Shown: positions 1 through 64,000 of the stretch, piece by piece
How positions within the stretch are numbered: the first letter of the stretch is position 1
Layout: each line of letters opens with the position of its first letter
The notes under the pieces: generated by a model
The model's database searches: none
Told to the model about the DNA's origin: nothing
Seen by the model: the letters and a program-made list of their open reading frames with translations, nothing else
Source: a virus
DNA: 64,000 nucleotides
Strand: one strand, 5' to 3'
IMG/VR virus record: IMGVR_UViG_3300027759_000077
Location: 1-64,000 of that record
Translations under genes and position numbers: made by a program

Positions 1-48
1 CATTTCTTCACGCTCTTCGTCGCTTAGTCCTTCACCTTCAAGAGTCAT
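1..48 (-). CDS. Partial gene, N-terminus only, unknown function
   Basis: An ATG at 46-48 (minus strand) follows a strong AGGAGG ribosome-binding site with 6-nt spacing. It opens a frame beginning MTLEGEGLSDEEREEM that runs off the left edge of the window. The start lies inside the last codons of the RuvC-like gene, so the two overlap by 11 nt and are probably translationally coupled. Only 16 codons are visible, acidic and helix-prone, and no family can be assigned. By position it is the next gene of the replication operon. Confidence 0.6.
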   Translation of the reverse strand, partial: MTLEGEGLSDEEREEM

Positions 49-571
49 GTAAACCTCCTGTTTTAAAAAGATGCTTTTCACGTCTGGCATACTCAGCAAT
101 ACAAATCGCTTCTGCAACTCCATCGTGGGGTTTACCACCCCTTCTGATGTGAATGAAGTCTTCCGACCTATCAAGTAGAGATAAAGCAAAATCAATAGAC
201 TTTGACTTATCAGAAGATGTGTAACCAAATAAAATCTTTTTCCAAACCTGAGGTGTAACCTCTACCGTTGGAATCTCTAAACTGATTAATACACCGAGCA
301 AGCTACCAAAGTTTTTACCGAAAGTGAAAGTAGACACTACACCTTGACGAGGCATGGAATGTACTTTTTCTATAACACATTCAATCGTAGTATCTTCTTC
401 TTCGTTTTTAAAAAACTTAAGCATGCAACTAAAGGCATGTATATATAAAGAACTTTTACCGGAGGTCTTTAAAATAGGAAGAGGGGCCGCTTCATAAACA
501 TCACCCGCAGGATCAGTTAGTGCGTACCCCCCTTTAAGCCCCGGATCAATCCCTAAGTATAGCCTTCGCAT
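38..571 (-). CDS. RuvC-like Holliday junction resolvase
   Basis: A 177-aa protein with the RNase H-like fold signature of RuvC-type crossover junction endonucleases. The N-terminal strand reads GIDPGL with catalytic Asp9. A Glu follows in VIEKVH (about residue 68), and a C-terminal HDGVAEA motif (about residues 149-155) supplies the remaining acidic metal ligands. The length is close to bacterial RuvC (about 170 aa). Such enzymes cut four-way junctions and branched DNA during phage recombination and before packaging; the activity is inferred from the family. It is the last complete gene of the minus-strand replication operon, 6 nt after the upstream 95-aa gene. The ribosome-binding site (GGGTAAG) is weak, suggesting coupling. 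Confidence 0.8.
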   Translation of the reverse strand: MRRLYLGIDPGLKGGYALTDPAGDVYEAAPLPILKTSGKSSLYIHAFSCMLKFFKNEEEDTTIECVIEKVHSMPRQGVVSTFTFGKNFGSLLGVLISLEIPTVEVTPQVWKKILFGYTSSDKSKSIDFALSLLDRSEDFIHIRRGGKPHDGVAEAICIAEYARREKHLFKTGGLHDS

Positions 572-577
572 TAAAAC

Positions 578-865
578 TTACCCGTTTCGAAGAGCCATTT
601 GACTGGCAAGTAAGTTCTCAAGATGCTTAACGTTAGCCCTAAGAGCCTTCAACAACTGTTCGGTATTGAGCGACTTTGAATCCTTAACCAAACTAGGAGC
701 TTGGAAACTAAGACCACCACCATCGGGAAATGAAAGGTATGCACTAAACTGGAAGATTGCATCACCTAAAGATTCCTGTGTGATAACAGGAACTAAAGCT
801 GTGCTCTTAGTGCTAACAGCAGAAAGCTTCTTGGTCAAAACCTTCTTAGACAAACTCTTTTTCAT
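578..865 (-). CDS. Hypothetical 95-aa protein
   Basis: Not recognised. The N-terminus is strongly basic (KKSLSKKVLTKK), the middle is hydrophobic to neutral, and the last 30 residues form a probable amphipathic helix (LLKALRANVKHLENLLAS). The start ATG overlaps the stop of a putative 26-aa membrane peptide as TAATG, with GGAG/AGG ribosome-binding sequences just upstream. It sits between dUTPase and the RuvC-like resolvase, so a role in DNA metabolism is possible but unsupported by any motif. A plus-strand frame at 666-872 is an antisense shadow. Confidence 0.6.
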   Translation of the reverse strand: MKKSLSKKVLTKKLSAVSTKSTALVPVITQESLGDAIFQFSAYLSFPDGGGLSFQAPSLVKDSKSLNTEQLLKALRANVKHLENLLASQMALRNG

Positions 866-945
866 TACCTAAACTCCATGAGTAAAAAGATGCCCATTAA
901 AATAACAAGCATCAGACTGAACAAACCAAACTTACTGCGGCGCAT
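865..945 (-). CDS. Putative 26-aa single-span membrane peptide
   Basis: A very short frame starting in the last codons of the dUTPase gene (out of frame with it) and ending in a TAATG overlap with the next gene. The peptide starts MRRSKFGLFSLML and continues as an uninterrupted hydrophobic stretch of about 17 residues before a short EFR tail. This gives a basic N-terminus plus one membrane span. The tight coupling on both sides is the only support for expression. It fills the gap between two operon genes that otherwise would not abut. It could equally be a translational-coupling spacer with no functional product. Confidence 0.4.
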   Translation of the reverse strand: MRRSKFGLFSLMLVILMGIFLLMEFR

Positions 946-1516
946 TAGTAGACCCAAACCCATCAGTGTTACGGGAACCTTCCATAGAAGGCGCTGTATC
1001 AACTGACTCAATAAAAGAAAAGGTCCCACTAGGCAGGATTAATAACTGAGCAATCCTGTCACCAGCTTTGTAATTAAATTCTTCTTTTTGATTCAAGTTA
1101 GAAAGAATAACAATTATCTCTCCACGATAATCAGTGTCGATAATCCCACCCGAAGTAATAATCCCCAAAGACGCTAATGATGACCTATCCTTAATTACAC
1201 CAAAAAGTCCTTGAGGAAATTCAAACCCAATGCCAGTAGAAACCTTGACTCCAAACTGACCAGGCAACAATTGCCCATCTGTCAAGGCAGACAAATCAAA
1301 CCCAGCATCGGAAGCATATGTTTTGAAAGGGCCTTTAGCGGCGGCATTAAACTTTCTATATCTTAATGGAGGTGGGCCTTGGTTCTGTCCCCCCATCATG
1401 TTGGGGTTCATGCCTTGTTGACCACCCATCATGTTCGGGTTCATTCCCTGACCACCCATCATATTGGGATTCATCCCACTATTCATACCGCCCATTCCGT
1501 TACCAAACATGCTCAT
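932..1516 (-). CDS. dut: dUTP diphosphatase with Met/Gly-rich N-terminal repeats
   Basis: A 194-aa trimeric-type dUTPase, which hydrolyses dUTP to dUMP and diphosphate. This keeps uracil out of phage DNA and feeds dTMP synthesis. All five family motifs are visible: AGFDLSA, KDRSSLA, IDTDYRGE, DRIAQL and the C-terminal TDGFGSTN that closes the active site. The core (about residues 50-194) has normal length. Ahead of it lie about 49 residues of Met/Gly/Asn repeats built on MNPNMMGGQ (three near copies plus a degenerate start), which is not part of the enzyme fold. The start at 1516 is supported by AGAGGA 6-7 nt upstream. It lies 2 nt after the ribonucleotide reductase gene, so the two nucleotide-metabolism genes are co-transcribed. 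Confidence 0.92.
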   Translation of the reverse strand: MSMFGNGMGGMNSGMNPNMMGGQGMNPNMMGGQQGMNPNMMGGQNQGPPPLRYRKFNAAAKGPFKTYASDAGFDLSALTDGQLLPGQFGVKVSTGIGFEFPQGLFGVIKDRSSLASLGIITSGGIIDTDYRGEIIVILSNLNQKEEFNYKAGDRIAQLLILPSGTFSFIESVDTAPSMEGSRNTDGFGSTNAPQ

Positions 1517-1518
1517 AT

Positions 1519-3477
1519 TTAATCCTCTTTAGTTAAACCAACAAGTTCACACGCAACACCATCACACCCAACATCATTCATGTCGTGGGACTTTTGTTCG
1601 GGCCACTTAATAACCTTAAGTACCGATACCCTTTTCTTATACTCTTCCATGGTAATGCTTTCGTAAGGCATCTGGGGGTAAGCTCCTTCTGGTGTAGCAG
1701 GAAGAAAACTTACAGCTTTTAATTTGTATTGGTATTCTTTTAACAGGGCTGGTATTTTATGCCCCTCGGATTCGGGGTCAAATGTTATGGTTACAGATAC
1801 AGAGTTATCGGCCCAATGTTCTTGAAGAAAAGCAGCAACATGCATTTGCTCTTCAATCGAAACTTGGTCTACAGTCCTAACCTTATCGTCCCCTAACACA
1901 GGAAACTCTACAACCATTGTGTGTTCGTCAGACTTGTAGCCTACAAGCATCGGCTCGACAGGATAACCAGCATCCCTAATCGCTTGAAGGTCTGGATGGG
2001 AAGAAGAATATCTAACCCTTCTAATGTAACAGTTCCTAATTGGGTAATGACAACCAGGAGTACAGCCTGCAAGAAGAGACACAGTACCCGAAGGCTTAAT
2101 AGATGTTTTGCGGATAGACTCACGCACACCCAACCATTCACTATAGATGCGGTCATACTTGCAGATAGTATCGTACCCAACGTTTAACCAAGTCTTTAGT
2201 GTGTCTTCGCCTTGTGCAGAAATAAACTGAGCTACACCAGAAAGACTAGCGCCGATTCTTCGGTTACGAAGTTGAACAGCATTTGTCTCTGGCCAATGAG
2301 TCGGAAGCAGGGTTACAGCTTTGCTGTACAAGAAAGCATATTTCAAAGTTTTGTTAAAGTCTTCGAGGCTATCGTGATGGGGTAGGTAGGTTTCGTTTAG
2401 GTTACAGCATTCGTATGGTTCTAAGATTTGTTCCACACAGGGGTTTGATCCCTTTGCCCTGTAATCTTTGTTATCTGGTTCTCGACCCATGCGACCAAAA
2501 GCTCTTGCGTTATCAAGCCAGAAATATCCAGGCTCTCCGTTCATCCTAGTACGCTGCGATACTTTTTCGTAATCGGTTCGAGGAGATGCGTAGACAGAGT
2601 TGTTACTAGTCCACCCGTAAGAACTACGCTCGGGGTTTTTTTCGTAATTTTTCAGATCAAGGTATTCTTCATCATCGGGATTACCAAAACTAATCTCAGC
2701 AGTGCGTCGTACATTACCAGCGACAACACACTTGCCAATAAGATTCATTATGTCAACAATGTTGCGAACCGTTATAGGCTTATTAGCACTGTTAGTAATC
2801 AACAGTTCAATAGACGTGTGTAATTCAATAAGCGGTAGAGGGCCTTCCGCTACACCACCGAATCCACGGATAGGAGTCCCACGTGGTCTAATTAAGGTGT
2901 AATCAAAAACAGGCTTGGGTTGATAACCAAATCCCCAAAGAAGTAACTTACCAACAGAATCAACCCAGCCTTCTCTTGAATCATCTACAACCCTTGCCTC
3001 AGAAGAAGACAAAGGATTCCAATTGATTTTGCCAGTGCCGTCAGTATCAAAACCACAGCCAACACCTAGCATACTAACGTCCATCAAGAAACGGAACGGC
3101 TTGTCTTTGTCCTGCAAAATGTTAGCTGTAGAAACAAAGGCACAATTCATGAGTGGCATAGAGCCCACTTTGTCAACTACCGAAGTGCCATGAATCCAAA
3201 GACCTCTCCCCGGAGGTGTGAATTTAAAAGTGAATATGCGTCGAGCCATCTCCTCCGCTTCAGAGCGGGCTAGCTGCATATCGAAAGGGAGGTTGTAATA
3301 TTTACAGTGATTTTGAAGGATCTCAAAAGTGCCATTTACACACCGAGCAACCGTATCTGACCATGACTCTTCATCACGGCGGTAAGTACGACGATAGACA
3401 AGCTCTCCAAGAGAGTTTGGCCCAGATTTGAAGCCGAAATTGGGAGAGCCAAGTATTTTATCTGCCGTTATAAACAT
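1519..3477 (-). CDS. nrdJ: Adenosylcobalamin-dependent (class II) ribonucleotide reductase
   Basis: A 652-aa class II reductase resembling the monomeric ribonucleoside-triphosphate reductase of lactobacilli. It reduces ribonucleotides to deoxyribonucleotides using a B12-derived radical. A Cys in LMNCAF (about residue 108) and the NPCVEQ...ECCNLNE block (about 346-360, holding the thiyl-radical Cys and partner Cys) are present. The C-terminal CDGVAC pair (about 643-648) is the shuttle for re-reduction. The start at 3477 is preferred over an in-frame ATG 57 nt upstream: it has an AGGAAGGA ribosome-binding site 6 nt away, and the upstream ATG lies within the promoter. A promoter-like TTGACT/TATTAT pair inside a 13-bp inverted repeat precedes it. 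Confidence 0.9.
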   Translation of the reverse strand: MFITADKILGSPNFGFKSGPNSLGELVYRRTYRRDEESWSDTVARCVNGTFEILQNHCKYYNLPFDMQLARSEAEEMARRIFTFKFTPPGRGLWIHGTSVVDKVGSMPLMNCAFVSTANILQDKDKPFRFLMDVSMLGVGCGFDTDGTGKINWNPLSSSEARVVDDSREGWVDSVGKLLLWGFGYQPKPVFDYTLIRPRGTPIRGFGGVAEGPLPLIELHTSIELLITNSANKPITVRNIVDIMNLIGKCVVAGNVRRTAEISFGNPDDEEYLDLKNYEKNPERSSYGWTSNNSVYASPRTDYEKVSQRTRMNGEPGYFWLDNARAFGRMGREPDNKDYRAKGSNPCVEQILEPYECCNLNETYLPHHDSLEDFNKTLKYAFLYSKAVTLLPTHWPETNAVQLRNRRIGASLSGVAQFISAQGEDTLKTWLNVGYDTICKYDRIYSEWLGVRESIRKTSIKPSGTVSLLAGCTPGCHYPIRNCYIRRVRYSSSHPDLQAIRDAGYPVEPMLVGYKSDEHTMVVEFPVLGDDKVRTVDQVSIEEQMHVAAFLQEHWADNSVSVTITFDPESEGHKIPALLKEYQYKLKAVSFLPATPEGAYPQMPYESITMEEYKKRVSVLKVIKWPEQKSHDMNDVGCDGVACELVGLTKED

Positions 3478-3498
3478 GAGTTTCCTTCCTCTATTTAT

Positions 3499-3546
3499 AT
3501 AATAGTAGGAATAGGTGTGAATAGTCAAGTACAATTCCTACTATTA
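3499..3546 (-). promoter_or_regulatory. Promoter within a perfect 13-bp inverted repeat upstream of nrdJ
   Basis: On the minus strand a -35-like TTGACT (3528-3523) and a -10-like TATTAT (3504-3499) are separated by 18 nt. Perfect 13-bp arms, TAATAGTAGGAAT (3500-3512) and its complement (3534-3546), flank the -35 element and overlap the -10, as expected for an operator. The site sits between the stop of the DNA polymerase gene and the nrdJ start. It could drive nrdJ-dut separately from the upstream replication genes. The AGTAGGAAT core recurs near 10378 and 12215. Confidence 0.5.
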
Positions 3547-5718
3547 TTTTTCCCAGAAATCACAGAGTGCAATTGAGCAATCAACGGGTAGCCTTTTGTC
3601 CATAGCTGCAAACATTTCATCTTCCATAATCTTCTTTGCAGCCATAGCCTCTTCATTGGAAGAGACTTCAATAACCATTTCATCGTGGACAAAAGCGACG
3701 ACGACAAACTTTTCACGAACCAATCGCCACAGAGCCCGCTTAGCTCCATCCGCAGCCAAACTTTGAAAGGGGGTATTGCGAGCCTGTGTGTAGGTGCAAG
3801 ATCCTCGTACTCTACCTGTCATGGTGATAGCAGTTGTTGCGAATACTTCGTAATGAAAATCGTAACTACCAGATTGAAGACGGCAGTTCTCAAGCAGCTT
3901 AGAGTAGTCTTTAAACGAAAGGCGAAGTAAGTCTTGCATCACCAACCAAGAAGTGTCCCAAATCTTATCGGAGTATTTGTAACCTACCTTACTAGATAGC
4001 TTAACCGTGTTGGAAAGAATGACCGCAGCCGATGATGTAACAGAAGATATCTGTTTGAGTGGGCCTTCAACAACTTCCACGGGAACACCAAGGTTGTGCG
4101 CTAGATCAACTAACACAGAGTCGGATAAGTATTTACCGATCTCAGGGTAAATAGAATAAATCAACTTCCGTCTAAACGCAGAGGCTTGGTCAATAGACAT
4201 TGAAACGTTGTAGGTTGCCTCTGCATATTCAGCTAAAGACTTAGAACCAAGACCTCCGGGGATACCAAAGTTGAGTGCCTTTGCTGATTGCCTAGAAGCT
4301 TTAAAGGTTTCTGGATCAGTTTCTTTAAGAGCCTTAAAGTCCTCAACACTTTGGCCTCGGATCATAGCAGCGGTATAAACGTGCGGGTCAATCCCTTGTC
4401 GAATAGTGTCCGCTAATACAGACGAGCCAAATCGTTCTTCGCAAATTGCAGCCAAGGTTCTTAGCTCAATGAAAGCGTAGTCGATGACGGCAAACTTTTT
4501 GCCTTGCCGTGGAATGAACAAAGACCTAAACCTTTTGTCCCCAGGCATTTGTTGTATGTTTGGTTTTGAAGATGAGGTTCTTCCTGTACGCATTAACACT
4601 TGATAAGACGGATGGATGCGTGGCAAAAGAGAATCTTCGAATATCTTAAAGAAGCTCAGGAGTTTACTTACTGTTGTTAGGTTTAAATACTTATCGATCA
4701 AAGGATCCAAGTGTCTAAGAGTTTCCCATGCGGACAAAGAGACAGATACAAGATCAGCAGTCTTGCCACCAGATAAAGGAATCGGAACAGCATGTTTTAA
4801 GCATATGTTTTTAAACTCTTGCCTTAAATATTTTGTGCTGATAGATGGAAGCTGGGACTTAAGGGAAAACTTATACTCTATAGGCCCTTTGGTTTTGTAT
4901 TTTTGAAACAGGTTTGGGTGTGAATTTTCAAGGAACTTAATGTCCTCTACGATAGAAGATCGTATGAAAGCCTCAAGCTCTTTAACTTTTAAGGCATCAA
5001 ACCCAATTCCATTACGAGTTAATTTCAGCAAGGCAACAGAAGCTTTGACTTGTAAGTGATGCGTTAGCGGTCCGTACTCTTTGATCTTTGCTTCATCAAT
5101 ACCGAAAGACCTAGAAAGCTCTTCTGCTTTTGCGTACAAGATTTTGTAAAGTCTTTGGGTAGCATTAGGATCACCGGCAGCGTATTCAAAGAAACCTTGG
5201 TCAGCAGTAGCCCAATCTGAAACAAGCAATAGTTCCCCAAACCTAAGTCTGTAAGGAGACTCTTTGTCTACGGCAAAAGGAAGCAGCAGTTCTTTAGCAT
5301 ACGCTGTGCAAAGTTTTCCTAGGTTTTGTGGGAATAGTAAGCCATCGGAAGATCCAGCCCGTGTTTCTCCAAGGCCCTGCGCTAGGCGAATAAGCATGTC
5401 CAAGTACATGGTGTCATGTAGGCGGTTAGATTCAACAAGGTTCCAAACCCTGTGGCTATGCTCTTCTAAAACCCAGAAATCAAACGAGGCATTGTGACAG
5501 ACGAAAGTGTGAGCCGTATGCGCCGCAAAGAAAGAGTCAACTTGTTCTGGTTTTATTATTATGGTGGTTTCACCATCCGAAATAGAAGCTAGTACCATAC
5601 GGGGGCTTTTTGCTTTGCTCTCAATCAAAACGGTTTCTGTATCAAGACCCAGTATCTTCTCTTCAAATATTTTACCGTTCCATCCCATGGTGTAACTTAT
5701 TGGAAACAAACTAGTCAT
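3544..5718 (-). CDS. Family A DNA polymerase with 3'-5' proofreading domain
   Basis: A 724-aa Pol I-like replicative polymerase. The N-terminal DEDDy exonuclease has GLDTET (D26, E28), a CHNASFDFW block (about residues 85-93) and YAAGDPNA (about 177-184). The polymerase domain has motif A as DYAFIELR (about 413), with the catalytic Asp and the conserved Glu kept. The O-helix motif B is RQSAKALNFGIPGG (about 475-488), with Phe at the position equivalent to E. coli F762 but Gly instead of Tyr at the Y766 position. Motif C is VHDEMVIE (about 676). No 5'-3' exonuclease domain is present. The gene starts 8 nt inside the end of the primase-helicase gene. It should copy the phage genome together with that protein. 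Confidence 0.92.
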   Translation of the reverse strand: MTSLFPISYTMGWNGKIFEEKILGLDTETVLIESKAKSPRMVLASISDGETTIIIKPEQVDSFFAAHTAHTFVCHNASFDFWVLEEHSHRVWNLVESNRLHDTMYLDMLIRLAQGLGETRAGSSDGLLFPQNLGKLCTAYAKELLLPFAVDKESPYRLRFGELLLVSDWATADQGFFEYAAGDPNATQRLYKILYAKAEELSRSFGIDEAKIKEYGPLTHHLQVKASVALLKLTRNGIGFDALKVKELEAFIRSSIVEDIKFLENSHPNLFQKYKTKGPIEYKFSLKSQLPSISTKYLRQEFKNICLKHAVPIPLSGGKTADLVSVSLSAWETLRHLDPLIDKYLNLTTVSKLLSFFKIFEDSLLPRIHPSYQVLMRTGRTSSSKPNIQQMPGDKRFRSLFIPRQGKKFAVIDYAFIELRTLAAICEERFGSSVLADTIRQGIDPHVYTAAMIRGQSVEDFKALKETDPETFKASRQSAKALNFGIPGGLGSKSLAEYAEATYNVSMSIDQASAFRRKLIYSIYPEIGKYLSDSVLVDLAHNLGVPVEVVEGPLKQISSVTSSAAVILSNTVKLSSKVGYKYSDKIWDTSWLVMQDLLRLSFKDYSKLLENCRLQSGSYDFHYEVFATTAITMTGRVRGSCTYTQARNTPFQSLAADGAKRALWRLVREKFVVVAFVHDEMVIEVSSNEEAMAAKKIMEDEMFAAMDKRLPVDCSIALCDFWEK

Positions 5719-8278
5719 GTAAAACCCCCTGTATTAAGAAACATAAGAATGGTTTTTGTCCTGTGCTTGGCATCTTTTCGATTACACCAAATCCACGATC
5801 CGCTGCTTTTTTACAGAGGTTTTCAGCGTCTTCTTTTCCTTTACAGCCAAACAATCGTTTTCTGTAAATGTCTCGAAGAGTAATTGTACCGTTGCAGTTT
5901 TCTAAGACGTGCTTTACAAAGCTTTCAACCCTGCGGTCATCTGGTGTGTGGGTCATTGCCTTAAGCACACGCTGATAATGCGACCTAAAATAATCCAAAA
6001 CTTTGATAGCCGACATTAAAGCGGAAGCTGTAATGGGAGTATCAATAGAACTCTCGGACTCAGGGATAGATGCATTAACAATCATGTGAAGACTTAACGC
6101 TATGCGAGCAAGAATAGCCCTGTGCTTTCCATAAGAACTTAAAAGGACTTGAGGAAAAGTAGGAGTACGCATCAGCAGCGTGTCTTGTAATAACCATTCA
6201 TTCCAAAGCACTATCGCTTCGGGGGATAAAGGAAGAAGGTGGGGCTTGAAAAGTTGGTTAACTCCATCACCATCCTCAGGGTCATCACAAGAAGGAAGCA
6301 AAGCCAACAGTCTTCGAACTACGGTTTCCCACGCAATCTCTAAACCAGCGTCGGGCTCAAATGAAGAAGGTTCAAATCCAATGGTGGTGTTAGGGTAGCT
6401 GAATAAAAGTCGAGCAAAAAAGCCATCGTCTTTACCCGAACTGTCGCTCTGAAGCTCCGGTAAGATGTCAGGTTGAATTCCACCAAGAACTGTTAACGCA
6501 GGGCCAGAAACAATGATGGTTTCATCTTCGGTTTTTCTGTCTACCTTAATGTCCTCGTTTGACCAGCAGCTTAAGAAAAACTCTCTATCTGCGCCCTTGC
6601 CTCCACGGTAAGCGTTTAGGGATTTGATCCAAGATATTATCTCGTCTCGGTAATAAAGAAGGGAAGGATCGTGACGTATGTTTTCAGCATTGTCGTTGAG
6701 TCGTTTAGCAACCGTCTCGACAGTGATGTCACTCACCCAATAGTGTTGAATCTTTCTAGGACGCTCAGGAGGGTCAGGAACTTCAGCGTTTGCACGTCGG
6801 GCTATTCTAGAGTCTTCTCGCCAAGCAACTATATCTTGCCGGTACTGGGACTTTTCTCTTTCGTATCGTTGAGCATCTTTCTTTTGAAGTTTCTTAAGCG
6901 GAGCAAGAATACGTTTGCAAGCGGGGGATTTTCCAGATGATGGAGGGGCAACAATACACAGGAACTCATTAGAAAGTTCAGACCAATAGTTATCTAATGC
7001 TACTCCACGGGTTGTTCCTAAACACCTAGCCGTTACAGCTAAGACAGCAACAGACATAAAGTCCTCAGGGCATTGGAGAGATTGACTATGCTGGTGAATA
7101 AATTCTCGAATAGACGGTGGGAACACCTCGACTGGAAATTCTTGAGGCTCCCCCGGAGTAAAAAAATTGACACGCTCTTTCTCTTTATCGTGGAAGGAAC
7201 GGATTTTATTAAGCGCATCAATACCCCATGTTTGAGTAGGAACTAAACCTAGTGTTAATGCATCATCAATACCTTTAGCTTTTGAATTGGTGATGTCCCA
7301 AGATTCAAACCCAAGGTCGTAACCTTTTGCAACTAAGTCTTCGGCGAAAAGTCTAAGGAGTCTAGCAACACCGCCCATAGTTATGACATCGGGATAATCA
7401 AAGGACAGTAAAACCCTACGTGGCGATAAAGCTTGAATGATTGGCAAGCTGCTTGGCCAAGCGTTTACACCGGGGATAGAAATGGTGTATGTTCCACTAA
7501 GCTTATAAGCGATGTCCGATTTTATTTCACCTTCGGTAATTCGTATCGTGTTTAAATCATCAAGCCGGTTAAGGGGGCAATGCACAGGGGTTCCAGCACT
7601 TGGTCCTTTAGTAGTAGACCAAATGATGTATTTAGGACTGTAAGACCTACGTGTTTTTAAACTGATTATCTTGTTGTTCAAACCTCGTATTGGTAAGACC
7701 ATACCTTTAGGGTCGATTGCAAATACAAATTTTCCAGCATGAGTTGGACTAGGTTTAAAACCAGGGATAGAAACGAGCTTGTCACCGTAAATGTTTTGTA
7801 AGCTTTTGAGTAGGTTGTCTTGGTCAAAGTTAGTAAGAAGGGATCTGTAACCTAACTCCATTGCGAAAGATTGACCCATACCCCTAAGTTCTAACTCGGC
7901 AATGTGAGATGAATGCAAACCTAAAAAGGTAAGGACGTGTGTATATACATCGTGGAGAAGATCAACATCTCGATTCTCAGAAGAAGAAACCTTTTCAAAA
8001 ATTAAAGAGCTAGCTGGGTCTTCGCCTGTAGGACAAAAGAGATCAGCGTAAGTTAAACCTATGGATGCCAAGACATCTTCCGTGCTGCAACCGGTTCGGC
8101 AATGTACTATTAATTTGCCAGCATCACCGATGCTAAGTCTAAGAGAAGGGTTTCGATCACTACCTTTACTACTGTGCGAAAGGCAAGGGCAAGGGACTAC
8201 CCAGCCATCAGACTCAGATTTAAGAGGCCCGAAACGGGCAAGAACTTGGAGAATGTAATCTGGAATATCTGTTGCCAT
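5711..8278 (-). CDS. DUF3854/DUF3987-type primase-helicase fusion
   Basis: An 855-aa multidomain replication protein. Residues about 28-65 form a zinc-binding module (PCPCLSH ... VHCRTGC), as in CHC2/DnaG primases and DUF3854 proteins. Residues about 240-330 look like a TOPRIM-type region (ITEGEIKSD; LLSFDYPD). The C-terminal half is DUF3987-like, with a P-loop APPSSGKS (about 443-450), a charged helical insert, and a DGFFARLLFSYP segment typical of that ATPase family. Such fusions are found in phages and plasmids beside family A polymerases and are inferred to prime and unwind DNA. Start: ATG at 8276-8278 after a short hairpin-containing gap. Helicase polarity and primase activity cannot be judged here. 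Confidence 0.8.
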   Translation of the reverse strand: MATDIPDYILQVLARFGPLKSESDGWVVPCPCLSHSSKGSDRNPSLRLSIGDAGKLIVHCRTGCSTEDVLASIGLTYADLFCPTGEDPASSLIFEKVSSSENRDVDLLHDVYTHVLTFLGLHSSHIAELELRGMGQSFAMELGYRSLLTNFDQDNLLKSLQNIYGDKLVSIPGFKPSPTHAGKFVFAIDPKGMVLPIRGLNNKIISLKTRRSYSPKYIIWSTTKGPSAGTPVHCPLNRLDDLNTIRITEGEIKSDIAYKLSGTYTISIPGVNAWPSSLPIIQALSPRRVLLSFDYPDVITMGGVARLLRLFAEDLVAKGYDLGFESWDITNSKAKGIDDALTLGLVPTQTWGIDALNKIRSFHDKEKERVNFFTPGEPQEFPVEVFPPSIREFIHQHSQSLQCPEDFMSVAVLAVTARCLGTTRGVALDNYWSELSNEFLCIVAPPSSGKSPACKRILAPLKKLQKKDAQRYEREKSQYRQDIVAWREDSRIARRANAEVPDPPERPRKIQHYWVSDITVETVAKRLNDNAENIRHDPSLLYYRDEIISWIKSLNAYRGGKGADREFFLSCWSNEDIKVDRKTEDETIIVSGPALTVLGGIQPDILPELQSDSSGKDDGFFARLLFSYPNTTIGFEPSSFEPDAGLEIAWETVVRRLLALLPSCDDPEDGDGVNQLFKPHLLPLSPEAIVLWNEWLLQDTLLMRTPTFPQVLLSSYGKHRAILARIALSLHMIVNASIPESESSIDTPITASALMSAIKVLDYFRSHYQRVLKAMTHTPDDRRVESFVKHVLENCNGTITLRDIYRKRLFGCKGKEDAENLCKKAADRGFGVIEKMPSTGQKPFLCFLIQGVLHD

Positions 8279-8310
8279 TTAGTCATCCTTGAGCGAGTGG
8301 TAATAAATAA

Positions 8311-8339
8311 GTACCCAGAGAAACAAGTCCTCTGGGTAC
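8311..8339. terminator. Perfect 10-bp stem-loop between replication genes
   Basis: GTACCCAGAG (8311-8320) pairs exactly with CTCTGGGTAC (8330-8339) around a 9-nt loop. On the transcribed minus strand it is followed only by TTATTTATTACC, so it is a weak terminator, attenuator or mRNA-stability element. A stem with the same CCCAGAG core stands downstream of the capsid gene (61804-61828). Confidence 0.45.
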
Positions 8340-8353
8340 ATTACGGGCTTAAC

Positions 8354-8869
8354 TTAATACCCGACTTTTTCGACTCTAGGTTCTTGTGCCCTAGCAAAGC
8401 ACTCGGATAGAACATTCTTGTTCATCTCTTTGTACTTTGAAATCGCTGCGGGAGAAATCTCTGGCGCACGTGTCGAAGGAAACACTAGATTCCACCAATC
8501 CTTGTCAGCACCACCCCTAGTGTCTGGCGTGTAGCGTGGCTTGACGCAAACGCCTTTTCCAACTAGAGACAAAGCATTAGGATGCGAAGGGTTTAAGATT
8601 TCGATGTTCGGGGAATTAAGACCGAGGTTTTTAAGGTCCCGAAAGTTACGTTCAATCTGCTCAGGCTTGGGAGCGAAAGAGAAGTAGATAGTCTTTACAG
8701 ATCGAAGATCGTCTGAAAGAGTCTCAACACCATCGGCTTCTGTTTTGCCTTTCATACGATGGGTAACTTCCACACCTAAACGAAGCTGTGGGTCACCGTC
8801 TTTGTTCTCAGCCAACACCTGACTAGTGATGGTTCCCTGATACAAGCTAGCTGAATCGTACTGATTCAT
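8354..8869 (-). CDS. Hypothetical 171-aa protein, possible ssDNA-binding role
   Basis: No family recognised with confidence. The start at 8869 (MNQYDSASLY) is preferred because AAAGGAG lies 7 nt upstream, whereas the in-frame ATG at 8917 has no such site. The first 60 residues read as alternating beta strands (LYQGTITSQVLAE, LRLGVEVTHRM), an arrangement seen in OB-fold proteins. The middle contains FSFAPKPEQIERNFRDLKNLG and the tail is basic and mixed. Its position between the primase-helicase and a nucleotide hydrolase, plus the stem-loop after it that would favour high expression, suggest a single-stranded DNA-binding or replication accessory protein. This is inference only. Confidence 0.55.
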   Translation of the reverse strand: MNQYDSASLYQGTITSQVLAENKDGDPQLRLGVEVTHRMKGKTEADGVETLSDDLRSVKTIYFSFAPKPEQIERNFRDLKNLGLNSPNIEILNPSHPNALSLVGKGVCVKPRYTPDTRGGADKDWWNLVFPSTRAPEISPAAISKYKEMNKNVLSECFARAQEPRVEKVGY

Positions 8870-8978
8870 AAGAAACTCCTTTAAAACTACAAGTAAAACT
8901 GAAGACATTAAAGACAATCTTTAACGCAACTCCAATATTTAAATTCTAAGAATTACCAAACCAAACATTCAAAAAATT

Positions 8979-9338
8979 TTATAGAGGTTCGGAAGATTTT
9001 TGTTTTTGTTTTTCCAACAGACAGATGTCATCAAGAGTCAATGGAAGAGACTTATCTTTGATCTTTTCGAGTGTCGAAATGAAAGCTATTAGATTCCACA
9101 AGGCAGCAATGTGATGGTCTTCATCAGTCCTGCCCTCTAAGAATTGAAACAGATGACGCAAATGGGAGTCGAGATACCGGCCCAGAGGTTGTCCCTTCTC
9201 CCAGTTGCGATCACCGTACAGTTGAGCGCCAGATTCAAACCGTTTTGATAACAGGGAAATTACTTCCCACGGTATTAAATCGTAGCGCCCTTTGCCTTCC
9301 CTAGTGTCTCTTTGCGAACCTGTGGTAAACTTTTCCAT
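8979..9338 (-). CDS. DUF5664-like dATP/dGTP diphosphohydrolase family protein
   Basis: A 119-aa all-helical protein with the family core GKGRYDLIPWEVISLL, then AQLYGDRNWEKG (about residues 37-48) and the acidic helix RTDEDHHIAALWNLIAF (about 71-87), which should bind metal. DUF5664 proteins are annotated as dATP/dGTP diphosphohydrolases related to MazG-type enzymes. They alter purine dNTP pools in phages, in some cases supporting modified bases. The sequence shows the fold signature but not substrate choice. It lies between the RecT-like gene and the 171-aa gene in the replication operon, consistent with nucleotide-pool control. Confidence 0.72.
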   Translation of the reverse strand: MEKFTTGSQRDTREGKGRYDLIPWEVISLLSKRFESGAQLYGDRNWEKGQPLGRYLDSHLRHLFQFLEGRTDEDHHIAALWNLIAFISTLEKIKDKSLPLTLDDICLLEKQKQKSSEPL

Positions 9339-9360
9339 GTCTAACCTCTATGAATGGGGC

Positions 9361-10098
9361 TTAACTCAACGCTTCCTTTTTAGATTTAAGAAAGCTCATA
9401 GCGTAAGGTGAAGCACTTGCGTCTTCAACTGATTTGAATTCCGTTCCTAGCGCATAGTTTAAATCTTCTAATGAAGTCTTGGTTGCATCCATTAATTCCT
9501 GTGCCGAATAAGAATCTTTCATCGGAACAGAAACGATAGGAGTGGCTTCTTTTTGCATGAGCAAAGGAGGATTGCTGGGTGTTATGTCGATGGCAAAACT
9601 TGAGCCATCCTCACCAAAATCTTCGGGGACATACAGTCCCGTACAAATGTCAGGACAATGAAACTTGCCTGCATTACTTATACATCTAGCAAAAAGCATG
9701 TTGGTCGGGTAAGCGTTGTAAGTCGCATTCCTAGTAAGTCCCGCAGCCTTTGCTTGAACCATCGTAAAGGTTGTAGGTATCTGAGGCTTTCCATCTTTGG
9801 TAATTTGGATAGTACAAACAGTAGGACTTAACTCTAAGACTTCGTAATCATAGCGCTCAGATTTACGAATCAATGCGGCGATAAGATTAGCATTGGGTGC
9901 GGGTTTCCCCTGTATAATATTGATCTGATCACAAGCCGTAAACTCGTCGATCCCCAACGCACGACCCTTGATGATCTTAACGAAAGCTTGAGAAACACTA
10001 CGCAAGTCCTTAAAAAATCCACACTCAAACAGGTGGCGAGCTACACGCTCAATACCTTCGTACCCATCCGAAACCCTAGTAAGGTTATTTTCGGCCAT
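9361..10098 (-). CDS. RecT-like single-strand annealing protein (tentative)
   Basis: A 245-aa protein. Its central part resembles a phage protein family often labelled RecT-like: GIERVARHLFECGFF, a QAFVKIIKGRALGID block (about residues 37-51), an INIIQGKPAPNANLI segment (about 59-73) and NMLFARCISNAGKF (about 132-145). Proteins of this type anneal complementary strands and normally act with an exonuclease. A YqaJ/lambda-exonuclease-like gene is encoded divergently only 0.6 kb away (10743-11438), which supports the pairing. The gene overlaps the upstream 75-aa gene by 14 nt. The call is family recognition by eye; it could instead be another replication-associated DNA-binding protein. Confidence 0.5.
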   Translation of the reverse strand: MAENNLTRVSDGYEGIERVARHLFECGFFKDLRSVSQAFVKIIKGRALGIDEFTACDQINIIQGKPAPNANLIAALIRKSERYDYEVLELSPTVCTIQITKDGKPQIPTTFTMVQAKAAGLTRNATYNAYPTNMLFARCISNAGKFHCPDICTGLYVPEDFGEDGSSFAIDITPSNPPLLMQKEATPIVSVPMKDSYSAQELMDATKTSLEDLNYALGTEFKSVEDASASPYAMSFLKSKKEALS

Positions 10099-10312
10099 TT
10101 TTAGTCTCCTCTGAGTTAGCAGCCATCACGGAAAAGTAATCACTAACAATCTGATAACGAGTGGTTACCGATAGATTTTCAATCCACCAAGTGATGGCTT
10201 TAGAAAACAGATCATCAGTGAGTACCGGATATTTCTCACACACAGACGGATTAGAAAAACTTTTCTTGACACTAATTTTATCGTCGTGAGTGTGAAATAG
10301 ATCGTTAGACAT
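10085..10312 (-). CDS. Hypothetical 75-aa protein, first gene of the replication operon
   Basis: Unrecognised small protein, with mixed charge and a central aromatic-rich helix (ITWWIENLSVTTRYQI). It is the first gene downstream of the divergent control region at about 10.31-10.48 kb. Its end overlaps the RecT-like gene by 14 nt, implying coupled translation. No signal peptide, membrane span or metal motif is visible. Confidence 0.6.
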   Translation of the reverse strand: MSNDLFHTHDDKISVKKSFSNPSVCEKYPVLTDDLFSKAITWWIENLSVTTRYQIVSDYFSVMAANSEETKNGRK

Positions 10313-10338
10313 GCTAGGTACTCCGGTAGGGGTTTCAT

Positions 10339-10369
10339 ATCATAATCGCAAATTGTTAAGAAAAGTCAA
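10339..10369 (-). promoter_or_regulatory. Leftward promoter of the replication operon
   Basis: Minus strand: -35-like TTGACT (10369-10364), identical to the nrdJ promoter hexamer. It is followed by GATTAT (10347-10342, spacer 16) overlapping TATGAT (10344-10339, spacer 19) as -10 candidates. A GTAGGAAT motif lies 9 nt upstream of the -35 (10378-10385), echoing the operator arms at nrdJ. The next gene starts at 10312. Confidence 0.5.
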
Positions 10370-10411
10370 GGACAACGGTAGGAATAATTAGTCATGGGTA
10401 TTATTTTTATG

Positions 10412-10439
10412 TTGATAAATTAATACAAATGTTTACAAT
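10412..10439 (+). promoter_or_regulatory. Rightward early promoter
   Basis: TTGATA (10412-10417) and TACAAT (10434-10439) are separated by 16 nt, a good sigma-70-type match. Transcription would start near 10446, downstream of the first in-frame ATG (10429). This is why the later start (10483) is preferred for the ribbon-helix-helix gene. Together with the leftward promoter it makes a divergent switch region. Confidence 0.45.
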
Positions 10440-10482
10440 ACATAGAGTTACACCTTTTACAATTGTCGAGGTTGCTTTCAAA

Positions 10483-10827
10483 ATGTCTTCCGAATATGTA
10501 AAAAGATCAATAGTGTTGACGGAGACCGTCGCTGAAGAAGTGGAGAGAATAGCCACCCTGCAAGGGCGAAGTTTCGCCAGTCTTGTCAGAGATGCAATCA
10601 ATCTTTGGCTAGAACAAAAAGATTTACACGTTACAAAAACAACATCATCCGCATTCGAAATAGAACTTACAAACGAAGAGCAAGAAATAGTTAAAAAATT
10701 AAGTGCTCTATTAGGAGTGGATAATGCGGGGGTAATCAAACAATGCTGGAACGAAGGACTCACACCTACGATAGATTTAGCCATGAAGCGCAAAACCCAT
10801 TTAGAGGCAATGACCAAAAACCTTTGA
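10483..10827 (+). CDS. Ribbon-helix-helix (CopG/Arc-like) DNA-binding protein
   Basis: A 114-aa protein from the preferred start at 10483, which has GAGG about 11 nt upstream and lies after the predicted transcription start. An alternative in-frame ATG at 10429 would fall inside the -10 element. Residues about 6-46 fit the ribbon-helix-helix pattern: a short strand KRSIVLTE, helix VAEEVERIATLQG, a turn, then SFASLVRDAINLWLEQ. A second helical region (LTNEEQEIVKKLSALLG) may aid dimerisation. As the first rightward gene beside a divergent control region bearing AGTAGGAAT-type sites, it is a good candidate for the repressor that binds them. That link is inference. Confidence 0.7.
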   Translation: MSSEYVKRSIVLTETVAEEVERIATLQGRSFASLVRDAINLWLEQKDLHVTKTTSSAFEIELTNEEQEIVKKLSALLGVDNAGVIKQCWNEGLTPTIDLAMKRKTHLEAMTKNL

Positions 10828-11438
10828 GGGTTCACAACCTTGAGCAGGGCAGTCCGGAGTGGCTGAACTGGAGAATGACGGGGATAGGTTCGAGTGATGC
10901 GCCAACCATTATGAATGGCAGTCATTTCAACAGGAACCGGCATGATCTGTGGAACGAAAAATTGGGTAAGGTTTTGCCACGCACCTTTAACGCATTTCAA
11001 AGTTACAGGATGCGACGAGGACAAATACTGGAGCCCGATGCACGGTACTGGTATGCCCAATCGATGCAAGTAGAAGTAGAACCCATCTGTTGTACCCATT
11101 CGTGTTTTGATTGGATTAAAGGCAGCTTGGATGGCTGGGTAACGGGATCCAGAACAGTCTTGGAAATCAAAGCACCGAATGATAAAGATCACGATCTTGC
11201 TTTGGATCAACAAATACCGAAGAAATATATACCGCAAGTGTTGCACTTGCTTCTCGTAACAGGGGGCAGTCAACTTCATTATCTATCATACTCTCCTGGG
11301 CGACCTAAAGCGGAACGGTTTGCATTAGTAAGCTTCCTTCCAGAAGCAACTGCCTTACGAGAGTTGCTAAGGAAAGAAGAAACTTTCTGGAACTGCTTAC
11401 AATCCGAAACACCACCAGACGACCATCTCTTCCTATAA
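10743..11438 (+). CDS. YqaJ/lambda-exonuclease-like PD-(D/E)XK nuclease
   Basis: A nuclease of up to 231 aa. The conserved opening GSPEWLNWRMTGIGSSDAP (about residues 36-54) matches YqaJ-type viral recombinases. The active site appears as SLDGW (Asp, about residue 127) and LEIKAP (Glu-x-Lys, about 140-145), followed by the YIPQVLHLLL helix typical of the family. It should resect double-strand ends to expose single strands for a RecT-type annealer. Start choice is uncertain: ATG at 10743 overlaps the previous gene by 85 nt, while a TTG at 10824 overlaps that gene's stop codon and still keeps the whole domain. A long antisense frame across it is not credible. Confidence 0.82.
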   Translation: MLERRTHTYDRFSHEAQNPFRGNDQKPLRVHNLEQGSPEWLNWRMTGIGSSDAPTIMNGSHFNRNRHDLWNEKLGKVLPRTFNAFQSYRMRRGQILEPDARYWYAQSMQVEVEPICCTHSCFDWIKGSLDGWVTGSRTVLEIKAPNDKDHDLALDQQIPKKYIPQVLHLLLVTGGSQLHYLSYSPGRPKAERFALVSFLPEATALRELLRKEETFWNCLQSETPPDDHLFL

Positions 11439-11449
11439 CACTACCAGAA

Positions 11450-11849
11450 CGGCACAGAACGTCATGGAATGTCATAGGGTAAAATGACATTTCAAAACGG
11501 TGTAAGTATCCATTTCGTATAGCTTTAAAAAAATCAAATCATGAAATGTCAAGAATGCTCATGCTTGGGTAGGAAAGTAACTACATACCTATCGTCAATA
11601 AGGCCATAAGATTTCAGTATATATTAAGTAATTATTATTATTATTATTATATTACATATCTCTTTATAACATTTTTACATACTGGTAATACATTGTTATA
11701 CCTATAAGACTATATATGTATATCTTCTTACTAGAATGTTGTGCATTGTGGACATACCAAATCTTAATAACACAAACCATTACAATATAACAACTTACAA
11801 CATTTCAGAATGTCATTTATCTTGTGACATTGCAGGACGTTCTGTGTCG
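11450..11849. repeat. AT-rich intergenic region with long inverted repeat and AATGTCA iterons (origin candidate)
   Basis: The 467-nt gap 11439-11905 has no credible gene. An imperfect 26-bp inverted repeat (about 22 of 26 matching, containing CAGAACGTCAT / GACGTTCTGTG) lies at 11450-11475 and 11824-11849. Within and beside it are five copies of a GAATGTCAT-like element: 11467-11475, 11484-11492 (inverted), 11543-11551, 11808-11816 and 11824-11832 (inverted). The interior is extremely AT-rich, with an (ATT)n run near 11630-11655 and long TA stretches to about 11720. Iterons plus an unwinding-prone core next to replication and early genes suggest a replication origin. A regulatory region for the downstream operon is the alternative. 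Confidence 0.5.
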
Positions 11850-11905
11850 TTTCAATAAAGGTTTTTTAAATGCGTTTTGGATTTTAGTAATAAGAAAGGA
11901 GCGCC

Positions 11906-12184
11906 ATGGAAAAAAGTAAAGTGTATCGAGACGGTAAATCAACAGGGATCTTTAGTGTAGTTATGCGAATTAAAGATGTTGATTATAACCTATTTTTTTC
12001 GAGTAAAGCCGTGTATTTAGAACGATATGAAACAGGTGGAGATAGAAGAGTAATCAGATATAAAGTTGAAAAAGACACGTGCTCTTGCCCTGCCTTTTCA
12101 ACGTATACAGGGCCTTGTAAACATATTCTTTCCCTTCGTAAACTCAATGAAGTCTTATCTTTACGATTAAAGGAAAACGAATAA
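11906..12184 (+). CDS. SWIM zinc-finger protein
   Basis: A 92-aa protein ending in a clear SWIM zinc-binding motif, CSCPAFSTYTGPCKH (C59-x-C61 ... C71-x-H73). The N-terminal 50 residues form beta strands (FSVVMRIKDVDYNLFF). SWIM domains bind DNA or proteins and occur in transposases, SNF2-type ATPases and RecA-loader complexes; here the domain is almost the whole protein. The start has AAGGAG with 5-nt spacing. It is the first gene after the origin-like region, so DNA binding there is plausible but untested. Confidence 0.75.
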   Translation: MEKSKVYRDGKSTGIFSVVMRIKDVDYNLFFSSKAVYLERYETGGDRRVIRYKVEKDTCSCPAFSTYTGPCKHILSLRKLNEVLSLRLKENE

Positions 12185-12198
12185 GTGTAAAAAAAGAA

Positions 12199-12224
12199 TT
12201 ATTCCCCTTACATAGTAGGAATAA
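12199..12224. promoter_or_regulatory. Inverted repeat TTATTCC-N12-GGAATAA upstream of the DUF1257 gene
   Basis: A perfect 7-bp inverted repeat with a 12-nt centre, containing AGTAGGAAT. It overlaps a weak rightward promoter candidate: CTTACA, 17 nt, TATGCT. It is the third location in the window of the AGTAGGAAT-type sequence and could be an operator for the cluster beginning at 12258. Confidence 0.4.
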
Positions 12225-12257
12225 GTATGTATGCTTCACACTAACAGGAGTCAATGA

Positions 12258-12701
12258 ATGTCACATGTAGTCGTATTAGCCCTTGAGATCAAGAATCTAG
12301 CTGCCGTTAAACGAATGTGTAGCAATCTTGGTTGGACGTTTCTTGAAAACAAAAAAACATACACATGGTACGGACGAACAGCGGGAAGCTATTCCGGTAC
12401 GGATGGAGCTTTGAACCTCGGCATGACTGAAAGCGATCTAGGGAAGTGTACCCACGCTATTTCATTACCGGATTGTAAATACCAACTAGGGCTTAAAGAA
12501 GAAGCTTCGGGCAAGTACACCCTACTGTGGGACTCGTATGAAGGTACGTTGCAGAAAGCGATGGGAGGTAAGCAAGGCGAAAGATTTATGCAGGAGTATG
12601 GGTTAGCGGCAGTACAAGTAGAAGCTGACGAGCAAGGCTACCAGTATACAACAAAAAAATTAGATAACGGTTCTTACGAAATTGAAGTCGAAACCTACTA
12701 G
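12258..12701 (+). CDS. DUF1257 / Ycf35-like protein
   Basis: A 147-aa protein with the family's characteristic opening: MSHVVVLALEIKNLAAVKRM followed by LGWTF. A WYGRTAGSYSG segment follows, then an ISLPDCKYQLGL block and a C-terminal region (KLDNGSYEIEVE) that ends the family domain. DUF1257 proteins (Ycf35 in plastids and cyanobacteria) have no established biochemical role. The gene is followed, with small gaps, by a DUF2997-like gene and a Ycf46-like AAA+ ATPase, the partners it commonly has in cyanobacterial-type genomes. A likely operator/promoter precedes it and AGGAG provides the ribosome-binding site. Confidence 0.7.
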   Translation: MSHVVVLALEIKNLAAVKRMCSNLGWTFLENKKTYTWYGRTAGSYSGTDGALNLGMTESDLGKCTHAISLPDCKYQLGLKEEASGKYTLLWDSYEGTLQKAMGGKQGERFMQEYGLAAVQVEADEQGYQYTTKKLDNGSYEIEVETY

Positions 12702-12709
12702 GAGAAAAC

Positions 12710-13138
12710 ATGAATATTCAAAACGAATTCGGTATCGTCGATAACAGCCTGACCGCTCTCTTAGAACGAGGGAGAGATGAAGTAGGACATGTACATAAAC
12801 AAAAATCAAAATGCCTCGATCAGTTTTACGCAGAAGTTCCAGAATCGATTCGACAGTATGAAGACAAAACCAGCTTTTCATTCAGAGAAAACGATGCCGT
12901 GATTGCAGAGTTTGAAGTTCCTACTACTGTTTCCAACAACACCAGAACAGTACGGTTACGACTCATATCTTACATGACATCTATTTCCCCCGGAGCCCTC
13001 AACAGTTTTACGTGGTCATATGGATTTAAGGTCTTTGGATCGATGCATTGGACTCACTGCAACTCTTTGGAACACGCTCTATATGCAGGAGCTACGGTGG
13101 ATATGTCTACTCCAGTAATTAAATTGTTTGGGGGTTAA
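12710..13138 (+). CDS. Hypothetical 142-aa protein in the DUF1257/Ycf46-like cluster
   Basis: Not recognised. It starts 8 nt after the DUF1257 gene with AGGAG upstream, and is soluble with no signal or membrane segment. The sequence has a helical, charged first third (residues about 15-60), then strands (FEVPTTVSNNTRTVRLRLI) and a Trp/His-rich stretch (SMHWTHCNSLEHALYAG). The DUF2997-like gene begins one base after its stop codon, so the three genes are clearly one unit. Confidence 0.6.
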   Translation: MNIQNEFGIVDNSLTALLERGRDEVGHVHKQKSKCLDQFYAEVPESIRQYEDKTSFSFRENDAVIAEFEVPTTVSNNTRTVRLRLISYMTSISPGALNSFTWSYGFKVFGSMHWTHCNSLEHALYAGATVDMSTPVIKLFGG

Positions 13139-13139
13139 C

Positions 13140-13322
13140 ATGAAAAGGATCACATTTGTAGTGGATAAAAAGGGAACCGTTACGCTGGAAGCAACTGGAT
13201 TTGTTGGCGATGCCTGTGCCCTAAAAACAAAAAAATTCATGGACGCTTTAGGATCAGTAGTTGGAGAAGAAAAAAAGCCGGAGTTTTTTGAGTTTACGGA
13301 TCAGTGTTTAGAAAAACAATAA
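13140..13322 (+). CDS. DUF2997-like small protein
   Basis: A 60-aa protein with the DUF2997 layout: a basic start and beta strand (MKRITFVVDKKGTVTLEATG), a Cys-containing GDACALKTKKFMDALG helix and an acidic tail. The start at 13140 has a GGGGG-type ribosome-binding site and follows the previous stop at once; a TTG at 13128 in the same frame is unlikely. DUF2997 proteins usually sit beside DUF1257 proteins and are of unknown function. The 80-aa gene at 15055 repeats the VDKEGDLVV-type strand and may be a distant second copy. Confidence 0.6.
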   Translation: MKRITFVVDKKGTVTLEATGFVGDACALKTKKFMDALGSVVGEEKKPEFFEFTDQCLEKQ

Positions 13323-13334
13323 CCAGGAGCAAGT

Positions 13335-13679
13335 ATGAAAGCCAGAAGCCAGAAGCAAGAAAAAATCACAAGACTAGAGTGGAGACTGCAAGATGTTAAT
13401 TCGGGTAAAATATTTGATCGAATATACACCACTGAATTAAAAGCTCGTTGGCACGAAGCTAAATTTAACCAAAATGGAATGCTCTTTAACAGTCCGTACC
13501 GAACACAGGTAGTACATGTAAAAGCAACCTATGCGCTAAATTTAGTTATGGACAAAACACCCCTAAAAATTAAGGTCATAACTACATGTTTACCGAACGA
13601 ATCCAAAACTATATCAACGCTGGCTTTGCCGGGAACTGGATACTTACGTATGAACCGGAGGAAGCCCAGCGAGAAATGA
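13335..13679 (+). CDS. Hypothetical 114-aa protein overlapping the AAA+ gene
   Basis: Unrecognised basic protein. AGGAG precedes the start by 6 nt. It shares its last 94 nt with the start of the AAA+ ATPase in another frame, which is long for this genome, so either the true end is modified or both frames are used. The N-terminus (ARSQKQEKITRLEWRLQD) looks helical and the centre beta-rich (TQVVHVKATYALNLVM). No motif suggests a function. Confidence 0.5.
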   Translation: MKARSQKQEKITRLEWRLQDVNSGKIFDRIYTTELKARWHEAKFNQNGMLFNSPYRTQVVHVKATYALNLVMDKTPLKIKVITTCLPNESKTISTLALPGTGYLRMNRRKPSEK

Positions 13680-15058
13680 CACGTCTCGCCTTCTCAAAAG
13701 GCTACGAGATTGTCGTGTGGGATATCGCTAAAGGTCTAGTCAATCCTATGCGTCCCACAGATGCGGTGGATCCTAAAACAAGAAGTCCACTTTCCCCGTT
13801 TGCAGCATTCTCAAAAGTGCAAAGTGAAGTTCCAAGGGTAGTACTGCTTTGGAACTACCACCTCTTTATTAAAGAGCGAGAAGTGTTACAAGCGTTTTAC
13901 AACGCAGTGTTAGACGGCCAGAAAGATTTGATTTACTACTTTGTGCTTTCCTGTACTGGAGAGATGCCAAAAGAAGTCGAAAAAATGATTGTTCTGCACC
14001 AGCATAAACTGCCCTCTGACATAGAGATTGCAGACATCGCTAACGACCTATTAGAAAAGCCAGACAAAACTCCTGTGAGCAAGTCTGTTATTTATGCAGC
14101 TAGAGGACTTACACGTCGAGAAGTTGAAGGTGCGTTCTCGATATCTATTACCACGGAGGGTGACATTAACCCTAGCGTTGTAACAAACTACAAAAAAGAA
14201 TCTGTAAGCAAAAGCGGGTTCCTTACCTATTACGAAGGTAACACAAACTTTAAGAACATCTGTGGATTAGAACATTTAAAAAGCTACTGCAAAAAGATTT
14301 TAAAAGATGGTGCAGAGATTCAGCCTCACGGGGTATTGCTTTTAGGACCACCAGGAACAGGGAAAAGTCAATTTGCAAAAGCATTAGGAAGCGAAATAAA
14401 CCGCCCTGTATTAATGTGTGACATTGGGAAAATCTACGCAAAACATGTAGGCGAAACTGAAGCAAACCTAAGAGAACTTATAGACATTGCTGAAAGCGTT
14501 GCGCCTTGCATCCTGTTTATCGATGAGTTGGAAAAAGCACTTGGTGGCTCAAAGTCTGGCAATGATAGCGGCGTAAGTCTTAGGGTCTTTGGTCGCTTGC
14601 TGACATGGCTATCTGACAAGACATCAGACGTATTCGTGATCGGGACATGCAACGACGTTTCTTCTTTGGATGCTGCCTTTGCCAGAGAAGGTAGATTCGA
14701 TTCGCTCTTCTTTGTTGACCTACCGTCTAAAGTGGAGCGGGAAAAGTTATGGTCTTTTTATTTGGATAAGTATTCGGTGAAGAAAGATGTCGAAGTAAAT
14801 GATGAAGGCTGGACAGGAGCGGAGATAGAAGGCTGCGTCAAGAAATCGAAACAGTTAGAAATCAGCTTAGCCAATGCAGCGAAGTACATCATACCCGTAT
14901 CGCTTAGTAGGAAGGATGAGATCGAGAAGCTTAGAGAATGGAGCAAGATGATGTGCCTAAGTTCAGACTATGAAGGTAAGTACATAGGTGCAGTTAGTGA
15001 AAAACAACAGACAATTAAAGCGATCAGTCCACGAAGAACTCTGATAGGAGAAGTATGA
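13586..15058 (+). CDS. Ycf46-like AAA+ ATPase
   Basis: A 490-aa ATPase. The N-terminal about 190 residues match the layout of Ycf46-type proteins: NYINAGFAGNWILTYEPEEA, then WDIAKGLVNP. The AAA+ core follows, with Walker A GPPGTGKS (about residues 254-261), Walker B ILFIDELEKA (about 311-320), sensor 1 VIGTCND (about 350) and an arginine-finger region FAREGRFD (about 366-373). It should use ATP to remodel a protein partner; cyanobacterial Ycf46 has been linked to photosynthetic regulation, but no partner is known here. The C-terminal tail ends in a PRRTLI motif that also occurs near the end of the 325-aa protein at 15288. The stop overlaps the next start (ATGA). Confidence 0.82.
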   Translation: MFTERIQNYINAGFAGNWILTYEPEEAQREMTRLAFSKGYEIVVWDIAKGLVNPMRPTDAVDPKTRSPLSPFAAFSKVQSEVPRVVLLWNYHLFIKEREVLQAFYNAVLDGQKDLIYYFVLSCTGEMPKEVEKMIVLHQHKLPSDIEIADIANDLLEKPDKTPVSKSVIYAARGLTRREVEGAFSISITTEGDINPSVVTNYKKESVSKSGFLTYYEGNTNFKNICGLEHLKSYCKKILKDGAEIQPHGVLLLGPPGTGKSQFAKALGSEINRPVLMCDIGKIYAKHVGETEANLRELIDIAESVAPCILFIDELEKALGGSKSGNDSGVSLRVFGRLLTWLSDKTSDVFVIGTCNDVSSLDAAFAREGRFDSLFFVDLPSKVEREKLWSFYLDKYSVKKDVEVNDEGWTGAEIEGCVKKSKQLEISLANAAKYIIPVSLSRKDEIEKLREWSKMMCLSSDYEGKYIGAVSEKQQTIKAISPRRTLIGEV

Positions 15059-15297
15059 GTGATAGTAAAAAGAACCTTTGTTCTGGTGAAAAAGCTTCGG
15101 TTAATAAAGTCAGCATCGCTGTAGATAAGGAAGGCGATCTTGTAGTAGTTTTGCATGGTAAAAACTTAGAGCAAAAAAAGAACTTCTCTTTAGTTCTAAC
15201 CTCCGCAAACACTTTGGATTTGTCTGAAACTTTATTCTCAATCCGAAAAGAACTAGACACAAAAACATCAACAGGAGACGAATCGCAATGGAACTAA
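15055..15297 (+). CDS. Hypothetical 80-aa protein, weakly DUF2997-like
   Basis: It starts in an ATGA overlap with the AAA+ ATPase. Residues about 17-40 (VNKVSIAVDKEGDLVVVL) resemble the strand that opens the DUF2997-like protein at 13140 (ITFVVDKKGTVTLEA), and the rest is polar with a short helix. It may be a second small partner of the ATPase, but the similarity is short and by eye. It overlaps the next gene by 10 nt. Confidence 0.5.
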   Translation: MSDSKKNLCSGEKASVNKVSIAVDKEGDLVVVLHGKNLEQKKNFSLVLTSANTLDLSETLFSIRKELDTKTSTGDESQWN

Positions 15298-16265
15298 AAC
15301 GATTGCCAGTTACCCAATCTGAAAACCTAGAGTCACAAGTCATGGGGTGCTCTCTGAGTACCCACTGGTGGGGCATCACAAAAAAGGCGGGATCGGAAGC
15401 GCTAGACGCTGTAGCTATCAGCTTAGGTACATCACAGAAGTATTTAAAAATTGAAAAACGATTGATAGGTCGTAACAACACTTATTATAAAAATTTGTGC
15501 AGGACTAAAAACTCAATCGTAAGTTTCTGGAAAGACACCACCCTCCCGTACGTAGAGTCTGGTGTGCGTCTGATCCGAAAAGATAACATTCAAAGATTTG
15601 AAACTCAGATGTCATCTTTTAGGCAAGAGTTAGCTAATAGAGTTTCAGATATGATTTCTAACTACGATCAGTTAAAAACTGAAAGTAAACAGGCTTTAAA
15701 AGGATTGTATAACGAAAGCGATTACCCCGAAAATCTTAGCGACCTGTTTTCTTTTTACTGGGAATACCCAAATTTAAACCCGCCAGAATACCTCATGTTG
15801 CATAATCCGGAACTGTATCGGAGACAACAACAGGCTGTTAAAGCTAAATTTGAAGATGCGGTTCTTAAAGCGGAAAAAGCTTTTGGTAAAGAGTTACAAG
15901 ACTTAGTCGTAAATCTTGCTGAAAGAATGTCCCCAAATCCCGATGGATCAAAGAAAATATTTAGGGACACCACAGTAACTGAAAACTTTAAAACGTTCTT
16001 TAGAAAGTTTAATGAGATCAGTGTATCAAACAGTTCAGACCTAAACGCTATCGTGGCACAAGCAGAGAGTATTTTGGGTAATGTAAATGCGGAGTATCTT
16101 CGGGCTGATGGAAATGAGCGTTCCGATCTTGCAAACAAAATGAAGAATTTGTCCAGTTTGTTAGAATCTAAAATTGGAGTTCAGCCTAGAAGGACTCTTA
16201 TTAGATCCTCATCTGTTCCGGTAATTCAATCACCAGCAAGCAGTGCTCCTGTAAGTGTGCTATGA
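15288..16265 (+). CDS. Hypothetical 325-aa helical protein, probable partner of the AAA+ ATPase
   Basis: Unrecognised. Residues about 15-55 contain GCSLSTHWWGITKKAG, and most of the rest is long amphipathic or coiled-coil-like helix (SSFRQELANRVSDMISNY; QQQAVKAKFEDAVLKAEKAF). A Ser/Pro-rich tail follows the motif PRRTLI (16185-16202), the same six residues found at the C-terminus of the AAA+ protein encoded immediately upstream. The layout of an ATPase, small adaptor and long helical substrate or effector suggests a complex. No catalytic motif is visible. It is coupled (ATGA) to the next gene. Confidence 0.6.
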   Translation: MELKRLPVTQSENLESQVMGCSLSTHWWGITKKAGSEALDAVAISLGTSQKYLKIEKRLIGRNNTYYKNLCRTKNSIVSFWKDTTLPYVESGVRLIRKDNIQRFETQMSSFRQELANRVSDMISNYDQLKTESKQALKGLYNESDYPENLSDLFSFYWEYPNLNPPEYLMLHNPELYRRQQQAVKAKFEDAVLKAEKAFGKELQDLVVNLAERMSPNPDGSKKIFRDTTVTENFKTFFRKFNEISVSNSSDLNAIVAQAESILGNVNAEYLRADGNERSDLANKMKNLSSLLESKIGVQPRRTLIRSSSVPVIQSPASSAPVSVL

Positions 16266-16516
16266 GTTTAAAAATATTTGTTAAGCCCTCAGGTTCCGTC
16301 GTATCTCTTTATAACGAAAAATTGGATATACGAAAGCTTGGCAACTCGGTTATGCGTCGAGTAGCTAGCATCGAACCTGGGGAGGGGCAAGAGTCTAACC
16401 AATGGGTAGTAACACTAGAGGAAGACAAAACCCGAATAGGTTGTTTTTCTTTAAGGTCAGAAGCCTTGGAGTTCGAAGAAACCACAGTAGTACGGAGGCT
16501 ACGAAATGGAAAGTGA
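16262..16516 (+). CDS. Hypothetical 84-aa protein
   Basis: Unrecognised small beta-rich protein (LKIFVKPSGSVVSLYN; SNQWVVTLEEDKTRIGCF) starting in an ATGA overlap with the 325-aa gene and overlapping the next gene by 11 nt. No membrane, signal or metal motif. Its tight coupling suggests it belongs to the same functional unit as the AAA+ cluster. Confidence 0.55.
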   Translation: MSLKIFVKPSGSVVSLYNEKLDIRKLGNSVMRRVASIEPGEGQESNQWVVTLEEDKTRIGCFSLRSEALEFEETTVVRRLRNGK

Positions 16517-16808
16517 ATTAGAAAAAACAATCAACAAATTTTTCACAAGGAAGTTTGAAGAGAACTCGGAAAAAGTAGAACATCTTTTAGAACAATCACA
16601 ACAAGAAGGTGTAGCAGCCATTAGCACAGCAATAGAAGACGGTCTGAAAAAAGTAAAACAAGAACTAGAAGTCTACTTAGATGAAAAAAAGCAAGAGTTA
16701 GATGAGTTAGAAAAAAGACTGACAAAAAAGATTGCGTTAGAAGTCAGACAAAGTTTTGAATCTAACACAAAAACAAACAGGAGATTCCCATGGTTGTGGA
16801 CCAAATAA
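16506..16808 (+). CDS. Hypothetical 100-aa coiled-coil protein
   Basis: Almost entirely alpha-helical with heptad-like spacing from about residue 20 to 85 (EKVEHLLEQSQQEGVAAIS; VYLDEKKQELDELEKRL), ending in a basic aromatic tail (RRFPWLWTK). It is probably oligomeric. Its 3' end overlaps the start of a 45-aa membrane protein gene by 19 nt, so the pair may act together at the membrane. No family match by eye. Confidence 0.55.
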   Translation: MESELEKTINKFFTRKFEENSEKVEHLLEQSQQEGVAAISTAIEDGLKKVKQELEVYLDEKKQELDELEKRLTKKIALEVRQSFESNTKTNRRFPWLWTK

Positions 16809-16927
16809 TTTCAACAATTAGTAATTCATCCGGCGATGTAGTAATAGGTCTTGCTTTAGCAATCGTGGACATTTTAGCTGAAGTGTTCACAAATCTTTTA
16901 GTTTATATTTTAGAAAGGATTCTTTAA
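16790..16927 (+). CDS. Small 45-aa membrane protein
   Basis: A short gene with an excellent ribosome-binding site (GGAGATTCCC then ATG). It encodes mostly hydrophobic residues: VVIGLALAIVDILAEVF followed by NLLVYILERIL, giving one long or two short membrane spans after a polar N-terminus. Its stop overlaps the next start as TAATG. It resembles small phage membrane proteins such as host-membrane modulators or early inhibitors, but no family can be named. Confidence 0.65.
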   Translation: MVVDQIISTISNSSGDVVIGLALAIVDILAEVFTNLLVYILERIL

Positions 16928-17178
16928 TGACTGAGTCAGATACGTTTTTTGGCACAATGTGGCACATCTGGTTTGTTGCAGCTTCAGTAGATAACCCCGT
17001 TATAAAAGGGTTTTATACAGTAGCTGTAACACGGGAAGAAGCTCTTAGAGATTTTAAGAATTACGCTTCTCACGTTTTAAAAACTAATATTGATAACGAA
17101 GATGTAAACATTGAAGCGTATGTAGACAATGTCGTAGTAAGCCCTTTCTTTAAAACAATCACTATTAATTCGGACTGA
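16927..17178 (+). CDS. Hypothetical 83-aa protein
   Basis: Unrecognised. Starts in a TAATG overlap with the small membrane protein. The N-terminal half carries aromatic residues (MWHIWFVAASVDNPVIKGFY) followed by a helix (TREEALRDFKNYASHVL) and strands. Probably soluble and small; function unknown. Confidence 0.55.
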   Translation: MTESDTFFGTMWHIWFVAASVDNPVIKGFYTVAVTREEALRDFKNYASHVLKTNIDNEDVNIEAYVDNVVVSPFFKTITINSD

Positions 17179-17180
17179 AG

Positions 17181-17423
17181 ATGTACCTGACCAAAAAAGA
17201 AGTGGCAACACGGATCAATGTCAGTCTAAGTACGGTTAACAGGATTCTCATAGATGGAAAACTTCCATTTATTAGAGTCTCACCAAAAGTAGTTAGAATA
17301 CAGGAAATTGATTTCCAGAAGTGGGTAAAGGAATGCCGAGTAACAGAGAACCGGAAAAAGGCAGTTTCGTTAAACTTAATCTCCCAGATTGGTTTAATAC
17401 TAAAGAAGCCAAAGAAGCTTTAA
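17181..17423 (+). CDS. Excisionase-like winged HTH protein
   Basis: An 80-aa protein whose first 55 residues fit the MerR/Xis-type helix-turn-helix of DNA-binding excisionases: YLTKKEVATRINVSLSTVNRI is the helix-turn-helix, then GKLPFIRVSPKVVRIQEIDFQKWV is the wing and second helix. Such proteins bend DNA at attachment sites or act as small regulators. The presence of an integrase and an attP-like region 4 kb downstream makes excisionase a reasonable role. The C-terminal 25 residues are basic. Confidence 0.65.
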   Translation: MYLTKKEVATRINVSLSTVNRILIDGKLPFIRVSPKVVRIQEIDFQKWVKECRVTENRKKAVSLNLISQIGLILKKPKKL

Positions 17424-17635
17424 ACCAAGCTTACAATACAGGGTTACCTACCTCTCACATCAGAGGTAAAGAGCCTAATGAAAAGTCTCAAATACTTATA
17501 CCTTTTGACGATGGTGATAGCCCATACAAGAGACTATTTAGTGAATATATATGGATAACAATTTGCGCCAAAGCCAGCAAGATGCACATGAACCATGGGC
17601 TGCTTTGGTTAACTAACCACAAGGATTCAAAATGA
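17333..17635 (+). CDS. Hypothetical 100-aa protein
   Basis: Starts at 17333 (MPSNREPEK) inside the excisionase-like gene in another frame; AAAGGA directly precedes the ATG. An in-frame start 12 nt earlier is possible. The protein contains LPDWFNTKEAKEALNQAY and EKSQILIPFDDGDSPYKRL and no membrane segment. The overlap of about 90 nt is long, so the start may be later. Unknown function. Confidence 0.45.
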   Translation: MPSNREPEKGSFVKLNLPDWFNTKEAKEALNQAYNTGLPTSHIRGKEPNEKSQILIPFDDGDSPYKRLFSEYIWITICAKASKMHMNHGLLWLTNHKDSK

Positions 17636-18141
17636 TAATGACTCAAGAAGTTATTGAAGAGTACGGCGACCGTATAGTTCGAGAAGTATCTGTTGAAGCC
17701 CACGCTATGTTAACAGTTGGAACATTGATAGGTATTAAGTTGGTTAAAGAAGGAACAATAACTACACCAGAAGAATCAATAATCGGCGGTATAATTCTGC
17801 TTTCGGGAAACTCCTTAGTTGCAGCACACTACCGAGAAATTAGTGGTAACGATTTTAAGCGTTCATCTTATCTCCTGTTCCCAACCACAATAGGAATGCT
17901 TAAGTCTAGTGTTCAGTCTCTTGCTGGAAAAAACACCGTTGTTGATTTCCCTCCGTTCGACCCTTTAAAACTTTACGCTTATATTTTTTATGGGAATGGA
18001 TTCACAATTAAAGAAATCCCATTCTATAACTCGGTAGAAAAGATCAGCGAAATGGCTAGTCTTGTTGCCAAGAAAATACACATGCTTCCAGCCAGCAAAG
18101 AACTTGAAGAACTTTTAGACACCTACAAAAAGGCAGAATAA
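17632..18141 (+). CDS. Hypothetical 169-aa protein
   Basis: Starts in a four-base ATGA overlap with the previous stop. The middle third contains moderately hydrophobic stretches (AMLTVGTLIGIKLV; IIGGIILLSGNSLVAAH) that may be buried helices or weak membrane segments; the C-terminus is charged and helical. No motif recognised. It lies 2 nt upstream of the PD-(D/E)XK nuclease and may work with it. Confidence 0.55.
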   Translation: MIMTQEVIEEYGDRIVREVSVEAHAMLTVGTLIGIKLVKEGTITTPEESIIGGIILLSGNSLVAAHYREISGNDFKRSSYLLFPTTIGMLKSSVQSLAGKNTVVDFPPFDPLKLYAYIFYGNGFTIKEIPFYNSVEKISEMASLVAKKIHMLPASKELEELLDTYKKAE

Positions 18142-18143
18142 CT

Positions 18144-19016
18144 ATGAAGATTACCAATAAGTTTAATTTACCTTTGTCTTTAGTAGCAGCCGTTTCAAAC
18201 GACACTTACTCTAAAGGCGATGCAAATATCTCTGTCACTTCACTTTGGAAATCACCAAGAATCATGGTGCTAGAAGAACGGCATGCTGAAGAGCTTGAGC
18301 GAGATGTTATCGATTCTCTTTGGTCACTCTTAGGTAAAGGTGTGCATGAGGTTTTATGCAACGCAGATAATGATCCCGATGTAATGACCGAAAAGCGAAT
18401 GTCGATTGAAGTCTCTGGGTGGAAAGTGTCAGGACAATTTGACCGCTACCTCCCCAGCACAAAAACGCTACAGGATTACAAAGTAACTTCAGCTTGGTCA
18501 CTGGTGTACGACTCTCGTCGGGAAGACTGGGAGAATCAGCTTAATACCTACGCTTACATATTAAGGACTTTTGGTTTTGAAGTTTTCAACTTGGAAGTGG
18601 TTGCAGTGTTACGAGACTGGAGCCAAGCCGAAGCTCTTAGAAATCAAAACTATCCTCAGCAACCTATTGCCACAATACCACTAAAGCTTTGGACAAACTT
18701 TGAAGCTCAAGAACGAATTGCAGAGCGGGTGAAATTGCATCAAGATGCAAAACTGACACTACCCCTGTGTACGGAAAAAGACCAATGGGCTCAGCCTGGT
18801 AAATGGGCAGTCATGAAAACGAGCAGGAAGTCAGCGGTAAAACTGTATGACTCCCATGCCGAAGCCCTCTTACATTTAGAAGAAGGTAACGATTCTAAAC
18901 TTTACGCTGTAGAGCGTAAAGGAACTAAAACTCGGTGCGAAAGGTATTGCGCCGTGAAGGATTTCTGCGACCAATATAAAATGGAGTCTACACATGCGCT
19001 TGATGATCTGGAATAA
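18144..19016 (+). CDS. PD-(D/E)XK nuclease of the RecB/Cas4-like type
   Basis: A 290-aa protein with a PD-(D/E)XK core. GQFDRYL supplies the first acidic residue (about residue 98-104) and LQDYKVTS (Asp-x-Lys, about 110-117) the second acidic and Lys, followed by WENQLNTYAYILR, the motif III-like helix. The C-terminus has three clustered cysteines, CERYCAVKDFC (about 270-280), plus an upstream LCTEKD Cys, resembling the iron-sulfur ligands of Cas4/AddB-type nucleases. It is likely a DNA exonuclease for recombination or defence evasion. It is a second nuclease beside the YqaJ-type one, with no CRISPR array in the window. The ATG follows the prior stop by 2 nt. Confidence 0.72.
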   Translation: MKITNKFNLPLSLVAAVSNDTYSKGDANISVTSLWKSPRIMVLEERHAEELERDVIDSLWSLLGKGVHEVLCNADNDPDVMTEKRMSIEVSGWKVSGQFDRYLPSTKTLQDYKVTSAWSLVYDSRREDWENQLNTYAYILRTFGFEVFNLEVVAVLRDWSQAEALRNQNYPQQPIATIPLKLWTNFEAQERIAERVKLHQDAKLTLPLCTEKDQWAQPGKWAVMKTSRKSAVKLYDSHAEALLHLEEGNDSKLYAVERKGTKTRCERYCAVKDFCDQYKMESTHALDDLE

Positions 19017-19245
19017 TCGCCCCAAGCTTATTAAACAAAACGGCTATTTTGTCACTGGTACAGTGATCATAATTTCAGAATCGCTGCCTTCAGCAATCAA
19101 CATGATTACCAATCCAAAACTAAGTGGGCTCCCTGCCGATTTGGTTTCTAAAGAGATTGCAAACCTTCCCGACATCAACGCACAGGTGCTTTCTAAAGAT
19201 ATCGGCATCTGGGCATTTCCATCTAACGACACGGAGGACGAATGA
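18994..19245 (+). CDS. Hypothetical 83-aa protein
   Basis: Starts inside the nuclease gene end with GGAG 7 nt upstream. Central beta-type hydrophobic segment (YFVTGTVIIISESLPSAINM) and acidic tail. It is coupled (ATGA) to the next gene. No family recognised. Confidence 0.5.
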   Translation: MRLMIWNNRPKLIKQNGYFVTGTVIIISESLPSAINMITNPKLSGLPADLVSKEIANLPDINAQVLSKDIGIWAFPSNDTEDE

Positions 19246-19439
19246 TAACTAAAACTGAAACATCAAAAGAGCTACTTGAAAATCTGACCTACTTGGTAAA
19301 AGACTTTCAAGCTGAGTGGAAAGCTAACGAAAACAATTTGAACGATATTCCATATGACGGATGGCCTTGTGCTGGACTTCCGTTTTTTAAAAAAGCTTTA
19401 AAGCTAATAAACAAACTTAAAAAGAATCAACCCGATTAA
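19242..19439 (+). CDS. Hypothetical 65-aa protein
   Basis: Small mostly helical protein with a conserved-looking YDGWPCAGLPFFKKALKLI segment and basic tail. It starts in an ATGA overlap with the previous gene and ends right at a stem-loop, so it closes this part of the operon. No family recognised. Confidence 0.5.
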   Translation: MITKTETSKELLENLTYLVKDFQAEWKANENNLNDIPYDGWPCAGLPFFKKALKLINKLKKNQPD

Positions 19440-19486
19440 CCAAAGCGTTGCTTTGGATTTACCGCTGGGATTTCCCCAGTATTTTT
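19440..19486 (+). terminator. Tandem stem-loops ending in a T-run
   Basis: CCAAAGC-GTT-GCTTTGG (19440-19456) is followed by CTGGG-ATTTC-CCCAG (19465-19479) and TATTTTT. The second hairpin plus T-run fits a weak intrinsic terminator between the 65-aa gene and the secreted Cys-rich protein gene. Confidence 0.5.
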
Positions 19487-19502
19487 CATGGAGGATGGTG
19501 CT

Positions 19503-19733
19503 ATGTTTTCATTCGTGTTAGCCACTGTAGTGGCAATTTCTTCGGTGTCGGTAGACGGTATCTTTGGCAAGAAGTCTTCTTGCGCCGGTGGTACTTGTTC
19601 TGCTCCTGTTGCTGTAGCTGCAAAGCCAGCGGTAGCGGAAAAGAAAGTCGAAGCCAAAGTTACAACATCTTGCTCGAAAAAAGCGAGAGGACATTTTAAA
19701 CTCTTTACTTCCCGCAAGGGCTGTAAGAGCTAG
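19503..19733 (+). CDS. Small secreted Cys-rich protein
   Basis: A 76-aa protein from the ATG at 19503, preceded by GGAGG; the in-frame ATG at 19488 precedes this ribosome-binding site. It begins with a signal peptide-like segment (MFSFVLATVVAISSVSV), then has a CAGGTCSAPVAVAAKPAVA segment, and ends in a basic Cys-containing tail. Short secreted proteins with CxGGxC-AP repeats are common in Planctomycetes. Their role is unknown. The gene has its own hairpins on both sides, so it may be expressed separately from the operon, perhaps as a lysogenic-conversion product. That role is inference. Confidence 0.65.
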   Translation: MFSFVLATVVAISSVSVDGIFGKKSSCAGGTCSAPVAVAAKPAVAEKKVEAKVTTSCSKKARGHFKLFTSRKGCKS

Positions 19734-19770
19734 AAAAGTAATGTTTTAATTTTGGGTTGATAGGGTTAGG

Positions 19771-19804
19771 GGGAGAGGGGTAAAACCTTCTCCCTCTTTT
19801 TTTT
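19771..19804 (+). terminator. Intrinsic terminator after the secreted protein gene
   Basis: GGGAGAGGG (19771-19779) pairs with CCTTCTCCC (19786-19794), allowing one wobble, around a 6-nt loop. A T-rich run of eight or more residues follows. This is the clearest rho-independent terminator in the early region. Confidence 0.75.
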
Positions 19805-19815
19805 AAAGGATACAT

Positions 19816-20472
19816 ATGATTGAAACACCAGCAAAAAATCATCGAACGCATGTCGAGTTTATAGAAGCAAAGTTTAGAGCTTGGGAAGATAGACAAGAAG
19901 AATTATTGGAAATGAAACTTTACGAATTTTGGGGAATTGCAGAAGAAGCTGTTCAGCAAGTAAAAGATGAATGGGAAAATGAAAAGCAGATCATAAAAAA
20001 AGAACAAGAAGAAACAGTAACGGAAACTTATCCTTATTATGTACTTGGAAGAAAACAAAATAGTCTAGATCATGAAATAGCAGAAACATTTTTTAAAGAG
20101 GTATGGAAACTTACACTTGGAACTACATCGTTCTGTGGAAAAGATAAAACTTTTGGGCCTAACGGTATCGAATGTCGAATAGTAAAAAGCCCTAATAATT
20201 TATTTACAGAAGGAAATATAAGTTATTACTATAAAAACGGAGGATGTGGTGGGGGATATTTTAATTTTTTTAATAATCACACCGCTTTTGAAACTTTAGA
20301 AGAAGCACAAGAAGATGTATTAACAGAATGTATCTCAATACACAAAAGGCAGTTTGATCAATTTCCAGAAGATACGAAACAAGACAAACTTATCAAACAT
20401 TTACAAAGCTTACTTAACACTATTAAAGGTGGAGTAGTTAAAGAAGCTTCGGGACAGCTTACATTCTTTTAA
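19816..20472 (+). CDS. Hypothetical 218-aa protein
   Basis: Unrecognised. The first about 80 residues are a charged helix rich in Glu/Lys (QVKDEWENEKQIIKKEQEE). The central part has aromatic and Gly residues (ISYYYKNGGCGGGYFNFF), and the end is helical. It has AAAGGA before the ATG and follows a strong terminator, so it probably begins a new transcript. No motif points to a function. The codon usage looks richer in A/T than the neighbouring replication genes. Confidence 0.6.
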   Translation: MIETPAKNHRTHVEFIEAKFRAWEDRQEELLEMKLYEFWGIAEEAVQQVKDEWENEKQIIKKEQEETVTETYPYYVLGRKQNSLDHEIAETFFKEVWKLTLGTTSFCGKDKTFGPNGIECRIVKSPNNLFTEGNISYYYKNGGCGGGYFNFFNNHTAFETLEEAQEDVLTECISIHKRQFDQFPEDTKQDKLIKHLQSLLNTIKGGVVKEASGQLTFF

Positions 20473-20481
20473 GGGATTAAA

Positions 20482-20694
20482 ATGAAAGAGACAAAAACTC
20501 GCTATATTGTTTGCTACATGCTCAGAAAGCCTGTCAATAAAAAGGACGTTTTTTCAGAGCCTACATTGTTCTCTGACTACGATTGTTTTGAAACACTCAA
20601 AGAAACAAAAGTGTTTTATAAAACCCTATTAGAGCGAAGGGAACTGTACAGTGCCAGCATTACAAAAATATTAGAGTCTACCGATTATTTTTAA
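20482..20694 (+). CDS. Hypothetical 70-aa protein
   Basis: Small basic/aromatic protein (TRYIVCYMLRKPVNKKDV; LKETKVFYKTLLERRELY), probably a compact alpha/beta fold. Ribosome-binding site AAGGGA. 9 nt after the previous gene. No family recognised. Confidence 0.5.
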   Translation: MKETKTRYIVCYMLRKPVNKKDVFSEPTLFSDYDCFETLKETKVFYKTLLERRELYSASITKILESTDYF

Positions 20695-20704
20695 GGAGTT
20701 TAAA

Positions 20705-20932
20705 ATGGATAACGATTTTAGAATTTATGTAGACCGTGGAGGTAAGATGCCACAGCTACGCTATAAGAAATGGAGGAGTGCTACACACCCCTATTACATT
20801 CGATACTCAGGGGATCATCCAGTAGCTCTCAAAGGCCCTGTTGAATTGTTAGCTGAAGACATAACAAAGACAAAAGTTTTTAGCTATGCTCAACACGAAT
20901 ACGTAAGCATGGCGAACATACCGCAAGAGTAA
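20705..20932 (+). CDS. Hypothetical 75-aa protein
   Basis: Last gene of the rightward early region, with AAGGAG upstream. Basic N-terminus (YVDRGGKMPQLRYKKWRS) then strands. Followed by the attachment region. No family recognised. Confidence 0.5.
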   Translation: MDNDFRIYVDRGGKMPQLRYKKWRSATHPYYIRYSGDHPVALKGPVELLAEDITKTKVFSYAQHEYVSMANIPQE

Positions 20933-20965
20933 GAAATGAACGCATGGAAGTTGAAAAACGATAAG

Positions 20966-20994
20966 ATTTTGGCCCACGCATTGGCCCACGCAAA
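20966..20994 (+). repeat. Left copy of a 29-bp direct repeat (tandem TTGGCCCACGCA units), integrase arm-site candidate
   Basis: Two exact tandem copies of TTGGCCCACGCA (20969-20980, 20981-20992) within a 29-bp block that recurs exactly at 21294-21322. The two blocks flank the tRNA-like core, the arrangement expected for arm-type integrase binding sites. Function is inferred from position. Confidence 0.65.
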
Positions 20995-21046
20995 AAACAA
21001 ATACACATTAAATCCCAGTAAAAACACAATAAATAAAAGAAACGGA

Positions 21047-21093
21047 ACGGATTTCTAATCCGTCGGTCACTGGTTCGAATCCAGTCAGGGGCA
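21047..21093 (+). other. Attachment site core: 3' part of tRNA-Arg(UCU), attP candidate
   Basis: This stretch folds as the 3' two-thirds of a tRNA (nucleotides 27-73). The anticodon arm is ACGGA-TTTCTAA-TCCGT with anticodon TCT, then a 5-nt variable loop, a T-arm ACTGG-TTCGAAT-CCAGT, the 3' acceptor strand CAGGGGC and discriminator A, with no CCA. The matching 5' half (D-arm, acceptor GCCCCTG) is absent upstream. A truncated tRNA 3' end beside an integrase gene is the classic attachment core that restores the host tRNA on integration. Phage genes lie on both sides, so this is attP rather than attL/attR. Confidence 0.75.
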
Positions 21094-21183
21094 TTTTCAT
21101 TTCCTCTTTAATCTAGTAATCATTCTTCCTACCAGACTTCAATTAATACACGGGATAATCAGTGATAATAGGCTTTTCATAGT

Positions 21184-21243
21184 AAGAACCATTCTTCTTT
21201 TAAACGTAAAAACTTAAAGGATAGGATGGTTCTTATTTTTTTT
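21184..21243 (+). terminator. Long hairpin with T-run before the integrase
   Basis: AAGAACCAT (21184-21192) pairs with ATGGTTCTT (21226-21234); an inner imperfect stem (CTTTTAA/TTAAAGG) extends it. A T8 run follows (21236-21243). It likely ends rightward early transcription before the integrase gene. It also contains the ATG at 21226, which rules that out as the integrase start. Confidence 0.55.
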
Positions 21244-21293
21244 GGCCCTTTTCAAAACCACCACAATCTTGCTGTTTGTGACTTTATGATTCA

Positions 21294-21322
21294 ATTTTGG
21301 CCCACGCATTGGCCCACGCAAA
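21294..21322 (+). repeat. Right copy of the 29-bp direct repeat
   Basis: Exact copy of the block at 20966-20994, again with two tandem TTGGCCCACGCA units (21297-21308, 21309-21320). It lies between the att core and the integrase start and ends 45 nt before the ATG. Integrase binding here could also control its own expression. Confidence 0.65.
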
Positions 21323-21366
21323 CTGATTCTCTATACTCCTATTGGTGGTTCAAAAAGGAGATTCAA

Positions 21367-22677
21367 ATGGCACACGTGGAAAGAATCAAAAGGGTCTACT
21401 ACCTCTTAGATGGAAAACGAGTAAGCTCGTCCACTAAAGGTGCTGTCAAAACCGTCGAGTTATCGAAGGATTTCTATGGGGTGTTTAGAGATCATGAGGG
21501 TAAAAGACACAGGCTAAGACTGCCTGGTATAACAACCAAAGCCAAGGCTGTTGAAGAGTTCAAGTCAGCAATCTCTAAAATTAAAAAAACAACCGAAGAA
21601 GATTTGGATAAAAACGAAGAAGATGTTGATAAATTAATAACCCTGTATGAAGAGTCTTTAACCAATGAGGGGCTTAAGAGTCAGACAGTGAGCGATGAGA
21701 CATCAAAGGTAAAGTTTATCATCTTGAAGTCTCTACAAGTTATTCGTTTGGAGGAGATAGATATTTCAATAATTCAAGAAAAATTAAAAAATAGTTCTTC
21801 CCACACCAACAGTAAGAAGCCCAAACCCTTATCCACCCGAACTAAGAACTTTTATATCGGAGCCCTTGTTCGGTTTGGGAAGTGGTTAAAGCGAAAAAAA
21901 TATTGGGATAAAAACATCTTCACCCGCCTAAAAAAGTTTAGAGGGGTAGAGGTTAAGATAAGAAGGTTTATGACCCAGCTTGAGTTGGAGGCTATCTTCA
22001 AAACAGCTAAGGCAAGAATGCCCTATAACGTCGGAAGGACAGCTAAGACTATATCCATCCAACTGTCTAGCGGTAAGTATGAGCTAACACGCAAAGTAAA
22101 AGGTAAGGTAATCTCTTGCGGTTTCTTTGATACTAAAAAGCAAGCGGAGAAAGCGTCACGCAGCATGACCTTAGCCAAAGGACAAGAAAGGGTTTTGTTT
22201 TATAAGTTCCTGTTCTATACATTGACTCGGGCCGGTAGTGCCAGAGAAGTTATTGTCGGGCAATTTAATTTCAAGAAAGAGCCTGCTGAAGTTGTCTTGC
22301 GAGGCGATCAAGTTAAAAATAAAACAACGGTAACCAAACCTCTGCACCCTGCACTGGCAACAGAGTTGAGGCTTTGGATTAAAGAGAATAATCTAACACC
22401 GGATGACAAAGTGTTTAACATACGAAAATCTATAGTTGGGGATTTTAATCGGGATTTAAAAGCGGCGGGTATTCAGAAAGTACTTCCTGACGGAACGAGT
22501 TTAGATATTCACTCATTTAAAACAACTGCTATTTCTATGTTAAGCGATGCGGGGGTTCCAATTAAATGGATACAGCATATGGCAGAACATCAGAAAGCGG
22601 AAACAACGTTAGGACATTATGCCAGAGTCAATCAAACTAATCTAAGTCAGATGTTTCATCATCTTCCAACTCTGTAG
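21367..22677 (+). CDS. int: Tyrosine recombinase/integrase
   Basis: A 436-aa site-specific recombinase. The start at 21367 follows AAAGGAG; upstream in-frame ATGs lie in the terminator and arm repeats. Residues about 50-160 contain a core-binding SAM-like helical domain (SLTNEGLKSQTVSDETSK; LGKWLKRKKYW-like helix). The catalytic domain has a TLTRAGSARE region for the first Arg, KNKTTVTKPLHP with the beta-hairpin Lys, HSFKTTAISML at the HxxR box (Lys instead of Arg), MAEHQKAETTLGHYARV with the second His and the nucleophilic Tyr. It should integrate the phage at a tRNA-Arg gene. The gene is preceded by the att core and paired repeats and converges with the late operon, overlapping its last gene by 41 nt. 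Confidence 0.9.
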   Translation: MAHVERIKRVYYLLDGKRVSSSTKGAVKTVELSKDFYGVFRDHEGKRHRLRLPGITTKAKAVEEFKSAISKIKKTTEEDLDKNEEDVDKLITLYEESLTNEGLKSQTVSDETSKVKFIILKSLQVIRLEEIDISIIQEKLKNSSSHTNSKKPKPLSTRTKNFYIGALVRFGKWLKRKKYWDKNIFTRLKKFRGVEVKIRRFMTQLELEAIFKTAKARMPYNVGRTAKTISIQLSSGKYELTRKVKGKVISCGFFDTKKQAEKASRSMTLAKGQERVLFYKFLFYTLTRAGSAREVIVGQFNFKKEPAEVVLRGDQVKNKTTVTKPLHPALATELRLWIKENNLTPDDKVFNIRKSIVGDFNRDLKAAGIQKVLPDGTSLDIHSFKTTAISMLSDAGVPIKWIQHMAEHQKAETTLGHYARVNQTNLSQMFHHLPTL

Positions 22678-23206
22678 GTTCTTCCTTTTTTAAAAGTTCT
22701 TTTTCCAAAGCGATTTTTTTAAAAGTCTCTTTTCTTTTTAAAATCGACTCTTCTGTAGAATGACGTGAAAAAAATCGGTTAGCAACTAAAGTATTAAATT
22801 CTGTGTACATTCTTTTCCACTCTTGTGGACATGTTTCTTTTTTGTGTTTTATTCCCGTTGGTTTTTTTGGTGGGCGGGGGAGTCTCATATGTTCTAAGGT
22901 GTTGTTTTTTAAAACCTTATTCATTCGTTGTTGAACTTTTTCCCGTGAAGAGAGCAGATGAGTTCCTGGCTTGATAGTTACAAAATCCCTTCTCACCATG
23001 ATAAGACACTCTTCCCCCATATCGTTTGTATAAAAGACAGTCCAGTAAAACCATTGCCCCTTTTCAATAAGATACCATGCGCTACAGTCACATGTTTTGG
23101 GTGTTATAAAAACAAGGCCGGAAAGAAGGTTGCTGACCCTCGTTCCGGCAAGGAGTTTGATAGTAGCTGTGTGAACTTCTTTACTACGCTTTGCTTTGCG
23201 ATCCAT
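22637..23206 (-). CDS. Hypothetical 189-aa protein, last gene of the late operon
   Basis: Unrecognised. Basic throughout, with a Cys pair (KTCDCSAWYLIEKGQWFYW) in the first third, a beta-rich middle and a Lys/Glu-rich helical tail. Its 3' end overlaps the convergent integrase gene by 41 nt and its start overlaps the holin-like gene by 23 nt. Position at the end of the membrane cassette suggests a lysis accessory or regulatory role, without direct support. Confidence 0.5.
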   Translation of the reverse strand: MDRKAKRSKEVHTATIKLLAGTRVSNLLSGLVFITPKTCDCSAWYLIEKGQWFYWTVFYTNDMGEECLIMVRRDFVTIKPGTHLLSSREKVQQRMNKVLKNNTLEHMRLPRPPKKPTGIKHKKETCPQEWKRMYTEFNTLVANRFFSRHSTEESILKRKETFKKIALEKELLKKEEPTELEDDETSDLD

Positions 23207-23357
23207 TAGAAATTGCCTGTCTTAGGCCAAAGGCAGCAAGTGCCGCCATAAGTGATTGAAACGCTGTGTCAACAGAGCCCTGTGAGAACTGGTAAAATGC
23301 CAAGGCCAAAAGGCCAATGGCTGCGAGGTTGGTTTTGTAACCTTTTAGAGCATCCAT
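23184..23357 (-). CDS. Holin-like small membrane protein
   Basis: A 57-aa protein from ATG 23357, which has AAAGG upstream; a longer frame reaches 23510 but overlaps the previous gene. Two hydrophobic stretches (LAAIGLLALAFYQF and FQSLMAALAAFGL) separated by a short polar turn, with charged ends (DALKGYKTN at the start, QSKA tail), give a two-span topology like class II holins. It lies next to a single-span protein and a peptidase-like protein, consistent with a lysis cassette. Short size and lack of a named family keep the call tentative. Confidence 0.55.
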   Translation of the reverse strand: MDALKGYKTNLAAIGLLALAFYQFSQGSVDTAFQSLMAALAAFGLRQAISNGSQSKA

Positions 23358-23361
23358 GAGA

Positions 23362-23628
23362 TTAACCTTTCTTTTCGGAGGGGGGGTTAAGAGCATTAAT
23401 GATAGCAGATAGTTTTTCCTTCTTACGATTCTCCGCAGCGACCATCTCGAGGATTGTGTCATAGTGATCCTTTGGTTCGAGAGTGGGAACAACTTCGACA
23501 TCGGGTGCAACCTTTACGGGGACAACTGTAAAGGCTGGGATTGCAAATTTGCTGCTGTACTTGGAACAAGCGATCCAGCCTAAAACAAATCCTGCAACAA
23601 TATAACCAGCGTGTGACATATCAAACAT
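23362..23628 (-). CDS. Single-span membrane protein (possible spanin-like)
   Basis: An 88-aa protein with an N-terminal membrane anchor (AGYIVAGFVLGWIACS). A proline/valine-rich linker and a charged helical C-terminus (HYDTILEMVAAENRKKEKL) follow, so it is probably anchored with a long exposed domain. That layout is seen in i-spanins and other lysis accessory proteins, but no family is recognised. Start at 23628 has AGG 5 nt upstream and overlaps the previous stop by 8 nt. Confidence 0.55.
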   Translation of the reverse strand: MFDMSHAGYIVAGFVLGWIACSKYSSKFAIPAFTVVPVKVAPDVEVVPTLEPKDHYDTILEMVAAENRKKEKLSAIINALNPPSEKKG

Positions 23629-24412
23629 GGGAACCTACTTTTTTGTTAGGGATTAAAAACAAGATCAAGGCTAGAAATGCCAAGACAGCAAAAGGGATGT
23701 AGTCACTGACAAAGGGAAACACTAGGGGCTTTCGCTTGTCAGGATCTTTGTCGGGAGTGTAGTTTGGATCTGCTTTACGAAGAGCCGTAGCCAAGCCAAT
23801 AGCTCCGTCAGCGTAGTCATCTTGTCTGTGTAACACCTTCCCCGTTGGAAGCTGAAGGTAGATAGTGGGTTTGCCTTCGGTAAAGAACCCTTGTCTTACT
23901 GCCCAGTTGTCAGGAGCGTAGTCTTGTATTAGGTACTTCTCTGAAAAGCTGGTTAGGGAAGGATCGTTTTCTAAGTCCTTGCGAACTTGTTTACGGATAG
24001 CTTCTGGCCCAATGATAGTAAGACGCAGTAGGCTCTTGTCATTAGGGACATTCTTCTCTTGCAAAGCCTGCAACGCTTCTTCCCCTGTTGCATCAATGCC
24101 GTTGATGATGTATCGCTCACGGGTATGGGGAGTAAGTCGGTTCACACCAAAGTTGGTTATCTCTGGCTTACGGGGTAAGTAATTCGCCGGTAAAGGATGG
24201 GGTGGGGTATTTTCCCCACCCTTGAAAGTGTCTGTCAAAGGGTCGTAAGGATGGTACTCGTTGAGGTCAAGGTGGTAGTTGCCTACTTGTTTGCCGTTTA
24301 CAATAAGAGCTATCTGAGTCTTGTCCGTCATGGATACCCACTCAACTGAGGGGCTTGCTGGTGCATCCCATGCACCAAGACTAAGCACTAAAAATAGCAA
24401 GGTAGCGTTCAT
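23621..24412 (-). CDS. Exported membrane-anchored protein of unknown function
   Basis: A 263-aa protein from ATG 24412, supported by AGGA and by the signal peptide MNATLLFLVLSLGAWDAPASP. An exported domain of about 220 residues follows, with proline-rich and beta regions (TQIALIVNGKQVGNYHLDL; KPTIYLQLPTGKVLHR). It ends in a C-terminal membrane span (FAVLAFLALILFLI) and a basic tail. Two hydrophobic ends with an external domain would place most of it outside the cytoplasmic membrane. It begins 8 nt after the peptidase-like gene and may assist lysis or envelope interaction. No catalytic motif found. Confidence 0.55.
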   Translation of the reverse strand: MNATLLFLVLSLGAWDAPASPSVEWVSMTDKTQIALIVNGKQVGNYHLDLNEYHPYDPLTDTFKGGENTPPHPLPANYLPRKPEITNFGVNRLTPHTRERYIINGIDATGEEALQALQEKNVPNDKSLLRLTIIGPEAIRKQVRKDLENDPSLTSFSEKYLIQDYAPDNWAVRQGFFTEGKPTIYLQLPTGKVLHRQDDYADGAIGLATALRKADPNYTPDKDPDKRKPLVFPFVSDYIPFAVLAFLALILFLIPNKKVGSHV

Positions 24413-24420
24413 GGGGAATC

Positions 24421-25236
24421 CTATGGTATGGGTATTGGTGGCGGGGGTGGAGAGATCCAGATGAACGTCCATCCAGAAGATCCATCTGTCCAACGGTCTA
24501 CAAACTCTTTCGGGCTCATCCAAATCAACTCTCCGGGCTTACCGTTGTTATCCCAGATCGCAGCGTACTTTTCATCCAAATGGGCGAGGCAAACCATATG
24601 AGCAATGGTTCCTGTGTATCGTACCTTGTCTCTTCCTGAGTAGGTGATTGCAGGGAAGCGTCCTGTGTCGAGGGCGGTCTTGAGGATCTGTAAGTCTTTA
24701 CCTTCGTATTGGATATAGCCGGGAGCAGGGGAGAGTAGGTGTTCTTTGCTGTAACGGGTGACTTGCTTGTCCACCTTTTCGGGCCAGCCACCACCAGGCT
24801 CTTTAGCGCACCAGTCTCGTAGTCCACGCATGGCTTCAAGGTTTGACCATCGTGCTGCCATCTCGATGGAACTCATCACGCACATTCCAGCCCCGTCTTT
24901 TTTGGAGCCGATGTTGGTAATGTGTTCGCTAAGTGGAAAGTCAATTTGGATTTCGGTTTTGTTATCGGGAGCTATTTTTCCACCTAGTTTTATAGTTGTA
25001 GTAGAAAGGTTTACAGGATCGAATGGGTCGTCAACGTCACGCAAAGGAAAGATTGGAAGAATAGGGCGGGGTGGATTTTTAGGGTTGGAGGGAGGTTTCG
25101 GTTTTGCAGGGATCATCCAAGGTCGACTAGATTCGGGTGAAGCAGCTTTAGGTGTTAACGTAAAGCATAAGAAAATCAAGGATGCCAATACCAAGGCAAA
25201 CTCAAGGAAAGTTTTTATGTTTGTTATGCGGTTCAT
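24421..25236 (-). CDS. Membrane-anchored C39/papain-like cysteine peptidase-fold protein
   Basis: A 271-aa protein. The N-terminus holds a signal anchor (FLEFALVLASLIFLCFTL) and then a long Pro-rich linker. The C-terminal domain has GAGMCVMSSIEMAARW, placing a Cys at the start of a helix, as in C39/papain-like peptidases. Next comes IAHMVCLAHLDEKYAAIWDNN, with a candidate catalytic His and Asp/Asn. The tail is Pro-rich. It could be the phage endolysin or a peptide hydrolase acting on the cell wall or S-layer protein. No canonical muramidase or amidase gene exists in the window, which makes this the best lysis-enzyme candidate. Coupled by TAATG to the upstream small membrane gene. Confidence 0.55.
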   Translation of the reverse strand: MNRITNIKTFLEFALVLASLIFLCFTLTPKAASPESSRPWMIPAKPKPPSNPKNPPRPILPIFPLRDVDDPFDPVNLSTTTIKLGGKIAPDNKTEIQIDFPLSEHITNIGSKKDGAGMCVMSSIEMAARWSNLEAMRGLRDWCAKEPGGGWPEKVDKQVTRYSKEHLLSPAPGYIQYEGKDLQILKTALDTGRFPAITYSGRDKVRYTGTIAHMVCLAHLDEKYAAIWDNNGKPGELIWMSPKEFVDRWTDGSSGWTFIWISPPPPPIPIP

Positions 25237-25376
25237 TAGCTACCTCGGCGATTAGATAGCATGGTAATAGCTAGGAAAATGCCACCAACAACCATAGCGC
25301 CGTCTCGTACACCTCTCCAGTAAATGAGGTTGACAAGCATAGTGATGGGGGTAAAAACGGAGTCGATCAGTTCCAT
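25236..25376 (-). CDS. 46-aa small membrane protein, first gene of the lysis-like cassette
   Basis: A gene beginning at 25376 with a strong AGGAGG site 6 nt upstream. It encodes MELIDSVFTPITMLVNLIYW, then a basic turn (RGVRD), then a hydrophobic helix GAMVVGGIFLAITMLS and a basic end. The two hydrophobic segments fit a small holin or antiholin. A good promoter lies 50 nt upstream and its stop overlaps the next start as TAATG, so it leads the operon running to 22637. Confidence 0.65.
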   Translation of the reverse strand: MELIDSVFTPITMLVNLIYWRGVRDGAMVVGGIFLAITMLSNRRGS

Positions 25377-25427
25377 CGTGAACCTCCTAGACTGGAAACC
25401 TACAATAATACTTTACAGGATATATAT

Positions 25428-25456
25428 AGTATAATTGTATTATATATGCGATACAA
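25428..25456 (-). promoter_or_regulatory. Promoter of the membrane/lysis-like cassette
   Basis: Minus strand: TTGTAT (25456-25451), 17-nt spacer, TATACT (25433-25428), in a very AT-rich dyad-like region (ATATAGTATAATTGTAT and near-complement). It drives the small membrane gene at 25376. The glycosyltransferase-like gene ends at 25468 just upstream, so this gives the cassette separate timing. Confidence 0.55.
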
Positions 25457-25467
25457 GGGTAAAAGAG

Positions 25468-26193
25468 TTAGCACTTGTATTCTGGATCGATATGCCACCC
25501 CATGGTGGTGAAATTAGCGTCTAGTTTTAGGTCAAAGCGATTGGCTAAATCTTGGTAGTTTTCAATAGAATGTGAGGTGTGCCAAACAATACCGGGGTAA
25601 GCAACTAACCTATCGGGGCCTATAATATTAAGCTTACCCATCTCACCATCAAAAAAGTCGTCTACACAAGAGCCTATCAACACTTCGGTTGCCACGCCAT
25701 TTAAAGATTGCATTCGCATCTTGTCTAAAATTATAGGGTGATACCACTTCGCTGGATCTAATAAGACAATCTCGGTACGTAAAGGAAAAGAGGTAATACC
25801 CTCTTTACATGCCTCAGAAGCAATAGAAAAGCGCCCTAGTTTTAAAGATGCCTTACAGCTTTGTATCCACTTAAACTTGTCGATGCACATTCGTTGGGAA
25901 AGCTTTATCAAGTATTTGAAACGTCGGAAAAAAGCCCACTGAATTCCAAGGTGGAAAGCAACTAAATCGCCGCCAGCATGACCCAATCTTTGTGGGTTTG
26001 ACCACAAAGTTACATCAGAGTATTTCTTTGTTAGCTCCATAAGTTCTTCGTAGCAATTTAAAGTTAAGCTTTTTGCAGAGCAGTCATCACTTATAAAAAT
26101 GGGGACAGGGCCGTTGTGGGATCTGATCAGATTAATCTGAAGTTCCATTAAACGGGGGTAGTTAAAACACCCAATTACAACTCCTGTGTCCAT
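25468..26193 (-). CDS. Glycosyltransferase-like (GT-A fold) protein
   Basis: A 241-aa protein resembling family 2-type glycosyltransferases. The N-terminus is VVIGCFNYPRLMELQINLI, a nucleotide-binding strand-helix. PVPIFISDDCSAKS (about residues 29-42) sits where the first Asp motif lies, and HAGGDLVAFHLGIQW continues the domain. A clear central DxD is not visible, so donor binding may be altered or the enzyme inactive. It may modify host envelope sugars or phage proteins. The next upstream gene encodes a Cys-rich protein of a type that in Planctomycetes accompanies glycosyltransferases, and the two genes are only 3 nt apart. Confidence 0.6.
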   Translation of the reverse strand: MDTGVVIGCFNYPRLMELQINLIRSHNGPVPIFISDDCSAKSLTLNCYEELMELTKKYSDVTLWSNPQRLGHAGGDLVAFHLGIQWAFFRRFKYLIKLSQRMCIDKFKWIQSCKASLKLGRFSIASEACKEGITSFPLRTEIVLLDPAKWYHPIILDKMRMQSLNGVATEVLIGSCVDDFFDGEMGKLNIIGPDRLVAYPGIVWHTSHSIENYQDLANRFDLKLDANFTTMGWHIDPEYKC

Positions 26194-26196
26194 GTC

Positions 26197-26559
26197 TTAT
26201 CCTATAAAAGGGGAATCGCCTTGGTAGTCGGGACAAAAGACGCATGATGTAATTTGGTCACTCACAACACCCCTTGTACATTGCCCATGTTTTTCACACT
26301 TGTGAATAAATTTTAAGGGGCAATGGCAGTTAGACCTTTGGATAATTGGGCCAAGGCTAACGCATGGAAGACCACGGGGATTTTTTGATAGTTCGGGGGA
26401 ATATTGGATTGCTCCTATCGGCCCACGTTCGGTAGGTTGCTTTCCCCAGTAAACAGACCACGTTGGACTGTAGTGGTATAGCCAGCATTGACGGCAATCA
26501 GCGGCTTGATAATATCTACCTGTAGTAACACGGTTACAAATACATGGTCTTGCCTGCAT
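26197..26559 (-). CDS. Cys-rich putative zinc-binding protein, planctomycete type
   Basis: A 120-aa protein with ten or more Cys. CICN and CRQCW come early; then NCHCPLKFIHKCEKHGQCT and TSCVFCPDYQ form a pattern (C-x2-HG-x-CT, then C-x2-C-x-DY) that I recognise from planctomycete proteins linked to glycosyltransferases. The spacing suggests two zinc or iron-sulfur sites. It starts one base inside the end of the structural gene before it and precedes the glycosyltransferase-like gene by 3 nt, so the two may be a split version of a domain fusion. Function unknown. Confidence 0.6.
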   Translation of the reverse strand: MQARPCICNRVTTGRYYQAADCRQCWLYHYSPTWSVYWGKQPTERGPIGAIQYSPELSKNPRGLPCVSLGPIIQRSNCHCPLKFIHKCEKHGQCTRGVVSDQITSCVFCPDYQGDSPFIG

Positions 26560-27437
26560 TAAAAGTTTCCTCTTCGGATTAGAATGGATTCAATTCCCAT
26601 AATTTCAGAAATTACAGGGTTTTTGGGTATCAGTGTAATATGCTTTAAGTACAAAAGTCCTTGTAAACAAACATAACAAAAATCAGATGCTGAGAAGTCA
26701 GCGAAAGCGTAAGGCTGAGGTGTCCAACCATCCACTTGATTGGCACGGGCGTAAGGTATTACTCTTGTGTTCTTTATAAACTTAATATCCGTATTCCAAT
26801 GGAAGCTTTCAAACCTAAAAAAAGTTGGAGTGTTTTTAGTTTTAACAAATCCAGTAGAATTTCGTTTAGTAATTAGTGGCGTGTATGTGTAAGGAAAAAC
26901 TTCTGCAACAGGGTGTGAGTTTGTCCATGCAAGTTTTTCAGCCGTATATTCCGTAGTGGAGCTAAAGTTGAAAAACTTTGATTTTAAAGGCATTTCAACA
27001 TTGATATCAGAAAAAGAAAAAAGAAACCTTCTTCCTGGGTCAAGATAAGATGCATGGCCTGCATAAGGCAAAAGCAATTTGTAATTGTAGTAATAGCTTG
27101 TTGGGTCATAATTTATATTTGCAAGATTCTCAATAGGAGCAGGGACTATAAATTTTTTGTTTTCTAAAACTAGAAAAGGATCTTTGCATTTAGCATTAGT
27201 CTTAAATGTAATTTCAAACATGGGGCTTGTTTTAGGAACAGTACACTCCGCAGAACGTGCGCTGCTTTTAGTAGGTTCATCAGAACTTTTCAAACTTGTT
27301 TTTCTTTTCGTTACTTTAAAACCGGAGATGTAAAAGACCTTGGACGGACAAGCTCCTACTGTGCCACCCTCGTAAGCATCAAATCCTTCGCCTGTATAGA
27401 ATCCGGTCATTACAGGGTCGTAAGGTTTATCTGCCAT
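26559..27437 (-). CDS. Tail-associated structural protein, unknown
   Basis: A 292-aa protein with mixed beta content, Tyr/Ser-rich (YDPTSYYYNYKLLLPYAG) like the two larger proteins before it, with a basic early segment (KVTKRKTSLKSS). No domain recognised. It sits last in the run of adhesin-like genes, just after the 829-aa Ig/cadherin-like protein (4 nt gap), and probably belongs to the same tail-tip or fibre structure. Confidence 0.55.
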   Translation of the reverse strand: MADKPYDPVMTGFYTGEGFDAYEGGTVGACPSKVFYISGFKVTKRKTSLKSSDEPTKSSARSAECTVPKTSPMFEITFKTNAKCKDPFLVLENKKFIVPAPIENLANINYDPTSYYYNYKLLLPYAGHASYLDPGRRFLFSFSDINVEMPLKSKFFNFSSTTEYTAEKLAWTNSHPVAEVFPYTYTPLITKRNSTGFVKTKNTPTFFRFESFHWNTDIKFIKNTRVIPYARANQVDGWTPQPYAFADFSASDFCYVCLQGLLYLKHITLIPKNPVISEIMGIESILIRRGNF

Positions 27438-27441
27438 GACG

Positions 27442-29931
27442 TTAAGCCTTTCTGTAATTGATGTTCATAGACAAAGGAGCGTCGTAATAAGAATATCCTT
27501 TTCCAGAACCAAAAGAATGTATCGACATTGGAAAATTAGGTAGGACACTAAAAGGGGTAGATATTTTTTTATATGGAAAATAAACAGCAGACCTAGCAAG
27601 GTTGTTAAACTCCGGCAAGTTATACCAATATAAACTCCAATTAAACCAACTAAAACTAGTTGTTGCATACGTTACGTTGGCAGTACTTCTTGCTGCGGGA
27701 TATCGCATAACAACGTCTGAAGATAAAGATTCGTTAATGCTATCAGCAGATTCATACGAAAGAATCCTGTTTGTGTAATCGCCTGTGTATACGTAGTTCC
27801 AATCCACAGCAGCAACAGCTTGTGTTCCAGATATTGGTTTTTCAATTTCAATAAAAGGAGGATGTTCGGCAAAATCTTCGGGGTCTTGCGGAAGCCAGAA
27901 AAAAGGATCAATACCATAACCTGTCGCACTTAAAGACCCTGTAGCTTGGTCTGAAGGAGTCATATAAACATAAGGTAAATTATAAGAAACCTGCGATATA
28001 TATTTCTTACCGTCCCACATAAAAAAATATACTTTTGGAGCAGAGTTACAATTAGTCCCATTGTCGTAAGCAGTTTGTCCTGCCCAAGGAAGATACCCAC
28101 TTCCTTTATTTGTAAGTCTAAAATTTGAAAGCTGTACGTGTTTTTTAGGTTCGACTGTATAGTTTACCAATCCATTAAAATTACCACCTCGCCTGTAAAG
28201 CTTTCGCTCCATCTTCCAATGACTTACTCCGCAACTATCTGAAAAGTCTGCGTCAGGAGGAGTTAACGTGACGGTTTTACTAACCTTAGCGTTAAGGTAA
28301 TCAGTTACTGTAAAGGTGTAATCTCCAGTAACTTTTTTTAAATTTCCAATTAGACCAACGGTTTTTAAAAGGTCTGCGGGAGGTGTAGTACCCGTGGGTA
28401 CTTCCAATAAAACTTTTGAGTTCCAAGGATCTATTGATGGTGAGTTAATACCCCCTTGACTATCCGATAAACCTAGCGCCCACAAATTTTGGCCGTTAAA
28501 AAGCTGATTAGAAAAATTAGTGTAGTTGTTGTAATACGTTGAATAGTAATCAGAATAATAAGTGTAAACATTATAAGCTTTATTAATGTAAGCAAATATC
28601 CAAGAACTAGTACCATAAGAAAAATTTTTGGTAGTAAGTGCCAAAGGCCAATCATACATGTACTTATAATCCGATAACCAACCTGTGTTTGGGTAAGCCC
28701 AATGATAAGGCAAAGGGGCTGTAGGCATGCTTAAAATAAAGCTAGAAGGATAGCTTTGATGAGTACGAGTTGATTTTGTTCCATCGTTTGGAAACGAAAG
28801 ATTATTTATTAATTTTTTAAAAAGTGATGTTGAAGTGAGTGATATATCAGTAGAGTTTTTTACGGTAAAAGTATAAGGAGGAGTACCACCTAACGCATCC
28901 ACCTTAAAATTAAATCCATGATGGGGTTTTATTGTTAAAGTGTCAGGGCATTGTAATCGTAAGACTCCTTCTGCGGGGGGAAGGTAATTAGCGTGTGACA
29001 AATAAATAGTAAAGTCTTTTGAAATTTCATCATCCGTGTCTGGATCTAAAACTCGCACTGTTACGTCGTAACTAACTTGCCTGGTTGGATACAAAGGTAT
29101 TGTTAAGGTTCCAGACTGACTCATAGTCACACCATCTATGAGAGGATCCAACGACCATTCCAAATTAAAGTTTTCTCGATTGGCTATGAAGTTGTAAATA
29201 AATTCTTTGGTTTGATAACCGGCAGGGATATCTTCATCCTTCGTAAGGATCTCAAGGTCTTCTGTAGATCCCGGAACGTAGGTTATTTTAACTGGTTTAT
29301 TATAGTCATCGATTCCTGTCATTTCCGTACCGTCCCCAACACCATCGATGAAAACAGCAGGCTGTCCTAAATACTCGGCGATGTAGTAATACTCTTCGGC
29401 TTGATGTTTAAGGAGGAAAGAAGGAGTGATCTTGAATTTAGCAGCGTCTAAAAGAGAAGATGAGTATGGTGCTGATGCATCACCTTTATCATAAATAGGA
29501 AGATTTGTAGCTGGAACTTCTGGACACTCGGAAGTTAAATCAACACAGTAAGGATCTTCTATTTCAAAAGTATCGTCTGCATCTACGGAGACTGTTTGAA
29601 CAGATACACCGGTCATTAACCTTTTAGTGTTTAAGGTATAGATAGTTAAAATGAGTTCTTCCGCAGCGGTGTTTGTTTCGCTACCAAGTCCTGTAAGTAA
29701 GTTAGCTTCTAAATTGAATTTGGCCATGCCTGCAATATGAGCCGTAGGTGTAAAGGTAGCGGTGTAATCAAAAGTGCCAGCAGAAGCAAGGTCTGATAGG
29801 GTTCCGTTAGTTACGTCAACAAGGTCTAGAGTGAAATCGGTAACAAGACTTCCCATCGCAAAATAAATGATGGCGGTTTCTGATTTATTAACAATACTTT
29901 TATTTGAAGTAATCGATACAGTAAACGGCAT
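27442..29931 (-). CDS. Large Ig-like adhesin/tail protein
   Basis: An 829-aa protein. The first about 90 residues read as a bacterial Ig-like beta domain (VSITSNKSIVNKSETAIIYF; FDYTATFTPTAHIAGMAKF). Two or more further Ig/cadherin-like domains follow at about 230-320 and 340-370 (GTLTIPLYPTRQVSYDVTV; GHPFFNFKVDALGGTPPYTF-type segment). The C-terminal half is Tyr/Asn/Ser-rich. TAGGAG precedes the start. It lies in the late operon among fibre genes and probably contributes to host binding. Local base composition looks more AT-rich than the capsid genes. Confidence 0.6.
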   Translation of the reverse strand: MPFTVSITSNKSIVNKSETAIIYFAMGSLVTDFTLDLVDVTNGTLSDLASAGTFDYTATFTPTAHIAGMAKFNLEANLLTGLGSETNTAAEELILTIYTLNTKRLMTGVSVQTVSVDADDTFEIEDPYCVDLTSECPEVPATNLPIYDKGDASAPYSSSLLDAAKFKITPSFLLKHQAEEYYYIAEYLGQPAVFIDGVGDGTEMTGIDDYNKPVKITYVPGSTEDLEILTKDEDIPAGYQTKEFIYNFIANRENFNLEWSLDPLIDGVTMSQSGTLTIPLYPTRQVSYDVTVRVLDPDTDDEISKDFTIYLSHANYLPPAEGVLRLQCPDTLTIKPHHGFNFKVDALGGTPPYTFTVKNSTDISLTSTSLFKKLINNLSFPNDGTKSTRTHQSYPSSFILSMPTAPLPYHWAYPNTGWLSDYKYMYDWPLALTTKNFSYGTSSWIFAYINKAYNVYTYYSDYYSTYYNNYTNFSNQLFNGQNLWALGLSDSQGGINSPSIDPWNSKVLLEVPTGTTPPADLLKTVGLIGNLKKVTGDYTFTVTDYLNAKVSKTVTLTPPDADFSDSCGVSHWKMERKLYRRGGNFNGLVNYTVEPKKHVQLSNFRLTNKGSGYLPWAGQTAYDNGTNCNSAPKVYFFMWDGKKYISQVSYNLPYVYMTPSDQATGSLSATGYGIDPFFWLPQDPEDFAEHPPFIEIEKPISGTQAVAAVDWNYVYTGDYTNRILSYESADSINESLSSDVVMRYPAARSTANVTYATTSFSWFNWSLYWYNLPEFNNLARSAVYFPYKKISTPFSVLPNFPMSIHSFGSGKGYSYYDAPLSMNINYRKA

Positions 29932-29939
29932 ACGAACTC

Positions 29940-32900
29940 CTAAACGGAACCTGTGTGTTCAAAACCAAAACGGATAACATAATCTATCGGGGGTATAGCG
30001 GGTGGATTAAACCAGTTATGTATAAATTCTTTTGAATGCCCTAAGGGGCAAGCGTTTACATTTGACTCACAATTGTATTCGCTCTCATATATTTTAGTGC
30101 CATCATAATGATGAGTGTAATTGCATCCGGGATTCCATACGTCCCAAGGACTACAGCTTGAACGTAAAGTCGAAACGGAATTGCCTGTATTAGTACAATA
30201 ACCGGTCGAACCAGGGTAAGCATTAGCTGAGCTAGTATAACAACCCGGAGCCCCCGGATAACTCATAGAATTTATAATGGGCTGGTTATATGAGTTTGTG
30301 TCCGGATAAGGGATTGGGTTTGGATGAAGGTTTGGATAGGGTAACGGAGCCATATCAACATTGTATTTTACTTGCGAAATATAAGAAGTGTAAGAACTAA
30401 AAGATCCTTGATCTAAATGAAGAACAGCGTCACCTTTAAAGTTTGGATCGCCAATTTTAGGATTTTCACCATAACCTTTTTTAATACCAATTGGAGAACC
30501 AAAATAATTAAAAGAATTAAGCATTGAAATATTGTAATAAGACAAATTAGTCGTGTCTCGGGTTCTATAATCATTAGACATATTATAATTACTATTATAA
30601 TTAAAACCACCATAAGACTGACTTGTTGTATGAAAACCGTAGGGAGGTTCGAGAGTTGTTGATTGTAAACTTAAGCCTGATAAAGAATCACATAAAAACT
30701 TTTGCTCTAAAATTGGATCGTCTTTAGGAAAGTAAGTTCCCGTAGCCTTTATATTAACATACCCCGGTGTAAGTGATACATTGTTAGGCTCCATTTTAAC
30801 TTTAATGCTTAAGATGGTACAAAGTGAATTTGTAAAAGAACCTGTAGCGACGGCAGTAGTAGATCGCCAACCATATTGATAATCATTTACTGAAGTGTAA
30901 CTAGAATTAGAACCACTAGGATATATAAACTGCACAAAAGTATTTACGGTTACAGGTGATGTCGTATGTGGTAATCCGTCATACCAAAAATAATCACAGG
31001 CAGTGGAGTATACAGGGTAGGAGTCATAGACTCGATAACCTATGCCTTTATAACCGTAAAGAACACTTCCGGGCCAATAGTAAATTAAATAGGGGGCTGC
31101 TGCTGATATTTTTGCAGAATACGAATCTGAAGCTTGCCTATAAACGGCAGCAATATGCTCTGCGATTTCTTTGGGGTTTTTTAAAGAGTACGACAATCCA
31201 ATTTTTACAAACCCCGGTTTTCCACTTTCGGAACCAGTAGTCATTGGTGGTCCGTTTGTTCTAACCCCATTGACTACATTAGAGCATTCAAACATTTGAT
31301 GATTTTCAATACTTAACGTGTCGTGAAAACCTCTAGTTCCAAAATATGAAACGGGATATTTTTGCCCCAATTGAGAAGTATTGTACGGTGTGTTCCAATA
31401 GCCTTGGTAAATCCAACAAAGGTTTGATGGCTCTCTATCGTTAAAAGTATCTAAAACCAAAGTCCCAGCTTCTAAATAAACCGAGTTATCTAATAAGTAA
31501 AAACTGCTTTTTTGTTCTGGGATTGATAAGTTTTTAATCCAGCTAAGAGCGTCTTTATTGTTTTGAAAATTCGAAGCATCCCCACCTATTCCAAGAGTGC
31601 TCCAAAGATAAGGCTCAGTCATAAAAGTTTGAACTGGACCTCTGTCTTTGTCAAATAATATTCCAACGGTAGATTTTCCAACAGCAGGGTACATGTTGTT
31701 GTAATAGTCTTTTAGACCTTTAAAATCGATCTCAGACAAAATGCTATTTAAATAAAGAGAAGAGTATGGGTTATACCATCCTTGGTAATAATACCAACCT
31801 AAAACACTTGGAGCATATGCAATTGAGTTACTTAGCTTAGCTAAATGGTATAAAGCTTGATTAGCTTCTGATTGCTGTACAACTGAAGTATAAAATTCAG
31901 AGGGGGATGATTCCGGTATTAATTTAAACTCGTCTAATTTAACCGCCTGTTTTAAATTTAAAAACGAAGAAGGCATATATGAATAGCCATATGTCGCATA
32001 AAGCGTCATAGCGTATATGTTTTTGTAAGCACTTATTGGAAACTTATAAGCTACTAATTTAGAAAAATCAGACGCAAGATAAAAATATTGTGGGTAACTA
32101 CTATCTGAAACTTCATCTAAATTAAATTCCGAAACCGTTGTAACACCTACAGTAGGATATCCGGGTATTGCGGGAGGAGGAGGAGAAGTCGATGTAGGTA
32201 CGGGGTAAATGCGAACCATTGCGTCTGTTAAAGTAGACGGGTATTTAAACCCTCCATTTGGTATTAGTCCTTCCAAAGCAAATTGAGAAAAAAGAACTTT
32301 ACTTTTTATTTTTCTTGTTGAAAGTATTGGGAGCCAATAATTTTGGCAGTAATAAGTGTAGTTGCCAGAATACAAATTTGAGTAGTAAGACAGCGCTCTA
32401 TTATATAGCGGAAAGGGAAGTGTTATCTTTTCATCCGTTCCAATTACTTTGTAAGATACTACAGCATCTGATGGTTTGTAATATGTTTCATAGCTTCCAG
32501 AGGTATCAACAGGATGCCAATATAATTGGCTTTTAAAATCACTTCGATGAGCTTTGTAATAAGGAGGATCTAAATCTTCAACAACGACTTTTGTTTGCGG
32601 GAAATAATAAGGCGGGTTAAAATATTGTCTTTTGTAAAGTTTAGCTTTCAACGTTCCGTTTAAACGAACCCTTACGGTTGCATTTCCCCAAGGGTAATAA
32701 TAACTTGGAAACCCACATTGTTGAGGGTTAGCAGGATTTGCAGTAATACAAACATTAGAAGTTCCATCTAATCCTGCACCCTGTTCAAGGTTTTGCTCTT
32801 CTGTAATAATGCTGTAATATTCAGACCCGTCGCCATTTACAGAAAAAACATGTTTTCCAATATGATCGTAAACTGCAAGCGGCACATCGGGAAGAGGCCC

Positions 32901-34382
32901 ATACGCATCACCAGTTTGACCTGACATAAAAGGGGTTAAAACAAACTGTTTAAAATTGGGTTGAGGTGGTATTGTAAACGGATACGTACACGGACTAGCA
33001 CCAGCGAATGCGGGGTACTCGACAGAGAGCGACTGGAATCTAGACTGCCACCAAAATTCTTCGAAGACGCTTCCCGTTGTTATAGAGCCTGTTAAAGGAT
33101 GCCCCGTAGGTACAGTTTTTAAACTTCCGTAAGAACCTTCAGACTCTTCTTTTTCAATTAAGATAGGTCGTCCAGCTACGCATGTGTTTCCATAAAGCGT
33201 ACTGTTGAGGTAGTTAACAAAATTTGAACTAAAGGACCAAAAGAAAGCTTTGCTGGGTAGTGAAGCAAATAAGGGATCAAATTCGTACAAGAAATTTCCG
33301 GTAGTTCTTACATACTGTTTACCAGCAATAACCTCAATATATTCACTGTTGTAATAAGCGGGACCCGATATAGAACCCGAAGCCGCTATTGTTAAAGGAG
33401 ATGTGAAACTATATAAGAAAGGGATTTCATTAGCTAGACTAGTATATGAAGTCGTTTCATTAACGGTATTGTTAACGCTTTTAAATGTTTGACGACTTGA
33501 TGCAGAATCAAAATAGTAAGTAGAAAAACCGCTGTTAGAAGCGTTGTTCCAGTAGTAACCTTCGTTTACCTGAGTAATATAAGCAAGACCAAAAGAGTCT
33601 GAATACCCCCCTCCAAAAAAGCCTACACTCACTACGCAGTATGGATTCTCGCACAAATCGCCAGGAGGAAATATTCCAGCTTTACTGTTTAAATAACAAA
33701 TAACATAAGTGTAAGTAGAAGATGTACTATCAAAATATGCGTAACTAAGTTCTGAATAAAATTTTCTTTGAGTTTGATATAAACCACCAAAAGGTGATAC
33801 GATAACAATTACTTCATCGCTGCCTAAAGTTCCACGTCCTGCCCAACACTTTCTTTGGATTTCTTTTTTTACCCCGTAATGTTTATTTTGACTAGTTGAG
33901 TAAAAGTATAAAGACGGAATATCAGAGTACTCTTCAAATACATTTGCAGTTTTGTTTAAAACAATTTTTACATATTCGGGGGATGGGACATCGTTGTATT
34001 TAAAACTAGGGTTAAAATCAAAAAGAGTAGACCCCGTTTTAAACCAACCGGTATTTGAATTTAAAGAAGGGGTAGGGGTTCCATTGGTAGGGTTATAAAA
34101 GTATCCATAATACGAATACCACATATATCCGTAATACCAATAATTGTAATTCCCAACTTTATTTATCGCTTTGGGCTTAAAAAACATGGCCAGTTCTTCG
34201 GGGCCTGTATCCCAATTACCGGGGAATTGGTATTCCTCGTCTACTACTTTATCTTCGCAAAGACAGTCTTGAGCATCTTGGGAAAGAGAAGATAACCTTC
34301 GAACCTTAGAGGGCAATTTGATCGTGGTGTATTCAAGATTGAAACTTGTAATAGCGTTTACGGTGTTTGAAGGTTCGGTCAT
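29940..34382 (-). CDS. 1480-aa aromatic-rich tail or adhesin protein
   Basis: A giant protein dominated by Tyr, Ser, Asn and Gly. It has clusters such as YWYYGYMWYSYYGYFY (about residues 80-95) and YYYPWGN, and scattered Cys (GNTCVAGRP, CTNTGNS). There is no signal peptide or membrane span. No known domain recognised. The composition suggests a low-charge beta-solenoid or extended adhesive surface rather than an enzyme. It begins 1 nt after the tail-fibre gene and ends 8 nt before the Ig-like protein, so it is part of the host-recognition module. Only position supports the role. Confidence 0.6.
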   Translation of the reverse strand: MTEPSNTVNAITSFNLEYTTIKLPSKVRRLSSLSQDAQDCLCEDKVVDEEYQFPGNWDTGPEELAMFFKPKAINKVGNYNYWYYGYMWYSYYGYFYNPTNGTPTPSLNSNTGWFKTGSTLFDFNPSFKYNDVPSPEYVKIVLNKTANVFEEYSDIPSLYFYSTSQNKHYGVKKEIQRKCWAGRGTLGSDEVIVIVSPFGGLYQTQRKFYSELSYAYFDSTSSTYTYVICYLNSKAGIFPPGDLCENPYCVVSVGFFGGGYSDSFGLAYITQVNEGYYWNNASNSGFSTYYFDSASSRQTFKSVNNTVNETTSYTSLANEIPFLYSFTSPLTIAASGSISGPAYYNSEYIEVIAGKQYVRTTGNFLYEFDPLFASLPSKAFFWSFSSNFVNYLNSTLYGNTCVAGRPILIEKEESEGSYGSLKTVPTGHPLTGSITTGSVFEEFWWQSRFQSLSVEYPAFAGASPCTYPFTIPPQPNFKQFVLTPFMSGQTGDAYGPLPDVPLAVYDHIGKHVFSVNGDGSEYYSIITEEQNLEQGAGLDGTSNVCITANPANPQQCGFPSYYYPWGNATVRVRLNGTLKAKLYKRQYFNPPYYFPQTKVVVEDLDPPYYKAHRSDFKSQLYWHPVDTSGSYETYYKPSDAVVSYKVIGTDEKITLPFPLYNRALSYYSNLYSGNYTYYCQNYWLPILSTRKIKSKVLFSQFALEGLIPNGGFKYPSTLTDAMVRIYPVPTSTSPPPPAIPGYPTVGVTTVSEFNLDEVSDSSYPQYFYLASDFSKLVAYKFPISAYKNIYAMTLYATYGYSYMPSSFLNLKQAVKLDEFKLIPESSPSEFYTSVVQQSEANQALYHLAKLSNSIAYAPSVLGWYYYQGWYNPYSSLYLNSILSEIDFKGLKDYYNNMYPAVGKSTVGILFDKDRGPVQTFMTEPYLWSTLGIGGDASNFQNNKDALSWIKNLSIPEQKSSFYLLDNSVYLEAGTLVLDTFNDREPSNLCWIYQGYWNTPYNTSQLGQKYPVSYFGTRGFHDTLSIENHQMFECSNVVNGVRTNGPPMTTGSESGKPGFVKIGLSYSLKNPKEIAEHIAAVYRQASDSYSAKISAAAPYLIYYWPGSVLYGYKGIGYRVYDSYPVYSTACDYFWYDGLPHTTSPVTVNTFVQFIYPSGSNSSYTSVNDYQYGWRSTTAVATGSFTNSLCTILSIKVKMEPNNVSLTPGYVNIKATGTYFPKDDPILEQKFLCDSLSGLSLQSTTLEPPYGFHTTSQSYGGFNYNSNYNMSNDYRTRDTTNLSYYNISMLNSFNYFGSPIGIKKGYGENPKIGDPNFKGDAVLHLDQGSFSSYTSYISQVKYNVDMAPLPYPNLHPNPIPYPDTNSYNQPIINSMSYPGAPGCYTSSANAYPGSTGYCTNTGNSVSTLRSSCSPWDVWNPGCNYTHHYDGTKIYESEYNCESNVNACPLGHSKEFIHNWFNPPAIPPIDYVIRFGFEHTGSV

Positions 34383-34383
34383 G

Positions 34384-37300
34384 TTAAGGTTCCAAAGCCG
34401 TTACTCTAGCCTCAAGGCTTGTTAATCGGGAAGTTAAAGTAGTGATTTTGGAATTAGCGGTAACTAAGTCTTGTTGCAGTACGGTTATATTTCCGTTTGC
34501 CGTATTTAAATCCGTCTGCAATGTAGTGATATTGTTGTTAGCAGTATTCAAATTCATTTGCAGGGAAGATATATTTCCGTTTGCATTACTTAAATCAGAT
34601 TGCAAAGTAGAAATACTGTTATTGGCAGAAGACAAACTCATTTGCAGGGAGGATATGCTATTACTAAATCCACTAACTTGAGAGTACATGGAATCTACAG
34701 TTCCATGTAATGAAGTAATATCGTTTTGTATGGTGCTAATCTGCATACTAAACATGCTGACTTGCGAATATAAAGAACTAAACGAATCTACCGTTGTACG
34801 TAAAGTATTAATATCATTTTGTATGGTATTAATTTGCATGCTAAACATACTGACTTGCGAGTACAAAGAATTAAACGAATCTACCGTTGTACGTAAAGTA
34901 TTAATGTCATTTTGTATGGTGCTAATTGTCATGCTAAACATGCTGACTTGCGAGTATAAAGAGTTTAGCGTGTTGTTTATTGTTGTTTCATTATTCTGAA
35001 GCGTGGAAATATTCGATTCAATCGTGTTAAATCTGGAGTTTAAAACAGTAGGATCAAGAGAAGATAAATTATTTTCAAGTGTTGTTACTCTAATTGTTAA
35101 TGCCGTTAACGCTGTTGTTGTTGTGGATATGTTGTTTTCGTCTGTATCAAGTCTAGTAGTTAAAGCCGTGACTTTATTTTCTGTTGTTGTAACTCTTGTT
35201 GTTATTGCATTTAACCCATTTGTAATCGTAGTTACGTTGCCTTCGTCCGTGTTAAGTCTAGTAGTTAAAGAGGTAACGTTAACTTCAACTGTTGCTACTC
35301 TTGTTGTTAATGCAGTTAACCCAGTTGTAACCGTGGTTATATTTCCTTCAGAAGAAGTGGCTCTATTTCCAAGAGCAGTTATACTAGTGTCATGGGATGA
35401 GTCTTTAGATGTTAAGTTTGAAATTGAGGTATTTGTTGCGGTAATAAATAGGGTTAGTGTATTAACGGTGGAAGTACTTGTACTTTCCAAAGCAGAAACT
35501 TTACTAGACAGCAAAGTAATACTTGTGTCTTGAGTTTGGTTTTGCGTTTGCAAAGTTGTGATGTTAGATTCAATAGATGTAAACCGGCCATTTAAAGAAG
35601 ATAAATCAATATTGGTAGTACTGTTTTCAAGAGCAGTTACCCTTACCGTTAACGCTGTTACATTACTCGATGTAGTAGTTATCGTTACTTCAGCAGTATT
35701 TACTCTTATCATTAACGCCGCTGCGTCGTTGATTGTTCCCGTTAATTTTCCATCTAAGTTAGTTACCTTTGTTGTTAATGCTGTTAAGTTAGTATTTGTA
35801 GTTCCAAGATTTGTAACCATTGTAGAAACGTTAGTTTCTAAAGTGGCTATTTTTCCATCTTCTTCTGCATTCTTAGCCGTTAATGTTACAATAGTTGCAT
35901 TTGTAGATGTGATAAAAGCGTTCAACGCTGTAGTTATTGTAACGTCGCCATTTGTTCTGTTTGTAATTTCTAAATTAAGATTTGTAGTTAAGGTAGTTGT
36001 AGCAGTTTGAAGGGTAGTTATGCTGTCCTCTACAACAGTAACTCTACTTGTTAATACAACTGCCTTACTATTTGTCGTATTTAAATCGCTTTGTAAAGTT
36101 GTTAGTTTAGATTCTGCTGAAGTTACACGGGAAGTTATCGAAGTTATATTTGCGGTTTGAGTTGAATCGGTTATTTGCAAAGCAAGAATTGCATTTTCAA
36201 TACCTACAAAACGGGCGTTTACTCCTGAGATATTATTGCTAATAAGAAAAGCTTCTATGGCCCCAATACGTGTTTCACAAACACCGGTTCTAGTTGCAAC
36301 CGCTGTAAGATTAAAGTTTGTAGATACTATATCACTTGCGATAGTAACAACTTTACTTTCAACAGTTCCTATTCTGCTTTCTACAGATCCTACCCTTGTA
36401 TCTAAATACGTGTATTGGCTGTCTACATAAGTAAGTAAAGCGTACTTTGAAAAATTTATTGAATCAAAAAATGCGGTGTAATCAGAGACTTGAATGGCAG
36501 TAACTTGACCATAGCTATTAGTGGTAATACTTAAAAACTTTTTCTCCCCACCGTAAGTTCCTGCACTTCCTAAAGAAGCTAAAGCAACGTTTAAACTTTT
36601 CCCAGACGTTGTCAAAGTAATACCAGGACCACCAGTGGCAGATTCAATTAAGCCGGGCTTATTATTTATATTCTCCCAATCAACTTCTGTATCAAGTTCA
36701 TTAACATCACTAATAATCCCATAGTTATCAACTGTTATTTCAAGTGTAGTGGTGGGACTACCGTAGGTTCCTGAAGCTTTAGAACTAGCAAGCGATATAT
36801 TACCTTGACTTATTTTTATAGGCTCGATTGCAGTAAGCCCCGCACCATCTAAACCTAATGTTATTCGTCCAAAAGCGTCCACCGTAAATTTAGCGTTGCC
36901 ATAAACACCAGGAGTTACCCCTGTTTTGCTTAAGCTTATAGAGCCAACAGTAGTAATTGGACCACCTATAATACCATCTTTTGTGGTAATAAGAGTAATG
37001 CCAACCATCGGTTCTACTTCTTCAAAAATGGGGCAGATGTTAGTTATAACATCAATAGTAGAAGAAGAGGATCCAGACCCTCCACCCCCACCGGTGTTAT
37101 TAAACATCATGTAGTTGCCATGCCCATAATACAATTTGACAACTGTACCCAAAGCAACCAGTTGATTGTTTACCTCGTATGCAGGAAGACGAGTTGGACT
37201 ACCAGCGTTTCCATAACCTTTCTCAAGTTTGTTAACATCACGGCAAGAGAGTAAGGTTTGATCGTAAGAGGAACTGTCGTTGATTATTTTTTTTGCGGAT

Positions 37301-37689
37301 CCCGAACCCGAACCGGATAATGCGGGATTGATTCGGAAAAATTGCTGGTTGTTTCTACTTACATCTACGTCTTCAATAACTTCAACCCACCCGTAAGCAT
37401 AGACATAGTCAGGGCAAGTGCTTGCTTTTTTTGCTGAGCCTGAGCCTGACCCCGAAAGGGGCTTTGATATTCTCTTTACCGATACTATTTGCGCCCAAAT
37501 AGGAGGCCGAGCTATGTTCTGAGATAAAGAATACGAGTTTCCTGAGCTTGAACTTGTAGACTCAATACCACCACCAGAAGGGTTTTGTACACTAGCCCCT
37601 GCCACCGCACTCGAAACTTTATTTAAGTTTGAAGCGGAAAGCGAACCTCCTGCAAGTACCTTGTCAATAATTGGTTGAGAAGAAGGCAT
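34384..37689 (-). CDS. 1101-aa tail fibre with long coiled coil and 31-residue repeats
   Basis: The N-terminal about 350 residues are beta-rich and Gly/Ser-containing, likely a tail-attachment region with fibre-type repeats (TPGVYGNAKFTVDAFGRITL). The rest is heptad-patterned coiled coil with Thr/Asn/Leu repeats (LTTRVTTLENN-type units). Near the end lie three near-identical 31-residue units starting SLYSQVSMFSM and containing IQNDINTLRTTVD. The protein ends in another coiled coil (SRLTSLEARVTALEP). It is expected to form a trimeric side or tip fibre that binds the host. The repeats span about 34.7-35.0 kb. Confidence 0.7.
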   Translation of the reverse strand: MPSSQPIIDKVLAGGSLSASNLNKVSSAVAGASVQNPSGGGIESTSSSSGNSYSLSQNIARPPIWAQIVSVKRISKPLSGSGSGSAKKASTCPDYVYAYGWVEVIEDVDVSRNNQQFFRINPALSGSGSGSAKKIINDSSSYDQTLLSCRDVNKLEKGYGNAGSPTRLPAYEVNNQLVALGTVVKLYYGHGNYMMFNNTGGGGGSGSSSSTIDVITNICPIFEEVEPMVGITLITTKDGIIGGPITTVGSISLSKTGVTPGVYGNAKFTVDAFGRITLGLDGAGLTAIEPIKISQGNISLASSKASGTYGSPTTTLEITVDNYGIISDVNELDTEVDWENINNKPGLIESATGGPGITLTTSGKSLNVALASLGSAGTYGGEKKFLSITTNSYGQVTAIQVSDYTAFFDSINFSKYALLTYVDSQYTYLDTRVGSVESRIGTVESKVVTIASDIVSTNFNLTAVATRTGVCETRIGAIEAFLISNNISGVNARFVGIENAILALQITDSTQTANITSITSRVTSAESKLTTLQSDLNTTNSKAVVLTSRVTVVEDSITTLQTATTTLTTNLNLEITNRTNGDVTITTALNAFITSTNATIVTLTAKNAEEDGKIATLETNVSTMVTNLGTTNTNLTALTTKVTNLDGKLTGTINDAAALMIRVNTAEVTITTTSSNVTALTVRVTALENSTTNIDLSSLNGRFTSIESNITTLQTQNQTQDTSITLLSSKVSALESTSTSTVNTLTLFITATNTSISNLTSKDSSHDTSITALGNRATSSEGNITTVTTGLTALTTRVATVEVNVTSLTTRLNTDEGNVTTITNGLNAITTRVTTTENKVTALTTRLDTDENNISTTTTALTALTIRVTTLENNLSSLDPTVLNSRFNTIESNISTLQNNETTINNTLNSLYSQVSMFSMTISTIQNDINTLRTTVDSFNSLYSQVSMFSMQINTIQNDINTLRTTVDSFSSLYSQVSMFSMQISTIQNDITSLHGTVDSMYSQVSGFSNSISSLQMSLSSANNSISTLQSDLSNANGNISSLQMNLNTANNNITTLQTDLNTANGNITVLQQDLVTANSKITTLTSRLTSLEARVTALEP

Positions 37690-37751
37690 AACGCTCCTAA
37701 GGGCTATTAAGAACTTATCATAGCGTTAAAGGTGTTTGTTAGCAACCGATT

Positions 37752-38081
37752 TTACCTCACCAAAGCAACTTCTTCTAGGGTAGTAGCAGCTTCCACAGCT
37801 TTACGCTTTAAGGCAAAGGTGCTGGACATCTCCGCACGGGCTGCACCGTAACGAAGCAGTAGGGTGGTCATCTCGGCAAAGGTTGCAAATTGAACACTAG
37901 AGTTGTCTTTTGCAATGATGGCGGGAATTGGTAAGCCTAAGGCAGAATCTTCTTCCACCATAATGTTATGATGTACTGTAGAACCTTTGTGAAGGTAAGA
38001 AGTATCTAGGTTGTAGCTAGGTTTTAACTTGCCTTTGTGAGCATACGGAAAAGATAAGACGGTCAAATGCTTAATAGTCAT
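37752..38081 (-). CDS. Hypothetical 109-aa protein
   Basis: Soluble mixed alpha/beta protein with a helical C-terminus (STFALKRKAVEAATTLEEV). AAGGA is 5 nt before the start. It sits between a tail fibre and a collar protein in the fibre module; possible assembly factor. No family recognised. Confidence 0.5.
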   Translation of the reverse strand: MTIKHLTVLSFPYAHKGKLKPSYNLDTSYLHKGSTVHHNIMVEEDSALGLPIPAIIAKDNSSVQFATFAEMTTLLLRYGAARAEMSSTFALKRKAVEAATTLEEVALVR

Positions 38082-38089
38082 TGTTTTCC

Positions 38090-38287
38090 TTATACCTGTG
38101 CATCGAAGTAAGTTTTTAGCAACCGCTTAAGCTGCTGGACTTTGGCTTCGATCTCGCTGCCATCTGCGAAAAAGTCTTGCTCGTTCATCGTTTTCTTTTT
38201 GTTGCGATTAACGAAGGTAATGGAATAGCCTGTGATTGGCAACCCTTGATCATTGCTTTTAGTTTGTTCGCAAATTAAAATTTCCAT
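38090..38287 (-). CDS. Hypothetical 65-aa protein
   Basis: Small protein (MEILICEQTKSNDQGLP) ending in a helix QQLKRLLKTYFDAQV. No motif; 8 nt upstream of the 109-aa gene and 10 nt after the collar protein gene. Possibly a fibre-module accessory. Confidence 0.45.
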   Translation of the reverse strand: MEILICEQTKSNDQGLPITGYSITFVNRNKKKTMNEQDFFADGSEIEAKVQQLKRLLKTYFDAQV

Positions 38288-38297
38288 GTGTGCTCCT

Positions 38298-39080
38298 TTA
38301 GGTTTTGATGATGAAGTTCATAACTAAAACTGGGGGTATTATAGCATGTCGGCTGTTACCACCTTCTGCAACATTGTTAATACCGATAGAGTGCTGATGC
38401 TCGGTGCTTGCAGACGTAACAGGATTAACACCGGCGGAGTCATTGCCCATGACATAATTGCCAGCAACTAATCCAGCACTAGATACATTAGGGTTGTAAA
38501 CATAAACTGGTTTTACATGAGAGTGAGTGTGGGTAGCGTTGGCATTCATAAACCCTGTTATTTGATTACTTCCACCAGCGGATGATCCAACCGTGTTAGC
38601 GTGTGTATGACTGGCTAATTCTGTAGTTGTTAGCAAATGCGTTTCTTCGCCAAACCATTGGCCTCTAGTTCTTGCTGTCATTGCTGTACCAGATGGGCTT
38701 GTACCATTTACACCCGAAGAATTTAAACCTAATCCTGTTCCTGCCCCCATAGGCATTCGGCTTCTAAGGTCTGGAAGGTTAAAAGTGGTCGATCCATCTC
38801 CAACTCCAAAAGCAACACCAATAGCAGAAAACAGCGCACTATAGGTAGTTCTTGAAATAGAATCGCCATTTGACAACAACCATCCGCTTGGAGCAGTAGT
38901 AGTTACAACCCCTGCACTTACTGTTTGAGTAACATTTCCTGCGTACATTTGCATAGAGCCAGATGGCAATAGGGAAATAACTGTACCGCCAACCCACGCT
39001 GAACCATTAAACACCCAAAGTTTATTGTTGTAAGTGTAGGTTTGATTGGTTGTCGGGGATGAGGGAAAATCTATTGGCAT
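38298..39080 (-). CDS. Phage tail collar domain protein
   Basis: A 260-aa protein. The N-terminus (MPIDFPSSPTTNQTYTYNNK then WVFNGSAWVGG) is a common fibre-attachment motif. The middle is a tail-collar domain: GWLLSNGDSISRTTYSALFS, then FGVGDGSTTFNLPDLRSRMP (about residues 85-150). His/Thr-rich loops (ATHTHSHVKP; TEHQHSIGI) lie in the last third and may bind metal, as in related short fibres. It probably forms a trimeric tail-tip or baseplate fibre. Confidence 0.8.
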   Translation of the reverse strand: MPIDFPSSPTTNQTYTYNNKLWVFNGSAWVGGTVISLLPSGSMQMYAGNVTQTVSAGVVTTTAPSGWLLSNGDSISRTTYSALFSAIGVAFGVGDGSTTFNLPDLRSRMPMGAGTGLGLNSSGVNGTSPSGTAMTARTRGQWFGEETHLLTTTELASHTHANTVGSSAGGSNQITGFMNANATHTHSHVKPVYVYNPNVSSAGLVAGNYVMGNDSAGVNPVTSASTEHQHSIGINNVAEGGNSRHAIIPPVLVMNFIIKT

Positions 39081-39087
39081 AACTTCC

Positions 39088-39297
39088 TTAAGGCTTAAGT
39101 AATTTTGTGTCGCTTATCGGTTCCACATACCCTAGAGAAACTACCGCAGTTTCCCTGTCTGAAAACCAATACCAACCTTCTACAGGGTAGGTGTACTCTT
39201 CATGCTGGTTTTCATAGAGTGCGTAGTCTGGCCCCTGCACCGTGGTAGGAGCTTCTAGTAATTCGGTTCCGTCTATTTTGTAAAATGGCATAGTCAT
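39088..39297 (-). CDS. Hypothetical 69-aa protein
   Basis: Small acidic protein with a YALYENQHEEYTYPVEGWYW stretch, 7 nt upstream of the collar gene. Likely a fibre or tail-tip accessory by position; no family recognised. Confidence 0.45.
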   Translation of the reverse strand: MTMPFYKIDGTELLEAPTTVQGPDYALYENQHEEYTYPVEGWYWFSDRETAVVSLGYVEPISDTKLLKP

Positions 39298-39300
39298 TCC

Positions 39301-40938
39301 TTAGAAAGTAACAGCCCATCCCTTAAGAGTGGCGATGGTTGAGTTTAAAAGTCTTGCAGTTATAGTGGTCGTACCCGATGCGGAAGCTGGGACACTCAGC
39401 GTAATATTGGTGTTAAGGGTAACAGCCGTGATGGTGGTTGGATAATTCACCGTACCGCTGCCATTGGTAGTCAATGCGATAGCAGCACCGCCCACGGTTA
39501 ACGCTAATTGGAAGGTGTTAGCTGTTGCTGAAATAACATAGTAAGTAGTGTTGATAATCACGCCAGTAGTTGTGACTATGGTTGCAAAAGAAACTGGTGT
39601 ACCGTCAGCGAGTCCGTGTGCTGTCCTAGTCACTGTGTCGCCAGTGTCTTGAAGCGTTACCGCTACTGCATCTGAAACACCAGTGGTTCCGGTGACATAC
39701 ATTCCCACCGTGTAACCTGTTGTAGAAGACATTGTCACGGTGGTTGAGCCAGATGTCCTTGTTCCCGTAATGCTACTTGAGGCGACTACTCCATAGTTTC
39801 CGGTAACAGTAATTGTCTGTGATGGCCCAGCACCTAGATTGGTGAAAATTTCTTCTAGTCGAGCTTTGGAAAGTTTGCATGATGCGTAGGAGATCGTCAT
39901 TTTTGTTCCGGTCATAGCGTTTTTAGAAAGCTGGTTGCAGGCGCTAAACATGGAAAGAAAGTTTCCAGTTGATACTACGGCTGCGTTTAGTGCTGGTACG
40001 GTCTGAAGCGAATAGCAATTATTGAACATACTTGACATACTCGTCACCGATGCAGTGTTAAACAGAGGTACGGTTTGCAGGGAGAAGCAATTAGTAAACA
40101 TTTGCGACATAGTTGTTACCAATACAATATTAAACAGAGGTACGGTCTGAAGCGAATAGCAATTACTGAACATTTGCCCCATAGTTGTTACCGATGCAGT
40201 GTTAAACAGAGGTACGGTCTGAAGCGAATAGCAATTACTGAACATTTGCAACATATTCATTACTGCTGCGGTGTTAAATAACGGTACGGTTTGCAGGGAG
40301 AGGCAACTGTAAAACATACTTGTCATGCTAGTTGCACTGTTCGTCCACAGTGTTGCCACCGACTGAAGGCTGTAACAGCTGTAGAATTTATAACTCCAAT
40401 CGCTAACGCTATTCTGGTAGACCGCCACTTGCTCCAGATCGGCCATCCTAATCGTGGGTAAATTCGAGCTAATGATCAGCGTAGTTAGCGATGCACCAGC
40501 AACAGCGATAGCTAAAAACCCAGAACTGTAAGCGGAAAGCCCAGTTTGCGTGTGTTTCCGAAACAGGTCTAGACTAGTAAAAGTTTGCCCTGCCTGCATG
40601 GTTACGCTGACGATTACTTGCTTGTATCCACGGCTGCAAAGGGTGGTGTTTCCGGTGTCATAAGTAGCGTAATTATACTCATGGTTTGCTTGCACACCGC
40701 TGGCAAAGTTTTCAGTAACACCGTCACCCCAGTCAACCGTGTAAGCACCCGCAGCAGACAAGGCTAGAAAATTAGAGTCTGGATAAACAGCATGAAGACC
40801 TACAAAACGATTATCGCTGTCGGTAAGCGTTGGCAACGCAACCCAATCGGCTGGTCGAACATAGGGTGTCGCTGCGGTAGTTGATGTTCTCAGTCCACGG
40901 GTGGCAATACTTCTTTTATTTAAACTGCTTACGGTCAT
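39301..40938 (-). CDS. BspA-type (DUF285-like) leucine-rich repeat surface protein
   Basis: A 545-aa protein. A beta-rich N-terminal region (about residues 40-160, including VDWGDGVTENF) leads to five clear 24-residue repeats with the consensus MFSNCYSLQTVPLFN, flanked by degenerate copies (about 190-330). This matches DUF285/BspA-like repeats of bacterial and eukaryotic surface proteins. The C-terminal 180 residues are Thr/Gly-rich fibre-like beta structure (TITVTGNYGVVASSSI). Repeats give near-identical 72-bp DNA units at about 40.0-40.3 kb. It probably mediates binding to a surface protein or polysaccharide. It overlaps the 109-aa gene before it by 4 nt. Confidence 0.75.
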   Translation of the reverse strand: MTVSSLNKRSIATRGLRTSTTAATPYVRPADWVALPTLTDSDNRFVGLHAVYPDSNFLALSAAGAYTVDWGDGVTENFASGVQANHEYNYATYDTGNTTLCSRGYKQVIVSVTMQAGQTFTSLDLFRKHTQTGLSAYSSGFLAIAVAGASLTTLIISSNLPTIRMADLEQVAVYQNSVSDWSYKFYSCYSLQSVATLWTNSATSMTSMFYSCLSLQTVPLFNTAAVMNMLQMFSNCYSLQTVPLFNTASVTTMGQMFSNCYSLQTVPLFNIVLVTTMSQMFTNCFSLQTVPLFNTASVTSMSSMFNNCYSLQTVPALNAAVVSTGNFLSMFSACNQLSKNAMTGTKMTISYASCKLSKARLEEIFTNLGAGPSQTITVTGNYGVVASSSITGTRTSGSTTVTMSSTTGYTVGMYVTGTTGVSDAVAVTLQDTGDTVTRTAHGLADGTPVSFATIVTTTGVIINTTYYVISATANTFQLALTVGGAAIALTTNGSGTVNYPTTITAVTLNTNITLSVPASASGTTTITARLLNSTIATLKGWAVTF

Positions 40939-41264
40939 GTAATCTCTACTCCAAAAACAGAGAATGAAACATTCGCAGTTCCAGCATAAACAGAAATAAC
41001 ATCAGTAGTTGCTAGTGCTATTCCAAGAGTAAGCAAAATCGTATCGTTAGCCGATACCGTCGCATCATAGGCGACGTAATGTTGGTTAGCGATTGCAGCA
41101 CCAGCGGGCCGTACTGCGATCCTATAGGTTGTGCTTACTATGCCGATATTGCATATCGACAAAGTAGAAGCGATTGATTGTGTCGATGTGGGTGCCGTGT
41201 AGAGTGTGGTCAGCGTTGTCGCTGCCGGATTACTCTGGCCTAAGACCTTATGAGTCATAGCCAT
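40935..41264 (-). CDS. Hypothetical 109-aa tail-associated protein
   Basis: Beta-rich small protein (TTLYTAPTSTQSIASTLSIC; DTILLTLGIALATTDVISVY), similar in style to small capsid- or tail-decoration proteins found between fibre genes of many phages. Four-base overlap with the DUF285-like gene. No exact family named. Confidence 0.55.
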   Translation of the reverse strand: MAMTHKVLGQSNPAATTLTTLYTAPTSTQSIASTLSICNIGIVSTTYRIAVRPAGAAIANQHYVAYDATVSANDTILLTLGIALATTDVISVYAGTANVSFSVFGVEIT

Positions 41265-41267
41265 AAT

Positions 41268-42722
41268 TTACATGCCTCCTAATAAAAACGGATGGAAAAT
41301 TAGATCGGTGCTACCACTACTCCCACTACTCCCATACGCTTCAACCCACTGAGAAGTGTTTCCGTCATTTATGTAAATTAATAAAGAAGCGCTGTTTGTA
41401 TCAAACCACCAATCTCCACTTACGGGAGAGGTAGGTGCTGTTGCAGATGTGGTTACTGAACTGCCACCGCTTGCTGTTGCCCAAGACGGAGCAATACCGG
41501 AGCCAGCACTTGTAAGCACTTGACCTGTTGTCCCTGCTGCACCCGCAACAAGCAGTTCGCCTTTGTTAGTCATAGTGAACTTAGAAGTAACCGCCCCTCC
41601 TACATCACGGGTAAGAAAATCTATTGTTCCACCTATGCCTGTGGATGTGTCTGAGATAGTACCTATGCTGTCAAAAGTTATACGAGATGCTTCAAGGTAA
41701 GTATTTGTTGAACCTACATAACCGTAACCACTCATAGTAAGCAAATCATCGCCAGTTGTAATGACTAATGGGGAAGTTACTGTGCCTCGGGATTTGCGTG
41801 AATTAATAGCGTAAGCGACTGTGTCAAAAGAACTTCGAGAAGGTTGGAATCCATTTGCGATGAATCTAGAATTTTCAATACCGAGGATCGAAACAGCCAT
41901 AGTTCCAGCGTCAGGTCTACTTAGCCCCGTAGTATTTTCAGAAAAGAAAGTTAAACCGGGCGCACTAGTAGATCCTATTGCAGTCATAAATCTATTTGAC
42001 GAAAAACGTGCAAATTCTCCACCACCCGTGTTTTCAACTAATATTTCATCCGCTCTAAGTCTTAGGTAATTTCCTAAAGGATTAGCTAGGCCACAGCCAG
42101 GCGCATTAGCAAAACTATACGCTGGGAAAGCATCATTTGCAGTTGCAGCCAATATTTGCGTAGTTGTCGGACTCACGCTAAATACATGAGAACCTCTTGA
42201 ATACACAGATAGCGGTGACATAGTAGAAGCAGCAAGCGTGGAAAGTTTCAGCCCCACTTGGTTAGGAACACCGCTAGTACTTGTTCCACTAGTTGCAGCA
42301 GTAGTTTCGCCTAGTTCTAGTGCAGATGTAGTATCTGTTGTCCTTGCCCAGTTCCAGCGAATACCAAAGTTTGCGTTGGCAATACCAGCTTGGGTTGCTG
42401 TAGCTGCAGATACTGCATTAAGAGTACCACCACCACCGCCACTACCATTAGATGCAGCGGTGATTCTTCCTTGAGCATTAACAGTAATATTTGCGTTAGT
42501 GTATGCAGCAGCAATTACAGCAGTAGCATCAAGCTGGGAGTTGGTAACTGTTCCAGTATGATTTGAAAATGCCAAAGACGACACTAATATTTGACTAGTA
42601 CCAAGTGTGTCAGTAACCCATATTTTACCATCCGTCACATTTACAGACATTTCCCCAGCAGAAGAAGCTGTCGGAACAGAAGAAGCTGTATATGATCTTT
42701 TTGGCTTAATTATGTTAGCCAC
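41268..42722 (-). CDS. 484-aa tail fibre/tropism protein
   Basis: The N-terminus (IKPKRSYTASSVPTASSAGE then MSVNVTDGKIWVTDTLGT) has the short beta motif used to attach fibres to the tail, paralleling the neighbouring 609-aa protein. The rest is fibre-like, with Thr/Ser/Ala-rich beta structure and a Gly/Ser stretch (WVEAYGSSGSSGSTD) near the end. The stop-start junction with the 609-aa gene shares a base, so the two are translated together. It is a probable host-recognition fibre. Confidence 0.6.
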   Translation of the reverse strand: MANIIKPKRSYTASSVPTASSAGEMSVNVTDGKIWVTDTLGTSQILVSSLAFSNHTGTVTNSQLDATAVIAAAYTNANITVNAQGRITAASNGSGGGGGTLNAVSAATATQAGIANANFGIRWNWARTTDTTSALELGETTAATSGTSTSGVPNQVGLKLSTLAASTMSPLSVYSRGSHVFSVSPTTTQILAATANDAFPAYSFANAPGCGLANPLGNYLRLRADEILVENTGGGEFARFSSNRFMTAIGSTSAPGLTFFSENTTGLSRPDAGTMAVSILGIENSRFIANGFQPSRSSFDTVAYAINSRKSRGTVTSPLVITTGDDLLTMSGYGYVGSTNTYLEASRITFDSIGTISDTSTGIGGTIDFLTRDVGGAVTSKFTMTNKGELLVAGAAGTTGQVLTSAGSGIAPSWATASGGSSVTTSATAPTSPVSGDWWFDTNSASLLIYINDGNTSQWVEAYGSSGSSGSTDLIFHPFLLGGM

Positions 42723-44551
42723 TAAAATGTCCCCCCATCGACAACCACACCATCAAGAGCCGTTGCAGAAAGAACAGACACACCATTAATCTTGTACGCT
42801 TTTCCAGTAACTAAGTTCATGTGTTCTGAAAAGTCCCACGAAGATGTTCCGGTAGTATATAAAATCGTATGGTCAACTAACCCATGAAGCGTGATACCCC
42901 CGCCTGTCGCACCTGATTCCAGAGCATTTCCAACAGCAAGCTCAATGTTCTTATCTTGGACAGTTAATGTGTTAGAGCTAATTGTAGTAGTAGCCCCTTG
43001 AACTGTAAGGTTCCCAGTAACTACCAAGGCTCCCGAAACGGTTCCACCGGAAGACGGGAGGTAACCAGCAGTTGTATCTAAAGCGAATGTTCCTGCGGAA
43101 GTCATCTTCACAAAAGAAGAAGACACATAACTAAGTCCTGCAACGGAAGTTAGATTAGCCGAAGATGCTTGACCACCCAATCCAGATAAAGTGTAGGCTG
43201 GAACATTTAATGCATTGGAAGTTAAAGTTGCAGCACCGCTTGACCCTGAGGTGGTTAGCGATGAAATACGACTGGTGTAGGAAGTATTAAAGCTTGTCCA
43301 ATCTGCTGAACTTAAAGCCCCTCGGTTCGTTGCCGATGCTGTCGGGACATTAAGGGTTATAACAGGAGTTATGGTTCCTGTTGCTACGGTGCTGGTTAAA
43401 TCTGTTCCTGTTGTCCCAAGGGTTACTGCTGCTACGGAAGTTACCGTTCCAACTGTTGTGGAATAATTTGATGGATTGGTTGCAGGGTATGCACCCAATG
43501 CAGTTAAAGCTGCTGCTGCGGTAGTGCTCCCTGTGCCACCTTGGGGAATGCTAAGTGCCGTGGTCAGTCCCGTGAGGGACGTGATGTTGCTGTTAGCTCC
43601 TGTCGAAGCGTAGTTTAAAGCGGGAATATCAGTGGCAACTAAAGCACGGAACCCAACGGATGAAGCTGCTCCTGTTGCGGGGCCAGCAAAAACCGTAGCT
43701 GCTGCTTGAGTTTTAAATCCGATCCCAAACGTACCACTGGTGGTAATCTCAGTCCCGCCGTCTAGGGTCATATAATTGGTGTTTACCATCATGCTAACAG
43801 AAGTGACTGTGCCTGTTGTAGAAGAAGTTCCAGCACCGATTGCAGTTCTGAAAGTTGCAGCATCCAAAGCAGAAACCGTATTATCAACATTAAACCTTGG
43901 GAATGTAATTGCAGTAGGATTAGTAAGGGTAAACATACTAGCACCTACTGTAGTCGCACCTAAAGAGGTTCTACCTGTTGCAGCGATAAGGCTTGTCGCA
44001 CCACCATCCCACTGAAGCCTTTGCGTAAATGCAGCATCCCAACTCATTTGGGAAGCGTTTGTAGGAATAAAGTAACCAGAAGTTAAAGTCACCGCCAATG
44101 AACCCGAAGTTGTAACAGGAGATCCTGTTATAGTCAGTCCAGTAGGTACAGTAAGACCAACAGAAGTTACCGTACCAACACTAGTAGTGTAACCGTTTGG
44201 GTTGGTCGCAGGGTATGCACCTAGGTTTGTTAAAGCTCCCGAAGCGGTGGAAGCTCCCGTACCGCCGTCTGCAATAGCAAGGTCGGTAATGCCTGAGATA
44301 GAACCACCTGTGATGGTGATGTTGGAAAAAGTCTTAGGCCCAGAAACAGTTTGAGTGCTGCCTGTGGTAACAAAACCACCAGAGCCTGCAACCGGTATTA
44401 CGGAAGAGGCAAAGCCAACACCACCATCTCCAAAGCCGTAATACAATGTATTGTCTGCCTCATTGTACGCAATTTCCGCAGGGGCTAAAGTTGTAGGCGC
44501 TCCAACAGCACCGTTAGAAGCTCTACGTTTAATGCGAATTGTGTTTGCCAT
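42722..44551 (-). CDS. 609-aa tail fibre with Mtd-like N-terminal motif
   Basis: The N-terminus MANTIRIKRRASNGAVGAP followed by LAPAEIAYNEADNTLYYG matches the motif that opens tropism-determinant and other short fibre proteins. Long beta-helical repeats follow (TSVGTVTSVGLTVPTGLTI; SIPQGGTGSTTAAAALTALG). The C-terminal part has DKNIELAVGNALESGATG GITLHG-type sequence seen in fibre tips. It probably adsorbs to the host. No reverse transcriptase or template repeat is seen, so I do not call it a diversity-generating target. Confidence 0.7.
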   Translation of the reverse strand: MANTIRIKRRASNGAVGAPTTLAPAEIAYNEADNTLYYGFGDGGVGFASSVIPVAGSGGFVTTGSTQTVSGPKTFSNITITGGSISGITDLAIADGGTGASTASGALTNLGAYPATNPNGYTTSVGTVTSVGLTVPTGLTITGSPVTTSGSLAVTLTSGYFIPTNASQMSWDAAFTQRLQWDGGATSLIAATGRTSLGATTVGASMFTLTNPTAITFPRFNVDNTVSALDAATFRTAIGAGTSSTTGTVTSVSMMVNTNYMTLDGGTEITTSGTFGIGFKTQAAATVFAGPATGAASSVGFRALVATDIPALNYASTGANSNITSLTGLTTALSIPQGGTGSTTAAAALTALGAYPATNPSNYSTTVGTVTSVAAVTLGTTGTDLTSTVATGTITPVITLNVPTASATNRGALSSADWTSFNTSYTSRISSLTTSGSSGAATLTSNALNVPAYTLSGLGGQASSANLTSVAGLSYVSSSFVKMTSAGTFALDTTAGYLPSSGGTVSGALVVTGNLTVQGATTTISSNTLTVQDKNIELAVGNALESGATGGGITLHGLVDHTILYTTGTSSWDFSEHMNLVTGKAYKINGVSVLSATALDGVVVDGGTF

Positions 44552-44574
44552 GATCGGAAATCCTTTAGGTTAAG

Positions 44575-44811
44575 TTACCAGTTACCGCCGTCAATCGTTT
44601 CGGTGTTTACATTAGTCCACGTTGAACCGTTGAATTTCAAAAACTGATTGCTGGCTGGGCCGGTGATAGTTACATCGTTCATAAGAGAAAGAGAGGTAGC
44701 AGCGGAAGCTCCGGGAGGGCCTTGGGTTCCGGTTTGGGATACGGTTAATTGGGTGGTTTGCGGGTTGACGGTTACTAGTATCGTTTGCGGGGTGATGGTA
44801 ATGTCTGGCAT
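44575..44811 (-). CDS. Short 78-aa fibre-like protein with a collagen-like stretch
   Basis: Starts MPDITITPQTILVTVNPQ, then GTQGPPGASAATSLSL (a short collagen-like Gly-x-y run) and a fibre-type FLKFNGSTWTNVNTET end. Probably part of the tail tip or a linker between fibre subunits. One-base overlap with the preceding gene. Confidence 0.55.
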   Translation of the reverse strand: MPDITITPQTILVTVNPQTTQLTVSQTGTQGPPGASAATSLSLMNDVTITGPASNQFLKFNGSTWTNVNTETIDGGNW

Positions 44812-45158
44812 TAGCGGGTTACCTCCGGTGAGACAATGGCTTCTCCTTGCAACGCTCGAAAAACAAACCCTGTTGGGCTTACAAGTTCTAGGTCATAAAC
44901 GTAGCTTTTGGCAATAAGAGTTGCAGTAGTTATTGCGGACAGTAAAAGCATCACTACCCCACTAAGCGGGGTTATGACTATTCTGCTGTTTTCAGTGGTC
45001 AGTTCTAAGATAACTTCGGGTGCGGTGTAGGAAGCTCGTAGCTGCATACGAGCAGTGTACCCCGTAAGGTTAAGAGGGGTTCCGTCTGCGTTTTTAAGGG
45101 CAATCTCTAAGGATAGATTAGCACCTTGGTCGATGTTAAGTTCGTATATTTCAACCAT
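44811..45158 (-). CDS. Baseplate/fibre-anchor-like protein (BppU-N-like)
   Basis: A 115-aa protein from ATG 45158 (GAAAGG upstream; an in-frame ATG at 45203 lacks such a site). IDQGANLSLEIALKNADGTP, NLTGYTARMQLR and VITPLSGVVMLLLS fit the beta-sandwich domain seen at the N-terminus of upper baseplate/fibre-anchor proteins in siphophages. It would link the tail tip to the fibres encoded next. The confidence comes from the domain's look and its position. Confidence 0.55.
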   Translation of the reverse strand: MVEIYELNIDQGANLSLEIALKNADGTPLNLTGYTARMQLRASYTAPEVILELTTENSRIVITPLSGVVMLLLSAITTATLIAKSYVYDLELVSPTGFVFRALQGEAIVSPEVTR

Positions 45159-45227
45159 ATTTGCCCTTTCAATATAGTGATTGTATATTACACTAACTGA
45201 CAAAATTTAGAAATGTATAATTTCAAA

Positions 45228-46295
45228 TTAACCTTTATTAACTTCTTCATAATCCGTAAACAAGTCCTTAAAATCCTTGTATTCGTAAACTGTTTTCCCA
45301 GTTGGAGTTCCATCATGGGTTATAAGCTTATAAGACTGTTTGCCTTGTAAAAGGGAATTTACGCTCTGGGCTCCCACATCTGTGGTTGTATCAACAGGGA
45401 AGAATTGGAGGAAATGATTATGCCCACGGGCATCTTTTCCCTCTATTGCAGCTTGAGGATCGGGATCTAAAAACTTCATTTTAAAAGTGATGTCATATAA
45501 CCGTTGTTCTTCTAACCATTTAAACGGCTTTAACTCTACATTGGTTAATAGCAATTGACCTTTAAATGCGTTCATTTCTGGCCAATCGTATTTGTTAACA
45601 CACCCAATATGCGTTTTAATAGCTTTAGGGATACTAGGAACTCTGTGGTGGATTAGAATTATTTCTGAAGCGGCTAATATTTTACCGTTAGATCCTGTTA
45701 CCCGAACACCAGCGGGTTGCGGGGGATTTACAGAATAGTCGTACTTTACTGTTTTGTCGTCTGCGTTCATCTCAACCCATTTGAACGCACCAAAAGGCAG
45801 GGTTAAAAATTCAGCGGAAGGTTGTCGGAAAGTGGTAACGTATCTCTTTAAAGAGTATTCTGTCGAAACCTCCGAATCACCCTTTACAAAGTACGTAACA
45901 GATTCATAACCAATCGTTATTCGAGCTACATCATAAAATGCAACGTCAAGCAGAGATCCCGAACCTCCCGATGCCCAACTTTTTTGCTGTCCTAAACACT
46001 CAATACCTTCCAAAGCATTTGCAACCATAAATGTTTTAGCAAGACCACTCATACCTAATGCCGTACCATCAAACCAAACATAATATTGGTCGGGTAAACT
46101 CCGCAAAATGGTTTTATTATCATTAGATAATTTAGCAGACCCAAGCATAAGTTTAATAAAAGCCCAACGCAAGGTGTAAGGAACATCAAAAATTCGAGAC
46201 GCTTTAAACGTATCTCCAGCGTAGCTCTCTTTAGGAGAACCAGGTCTTTCGTAATACGTAATTTTTGGACCACCTTTAATCTGTACTTCTGGCAT
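45228..46295 (-). CDS. 355-aa tail-tip structural protein
   Basis: Unrecognised by name. Located directly after the tape measure gene, where distal tail or tail-tip proteins are normally encoded. Sequence is mixed alpha/beta with GPKITYYERPGSPKESYAGD at the start and a beta-rich middle (GVRVTGSNGKILAASEIILI). No lysozyme or peptidase motif. A role in the tail tip is inferred from gene order. Confidence 0.6.
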   Translation of the reverse strand: MPEVQIKGGPKITYYERPGSPKESYAGDTFKASRIFDVPYTLRWAFIKLMLGSAKLSNDNKTILRSLPDQYYVWFDGTALGMSGLAKTFMVANALEGIECLGQQKSWASGGSGSLLDVAFYDVARITIGYESVTYFVKGDSEVSTEYSLKRYVTTFRQPSAEFLTLPFGAFKWVEMNADDKTVKYDYSVNPPQPAGVRVTGSNGKILAASEIILIHHRVPSIPKAIKTHIGCVNKYDWPEMNAFKGQLLLTNVELKPFKWLEEQRLYDITFKMKFLDPDPQAAIEGKDARGHNHFLQFFPVDTTTDVGAQSVNSLLQGKQSYKLITHDGTPTGKTVYEYKDFKDLFTDYEEVNKG

Positions 46296-46306
46296 TAAAA
46301 TCTCCT

Positions 46307-49300
46307 TTATGCGCCTACACCTTCGGGTTTCTTTTCAGCAATAACTTTGTTAGTACCATTAAGTTTTTGTAGTTCTATTAACATTCTTGCAAGACTTTGT
46401 TCCTGTATCTTTTTGAGTTCTACAGTCATAGGGTCATCGCCTAACGCTGACACTTGAATTTTCTTGTATGCTTCTTCCACGGACGAAAACGAGGATTGGG
46501 ATTTCATAGATCCCATCGAAGCCGCTACACCTTGTTTAGCCGATGCTATGTCATCTGCCTTTTTCTTTTTTGCAGCTTCCGCTTCTTCTTCGGGAGTCTT
46601 TTTCTTTTGTCCGGGAAGTTCAAATTTCGGTAATTTGAAATCAAACTTAGGAAGCTTGAGGTCTTTAAAATCTGGCATGGGTGGAAGTTTAAATCCAAGA
46701 CCGGTATCTATACCCTTGGGGTTATCCCGAGCAGAAGCTTGTTCCGCAGTAACTCCGTTGTCTCGATCTGTAACAGCTTGATTTCTAACCTTGGCTTGAT
46801 TAGGATCTTGTTCAACAAGGAGTTGGTTTTCTAAAGCGTTTAACTTTCTGCCTTCTTCTTGAACCGTTCCTTCTCTCATAGACTTAGCGGCTTTTTTATC
46901 CATCTTCACGCCGTTTTTACCATACTCTAAATCGTTAGCGTCATTTTTAGATTTTAAAGCTACTTTACGTTGTTTCGCAGCTTCCGTTTCTAAAGCGTTA
47001 ACCCTACCTTCTTTAGTTTTACCGCCTGTATCTGCAATGCCTTCGGCATACTTTTTCTCAGTACTTGTTTCACGTGAATTTTTATCGCCTTGGCTTTTAG
47101 CTTCGGCAGCTTTTATTGCAGCCTTTTCCCATAATCCTATAGCAACAATACCAGCACCTAAGGCTAACGCAAACGCTGCAAGCATAGGATTAGCTGCAAT
47201 AACAGCAATAGCGGCCTTTGCCATATTCGCAACATAGGTCCATGTCGATGCAACAGCAGCAGCAAAGGAGGTAACTAACCCTGCACACCATGTATAAAGC
47301 AATGTAAACAATCCACTTAACGAGCCTACGGTTGTAAAGAACCCTGCAACCGCCCCAAAGAGAGCTACAACAGAACCCACTAAACCCGAGAAAAATCCAA
47401 TAACTGCCATAACCGTTCCACCAAACATAGCCCATATTCCGATGGCAGCACCAATAACTCCAACAAGACCAAATAAAACTTGTCCTAACATATTAAAAAA
47501 TGGAGCTAATGGTGAGAAAAGACCGAGAATATAACCACCAATCGAAGCACCAATGCCTACAAAAAACCCGACGAAAGACGTAACAGCACCTAGCAAAGTT
47601 CCAACGACAGAAACAATAATTCCAACTCCCGTAGCTAAAGCAGAAACTACAAAAGAAACACCACTCACTAACATGTTTAAAGCGGGTCCTAATAATCCAG
47701 CCTTATCTAAGATGGCTACAACTAAAACTCCAAACGCTACCAGTGGCATTGAAAGTAAAGAGAAGCCCGCTGCTAATCCTGTGATAATTGGAATTACAAT
47801 TCCAAGGACTGGGGCAAACATGGTAAGGCCAGCAACAAAAAGTCCAACCCCTACTAAAAATTCAAGAGTCCCTTGATCAATGCTGTCAATAAATTTGGTA
47901 ACTCCTGTTACTAAACCACCCATAACTCCTGTGCCGTTCTGAATGTCTTTTGCCCAACCTTGAATAATAGAAGAAGCTCTTAAGAACACGGGTATTAAAC
48001 CAATGCCAATGCTTCCGGTTAATAAAGCGATAGAGCCTTGTAGGGTTGAAAACGTATCGGGACTAGCACCTTTAACAAAATTGCCAAGGGAATACATGGC
48101 TCCTTGAACGGCTTTACCCAAAGCCATGAAGGATCCACCAATAACTCCAACCCTAGAATTTGCAATAAAATCTTTAACCCATGCTCCGAGGGGAGCTAAA
48201 GGATCCCCAGAAGAACTACCCATTGAGGTAGGTCTAGTTGCTGGAGGAGGAGTACCACCCCCAGAACCACCTTTGGAAGAACCGCCTTTAGACGAACCGC
48301 TTGAGCCACCTTTGGAAGAGCCACCTTTACTACCACCAGCGGTTGTGCCACTTGCAGCGTAAACAGGAGGTTTTTTAATCTTGCCGTCATTGATGTTATC
48401 TAAAAGGTCTTTGTTCTTTTCAGACTCAGAACGTTTAATAACACGTTCGCCCTTTTCTAACATGTAAGGTTGACCCTCAGGGGTCATTGCAGGGACAGTA
48501 TCAGAACCCCTAGGTTTGAAAATCAAGTCGCTTAAGGATTTACTATTGTCTTTTTTATTGCTTACATCGCCACCAAGAGCACGGTAACTGTTTTCAAATG
48601 TATCATCTGTATTCCAATTATTCTTAACCATCTCTTTGTTTGGTTTAGGCTTCCATTTTTTCTTAGGCTTAGCTTCACCAAAAATGTTATCGAATATATT
48701 GCCAAAGAACCCCTTCTTTTCAATATCGCCGCCACCAGAACGATATTTGTTTTCAAAGTTGGTGTCTGTGTCCCAATTGTTTTTGGTCGGATGGTAATTA
48801 GTAGGGGGCTTCCATTTCTTTTTTGGTTTTGCCTTCCCGAAAATGCTGTTAAAGATGCCACCAAAAATACTGGGCTTTTCAACGGAAGTTCCGTCTGAAG
48901 CGTACCCAATAGTACCGCCCATGCTCTTATAAATATCAAGACTATCTTTTGGTTTATCGAGGTCTTTGTCTAATTCTAAAGGTGGCGACGATGCAAGATC
49001 ATAATTATCATCTAAAACATCATATTGTTTAGAAAGCCTTTCTCTGATTTCATCTTTTCTGTCTTCCGCATCTTCTCCCTCAAGTCCATCCCTTATTCTT
49101 TCTCCTAGTAATTGGTTAATCAATTTATTTCTTAGCCATTCTTTCGTTCTATCACCAGTACTTAAACCTGACGACAACCCTGCCCTTTCCTCCTCCTCTT
49201 CTTTTTCCTTAGCTATATCTTCCCAAAACTTTTTTTGATTTGGTGTATAATTGGCTTCTACTTCTTTCTGCGCAGCAGCTTCATCTTCCACTCTTTTGTC

Positions 49301-52300
49301 ATCTTTATTTACATCGTAGTCGTCAAAATCTAACTCAAAAGGGTTTTCTTCAAAATCATTTGTATTTAGATCCCACTCCGAACCCATCTCTAAACCTTCT
49401 TGCGGACCCTGGTCATTTTCGTCTTCTAACGCTTCCGAAAAATCGGGGTCTGATAATTCGGGAGTTGCAATTTCTTCTGGTGCATTTACAACAGGAGGTT
49501 TAGAAACCGAAGTGGAACTCGGCTTAGACGTAGTGGGAGTTGCTGAAGATGTAGAAAAAACGGGCGAGTCAAGATCAGAAGAATCATCTGCATTTATAGT
49601 TTCGTAATTGTCACTGTCAAGTTCATAATCGTCATTAGCTATATTTTCTGCTGCAACTTCTTCTGGCTCTTCAATAGCATTTTGCTCAATGTACTCATCG
49701 GGTATTTCCTCAGCATCATCACCGATTTTTGTGGGATTTTTAGTTGGGGCACTTCCCCCTGCAAGTTCTGCTTCTACTTCCTCTAACTTAATAGCATGGT
49801 TTTCATCGTCCCACGCTTGACTTCTATTGACTTGAGCTTGTGCCTCATCGGCAGCATAATCAAAAGCCTCATCGTCACCTAAAATACCACTACCTTTAAC
49901 ACTCGAATCGTGTCCATAGCGAGGGGTTGGTTTTGATCCTCCTTTTGGAGCAGGGTTTGCAGTCGGACTTGCCGGTGCTCCTGTCGATGCGGGATTAACC
50001 GGTGCTGGCTTTTTCTTTGGCGGGGGAGTAGAACCTTTGTTTGGTACTCCTCTTTGTGGAACGGGTGTTTCTTCTTCGTCATCATCGCTGTCTACAGCAA
50101 CTGCAAATTTTTCTAATGCTTTAGCTGTAGCAACTAAAGCATCTCGTAAAAGCTGAGCTTTGATTTCTAGGTCTTGTAATTCTTTATTCCACAACTCTAG
50201 TTCTTCGGGGTCTAAAGAATCACCAAAGATACCTATGTGATTTGTAATCGAATCAATGGCAGTATTAACAGAATCATCAGCTTTGGTTAATGCTTTTCCA
50301 AAAAGGATAAGATCCTCTTCATCTTTTACATTAACATTTTTTGAAAACCCTTCTGCGTCTTTAGCATCGTCATGGGCTTTTTCAACCTTCTTGGTTGTTA
50401 CACCCTCAACATGTTTTTGGAAAAAGCCTTTTTCATCACCAGGTTCTTTAGCGTCTTCTTGAACAGGTTCTTTATAGGCTTGACCCGAAAGACGATTCCA
50501 TGTTTCGGCAATCGCTTCGCCAAGAGTAAGGGGGATTTGCTCTTTAAACTTATCTGTTGCAGGGGCTGTAGGATTCTTAATCTCAAACTTGTCTTTATCT
50601 TCGGCACTAGCTTCTTTAGTTTTAGCAGCGTCTTTAGTAGTAGCATCTTTAGTTACTTCTGGTTCTTTATCAGCGTCTGCTTTTGTAGCACTGGCACTAG
50701 CAGCAGCGGCGGCAGAAGCGGCTTTAGCTGCTCTACGAGTTTCATTTAACTGAGCTATTATAAGATTCCCATTAGCACGGGCAAGCTTTAAGAACAAAGG
50801 GTTAGCCGTTGCTTTTCCATTTTTTAATATTTCACTTGCGTATTTTTTAATCCCATCAAGCAATGCAACCAACTCGTCATCTGTAGAAGATTCCAATAGC
50901 TTTGAATCTATTCTTTTCGTTGCAAAATCGGGTTCTGCTGTATTTACCGGTGCGGTTACGGGAGTTGACCCCGCTGTGACTATTGGAGGTGTTCCTACTA
51001 CGGGTTCCGTCGTAGCTCCCGCTGTTGGAACAGGTCCCGCTGTAGACCCTGCTGCTGCTGGATTAACGGGCGATGACCCTGCTGTAGAAGCGGGGGTAGC
51101 TGGGGTAACGGGCTTACCAGTAGATGCTTCTATTGCAGCACTACAGCGTGGGCATTTTACCTTTTTCCCTGCTGCCGAAATAGGTAGTTTGTACGTCGCT
51201 CCACAAGCTCCACACGTAACCGAAATAGCTTGTGGGGAAGAACCGCTTCCTGTGCCAGACGCTGCGGGTGCTTCGGGTGGAACTATCGATGATGTGGAAG
51301 TTGGAAAACTAAAAGCTAAAGGAGAAACTGGTTTTGGCCCAGATGCAGCCGCTGGCTTAGCTGCGGGTGTTGTAGCTGCGGGTTTCTTTTTTGGTTTCGG
51401 TGTAGCTGTAGGGTTTACTACGGGGGTATTAATACTGTTGAGTGTTTTTTCTTTTCTTTGTATCAAACTGTTTAAATAAGTACTAGCCGTTTTAATACCA
51501 GGGCTAGTGTCACTACCGTCAATATTGGCTTGTAATTCTTTTTCTAAACCTAGCTTGCTAGTAGCCTCTTTGATCATGTCGTCTAAGGTAGTAAGAATCA
51601 ACCCAGACACTTGTGTCGTGTCTTCTTTATTTCCGACCTTAATTTTTTTAATACTTAATAATTCATTAAAATCTTTTCTTAACCGGTTAAGTTTTTTATT
51701 CGCAAGCTCAATTTTTTCTTTTATCTTGTCTTGTTTTTTCGTACCACCTACATCGTAGAATCCCGCTAATGCTGCTCCACTCGCACTAAGCGCAAAAATA
51801 GAAGCTATTAATTTGGCAAGAAACGGTATGGAAGAATTACCGCCTTCAGTAGGACCAGCCGAAGGTGGAACTACAGGAGGCACGGCTGATGGTGCTACTA
51901 CAGGTATATCTGGAACTACTGGTGGTACTATTGGAACTACGGGTGGAACTACAGGAACTATGGGCGGTACTTCAGCGGGTATTTCCGGTGGAACTATTGG
52001 GACAACAGGCGGGACTATTTGAATTGGGGGAGGGACTACTTCAGGGGTCGGGACTATACCGTTAGCTGCATTAAATTGTTCAATATGATGTTGACGAAAC
52101 TCTGGGCTTAACCGGGGGCTTCTCCAAGTTTCGGGGGCTATTGGCTCTGCGCCCTTTTGACCGTGTAGTCCTTTTTTATCTTTTGCTGCTTGATTTCTAG
52201 CAGCGGCAAAGGCAGCTTCATCTTGAGGCTCTACCATGTACGGCATGCCGTGACCTTCAGCAACCATCTGCTGACTTATCGACTGACCCGAATCAGCGTC

Positions 52301-55300
52301 AATTAAATCGCCAACTCTACGATTATGGGAAACCCCTTTAAGCTTTAACTTTAATTTTTTGTTGGTAAGTAATTTAGCAAGCGCCGCTTTTGCTGCTTTA
52401 GCTCCGGGCTGTTCTTGCCACTTGTCGCCCTTAGACTCAGGGGCATCGTAGCCGTACATACGAAGACTAAGTTGTTGGGTAGAACCGTCGGCAAATTTAA
52501 TCGTTAACTTTACGGTATCGCCGTCAGTAACACTGTCGACAAGGGCAAAAGGTAAGTCGGCAAGAGCTACGTTTTTATTTACATTTGGCGGGGGTGTAGT
52601 TGGGGTGTTACCAAAAACAACAGAACCAGATTGGTTTGCAGCCGCTCCACCACCCAAACCTCCTGCGGGAGCCTGTGTATCTGTCAGGGGCATTGAAGGT
52701 GCATTGAAGGCTGCAAGGGCGGCTGCTTGTTGCTGCTGGTTTCTTACTGCTTGGATTTGTGCAGAATGTTTTGCAGCCGCTGCTTTCTTGGCTGCTTCGA
52801 CTTGAGCGGGAGTTGAAATAGGCTTTGATTGTGGTTCTACTCTCGGAGGTAATCCAGCGACTTCTCTCTCTTCTTCCTGTTTCTCTATTACATCTCTAAC
52901 ACGGTCTTTTTCTACTTGAGCTTCTACCCTTGAGTCTTGAATGTGACTCTCAAGAGGTTTACTTTCAGCACCCCCAGCCATGCCTACCATTAAACTGCCT
53001 AACACGGCAGCAGAAATGACGGGGACTTTGAGGCTTTTAAATGCTCTGGTTATAAAAGCTTGAAGAGGCTTGGTAACATTAATAGTGGATAAAGCAAATT
53101 GAACGTTTTTATCTTTAGGGGCTTTAGCTTTAATAAGGTCCGGTATATTGGCTCCGGAAAACATCTTAATGACTGCCGCCATAATCAATTCTTGCGGGTC
53201 GGATAAATAACCCTTTTTAACTTTTTTACCATTAGAATCTGTAGTCGTATCCGAAAACGCATTATCATCAACGCCTTCACCAGACGTAACAATTGCTTGT
53301 AATAGTTCTTTTTGACCGCCTTCAAGACTCACAGGAGAGCCTGTTTTATTCAGTAGTCCGTGAAGTACTTCCTCTAACAGGGAAGCTCGGACTTGTGCTA
53401 GTTGTGCTTCATTGCCTTTTTCAAAAGCACTAGGAGGAACGGCAAGCTCTAAACCCTGCGAAAATTGATCGCTACCTTTTTCTTTTATACGGTGGACTGC
53501 ACCCGAATAAGAAGCACCTTTATTTTTTCCTGTCCCCTCTATTGACTCACCAGCATGAATAGAAATAACTTTAAAAAGTTTTGGAATACTAATTCCTAAT
53601 TGTTTTCCTAAGCTATCAATTAAACTTGAAACATTGTCTTCAAAATTCTCCTCCTGCCCCTCTTCAATAGCATCTTTATTACGTGCCTCTATACTGTTTG
53701 GATAATAATCTTTTACATCTTCGGGTTTAAATTTAGCAAACGATCCAACTAAAGGAGCTAAAATACTTTCTAACACACTCATAGCAGAAACAAAAATATC
53801 ATCTCCCGAAACACGTTCTTTAAAGTTTTGTGTTGATTGCGATTTAATACCACCAATATTTTCCCTAATACCCTTCATAAACTCAGCAAGAGCACCAACA
53901 TTAGAATCTATTTTTGCATTGTCTTCCGCTTTAGTTTTAGGCCCTCTAGTATCTAATGACTCGGGAAGAGCTTGCATCTGTTCTAAAATTTTAAGAAAGA
54001 CCAGCCCTTCTGCTGCTACGTCACCGCTAGCATCATGAGCTACGGACTCAACACCAAAATGTTCTGCAAGAACCTCAATAGTAAAGTCGGTCTTGCCTTC
54101 ATAGTCGTTTCGTTTATCTTTCGCCGCATTAGCTCTAGCAACATTGGCATCTTCTGGAAACTCAGCATCATCCAATCGTTTTGCGTGAACTTCGTTTAAA
54201 GCGTCTTGTATTTCGCTGTGAGGGTCTTTTCCCAGAAGGACATTAGCTTTCTTTTGAAAAGTAATTAACTGTTTTAATAAAGAAGCTAAATCTACTGTTT
54301 TAGTAACACTAGAATCATTTCGTTCTTGTTCGGTACTAGGAAGTATTCTCTTAAGCTGATTTTTTAAAGGATCAGTTTCATCTTCATGGCCTGCATTTTT
54401 ACCCAGTTTTTGATCAAATGAGCTTTTAGCCACCCCAACCATTCCACCCTCTTTACCTTCAAATTCATCAAGAAAACTACTTAAGATAGTAGCAGCTTCA
54501 TCTTTACTAACCTTAGGGGCAGCGTTATACGCATTACGAAGATTATCAAACTTATCATTTTCGGCAAGAGAGTGAGTATCTGGCTTATCCACAAAAATAT
54601 TTAGACTTTTAACAACGTTACCCGTAGCTTTATCAATGACACTAGCTGCAACTTGTATGATTTCAGCGGATCTAAAATACTCATCTGTGCCCACCTTAGT
54701 ACCACTTTTAGATGCAGTTTCGGTATCAACCACTATGATATATTTCTCAGAAATATCAGATTGTTTGACAGCCTCAGTAAATTCTTGCTTATCTTTCTTT
54801 GATCCCTTTTTTTTCTTACCTACCTTATTATCTTCTGGGGCTAAAGGATTTTTGGGGTCAGGATTGATAATGGCATCTACGTCTTTTTTACCGGATTTTC
54901 TTTTAGACTTTATTGAAGACCAAAGCCCATCCATTCGTTCTTCACCCAGCATCGTAACGGAATATTTCTTGTCATAAAAAGTTTGTAAGTCTTCAATAAA
55001 CTTTACGTAATAAGATTTTTCTTCTTCAATTCGATCTTTATCATCAGACTTTTTATAATTAGGATCCGCATCTTTAATTTTGTTTTCTTCTTTGGTTTTC
55101 TTTTTTTGCTCGATACGCTCCAGTTGCTCAGGGGTCTTAGCTTTGTTTCTAATACTTTCCATTGCAGTTAAGTGTGCGGATAAAACAGATTCTTTTAAAC
55201 CTAAGTAAGACATGTACTCTTGTAAAGGCTGCGAGTAAGAAGCAGATACACCAAGGGTATCTCCTAAAGCCTCTCGTTCTTTTTCTGCCATCCGTTCTCT

Positions 55301-57268
55301 TGGTTTCCAATCACTATCATCGTTATCCTTCTTGATACCAGCACCGGTATGTTTTACATCTTCTGCAAAACCACCTTTTTTAATACCTTGCATACGTCTT
55401 AAATGGGCGCTTAATTCTTCTTCTTTAGCGAATAAAAAATCAACGTAGGGGGCAATGCGATCTTCCCCAAATTCGTCAATCATCGTGTGCGTATCACCAG
55501 CATCTTTAGCAGCGTTTTTTCGGTCTTGGTACGGTTTTGCAAGAGGAGCTTGCTTTGCTCTACGCTCGTCTCGTTCAGTCTTTGTTTGTAATTCTCTGGC
55601 TTTTTTTTGTAGGTCGTAAAATGTTTTTGCCTTGTTTACTTTTAGCTGCAAAAAAGCAAGGTACGGAGCAATCTTTTCGAGATCATCGTTTTCTTGTTTT
55701 GTATTGCCAGTACCTAAATCAATAACCAGGCTTTCTTTTTTCTTTCGTGCTGTTTCACCAGCATAAAATTCTTCCGAGTGTTGCTTCTTTTTTTGAAGCC
55801 ATGCAGTGTACAAGGCTAAAGAAGCCGCTTGGTCTGAAGCAGCGGTTTTAGAAGCGTCGCTAGTAGGGTCTAGTAAACTAGCGGCTTTGGCAGCTTTGGC
55901 ATCGGCATAATACTTTTGGGTGTCGGCAGCTTTTTTATTGAGGTATTCTAAATGGGCTTTTTCCCCCTCAGCTATGCGGGCTTTTTCAGAAGTGTTTTCG
56001 GGAGTACCGGGGGTTGCCTTTTTCAACTTTACGCTTGCGTGATACTCTTTTGTTAATTGGGATTTGTCCGTAAGATATTTTTCATGTGCAACTTTGTCTT
56101 CAGCACGACGTGCTTCCTCTTCCGCAAATTCGGCAGTCCCAACGGTTTTTTTAGCGTTTTTTATTTTTTCATAATAGTTTTTAGATATTTCTGCCTTATT
56201 AGCAAGGTATTCTAATTGAGATTTTTCTTCGTCTTTTAAACGATCTTTTTCACTATCGTTTTCGGGAGTGCCGGGAGTACTCTTTTTTAACTTTATGTTT
56301 TCATGATATTCTTTTGTTAATTTAGATTTTTGGGCAAGGTATTCTAAATGGGCTTTATTATCTTCATTACGATGCTTTTGTTCTTCAGCGTTTTCTACTG
56401 TTCCAATTGTGTTTTTAGCGGTCTTTATTTTTTCGTAATAGTCTTTAGTCATTGCCGCTTTTTTAACAAGGTAAGCTAAATGATCTTTTTCTTCGTCTTT
56501 TAAACGAGATTGTTCCGCTGTGTTTTCTGTCGTTCCAATTGTATTTTTAGCGGTCTTTATTTTTTCGTAATAGGCTTTGGTCATCTCAGCTTTTTTAACA
56601 AGGTAAGCTAAATGATCCTTCTCTTCATCTTTTAAGCGAGCTTGTTCCGCTGTGTTCTCAGGTGTGCCGGGGGTAGCTTTCTTTGCCTTGACCGCATTGT
56701 GATAGTCTTGTGTTAGTTTTGTTTTGTCAGCAAGATATTTTTCATGTGAGGCTTTGTCTTCAGCACGACGTTTTTCTTCTTCTGCAAACTCGGCAGTACC
56801 CGCAGTTGTTTTTGCGGTTTTTATTTTTTCGTAATAGTTCTTCGTCATCTCCGCTTTGTCACGTAAAAACTGTTCGTGATCTTTAAGGCGCTGAGCATCG
56901 TCTTTCGTGGAATCTGACGTTCCTGTTTCTTTTGCGATTTGTTGCTTGATACGGATTTTACCAAGTTCACGGAAAGCGAATTGGTTAAAGTGATCGTGAT
57001 CTGATTGACGATCCATGCGGTGAGGAGATGAAGATCCGCTAGGTTTACTAAAGTGTGACCTAGCGGAATGCATTATAAATGCGAGGTGGGAAAACTCGAT
57101 GCCAATGGTTTTGGCAGATTCTTGAATAGCATCTAGCTGAACACTAAAGCGGGAGAGAGAAGCGGACATCTGAGAAAAGTTCTCAAATATCTTTCGGACA
57201 GCTTCCTGTCCTGTATAAGGAACTTGGGAAAGTTTGGGGTTCTTGTGTCCGTCACCTTGACTTGCCAT
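46307..57268 (-). CDS. Giant tape measure protein with exonuclease, nuclease and zinc-ribbon domains
   Basis: A 3653-aa protein. Residues about 120-480 contain about eight 44-residue helical repeats (KDEEKDHLAYLVKKAEMTK-type). Residues about 840-1080 form a DEDDh exonuclease: VVDTETAS, KSSFDQKL and VAHDASGDV. Residues about 1400-1460 include LLEEVLHGLL, a zincin-like segment with Glu replacing the first His. Residues about 1570-1712 form a staphylococcal-nuclease-like domain (DSVTDGDTVKL; RMYGYDAPES; NRRVGD). A Pro/Val-rich linker follows, then a zinc ribbon (CGACG ... CPRC, about 2016-2045). The last quarter has the tape-measure motif RGSDTVPAM (about 2945) and several membrane-like helices (about 3050-3390). 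Gene order just after the tail chaperones and before tail-tip genes confirms the tape measure role. Confidence 0.9.
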   Translation of the reverse strand: MASQGDGHKNPKLSQVPYTGQEAVRKIFENFSQMSASLSRFSVQLDAIQESAKTIGIEFSHLAFIMHSARSHFSKPSGSSSPHRMDRQSDHDHFNQFAFRELGKIRIKQQIAKETGTSDSTKDDAQRLKDHEQFLRDKAEMTKNYYEKIKTAKTTAGTAEFAEEEKRRAEDKASHEKYLADKTKLTQDYHNAVKAKKATPGTPENTAEQARLKDEEKDHLAYLVKKAEMTKAYYEKIKTAKNTIGTTENTAEQSRLKDEEKDHLAYLVKKAAMTKDYYEKIKTAKNTIGTVENAEEQKHRNEDNKAHLEYLAQKSKLTKEYHENIKLKKSTPGTPENDSEKDRLKDEEKSQLEYLANKAEISKNYYEKIKNAKKTVGTAEFAEEEARRAEDKVAHEKYLTDKSQLTKEYHASVKLKKATPGTPENTSEKARIAEGEKAHLEYLNKKAADTQKYYADAKAAKAASLLDPTSDASKTAASDQAASLALYTAWLQKKKQHSEEFYAGETARKKKESLVIDLGTGNTKQENDDLEKIAPYLAFLQLKVNKAKTFYDLQKKARELQTKTERDERRAKQAPLAKPYQDRKNAAKDAGDTHTMIDEFGEDRIAPYVDFLFAKEEELSAHLRRMQGIKKGGFAEDVKHTGAGIKKDNDDSDWKPRERMAEKEREALGDTLGVSASYSQPLQEYMSYLGLKESVLSAHLTAMESIRNKAKTPEQLERIEQKKKTKEENKIKDADPNYKKSDDKDRIEEEKSYYVKFIEDLQTFYDKKYSVTMLGEERMDGLWSSIKSKRKSGKKDVDAIINPDPKNPLAPEDNKVGKKKKGSKKDKQEFTEAVKQSDISEKYIIVVDTETASKSGTKVGTDEYFRSAEIIQVAASVIDKATGNVVKSLNIFVDKPDTHSLAENDKFDNLRNAYNAAPKVSKDEAATILSSFLDEFEGKEGGMVGVAKSSFDQKLGKNAGHEDETDPLKNQLKRILPSTEQERNDSSVTKTVDLASLLKQLITFQKKANVLLGKDPHSEIQDALNEVHAKRLDDAEFPEDANVARANAAKDKRNDYEGKTDFTIEVLAEHFGVESVAHDASGDVAAEGLVFLKILEQMQALPESLDTRGPKTKAEDNAKIDSNVGALAEFMKGIRENIGGIKSQSTQNFKERVSGDDIFVSAMSVLESILAPLVGSFAKFKPEDVKDYYPNSIEARNKDAIEEGQEENFEDNVSSLIDSLGKQLGISIPKLFKVISIHAGESIEGTGKNKGASYSGAVHRIKEKGSDQFSQGLELAVPPSAFEKGNEAQLAQVRASLLEEVLHGLLNKTGSPVSLEGGQKELLQAIVTSGEGVDDNAFSDTTTDSNGKKVKKGYLSDPQELIMAAVIKMFSGANIPDLIKAKAPKDKNVQFALSTINVTKPLQAFITRAFKSLKVPVISAAVLGSLMVGMAGGAESKPLESHIQDSRVEAQVEKDRVRDVIEKQEEEREVAGLPPRVEPQSKPISTPAQVEAAKKAAAAKHSAQIQAVRNQQQQAAALAAFNAPSMPLTDTQAPAGGLGGGAAANQSGSVVFGNTPTTPPPNVNKNVALADLPFALVDSVTDGDTVKLTIKFADGSTQQLSLRMYGYDAPESKGDKWQEQPGAKAAKAALAKLLTNKKLKLKLKGVSHNRRVGDLIDADSGQSISQQMVAEGHGMPYMVEPQDEAAFAAARNQAAKDKKGLHGQKGAEPIAPETWRSPRLSPEFRQHHIEQFNAANGIVPTPEVVPPPIQIVPPVVPIVPPEIPAEVPPIVPVVPPVVPIVPPVVPDIPVVAPSAVPPVVPPSAGPTEGGNSSIPFLAKLIASIFALSASGAALAGFYDVGGTKKQDKIKEKIELANKKLNRLRKDFNELLSIKKIKVGNKEDTTQVSGLILTTLDDMIKEATSKLGLEKELQANIDGSDTSPGIKTASTYLNSLIQRKEKTLNSINTPVVNPTATPKPKKKPAATTPAAKPAAASGPKPVSPLAFSFPTSTSSIVPPEAPAASGTGSGSSPQAISVTCGACGATYKLPISAAGKKVKCPRCSAAIEASTGKPVTPATPASTAGSSPVNPAAAGSTAGPVPTAGATTEPVVGTPPIVTAGSTPVTAPVNTAEPDFATKRIDSKLLESSTDDELVALLDGIKKYASEILKNGKATANPLFLKLARANGNLIIAQLNETRRAAKAASAAAAASASATKADADKEPEVTKDATTKDAAKTKEASAEDKDKFEIKNPTAPATDKFKEQIPLTLGEAIAETWNRLSGQAYKEPVQEDAKEPGDEKGFFQKHVEGVTTKKVEKAHDDAKDAEGFSKNVNVKDEEDLILFGKALTKADDSVNTAIDSITNHIGIFGDSLDPEELELWNKELQDLEIKAQLLRDALVATAKALEKFAVAVDSDDDEEETPVPQRGVPNKGSTPPPKKKPAPVNPASTGAPASPTANPAPKGGSKPTPRYGHDSSVKGSGILGDDEAFDYAADEAQAQVNRSQAWDDENHAIKLEEVEAELAGGSAPTKNPTKIGDDAEEIPDEYIEQNAIEEPEEVAAENIANDDYELDSDNYETINADDSSDLDSPVFSTSSATPTTSKPSSTSVSKPPVVNAPEEIATPELSDPDFSEALEDENDQGPQEGLEMGSEWDLNTNDFEENPFELDFDDYDVNKDDKRVEDEAAAQKEVEANYTPNQKKFWEDIAKEKEEEEERAGLSSGLSTGDRTKEWLRNKLINQLLGERIRDGLEGEDAEDRKDEIRERLSKQYDVLDDNYDLASSPPLELDKDLDKPKDSLDIYKSMGGTIGYASDGTSVEKPSIFGGIFNSIFGKAKPKKKWKPPTNYHPTKNNWDTDTNFENKYRSGGGDIEKKGFFGNIFDNIFGEAKPKKKWKPKPNKEMVKNNWNTDDTFENSYRALGGDVSNKKDNSKSLSDLIFKPRGSDTVPAMTPEGQPYMLEKGERVIKRSESEKNKDLLDNINDGKIKKPPVYAASGTTAGGSKGGSSKGGSSGSSKGGSSKGGSGGGTPPPATRPTSMGSSSGDPLAPLGAWVKDFIANSRVGVIGGSFMALGKAVQGAMYSLGNFVKGASPDTFSTLQGSIALLTGSIGIGLIPVFLRASSIIQGWAKDIQNGTGVMGGLVTGVTKFIDSIDQGTLEFLVGVGLFVAGLTMFAPVLGIVIPIITGLAAGFSLLSMPLVAFGVLVVAILDKAGLLGPALNMLVSGVSFVVSALATGVGIIVSVVGTLLGAVTSFVGFFVGIGASIGGYILGLFSPLAPFFNMLGQVLFGLVGVIGAAIGIWAMFGGTVMAVIGFFSGLVGSVVALFGAVAGFFTTVGSLSGLFTLLYTWCAGLVTSFAAAVASTWTYVANMAKAAIAVIAANPMLAAFALALGAGIVAIGLWEKAAIKAAEAKSQGDKNSRETSTEKKYAEGIADTGGKTKEGRVNALETEAAKQRKVALKSKNDANDLEYGKNGVKMDKKAAKSMREGTVQEEGRKLNALENQLLVEQDPNQAKVRNQAVTDRDNGVTAEQASARDNPKGIDTGLGFKLPPMPDFKDLKLPKFDFKLPKFELPGQKKKTPEEEAEAAKKKKADDIASAKQGVAASMGSMKSQSSFSSVEEAYKKIQVSALGDDPMTVELKKIQEQSLARMLIELQKLNGTNKVIAEKKPEGVGA

Positions 57269-57273
57269 GACAA

Positions 57274-57603
57274 TTACCCCTGTTTTTCGTTTTGTTTCTT
57301 AATTGCTTCATCAATGAACTTTTGATTATCGGCTTGACCTTTAGTCCATAATGCTTGTGTCTCTTCTTCCGATAAACTTTTCCAGTCCCTATGAACCTTC
57401 CAAAAGATTTCTTTTTCGCTTTGCAATTGCCCAATAGGTTCGTCCGCTTCTTTTGGTCTAAAGAAAACGTTCTTAATCTGATAAGGAGTTAATAAACCAA
57501 TCTCTTCCATGCTAAGATTGAAAGGCTCTTTAACTAAAGCGGAAAAAATACCTGCTACAGTTATCCGGCGGCCTGGTTCTGAGTTGCCTCCGGACCATTC
57601 GGG
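57274..57603 (-). CDS. Tail assembly chaperone extension (T part) in the -1 frame
   Basis: In the frame -1 to the upstream chaperone gene, codons are open from the slip site (57603-57609) to 57274. The visible product ends with EEIGLLTPYQIKNVFFRPKEADE and a charged helical tail. This is the classic gpT-like extension of lambda-type chaperones: a fusion of about 134 residues of the G part plus 109 residues here, 243 aa in all. The internal ATG at 57510 is not required. It ends 5 nt before the tape measure gene, as usual for this pair. Confidence 0.75.
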   Translation of the reverse strand, partial: PEWSGGNSEPGRRITVAGIFSALVKEPFNLSMEEIGLLTPYQIKNVFFRPKEADEPIGQLQSEKEIFWKVHRDWKSLSEEETQALWTKGQADNQKFIDEAIKKQNEKQG

Positions 57604-58004
57604 TTTGGGTCGTTATTTGCTTCCCCAACCTTATTCATCATCTCTTCCAAACGGCTCTGTACCAATTCATCAACAATGTTGATTTCGATCTCAGGATGGT
57701 TTGGAGTAAGACAAAGAAAAAGGATTTTCTTAAAGTGGGTCAACGTCTGCATGGCTCGCATACAAGGCGGGGATCCAAATGCATAGTAACCTTCTGCAAT
57801 GTCTTTTTGAGTCTTAGCAATAAGGTCAGAATACTCTTCTGCTGTTAAATACTGACGCATACGTTTTGCTATGCGAACTGCGTGATCTTCTAAATACCTT
57901 TCAAACTCACCTTGGATTTTGTATGTCCACGGGGAACATGTGTACGTTTTACCGTCATGTTCAAAACTACTTCCTAATCCCAAAGCTCTCGAAATCTCAG
58001 CCAT
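57561..58004 (-). CDS. Tail assembly chaperone (G part)
   Basis: A 147-aa mostly alpha-helical protein (FERYLEDHAVRIAKRMRQY; LTHFKKILFLCLTPNHPEI), acidic, located directly upstream of the tape measure gene. Such proteins coat and fold the tape measure during tail assembly. A slippery heptamer CCCAAAC at 57603-57609, in the correct phase, can shift some ribosomes into the -1 frame to make a longer GT form. Function is inferred from gene order and frameshift signature rather than sequence similarity. Confidence 0.75.
   Translation of the reverse strand: MAEISRALGLGSSFEHDGKTYTCSPWTYKIQGEFERYLEDHAVRIAKRMRQYLTAEEYSDLIAKTQKDIAEGYYAFGSPPCMRAMQTLTHFKKILFLCLTPNHPEIEINIVDELVQSRLEEMMNKVGEANNDPNPNGPEATQNQAAG
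57603..57609 (-). other. Programmed -1 ribosomal frameshift slippery site
   Basis: CCCAAAC in the reading frame as C CCA AAC, which is an XXXYYYZ heptamer. It lies 40 nt before the G-part stop (57563-57561). The -1 frame is open across it and continues to 57274. Downstream sequence in the overlap is GC-rich (GGAGGCAACTCAGAACCAGG) and may form a stimulatory structure. Confidence 0.7.
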
Positions 58005-58013
58005 TTTAAACTC

Positions 58014-58490
58014 CTACAGGAAAATTATGTCATAGTCTGGATGATTGTTTTTCCCGCTAAAAACCATCCTAACGATTCCACGAACTTCTACCGTCATCGT
58101 TATTTGTGTAATAAGAAATTTTTGAAAGTGCCAATAAGCACCCGGTAATACTGTCTTACTTGGAAACAATTGTAACGGGTATTCCTTGCCGGGTTGAACG
58201 CTGTGTCCTGCTGTAATCCAATTAGTGAACCGTCCTACCCCGTTTTGATTCACGGCAATTGTGTCATAAAAAGCTTCAATTGTTGCGCTAATATCGCAAA
58301 CCTTTGGAATGGCATATTTAGTATTAAATTTGTAAGCCGAAGCGTCTACTCTTTGAGCAGTGGAAGCTTGAGCACCTTGAGTGCTTGTCATATCTTCTGT
58401 TTCAACTGAGTAGTCTACTGTCCATTTATTAGCCCGCATGACTTGACCCGCTAAAACCACTCTGCCGTCATATCCCATTAATACGGCCAT
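58014..58490 (-). CDS. Tail tube-like protein 1
   Basis: A 158-aa beta-rich protein with an N-terminal segment (GYDGRVVLAGQVMRANKWTV) and C-terminal beta strands (QITMTVEVRGIVRMVFSG) that parallel the paralogous gene just before it (58549). The VEVRG...SGK ending is shared between the two. A tail tube role is inferred from position between connector genes and the chaperones. The pair may form different tube or tube-terminus rings. Confidence 0.6.
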   Translation of the reverse strand: MAVLMGYDGRVVLAGQVMRANKWTVDYSVETEDMTSTQGAQASTAQRVDASAYKFNTKYAIPKVCDISATIEAFYDTIAVNQNGVGRFTNWITAGHSVQPGKEYPLQLFPSKTVLPGAYWHFQKFLITQITMTVEVRGIVRMVFSGKNNHPDYDIIFL

Positions 58491-58507
58491 AAATGCCCCT
58501 TCAATTA

Positions 58508-58533
58508 TTGAGGAGGTTTTTAAGCCTCCTCAA
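58508..58533. terminator. 9-bp stem-loop between the two tail tube-like genes
   Basis: TTGAGGAGG (58508-58516) pairs exactly with CCTCCTCAA (58525-58533) around an 8-nt loop. No good T-run follows on the transcribed strand, so it may attenuate or stabilise late mRNA, setting the ratio of the two tube-like proteins. It is not close enough to mask the ribosome-binding site of the gene at 58490. Confidence 0.45.
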
Positions 58534-58548
58534 CAAAGTTAAACATTA

Positions 58549-59025
58549 TTAAGCCAAAGTTATACTTGTACCACCAGATACTTTACCAGAGATGGTGTAT
58601 TTGATTACACCACGTACTTCGGTATCAACCGTAAGGTTTTCAACCAAAGCCTCAAACTCAAATTTACGAGTTATAGAAGGATTATTAGCAGCAGCTAAAT
58701 TACCATATTTAGCTTCAGGTGCTTTATTAGTATACAATTGGCATTTAATCCTAGCACCGGGCTTAAGCGAAGGTATAATGCCAAGTTCAATGTCGTAAAA
58801 AGCATCTAGATTGAATTCAAGATCCGACATGGATTGAACATATCGACTAATCGGGGTAATAGCACCGTTAGCACCCCCCGTTTCTTCTTCAAAACTTGAA
58901 CAATCTTGTAATTCAGTTTTGTAAGTTACAGACCATTTGGTAGCAAGTAAGTTACTCTCAGCGTATGCTGGGGCAATCCCTGCAACAGTTACACGACCAC
59001 GAAAACCGGAAATTGCTGTAGCCAT
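58549..59025 (-). CDS. Major tail tube-like protein 2
   Basis: A 158-aa beta-rich protein starting MATAISGFRGRVTVAGIAP, with a C-terminal VENLTVDTEVRGVIKYTISG matching the style of the next gene (VEVRGIVRMVFSG). Both proteins have the same length and arrangement, so they look like paralogs. Similar to major tail proteins by gene order (after connector genes, before the chaperones). Start ATG is preceded by AGGAG. Confidence 0.65.
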   Translation of the reverse strand: MATAISGFRGRVTVAGIAPAYAESNLLATKWSVTYKTELQDCSSFEEETGGANGAITPISRYVQSMSDLEFNLDAFYDIELGIIPSLKPGARIKCQLYTNKAPEAKYGNLAAANNPSITRKFEFEALVENLTVDTEVRGVIKYTISGKVSGGTSITLA

Positions 59026-59067
59026 TAAAAATACTCCTAAAGTTAATGATTAAGATCAAAAAGTAAA

Positions 59068-59586
59068 CTACTCCCCTGCAAGTCCAATTCGAACTACAAC
59101 GGGGAGGGTACTGTCGAGGTTGATGATTTTAAGAATGTCACCGGTTGTAGCTGTCACTGCATAAGCAGCAGCATCTTTACAAGCAAGCTGGAAACAGCCA
59201 CCATTCTTAATTTTAATTTTATCAGTAGCATCACCCAAGAAACTTGAGAAAGCAGCGGTTGAGCCACCTACTGAAATAGAGTCTCCGGTGCTAGCATCGG
59301 AAACTACAACCTCAATATAAATTAATCGGATTTTGGTAAAAGTGGTTGTGGCTGAAAAAACGTCAACCAACACACCAGCAAGGTCTAAATCTACGGAAGC
59401 ACCACCCGCAATGGTGATTTCATCTGCGTAAAATTTGTTTGCTGCATTTGCACCAGTGCCTTGGGAAAGACTAGCACTGTAGCCAAAAGAACCGGAATTA
59501 GAAGTGTCACTTCCAACATTGGTTGTTTTTGAAAAACCCCAGCTAAAACCAGCTTTAATTCCAGAAATAGATAGCGAAGTAGCCAT
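59068..59586 (-). CDS. Hypothetical 172-aa virion protein
   Basis: Beta-rich, Gly/Ala/Ser-rich protein (SLSISGIKAGFSWGFSKTTN; VVVSDASTGDSISVGGST). It probably forms a small jelly-roll-type or decoration fold. It lies between the connector/terminator-type genes and the tail tube genes, so a head-tail or tail protein role is likely. AAGGAG is present upstream of the start. No family named. Confidence 0.55.
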   Translation of the reverse strand: MATSLSISGIKAGFSWGFSKTTNVGSDTSNSGSFGYSASLSQGTGANAANKFYADEITIAGGASVDLDLAGVLVDVFSATTTFTKIRLIYIEVVVSDASTGDSISVGGSTAAFSSFLGDATDKIKIKNGGCFQLACKDAAAYAVTATTGDILKIINLDSTLPVVVRIGLAGE

Positions 59587-59608
59587 TAAAAATCTCCTTA
59601 GTAAAAAA

Positions 59609-60316
59609 CTATAATGTCCTAGTTACTATAATATCGTATGTTACAGATCCCCGATAGATTAAATTACCATCTTTATACCTAAAATTTTCAGAACCAACAG
59701 ATTGCTTCACCGGCTGGACAGAAACCGATTTAGTGGTTCCTTGTTTAAAAGTGATGGGTTGCCAATCAAAATGGGATCGGATCAAGTCGATACACTCATC
59801 GGCCAAGAAAGCTCCTGGCGCAAAACAGATGAATTCTAAGTTTGTACCTTCAAAATAAAGACTCTCCATCAAAAAGGTAAAGTCCCTGTCGCTGTCTCGA
59901 ACAATGACATAAGGCATCACAAGTGCTTTTTTATCTATTGATTCGGGAGCTTCGTTAGCAAACAACCCTCCGGGGAACTTTGCTAACAGGGCAGAGTTGG
60001 AGTACCACTTACTTTTTATGGCACTAAGAATAGAGTCAGGTTCGTTTAAGTCTATAGAAGAAAAAGCGGGTAAAGATATTGACCCTTGAGCGTCTTTAGT
60101 TATCGCAAAAATTTGCTGGTAAGAATATGCGTTTCTTCCTGTAACGTTTATAACCCCAGAAGCGGAGATAGATGCAAAATAATAATATTGGCTACTAAGG
60201 TTATCTGTCGTGCGAACATACAGATCACAAGTATACCCAGCAGGAAAAGTTAAAGCGCAACCATAAGACGTAGCGTTAGTTCGAGAGAGAGTGAGGGTTG
60301 GAAGGGGAAGAGGCAT
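59609..60316 (-). CDS. Tail completion/terminator-like protein with an N-terminal FN3-like domain
   Basis: A 235-aa protein. The first about 85 residues are beta strands like a fibronectin type III domain (LPTLTLSRTNATSYGCALTF). The C-terminal 130 residues contain ALVMPYVIVRDSDRDF and LADECIDLIRSHFDWQPITF, a layout like tail-terminator/completion proteins (DUF3168 type). It starts one base inside the end of the head-closure-like gene and precedes the tail protein genes. The role is inferred from position and partial fold. Confidence 0.55.
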   Translation of the reverse strand: MPLPLPTLTLSRTNATSYGCALTFPAGYTCDLYVRTTDNLSSQYYYFASISASGVINVTGRNAYSYQQIFAITKDAQGSISLPAFSSIDLNEPDSILSAIKSKWYSNSALLAKFPGGLFANEAPESIDKKALVMPYVIVRDSDRDFTFLMESLYFEGTNLEFICFAPGAFLADECIDLIRSHFDWQPITFKQGTTKSVSVQPVKQSVGSENFRYKDGNLIYRGSVTYDIIVTRTL

Positions 60317-60657
60317 TAGGGAACAACCTCCCGTCCCTCAATCATGTAGACGGAATTCTTACCCGCTTGATTAAAAAATCCGGTTATTAAATAATAGGTT
60401 TCGCTGCCTACAAGTCTTATACGATCCCCACGTTTAGATTTAAGATCCGAGCTAAGGTAAATACGGTGGGTAATTACTATTTGGCGGGAAGCATACTCTT
60501 GTCTAATCTTACTAGAAACAGGCTGAATAGATGCATAAATGTTTACAGCGTCGGGTACGGGTTCCCAAACTTCCCTTTTTGATCCGGCTGAAGCGTCAAT
60601 CGTTATCAAAGGTCGTTCAAGAGTTATCAATTGGTTGAGAAGGTGCGTTGAAAACAT
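60316..60657 (-). CDS. Head closure protein (phage head-tail joining family)
   Basis: A 113-aa beta-barrel protein typical of head-tail joining proteins: LNQLITLERPLITID start, KREVWEPVPDAVNIYASIQP middle, RQIVITHRIYLSSDLKSKRGD, then RIRLVGSETYYLITG. Proteins of this family close the DNA-filled capsid and join the tail. It overlaps its neighbours by one base on each side, as expected in this gene order. Confidence 0.8.
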   Translation of the reverse strand: MFSTHLLNQLITLERPLITIDASAGSKREVWEPVPDAVNIYASIQPVSSKIRQEYASRQIVITHRIYLSSDLKSKRGDRIRLVGSETYYLITGFFNQAGKNSVYMIEGREVVP

Positions 60658-61325
60658 TACAGGGATTGCTCCCTATATCTTGTAAGGATTTGATCCACAG
60701 AAGCAATCATAGGATTAGTTGCATTCAATGAAGGATCAAATAACTTGTATTCGTAATCCCCAATTTTTTCGGATGCTAAAACCCCACCAACATTTACATT
60801 ACGACGCATAAAAGAAACTAAAAGACAAACGGCATATTGGAGGTCTTGAGGAACCTCTTCAAATCCAGCGGTGTAGCTGACTTTTAGATTGCCGTAGGTA
60901 GGCCCTATTTCCGCTGACAATTTGCCGGGGAAGTAAACCCTCCCTACTTCCATCCAAACACCACCGATACGAATGACTAACCCAGACTTAGATTCGGTTG
61001 TTCCCGTGTCTACATCTAAAACGTAATGGTAACCTTGGGTTAATAAACTGGCAGGAAGAAAAGAACTTTCACGTGTTCCGTTATAAGCGTTAAAATCTTC
61101 GTTAATACTTTGAATAGAAAGGACGGGTCGATTGCGAAGTACAATCGATCTTTGCGAGTTACCAGCGTAGTATTCGGTGTAGGTGTTTTTTTCTATGTTT
61201 CGTTTGATGCGAGACAAAACGATAGATTCGGCAGCAGATTGGATTGCTTTGATTTGGCGGTCTTGGGCAGTATCAGACCCCGGAATATTTAAGAATGCCT
61301 TAAGCTGTGGGAGGCTAGTGAGCAT
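60657..61325 (-). CDS. Head-tail connector (gp6-like) protein
   Basis: A 222-aa protein. The N-terminal helices (LPQLKAFLNIPGSDTAQDRQ then IKAIQSAAESIVLSRIKRN) and a mid-protein beta region (VLRNRPVLSIQSIN) fit HK97 gp6-type connector proteins, which bind below the portal. The C-terminal half is longer than the minimal family (PQDLQYAVCLLVSFMRRNVN helices). Adjacent to the head closure gene with a one-base overlap, and after the capsid gene, as usual. Confidence 0.75.
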   Translation of the reverse strand: MLTSLPQLKAFLNIPGSDTAQDRQIKAIQSAAESIVLSRIKRNIEKNTYTEYYAGNSQRSIVLRNRPVLSIQSINEDFNAYNGTRESSFLPASLLTQGYHYVLDVDTGTTESKSGLVIRIGGVWMEVGRVYFPGKLSAEIGPTYGNLKVSYTAGFEEVPQDLQYAVCLLVSFMRRNVNVGGVLASEKIGDYEYKLFDPSLNATNPMIASVDQILTRYREQSL

Positions 61326-61352
61326 GATATATCCGGGGTTGAAGTTTACTGC

Positions 61353-61772
61353 TTAGCTAACTAACGCACCATTACCAGTGCCTGCAATTTTCTTGCCTGC
61401 AATGATTACAACAGACAAGGGCAAAGCGGTTGGAGCACCGGTTACTGTTGCAACAGCACGAAGGTACTGTTTGTTACGAAGAAGCTTACCCAAGAACTGG
61501 AACTGGCCACTAAGGTCAGCACCAGAAATGGTGTCAAAAGACTTAAGGTCTGTCCAAACGGAATCGTCTGAACTCTCTTGTACTTTGACAGCAAGGGTAG
61601 GGGCTGTGCCACCAGAAAGGGTTCCGGTAACTAGCAACACATTGACGACTCCGTCAGATAGTTGCATGTCAACAGTAGCTCCGGTAACGGTAGATGCGGG
61701 TGCGGTAACGGGTGCAATGGTTGCTGCGCCCATACCTTGATTCTTTAGATCGGCAATAAATGTAGCTGGCAT
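61353..61772 (-). CDS. Hypothetical virion protein (decoration-like)
   Basis: A 139-aa beta-rich protein (LSDGVVNVLLVTGTLSGGTA; LAVKVQESSDDSVWTDLKSF). Located just after the capsid gene, with a stem-loop between. Small beta-rich proteins here are commonly capsid decoration proteins. No family recognised by name. Confidence 0.55.
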   Translation of the reverse strand: MPATFIADLKNQGMGAATIAPVTAPASTVTGATVDMQLSDGVVNVLLVTGTLSGGTAPTLAVKVQESSDDSVWTDLKSFDTISGADLSGQFQFLGKLLRNKQYLRAVATVTGAPTALPLSVVIIAGKKIAGTGNGALVS

Positions 61773-61803
61773 TGTGAAAGGTCCTTATATTTAGGGTAGT
61801 AAA

Positions 61804-61828
61804 GCCCAGAGATTATTAGTCTCTGGGC
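61804..61828. terminator. Stem-loop after the major capsid gene
   Basis: GCCCAGAG (61804-61811) pairs with CTCTGGGC (61821-61828) around a 9-nt loop. The minus-strand 3' flank is TTTACTACCC, a short T-run. It lies 16 nt after the capsid stop and likely raises capsid transcript level relative to downstream genes. The stem core CCCAGAG also occurs at 8311-8339. Confidence 0.5.
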
Positions 61829-61843
61829 AAAGATCAAAGGTTA

Positions 61844-63259
61844 TTAGGATACCAAAAGGTTGTCACACATTACGAAAGATGCTTCATGGCGTGGTGCGCC
61901 GTCACAATACATGATCCCTCGATACCACGTTTGGTCGGTAGTAAATGGTGTGTCACCTTGTGTTGAAATTTGGAATTCAATCGCACCCGACATAGCAATG
62001 AGGTAATCAGCAAAATCACCACCGAGGACGTAGGAAAGATTGCTTGCGCTACCTTTAGTACGACCAGCAGAAATTTGGGTGCTCTTAAATACGGGGTGAC
62101 CGTACAAATTGCCAGGGGTGCTTCTTGAGAAGTCGATATTTGCGTTCAGTTCACGGAACATATTGAACACAAATGGTCCCTTGTTGTCGTTCGCACTAAC
62201 AGCGTCAGCACGACGATTTGCGATTGCAGCATACATAAGAGGACGCATGACGAAGGACTTAAACTGTGCGTTTTGTTCTTCGACTTTACCAATCATGTTT
62301 GCAACATCTTCTGGTGTGAAGGTGTTACCGTTTGCACCTACAGTGCTTGAGGTATGCTTGGTGATACCAGCATAATTGATCAAACCTTTAGGCTCATTGG
62401 TTGAACCAACAGCTTCCAACAATGACTTATCCAGACGAAGAGCAAGTACACGGCTAATGTCTTCACGTAAAAACATTTCAACCGATACCGAACTAAATCG
62501 GAAAAGTTCATTTGGAACTTTGCAAAGGATACCGAGCTTTTTAGCTTGCAAGAGCACGTCACCTGTTGCAGGGGTAGAGTCTTGAACTGCACTGGATTCA
62601 CCAACCCAGTAAGCTGTTCCTGCATTGGTTTGACGTGGGAAAGTAATACGTCCATTTGGTGGCATAGCAATGGTGCGAGCACCAGCACTCATGAACACTT
62701 CGTTATTACGCAAGAGTTCAATAAGTTCGCCTTGGATAGGAGGAGCAACTAATGCACCGCCTTGACTTTCGTCGATCCAAGACATGGCTTTTTGAACGCC
62801 CCAGTTCTTAGCACGGATGCCACGAACTTCTTCTCTATCGTAGCCGGTAATACCAGCGGAAACGATTTCCCTGATTTCTTTAGCGAAGCCTTCTTCACCG
62901 GGGATTTCAGCGATATAGGCAGAGCCGAATGGAGCCATTACGGTATTGGTGTGCGCTTTAGCATAGCCAAGGCGATCAACATAAAGTTTCTGAAGGTTTT
63001 GAGCCATTTCCCATTCAACCCTTGCGGTTTCGGGGGAAAGTTCGCCTCTCAAAAGACCGAACAACTTAACAAAGCTGTAGCCTCTTGAACCCATGGAGTT
63101 TTCGCCCTTACGCACGTGAGGAGCGTTGAGGGTGGAATTGTTTCGAACAGACTTGGAGCCTACTTCGATTTCTTCCAACTTGGTATTAAACTTTGATTGT
63201 GTTTCTGTAATGGTGTTGATGGCATCCAGTACAGGTTTCAAATTCTTCTCTGCGGCCAT
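61844..63259 (-). CDS. Major capsid protein (HK97 fold)
   Basis: A 471-aa protein. An N-terminal helical scaffold-like region (about residues 1-60) includes LDAINTITETQSKFNTKLEE. The HK97 core follows: GGALVAPPIQGELIELLRNN at the start of the spine region, a beta-rich segment with RITFPRQTNAGTAYWVGESS, and LFRFSSVSVEMFLREDISRV of the spine helix. RLDKSLLEAVGSTNEPKGL and a peripheral loop region come next, with a C-terminal ISTQGDTPFTTDQTWYRGIM segment. Phage capsid of this family self-assembles into an icosahedral shell. AAGGAG precedes the ATG. An acidic protein gene lies two genes upstream. Confidence 0.9.
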   Translation of the reverse strand: MAAEKNLKPVLDAINTITETQSKFNTKLEEIEVGSKSVRNNSTLNAPHVRKGENSMGSRGYSFVKLFGLLRGELSPETARVEWEMAQNLQKLYVDRLGYAKAHTNTVMAPFGSAYIAEIPGEEGFAKEIREIVSAGITGYDREEVRGIRAKNWGVQKAMSWIDESQGGALVAPPIQGELIELLRNNEVFMSAGARTIAMPPNGRITFPRQTNAGTAYWVGESSAVQDSTPATGDVLLQAKKLGILCKVPNELFRFSSVSVEMFLREDISRVLALRLDKSLLEAVGSTNEPKGLINYAGITKHTSSTVGANGNTFTPEDVANMIGKVEEQNAQFKSFVMRPLMYAAIANRRADAVSANDNKGPFVFNMFRELNANIDFSRSTPGNLYGHPVFKSTQISAGRTKGSASNLSYVLGGDFADYLIAMSGAIEFQISTQGDTPFTTDQTWYRGIMYCDGAPRHEASFVMCDNLLVS

Positions 63260-63269
63260 GAAAGGCTCC

Positions 63270-63488
63270 TTAAAGGGGGGTTAAAAAATTAAATTCACCA
63301 CAGGTAGTGGTGGATAAAGTTGAAGGAAAAATTCCTATCCTGCCATCTGGAAGCAAATGACTTCCAGGCACAGAATAAATAAGAACGGGGGGAAACCTAC
63401 GGCATTCGCCAACTTGCTTATCTTGGGATTCCCAAAAAGAACAAGCGGAACAATCACCAGAAGGTTTTTTGGTTTTTAAACTAGCCAT
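63270..63488 (-). CDS. Small Cys-containing protein (72 aa)
   Basis: Pattern GDCSACSFWES ... VGECRRFPPVLIYS ... TTTCGEFNFL suggests a four-Cys metal-binding small protein. The opening resembles a widespread C-x2-C-x-FW ... G-x-CRR-x-PP motif of unknown function. It lies between the acidic protease/scaffold-like gene and the capsid gene and shares one base with its neighbour's stop. Could be a minor capsid or assembly factor. Confidence 0.55.
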   Translation of the reverse strand: MASLKTKKPSGDCSACSFWESQDKQVGECRRFPPVLIYSVPGSHLLPDGRIGIFPSTLSTTTCGEFNFLTPL

Positions 63489-64000
63489 TACCTTCTACCT
63501 GTTGCTTCAAATAAACGCTTGTTAAGAGCGTCTTGATTTGATTTCAAAGTAAGAAGAGCACTGAGGATGGTTTTCATTTCATCTTCTTCTGGCTTTTCAT
63601 CTTCTTTTGGAGTCAAAGCGTTCATGCAATGATCCATCTTGTCGTGAAGACTGGTAAGAAGATTGGTGTGAGCGGTAGAACAATCATGCATGGAATGCAT
63701 TAATTCAGACATAGATTTCAGTACATCTTTTGTATCAACTTCAGTATCTTCGTCAGGGTCTTTGTCGTCATCACCGTCTTCATCTTCATCACTGCCTTCA
63801 TCTTCTTTGTCATCATCAGAATCTTCAGACTTGGCTTTTTTGCCGTCTTGTTCACTATCGTCGTCTTCATCTTCATTGGCAGCTTTGTCTTTAACATCAA
63901 CTTCGTCATCATCATCTTCGGGTTCGCCCTTTTTAGCAGACTCATCGTCATCGTCTACTTCTTTTTTCTTGTCTTCATCTTCGTCTTCTTTTTTCTTAGA
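63488..64000 (-). CDS. Partial gene: acidic C-terminus, probable prohead protease/scaffold
   Basis: The frame is open from the right edge of the window to its stop at 63488-63490, and the start lies outside. About 170 residues are visible. The first about 96 are extremely acidic with Lys blocks (for example DEDEDGDDDKDPDEDTEVD). The last 74 contain SELMHSMHDCSTAHTNLLTS, a helical region with Met/His, and end KRLFEATGRR. Acidic tails with a helical end next to a capsid gene occur in prohead proteases and scaffolding proteins that are cleaved out of the shell. A shorter internal ATG at 63712 is not needed. Confidence 0.65.
   Translation of the reverse strand, partial: SKKKEDEDEDKKKEVDDDDESAKKGEPEDDDDEVDVKDKAANEDEDDDSEQDGKKAKSEDSDDDKEDEGSDEDEDGDDDKDPDEDTEVDTKDVLKSMSELMHSMHDCSTAHTNLLTSLHDKMDHCMNALTPKEDEKPEEDEMKTILSALLTLKSNQDALNKRLFEATGRR

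Follow-up and report, generated by a model that had tools for sequence, protein, structure and literature searches.

The attachment region and its neighbours

The window, bases 1-64000 of a 70,945-base IMG/VR viral record, contains two identical 29-bp blocks (ATTTTGGCCCACGCATTGGCCCACGCAAA) with a start-to-start distance of 328 bp, which sit in the intergenic region that separates a series of small genes from an integrase gene (Table 1). Each block consists of two head-to-tail TTGGCCCACGCA units. Within the window, this unit is found with zero mismatches at these four places only, and its 9-bp centre, GCCCACGCA, is restricted to the same four places in the whole record. When the window was shuffled 30 times under a first-order Markov model, direct repeats within 1 kb did not exceed 15 bp, so that a 29-bp repeat is far beyond what chance would produce. 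The remaining window repeats of at least 20 bp are located at 34.7, 40 and 56 kb, within long genes. Direct repeats of 20-48 bp are present at 34748-34934 and 39995-40250, the latter in a gene that weakly matches tail fibres, and a single 3653-aa reading frame (46307-57268, minus strand) contains internal direct repeats near 55.9-56.8 kb.

Between the two blocks lies a 47-nt fragment (21047-21093) that corresponds to nucleotides 27-73 of tRNA-Arg(UCU), with the anticodon loop TTTCTAA at positions 21052-21058; ARAGORN detected no complete tRNA in the window. An earlier sequence-only reading had described the paired 29-bp blocks, the two tandem 12-bp units in each and the 47-nt tRNA fragment flanked by them, and these descriptions were confirmed in full, as the blocks are identical and the coordinates exact. 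Known phages matched solely through tRNA-Arg genes that they encode.

Several further elements accompany the blocks. The integrase gene starts 45 nt beyond the end of the right block, and the placement of the -35 hexamer of its putative promoter inside the last repeat unit suggests that int may be autoregulated, with the right arm controlling the promoter. In a second phage described below, L008, the sequence TCTCTATATT is present at a nearly equal distance from the last unit, and a promoter scan of the left block’s surroundings revealed no promoter-like site. In the right spacer, an imperfect hairpin and the T run after it, which were not called by a terminator scan that allowed short loops only, are a possible terminator for the tRNA gene that would be regenerated at attL. 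An excisionase was not found, and the two small reading frames upstream of the left block are candidate directionality factors.

Table 1. Coordinates of features in the attachment region, numbered from the first base of the window (L004 is the junction contig described in the text).
Feature	Coordinates	Strand	Evidence or remarks
70-aa ORF beside attP, candidate directionality factor	20482..20694	+	Kept in L004; no Pfam or PHROG match
75-aa ORF beside attP, candidate directionality factor	20705..20932	+	Kept in L004; no Pfam or PHROG match
Left (P) arm block, putative	20966..20994	+	Exact copy of 21294-21322; tandem 12-bp units 20969-20980 and 20981-20992
Core: tRNA-Arg(UCU) nt 26-73 plus TTTT, equal to host site	21046..21097	+	51-52 bp identity to empty sites L001, L002, L003 and L005
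Imperfect hairpin and T run, right spacer	21183..21243	+	Inverted repeat I2 21183-21195/21223-21235, then T run
Right (P') arm block, putative, integrase side	21294..21322	+	Units 21297-21308 and 21309-21320
Putative integrase promoter TTGGCC-17-TATACT	21309..21337	+	-35 within last arm unit; chance level (1 found, 1.2 expected)
Tyrosine integrase, 436 aa, RBS AAGGAG upstream	21367..22677	+	PF00589 E=1e-11; phrog_1 5e-28; AlphaFold/Foldseek; motif alignment

Empty and occupied host sites in planctomycete genomes

The last 45 nt of the tRNA fragment are matched exactly in five genome contigs, all from genomes of one planctomycete family. A complete tRNA-Arg(tct) gene containing these 45 nt without change is present in four of the planctomycete MAGs from which the contigs derive, a sixth genome (L122) carries the site with one mismatch, and in total 6 of the 95 genomes of the host family contain the site within three mismatches. 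The flanks of the empty sites agree where they can be read: a phosphopantetheinyl-transferase-like gene, so labeled from our own reading of its sequence, lies upstream, and a gene whose product starts MQKYLAGI lies downstream. Identity between phage and host extends over 51-52 bp (at most 21046-21097), forming a block that runs from tRNA nucleotide 26 through nucleotide 73 and restores the 3' end of the tRNA, as in the anticodon-loop class of attachment sites. The crossover would most likely occur inside the anticodon loop. Insertion at tRNA-Arg(UCU), which the sequence-only reading predicted, is thus supported both by intact MAG genes with an identical 3' end and by the junction of a sister phage considered next. 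The host gene that it proposed was largely borne out, as tRNA-Arg(UCU) genes with the same 3' end exist and phage DNA adjoins such a 3' fragment in one contig, but the 5' end of the host gene is GCCCTTG, producing a U-G pair, and differs by one base from the GCCCCTG start that had been expected.

The occupied site is found in L004, a planctomycete MAG contig. Bases 1-1543 of this contig are phage DNA that is 93.4% identical to window positions 19498-21048 and includes the 29-bp arm block; the 218-aa, 70-aa and 75-aa genes all have counterparts there. The phage part is followed by the tRNA 3' fragment of the core and then by ~24 kb of host DNA, the first 1.7-3 kb of which match the DNA downstream of the empty sites in L002, L003 and L005 at 88-91% identity. 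As judged from its sequence, the junction is the attR that would be expected after integration of a sister phage, and the window is the attP, the unintegrated form. In the L004 MAG, the tRNA 3' end is present once and an intact tRNA-Arg(UCU) gene is lacking, as if the regenerated copy lay on an unbinned attL contig. The junction is documented by one MAG contig, and searches for a partner attL contig, and for the integrase and capsid genes of the sister prophage within this MAG, found neither. The MAG is labeled Candidatus Kuenenia stuttgartiensis, a name that looks wrong because the genome belongs to the same family as the remaining planctomycete MAGs and shares DNA with them at 88-91% identity.

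A separate observation concerns the head genes. The major head protein gene of the phage is located at window positions 61844-63259, and about 31 of the 95 host-family genomes contain a related head gene cluster (portal, protease, major capsid and adaptor) with a capsid ~44% identical to that of the phage, nearly always once per genome and at even scores. The capsids of four such loci (L132-L135) are 70-85% identical among themselves, and a prepilin-like gene is located near one of them. The attB-carrying genomes yielded no strong match to this cluster, and a literature search found no report of it. The cluster may represent a planctomycete gene transfer agent or a capsid module that has been domesticated.

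The integrase and the conserved geometry of the putative arms

The gene next to the right block encodes a member of the tyrosine recombinase family, as defined by its PF00589 and phrog_1 matches. Motif alignment identifies Arg-I (R288), H382, K385 at the Arg-II position, H408 and Y418, and the enzyme is presumably active. No PDB chain matches the protein by sequence. When its AlphaFold model was compared with the PDB, the first-ranked Foldseek hit was 1z1b, full-length lambda Int with DNA; the two superimpose with a VIA Z of 17.6 over 314 residues at 16.6 Å rmsd, a value that reflects differently placed domains, and 1z19 aligns with a Z of 17.5 and 3.5 Å over 266 residues. Pfam, PHROGs and comparison of the predicted fold together place the protein among the lambda-type integrases. 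Its N-terminal domain (residues 1-81) is predicted to form a beta sheet and a helix, and the model of this domain alone returned no confident fold match and matched no solved arm-binding domain. A weak, sub-threshold PF14657 match is seen in the L008 integrase only. Within the catalytic domain, residues 225-268 (window ~22039-22170) form an insert that is modeled as three strands and a helix with an AP2-like outline; it has no Pfam match and is missing from the L008 integrase.

Comparison with L008, a 94.7-kb IMG/VR record whose capsid and integrase (9945-11126, minus strand) are 87% and 58% identical to those of the window phage, reveals which parts of the region are retained. Used alone as an IMG/VR query, the integrase found no relative, and a profile search with L008 added returned L008 only. 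Box II reads HSFK instead of HxLR in both enzymes, placing a lysine at Arg-II, whereas every other aligned planctomycete integrase that covers the motif has arginine there; lysine at this position is known in a small subset of the recombinase family (PMC4499138). The two phages share a 45-bp core (21049-21093), and to its left GCCCACGCA units are located at -77 and -65 in both. To the right, the window phage has two units at +251 and +263, whereas L008 has three at +261, +273 and +285, so that its right arm lies 10 bp farther out, or roughly one turn of the helix. Otherwise, the sequences separating the units from the core are unrelated in the two phages. Selection acting on a nucleoprotein complex would be expected to leave such a pattern, in which motif and offset are fixed and the spacer has diverged. 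Because L008 keeps the units at equal left offsets despite the unrelated intervening DNA, the comparison supports the assignment of the blocks as putative arm-type sites to which the integrase may bind, and the presence of such repeats on both sides of the core at conserved spacing is the arrangement typical of a heterobivalent, lambda-type integrase.

The sequence-only reading had called this a complete tyrosine-integrase attP with arm-type sites. The adjoining lambda-type integrase and the core-to-arm spacing kept in L008 sustain that description, but the word complete goes too far, as a scan for the IHF consensus yielded zero matches in the attP regions of both phages and no excisionase was found. 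The exact 24-mer of the arm units has no match in IMG/VR. A widespread arm motif was also considered and rejected: GCCCACGCANNNGCCCACGCA occurs in 80 IMG/VR stretches, but almost every one other than L008 is a GC-rich, low-complexity repeat of the GCAGCAGCCCAC type; judged from their sequence, these look like Ala-rich coding repeats and would be uninformative about attachment sites.

Tandem repeats also accompany other integrases of the host family. Three loci with an alignable N-terminal region (L010, L119 and L120) contain, in order, a complete tRNA-Cys(GCA), a spacer of ~140 nt, three 11-bp GGGGTAAAC(AA/TG) units and int, the units being located about 60-82 nt ahead of the start codon; this is the layout that would be expected of an integrated form. 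In L115, GTGACAAAC units lie beside int with a further copy ~280 bp upstream, and L105 and L118 have no such tandem repeats by int. Tandem copies of GCCCACG-type repeats are absent beside the other planctomycete integrases, some of which have different motifs. The tandem-repeat layout is therefore recurrent but not universal, and the motif differs from one integrase type to the next wherever the layout occurs.

Proposed mechanism, alternatives and known systems

We conclude, with a probability of roughly 0.92, that the region serves as attP for a temperate tailed phage whose hosts are freshwater planctomycetes and which uses a lambda-type (heterobivalent) integrase to target tRNA-Arg(UCU). The repeats, the core identity, the empty host sites, the apparent attR junction of the sister phage and the conserved geometry can be read directly from the sequences; from these we infer arm binding, the position of the crossover, integrase activity and control of the int promoter. 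By analogy with established knowledge of lambda-type recombination, the N-terminal domain of the integrase would hold the tandem 12-bp units, with GCCCACGCA as their essential part, while the central and catalytic domains would bind the tRNA-derived core, and bending of the DNA would carry the arms to the core. The phage attP and the tRNA-Arg(UCU) gene of the chromosome would then exchange strands across the anticodon loop, with the stem GGATT/AATCC providing inverted core sites. Integration would regenerate the tRNA gene at attL, with the right arm and then the integrase gene behind it, and at attR the left arm would be followed by the displaced tRNA 3' fragment. The gene would be restored at attL because phage and host are the same from the anticodon stem to past the 3' end of the tRNA.

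Other explanations bear on separate parts of this proposal. With core and integrase as described, the 29-bp blocks might serve mainly as operators, bound by a phage repressor or used in autoregulation of the integrase, rather than as arm sites, a reading to which the overlap of the right block with promoter-like sequence ahead of int and the position of the left block in a short intergenic gap lend some weight. We regard it as quite improbable, as the blocks occupy both sides of the core, the left distance is exact in L008 despite the unrelated DNA between and the right one is moved by 10 bp, no promoter-like site was seen near the left block, the 9-mer is absent elsewhere in the record, and other integrases of the host family have tandem repeats of different sequence at the same place. 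A non-functional integrase, in which Arg-II has become lysine, would make this a decayed, inactive attachment site. The residue concerned is indeed highly conserved, but the integrase frame is intact, the L008 enzyme, 58% identical, retains the lysine among motifs that are normal elsewhere, both repeats and core are perfect and an integrated sister phage is found, which together leave decay with very little probability.

The junction itself could be an assembly chimera, created in L004 through the 52-bp identity of attP and attB, in which case the tRNA similarity would still be real but would not demonstrate integration in this host. The shared stretch is close to a short assembler k-mer length, and the contig contains only 1.5 kb of phage DNA in a MAG that yielded no phage integrase or capsid gene. 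However, any intact copy of the tRNA gene is missing from that MAG, the phage part belongs to a distinct sister phage, and the contig extends 1.5 kb into the phage and ~24 kb on the host side, so that we consider this origin unlikely. Beyond the attP reading, it is conceivable, though doubtful, that the two enzymes represent a small lineage of planctomycete phage integrases in which lysine replaces Arg-II and one member has an extra beta-sheet domain within the catalytic domain, the arm motif, arm spacing and tRNA target being fixed, and in which the right arm forms part of the int promoter and the enzyme shuts off its own gene.

To our knowledge, few temperate phages of planctomycetes are known. 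The main value of the site is that it links an uncultivated phage (a 71-kb record) to its host with single-base precision, and it adds sequence evidence of lysogeny in freshwater planctomycetes. With two attP sites and the sites of other host-family integrases in hand, the arm-site specificity of this integrase group becomes testable.

The site is an ordinary attP of a known kind for which the sequence evidence that identifies the host is unusually good. As in lambda, arm-type repeats surround the core and int lies by one arm, and the predicted fold aligns with lambda Int 20-354. However, here the target is a tRNA gene, the arm units are tandem with a 12-bp period, the right arm is long (200 bp from core to repeats), the region has no IHF-type consensus match, and the enzyme has lysine at Arg-II and the small insert at ~225-268 that is absent in L008. 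Anticodon-loop crossovers (type A) are among the main classes in tRNA genes described by Islander (PMC4383910). Such elements likewise have a 3' tRNA fragment, a displaced fragment at the far end (seen here in L004) and a regenerated gene expected on the integrase side; there is no difference in kind, and the planctomycete group considered here contributes tRNA-Arg(UCU) as a further case. The attP sites of the Oenococcus prophage integrases IntF and IntB also have repeats in both arms around a tRNA-derived core, the 10-bp direct repeats ATTTGCACAA being putative arm sites that were assigned by sequence to the integrase N-terminus (PMC8074189). They differ in their host, in their target, which is the tRNA-Leu 3' end (13 bp) and not the anticodon loop, and in the repeat itself, which occurs twice in the left arm and four times in the right arm and is distinct from the window motif (PMC8074189).
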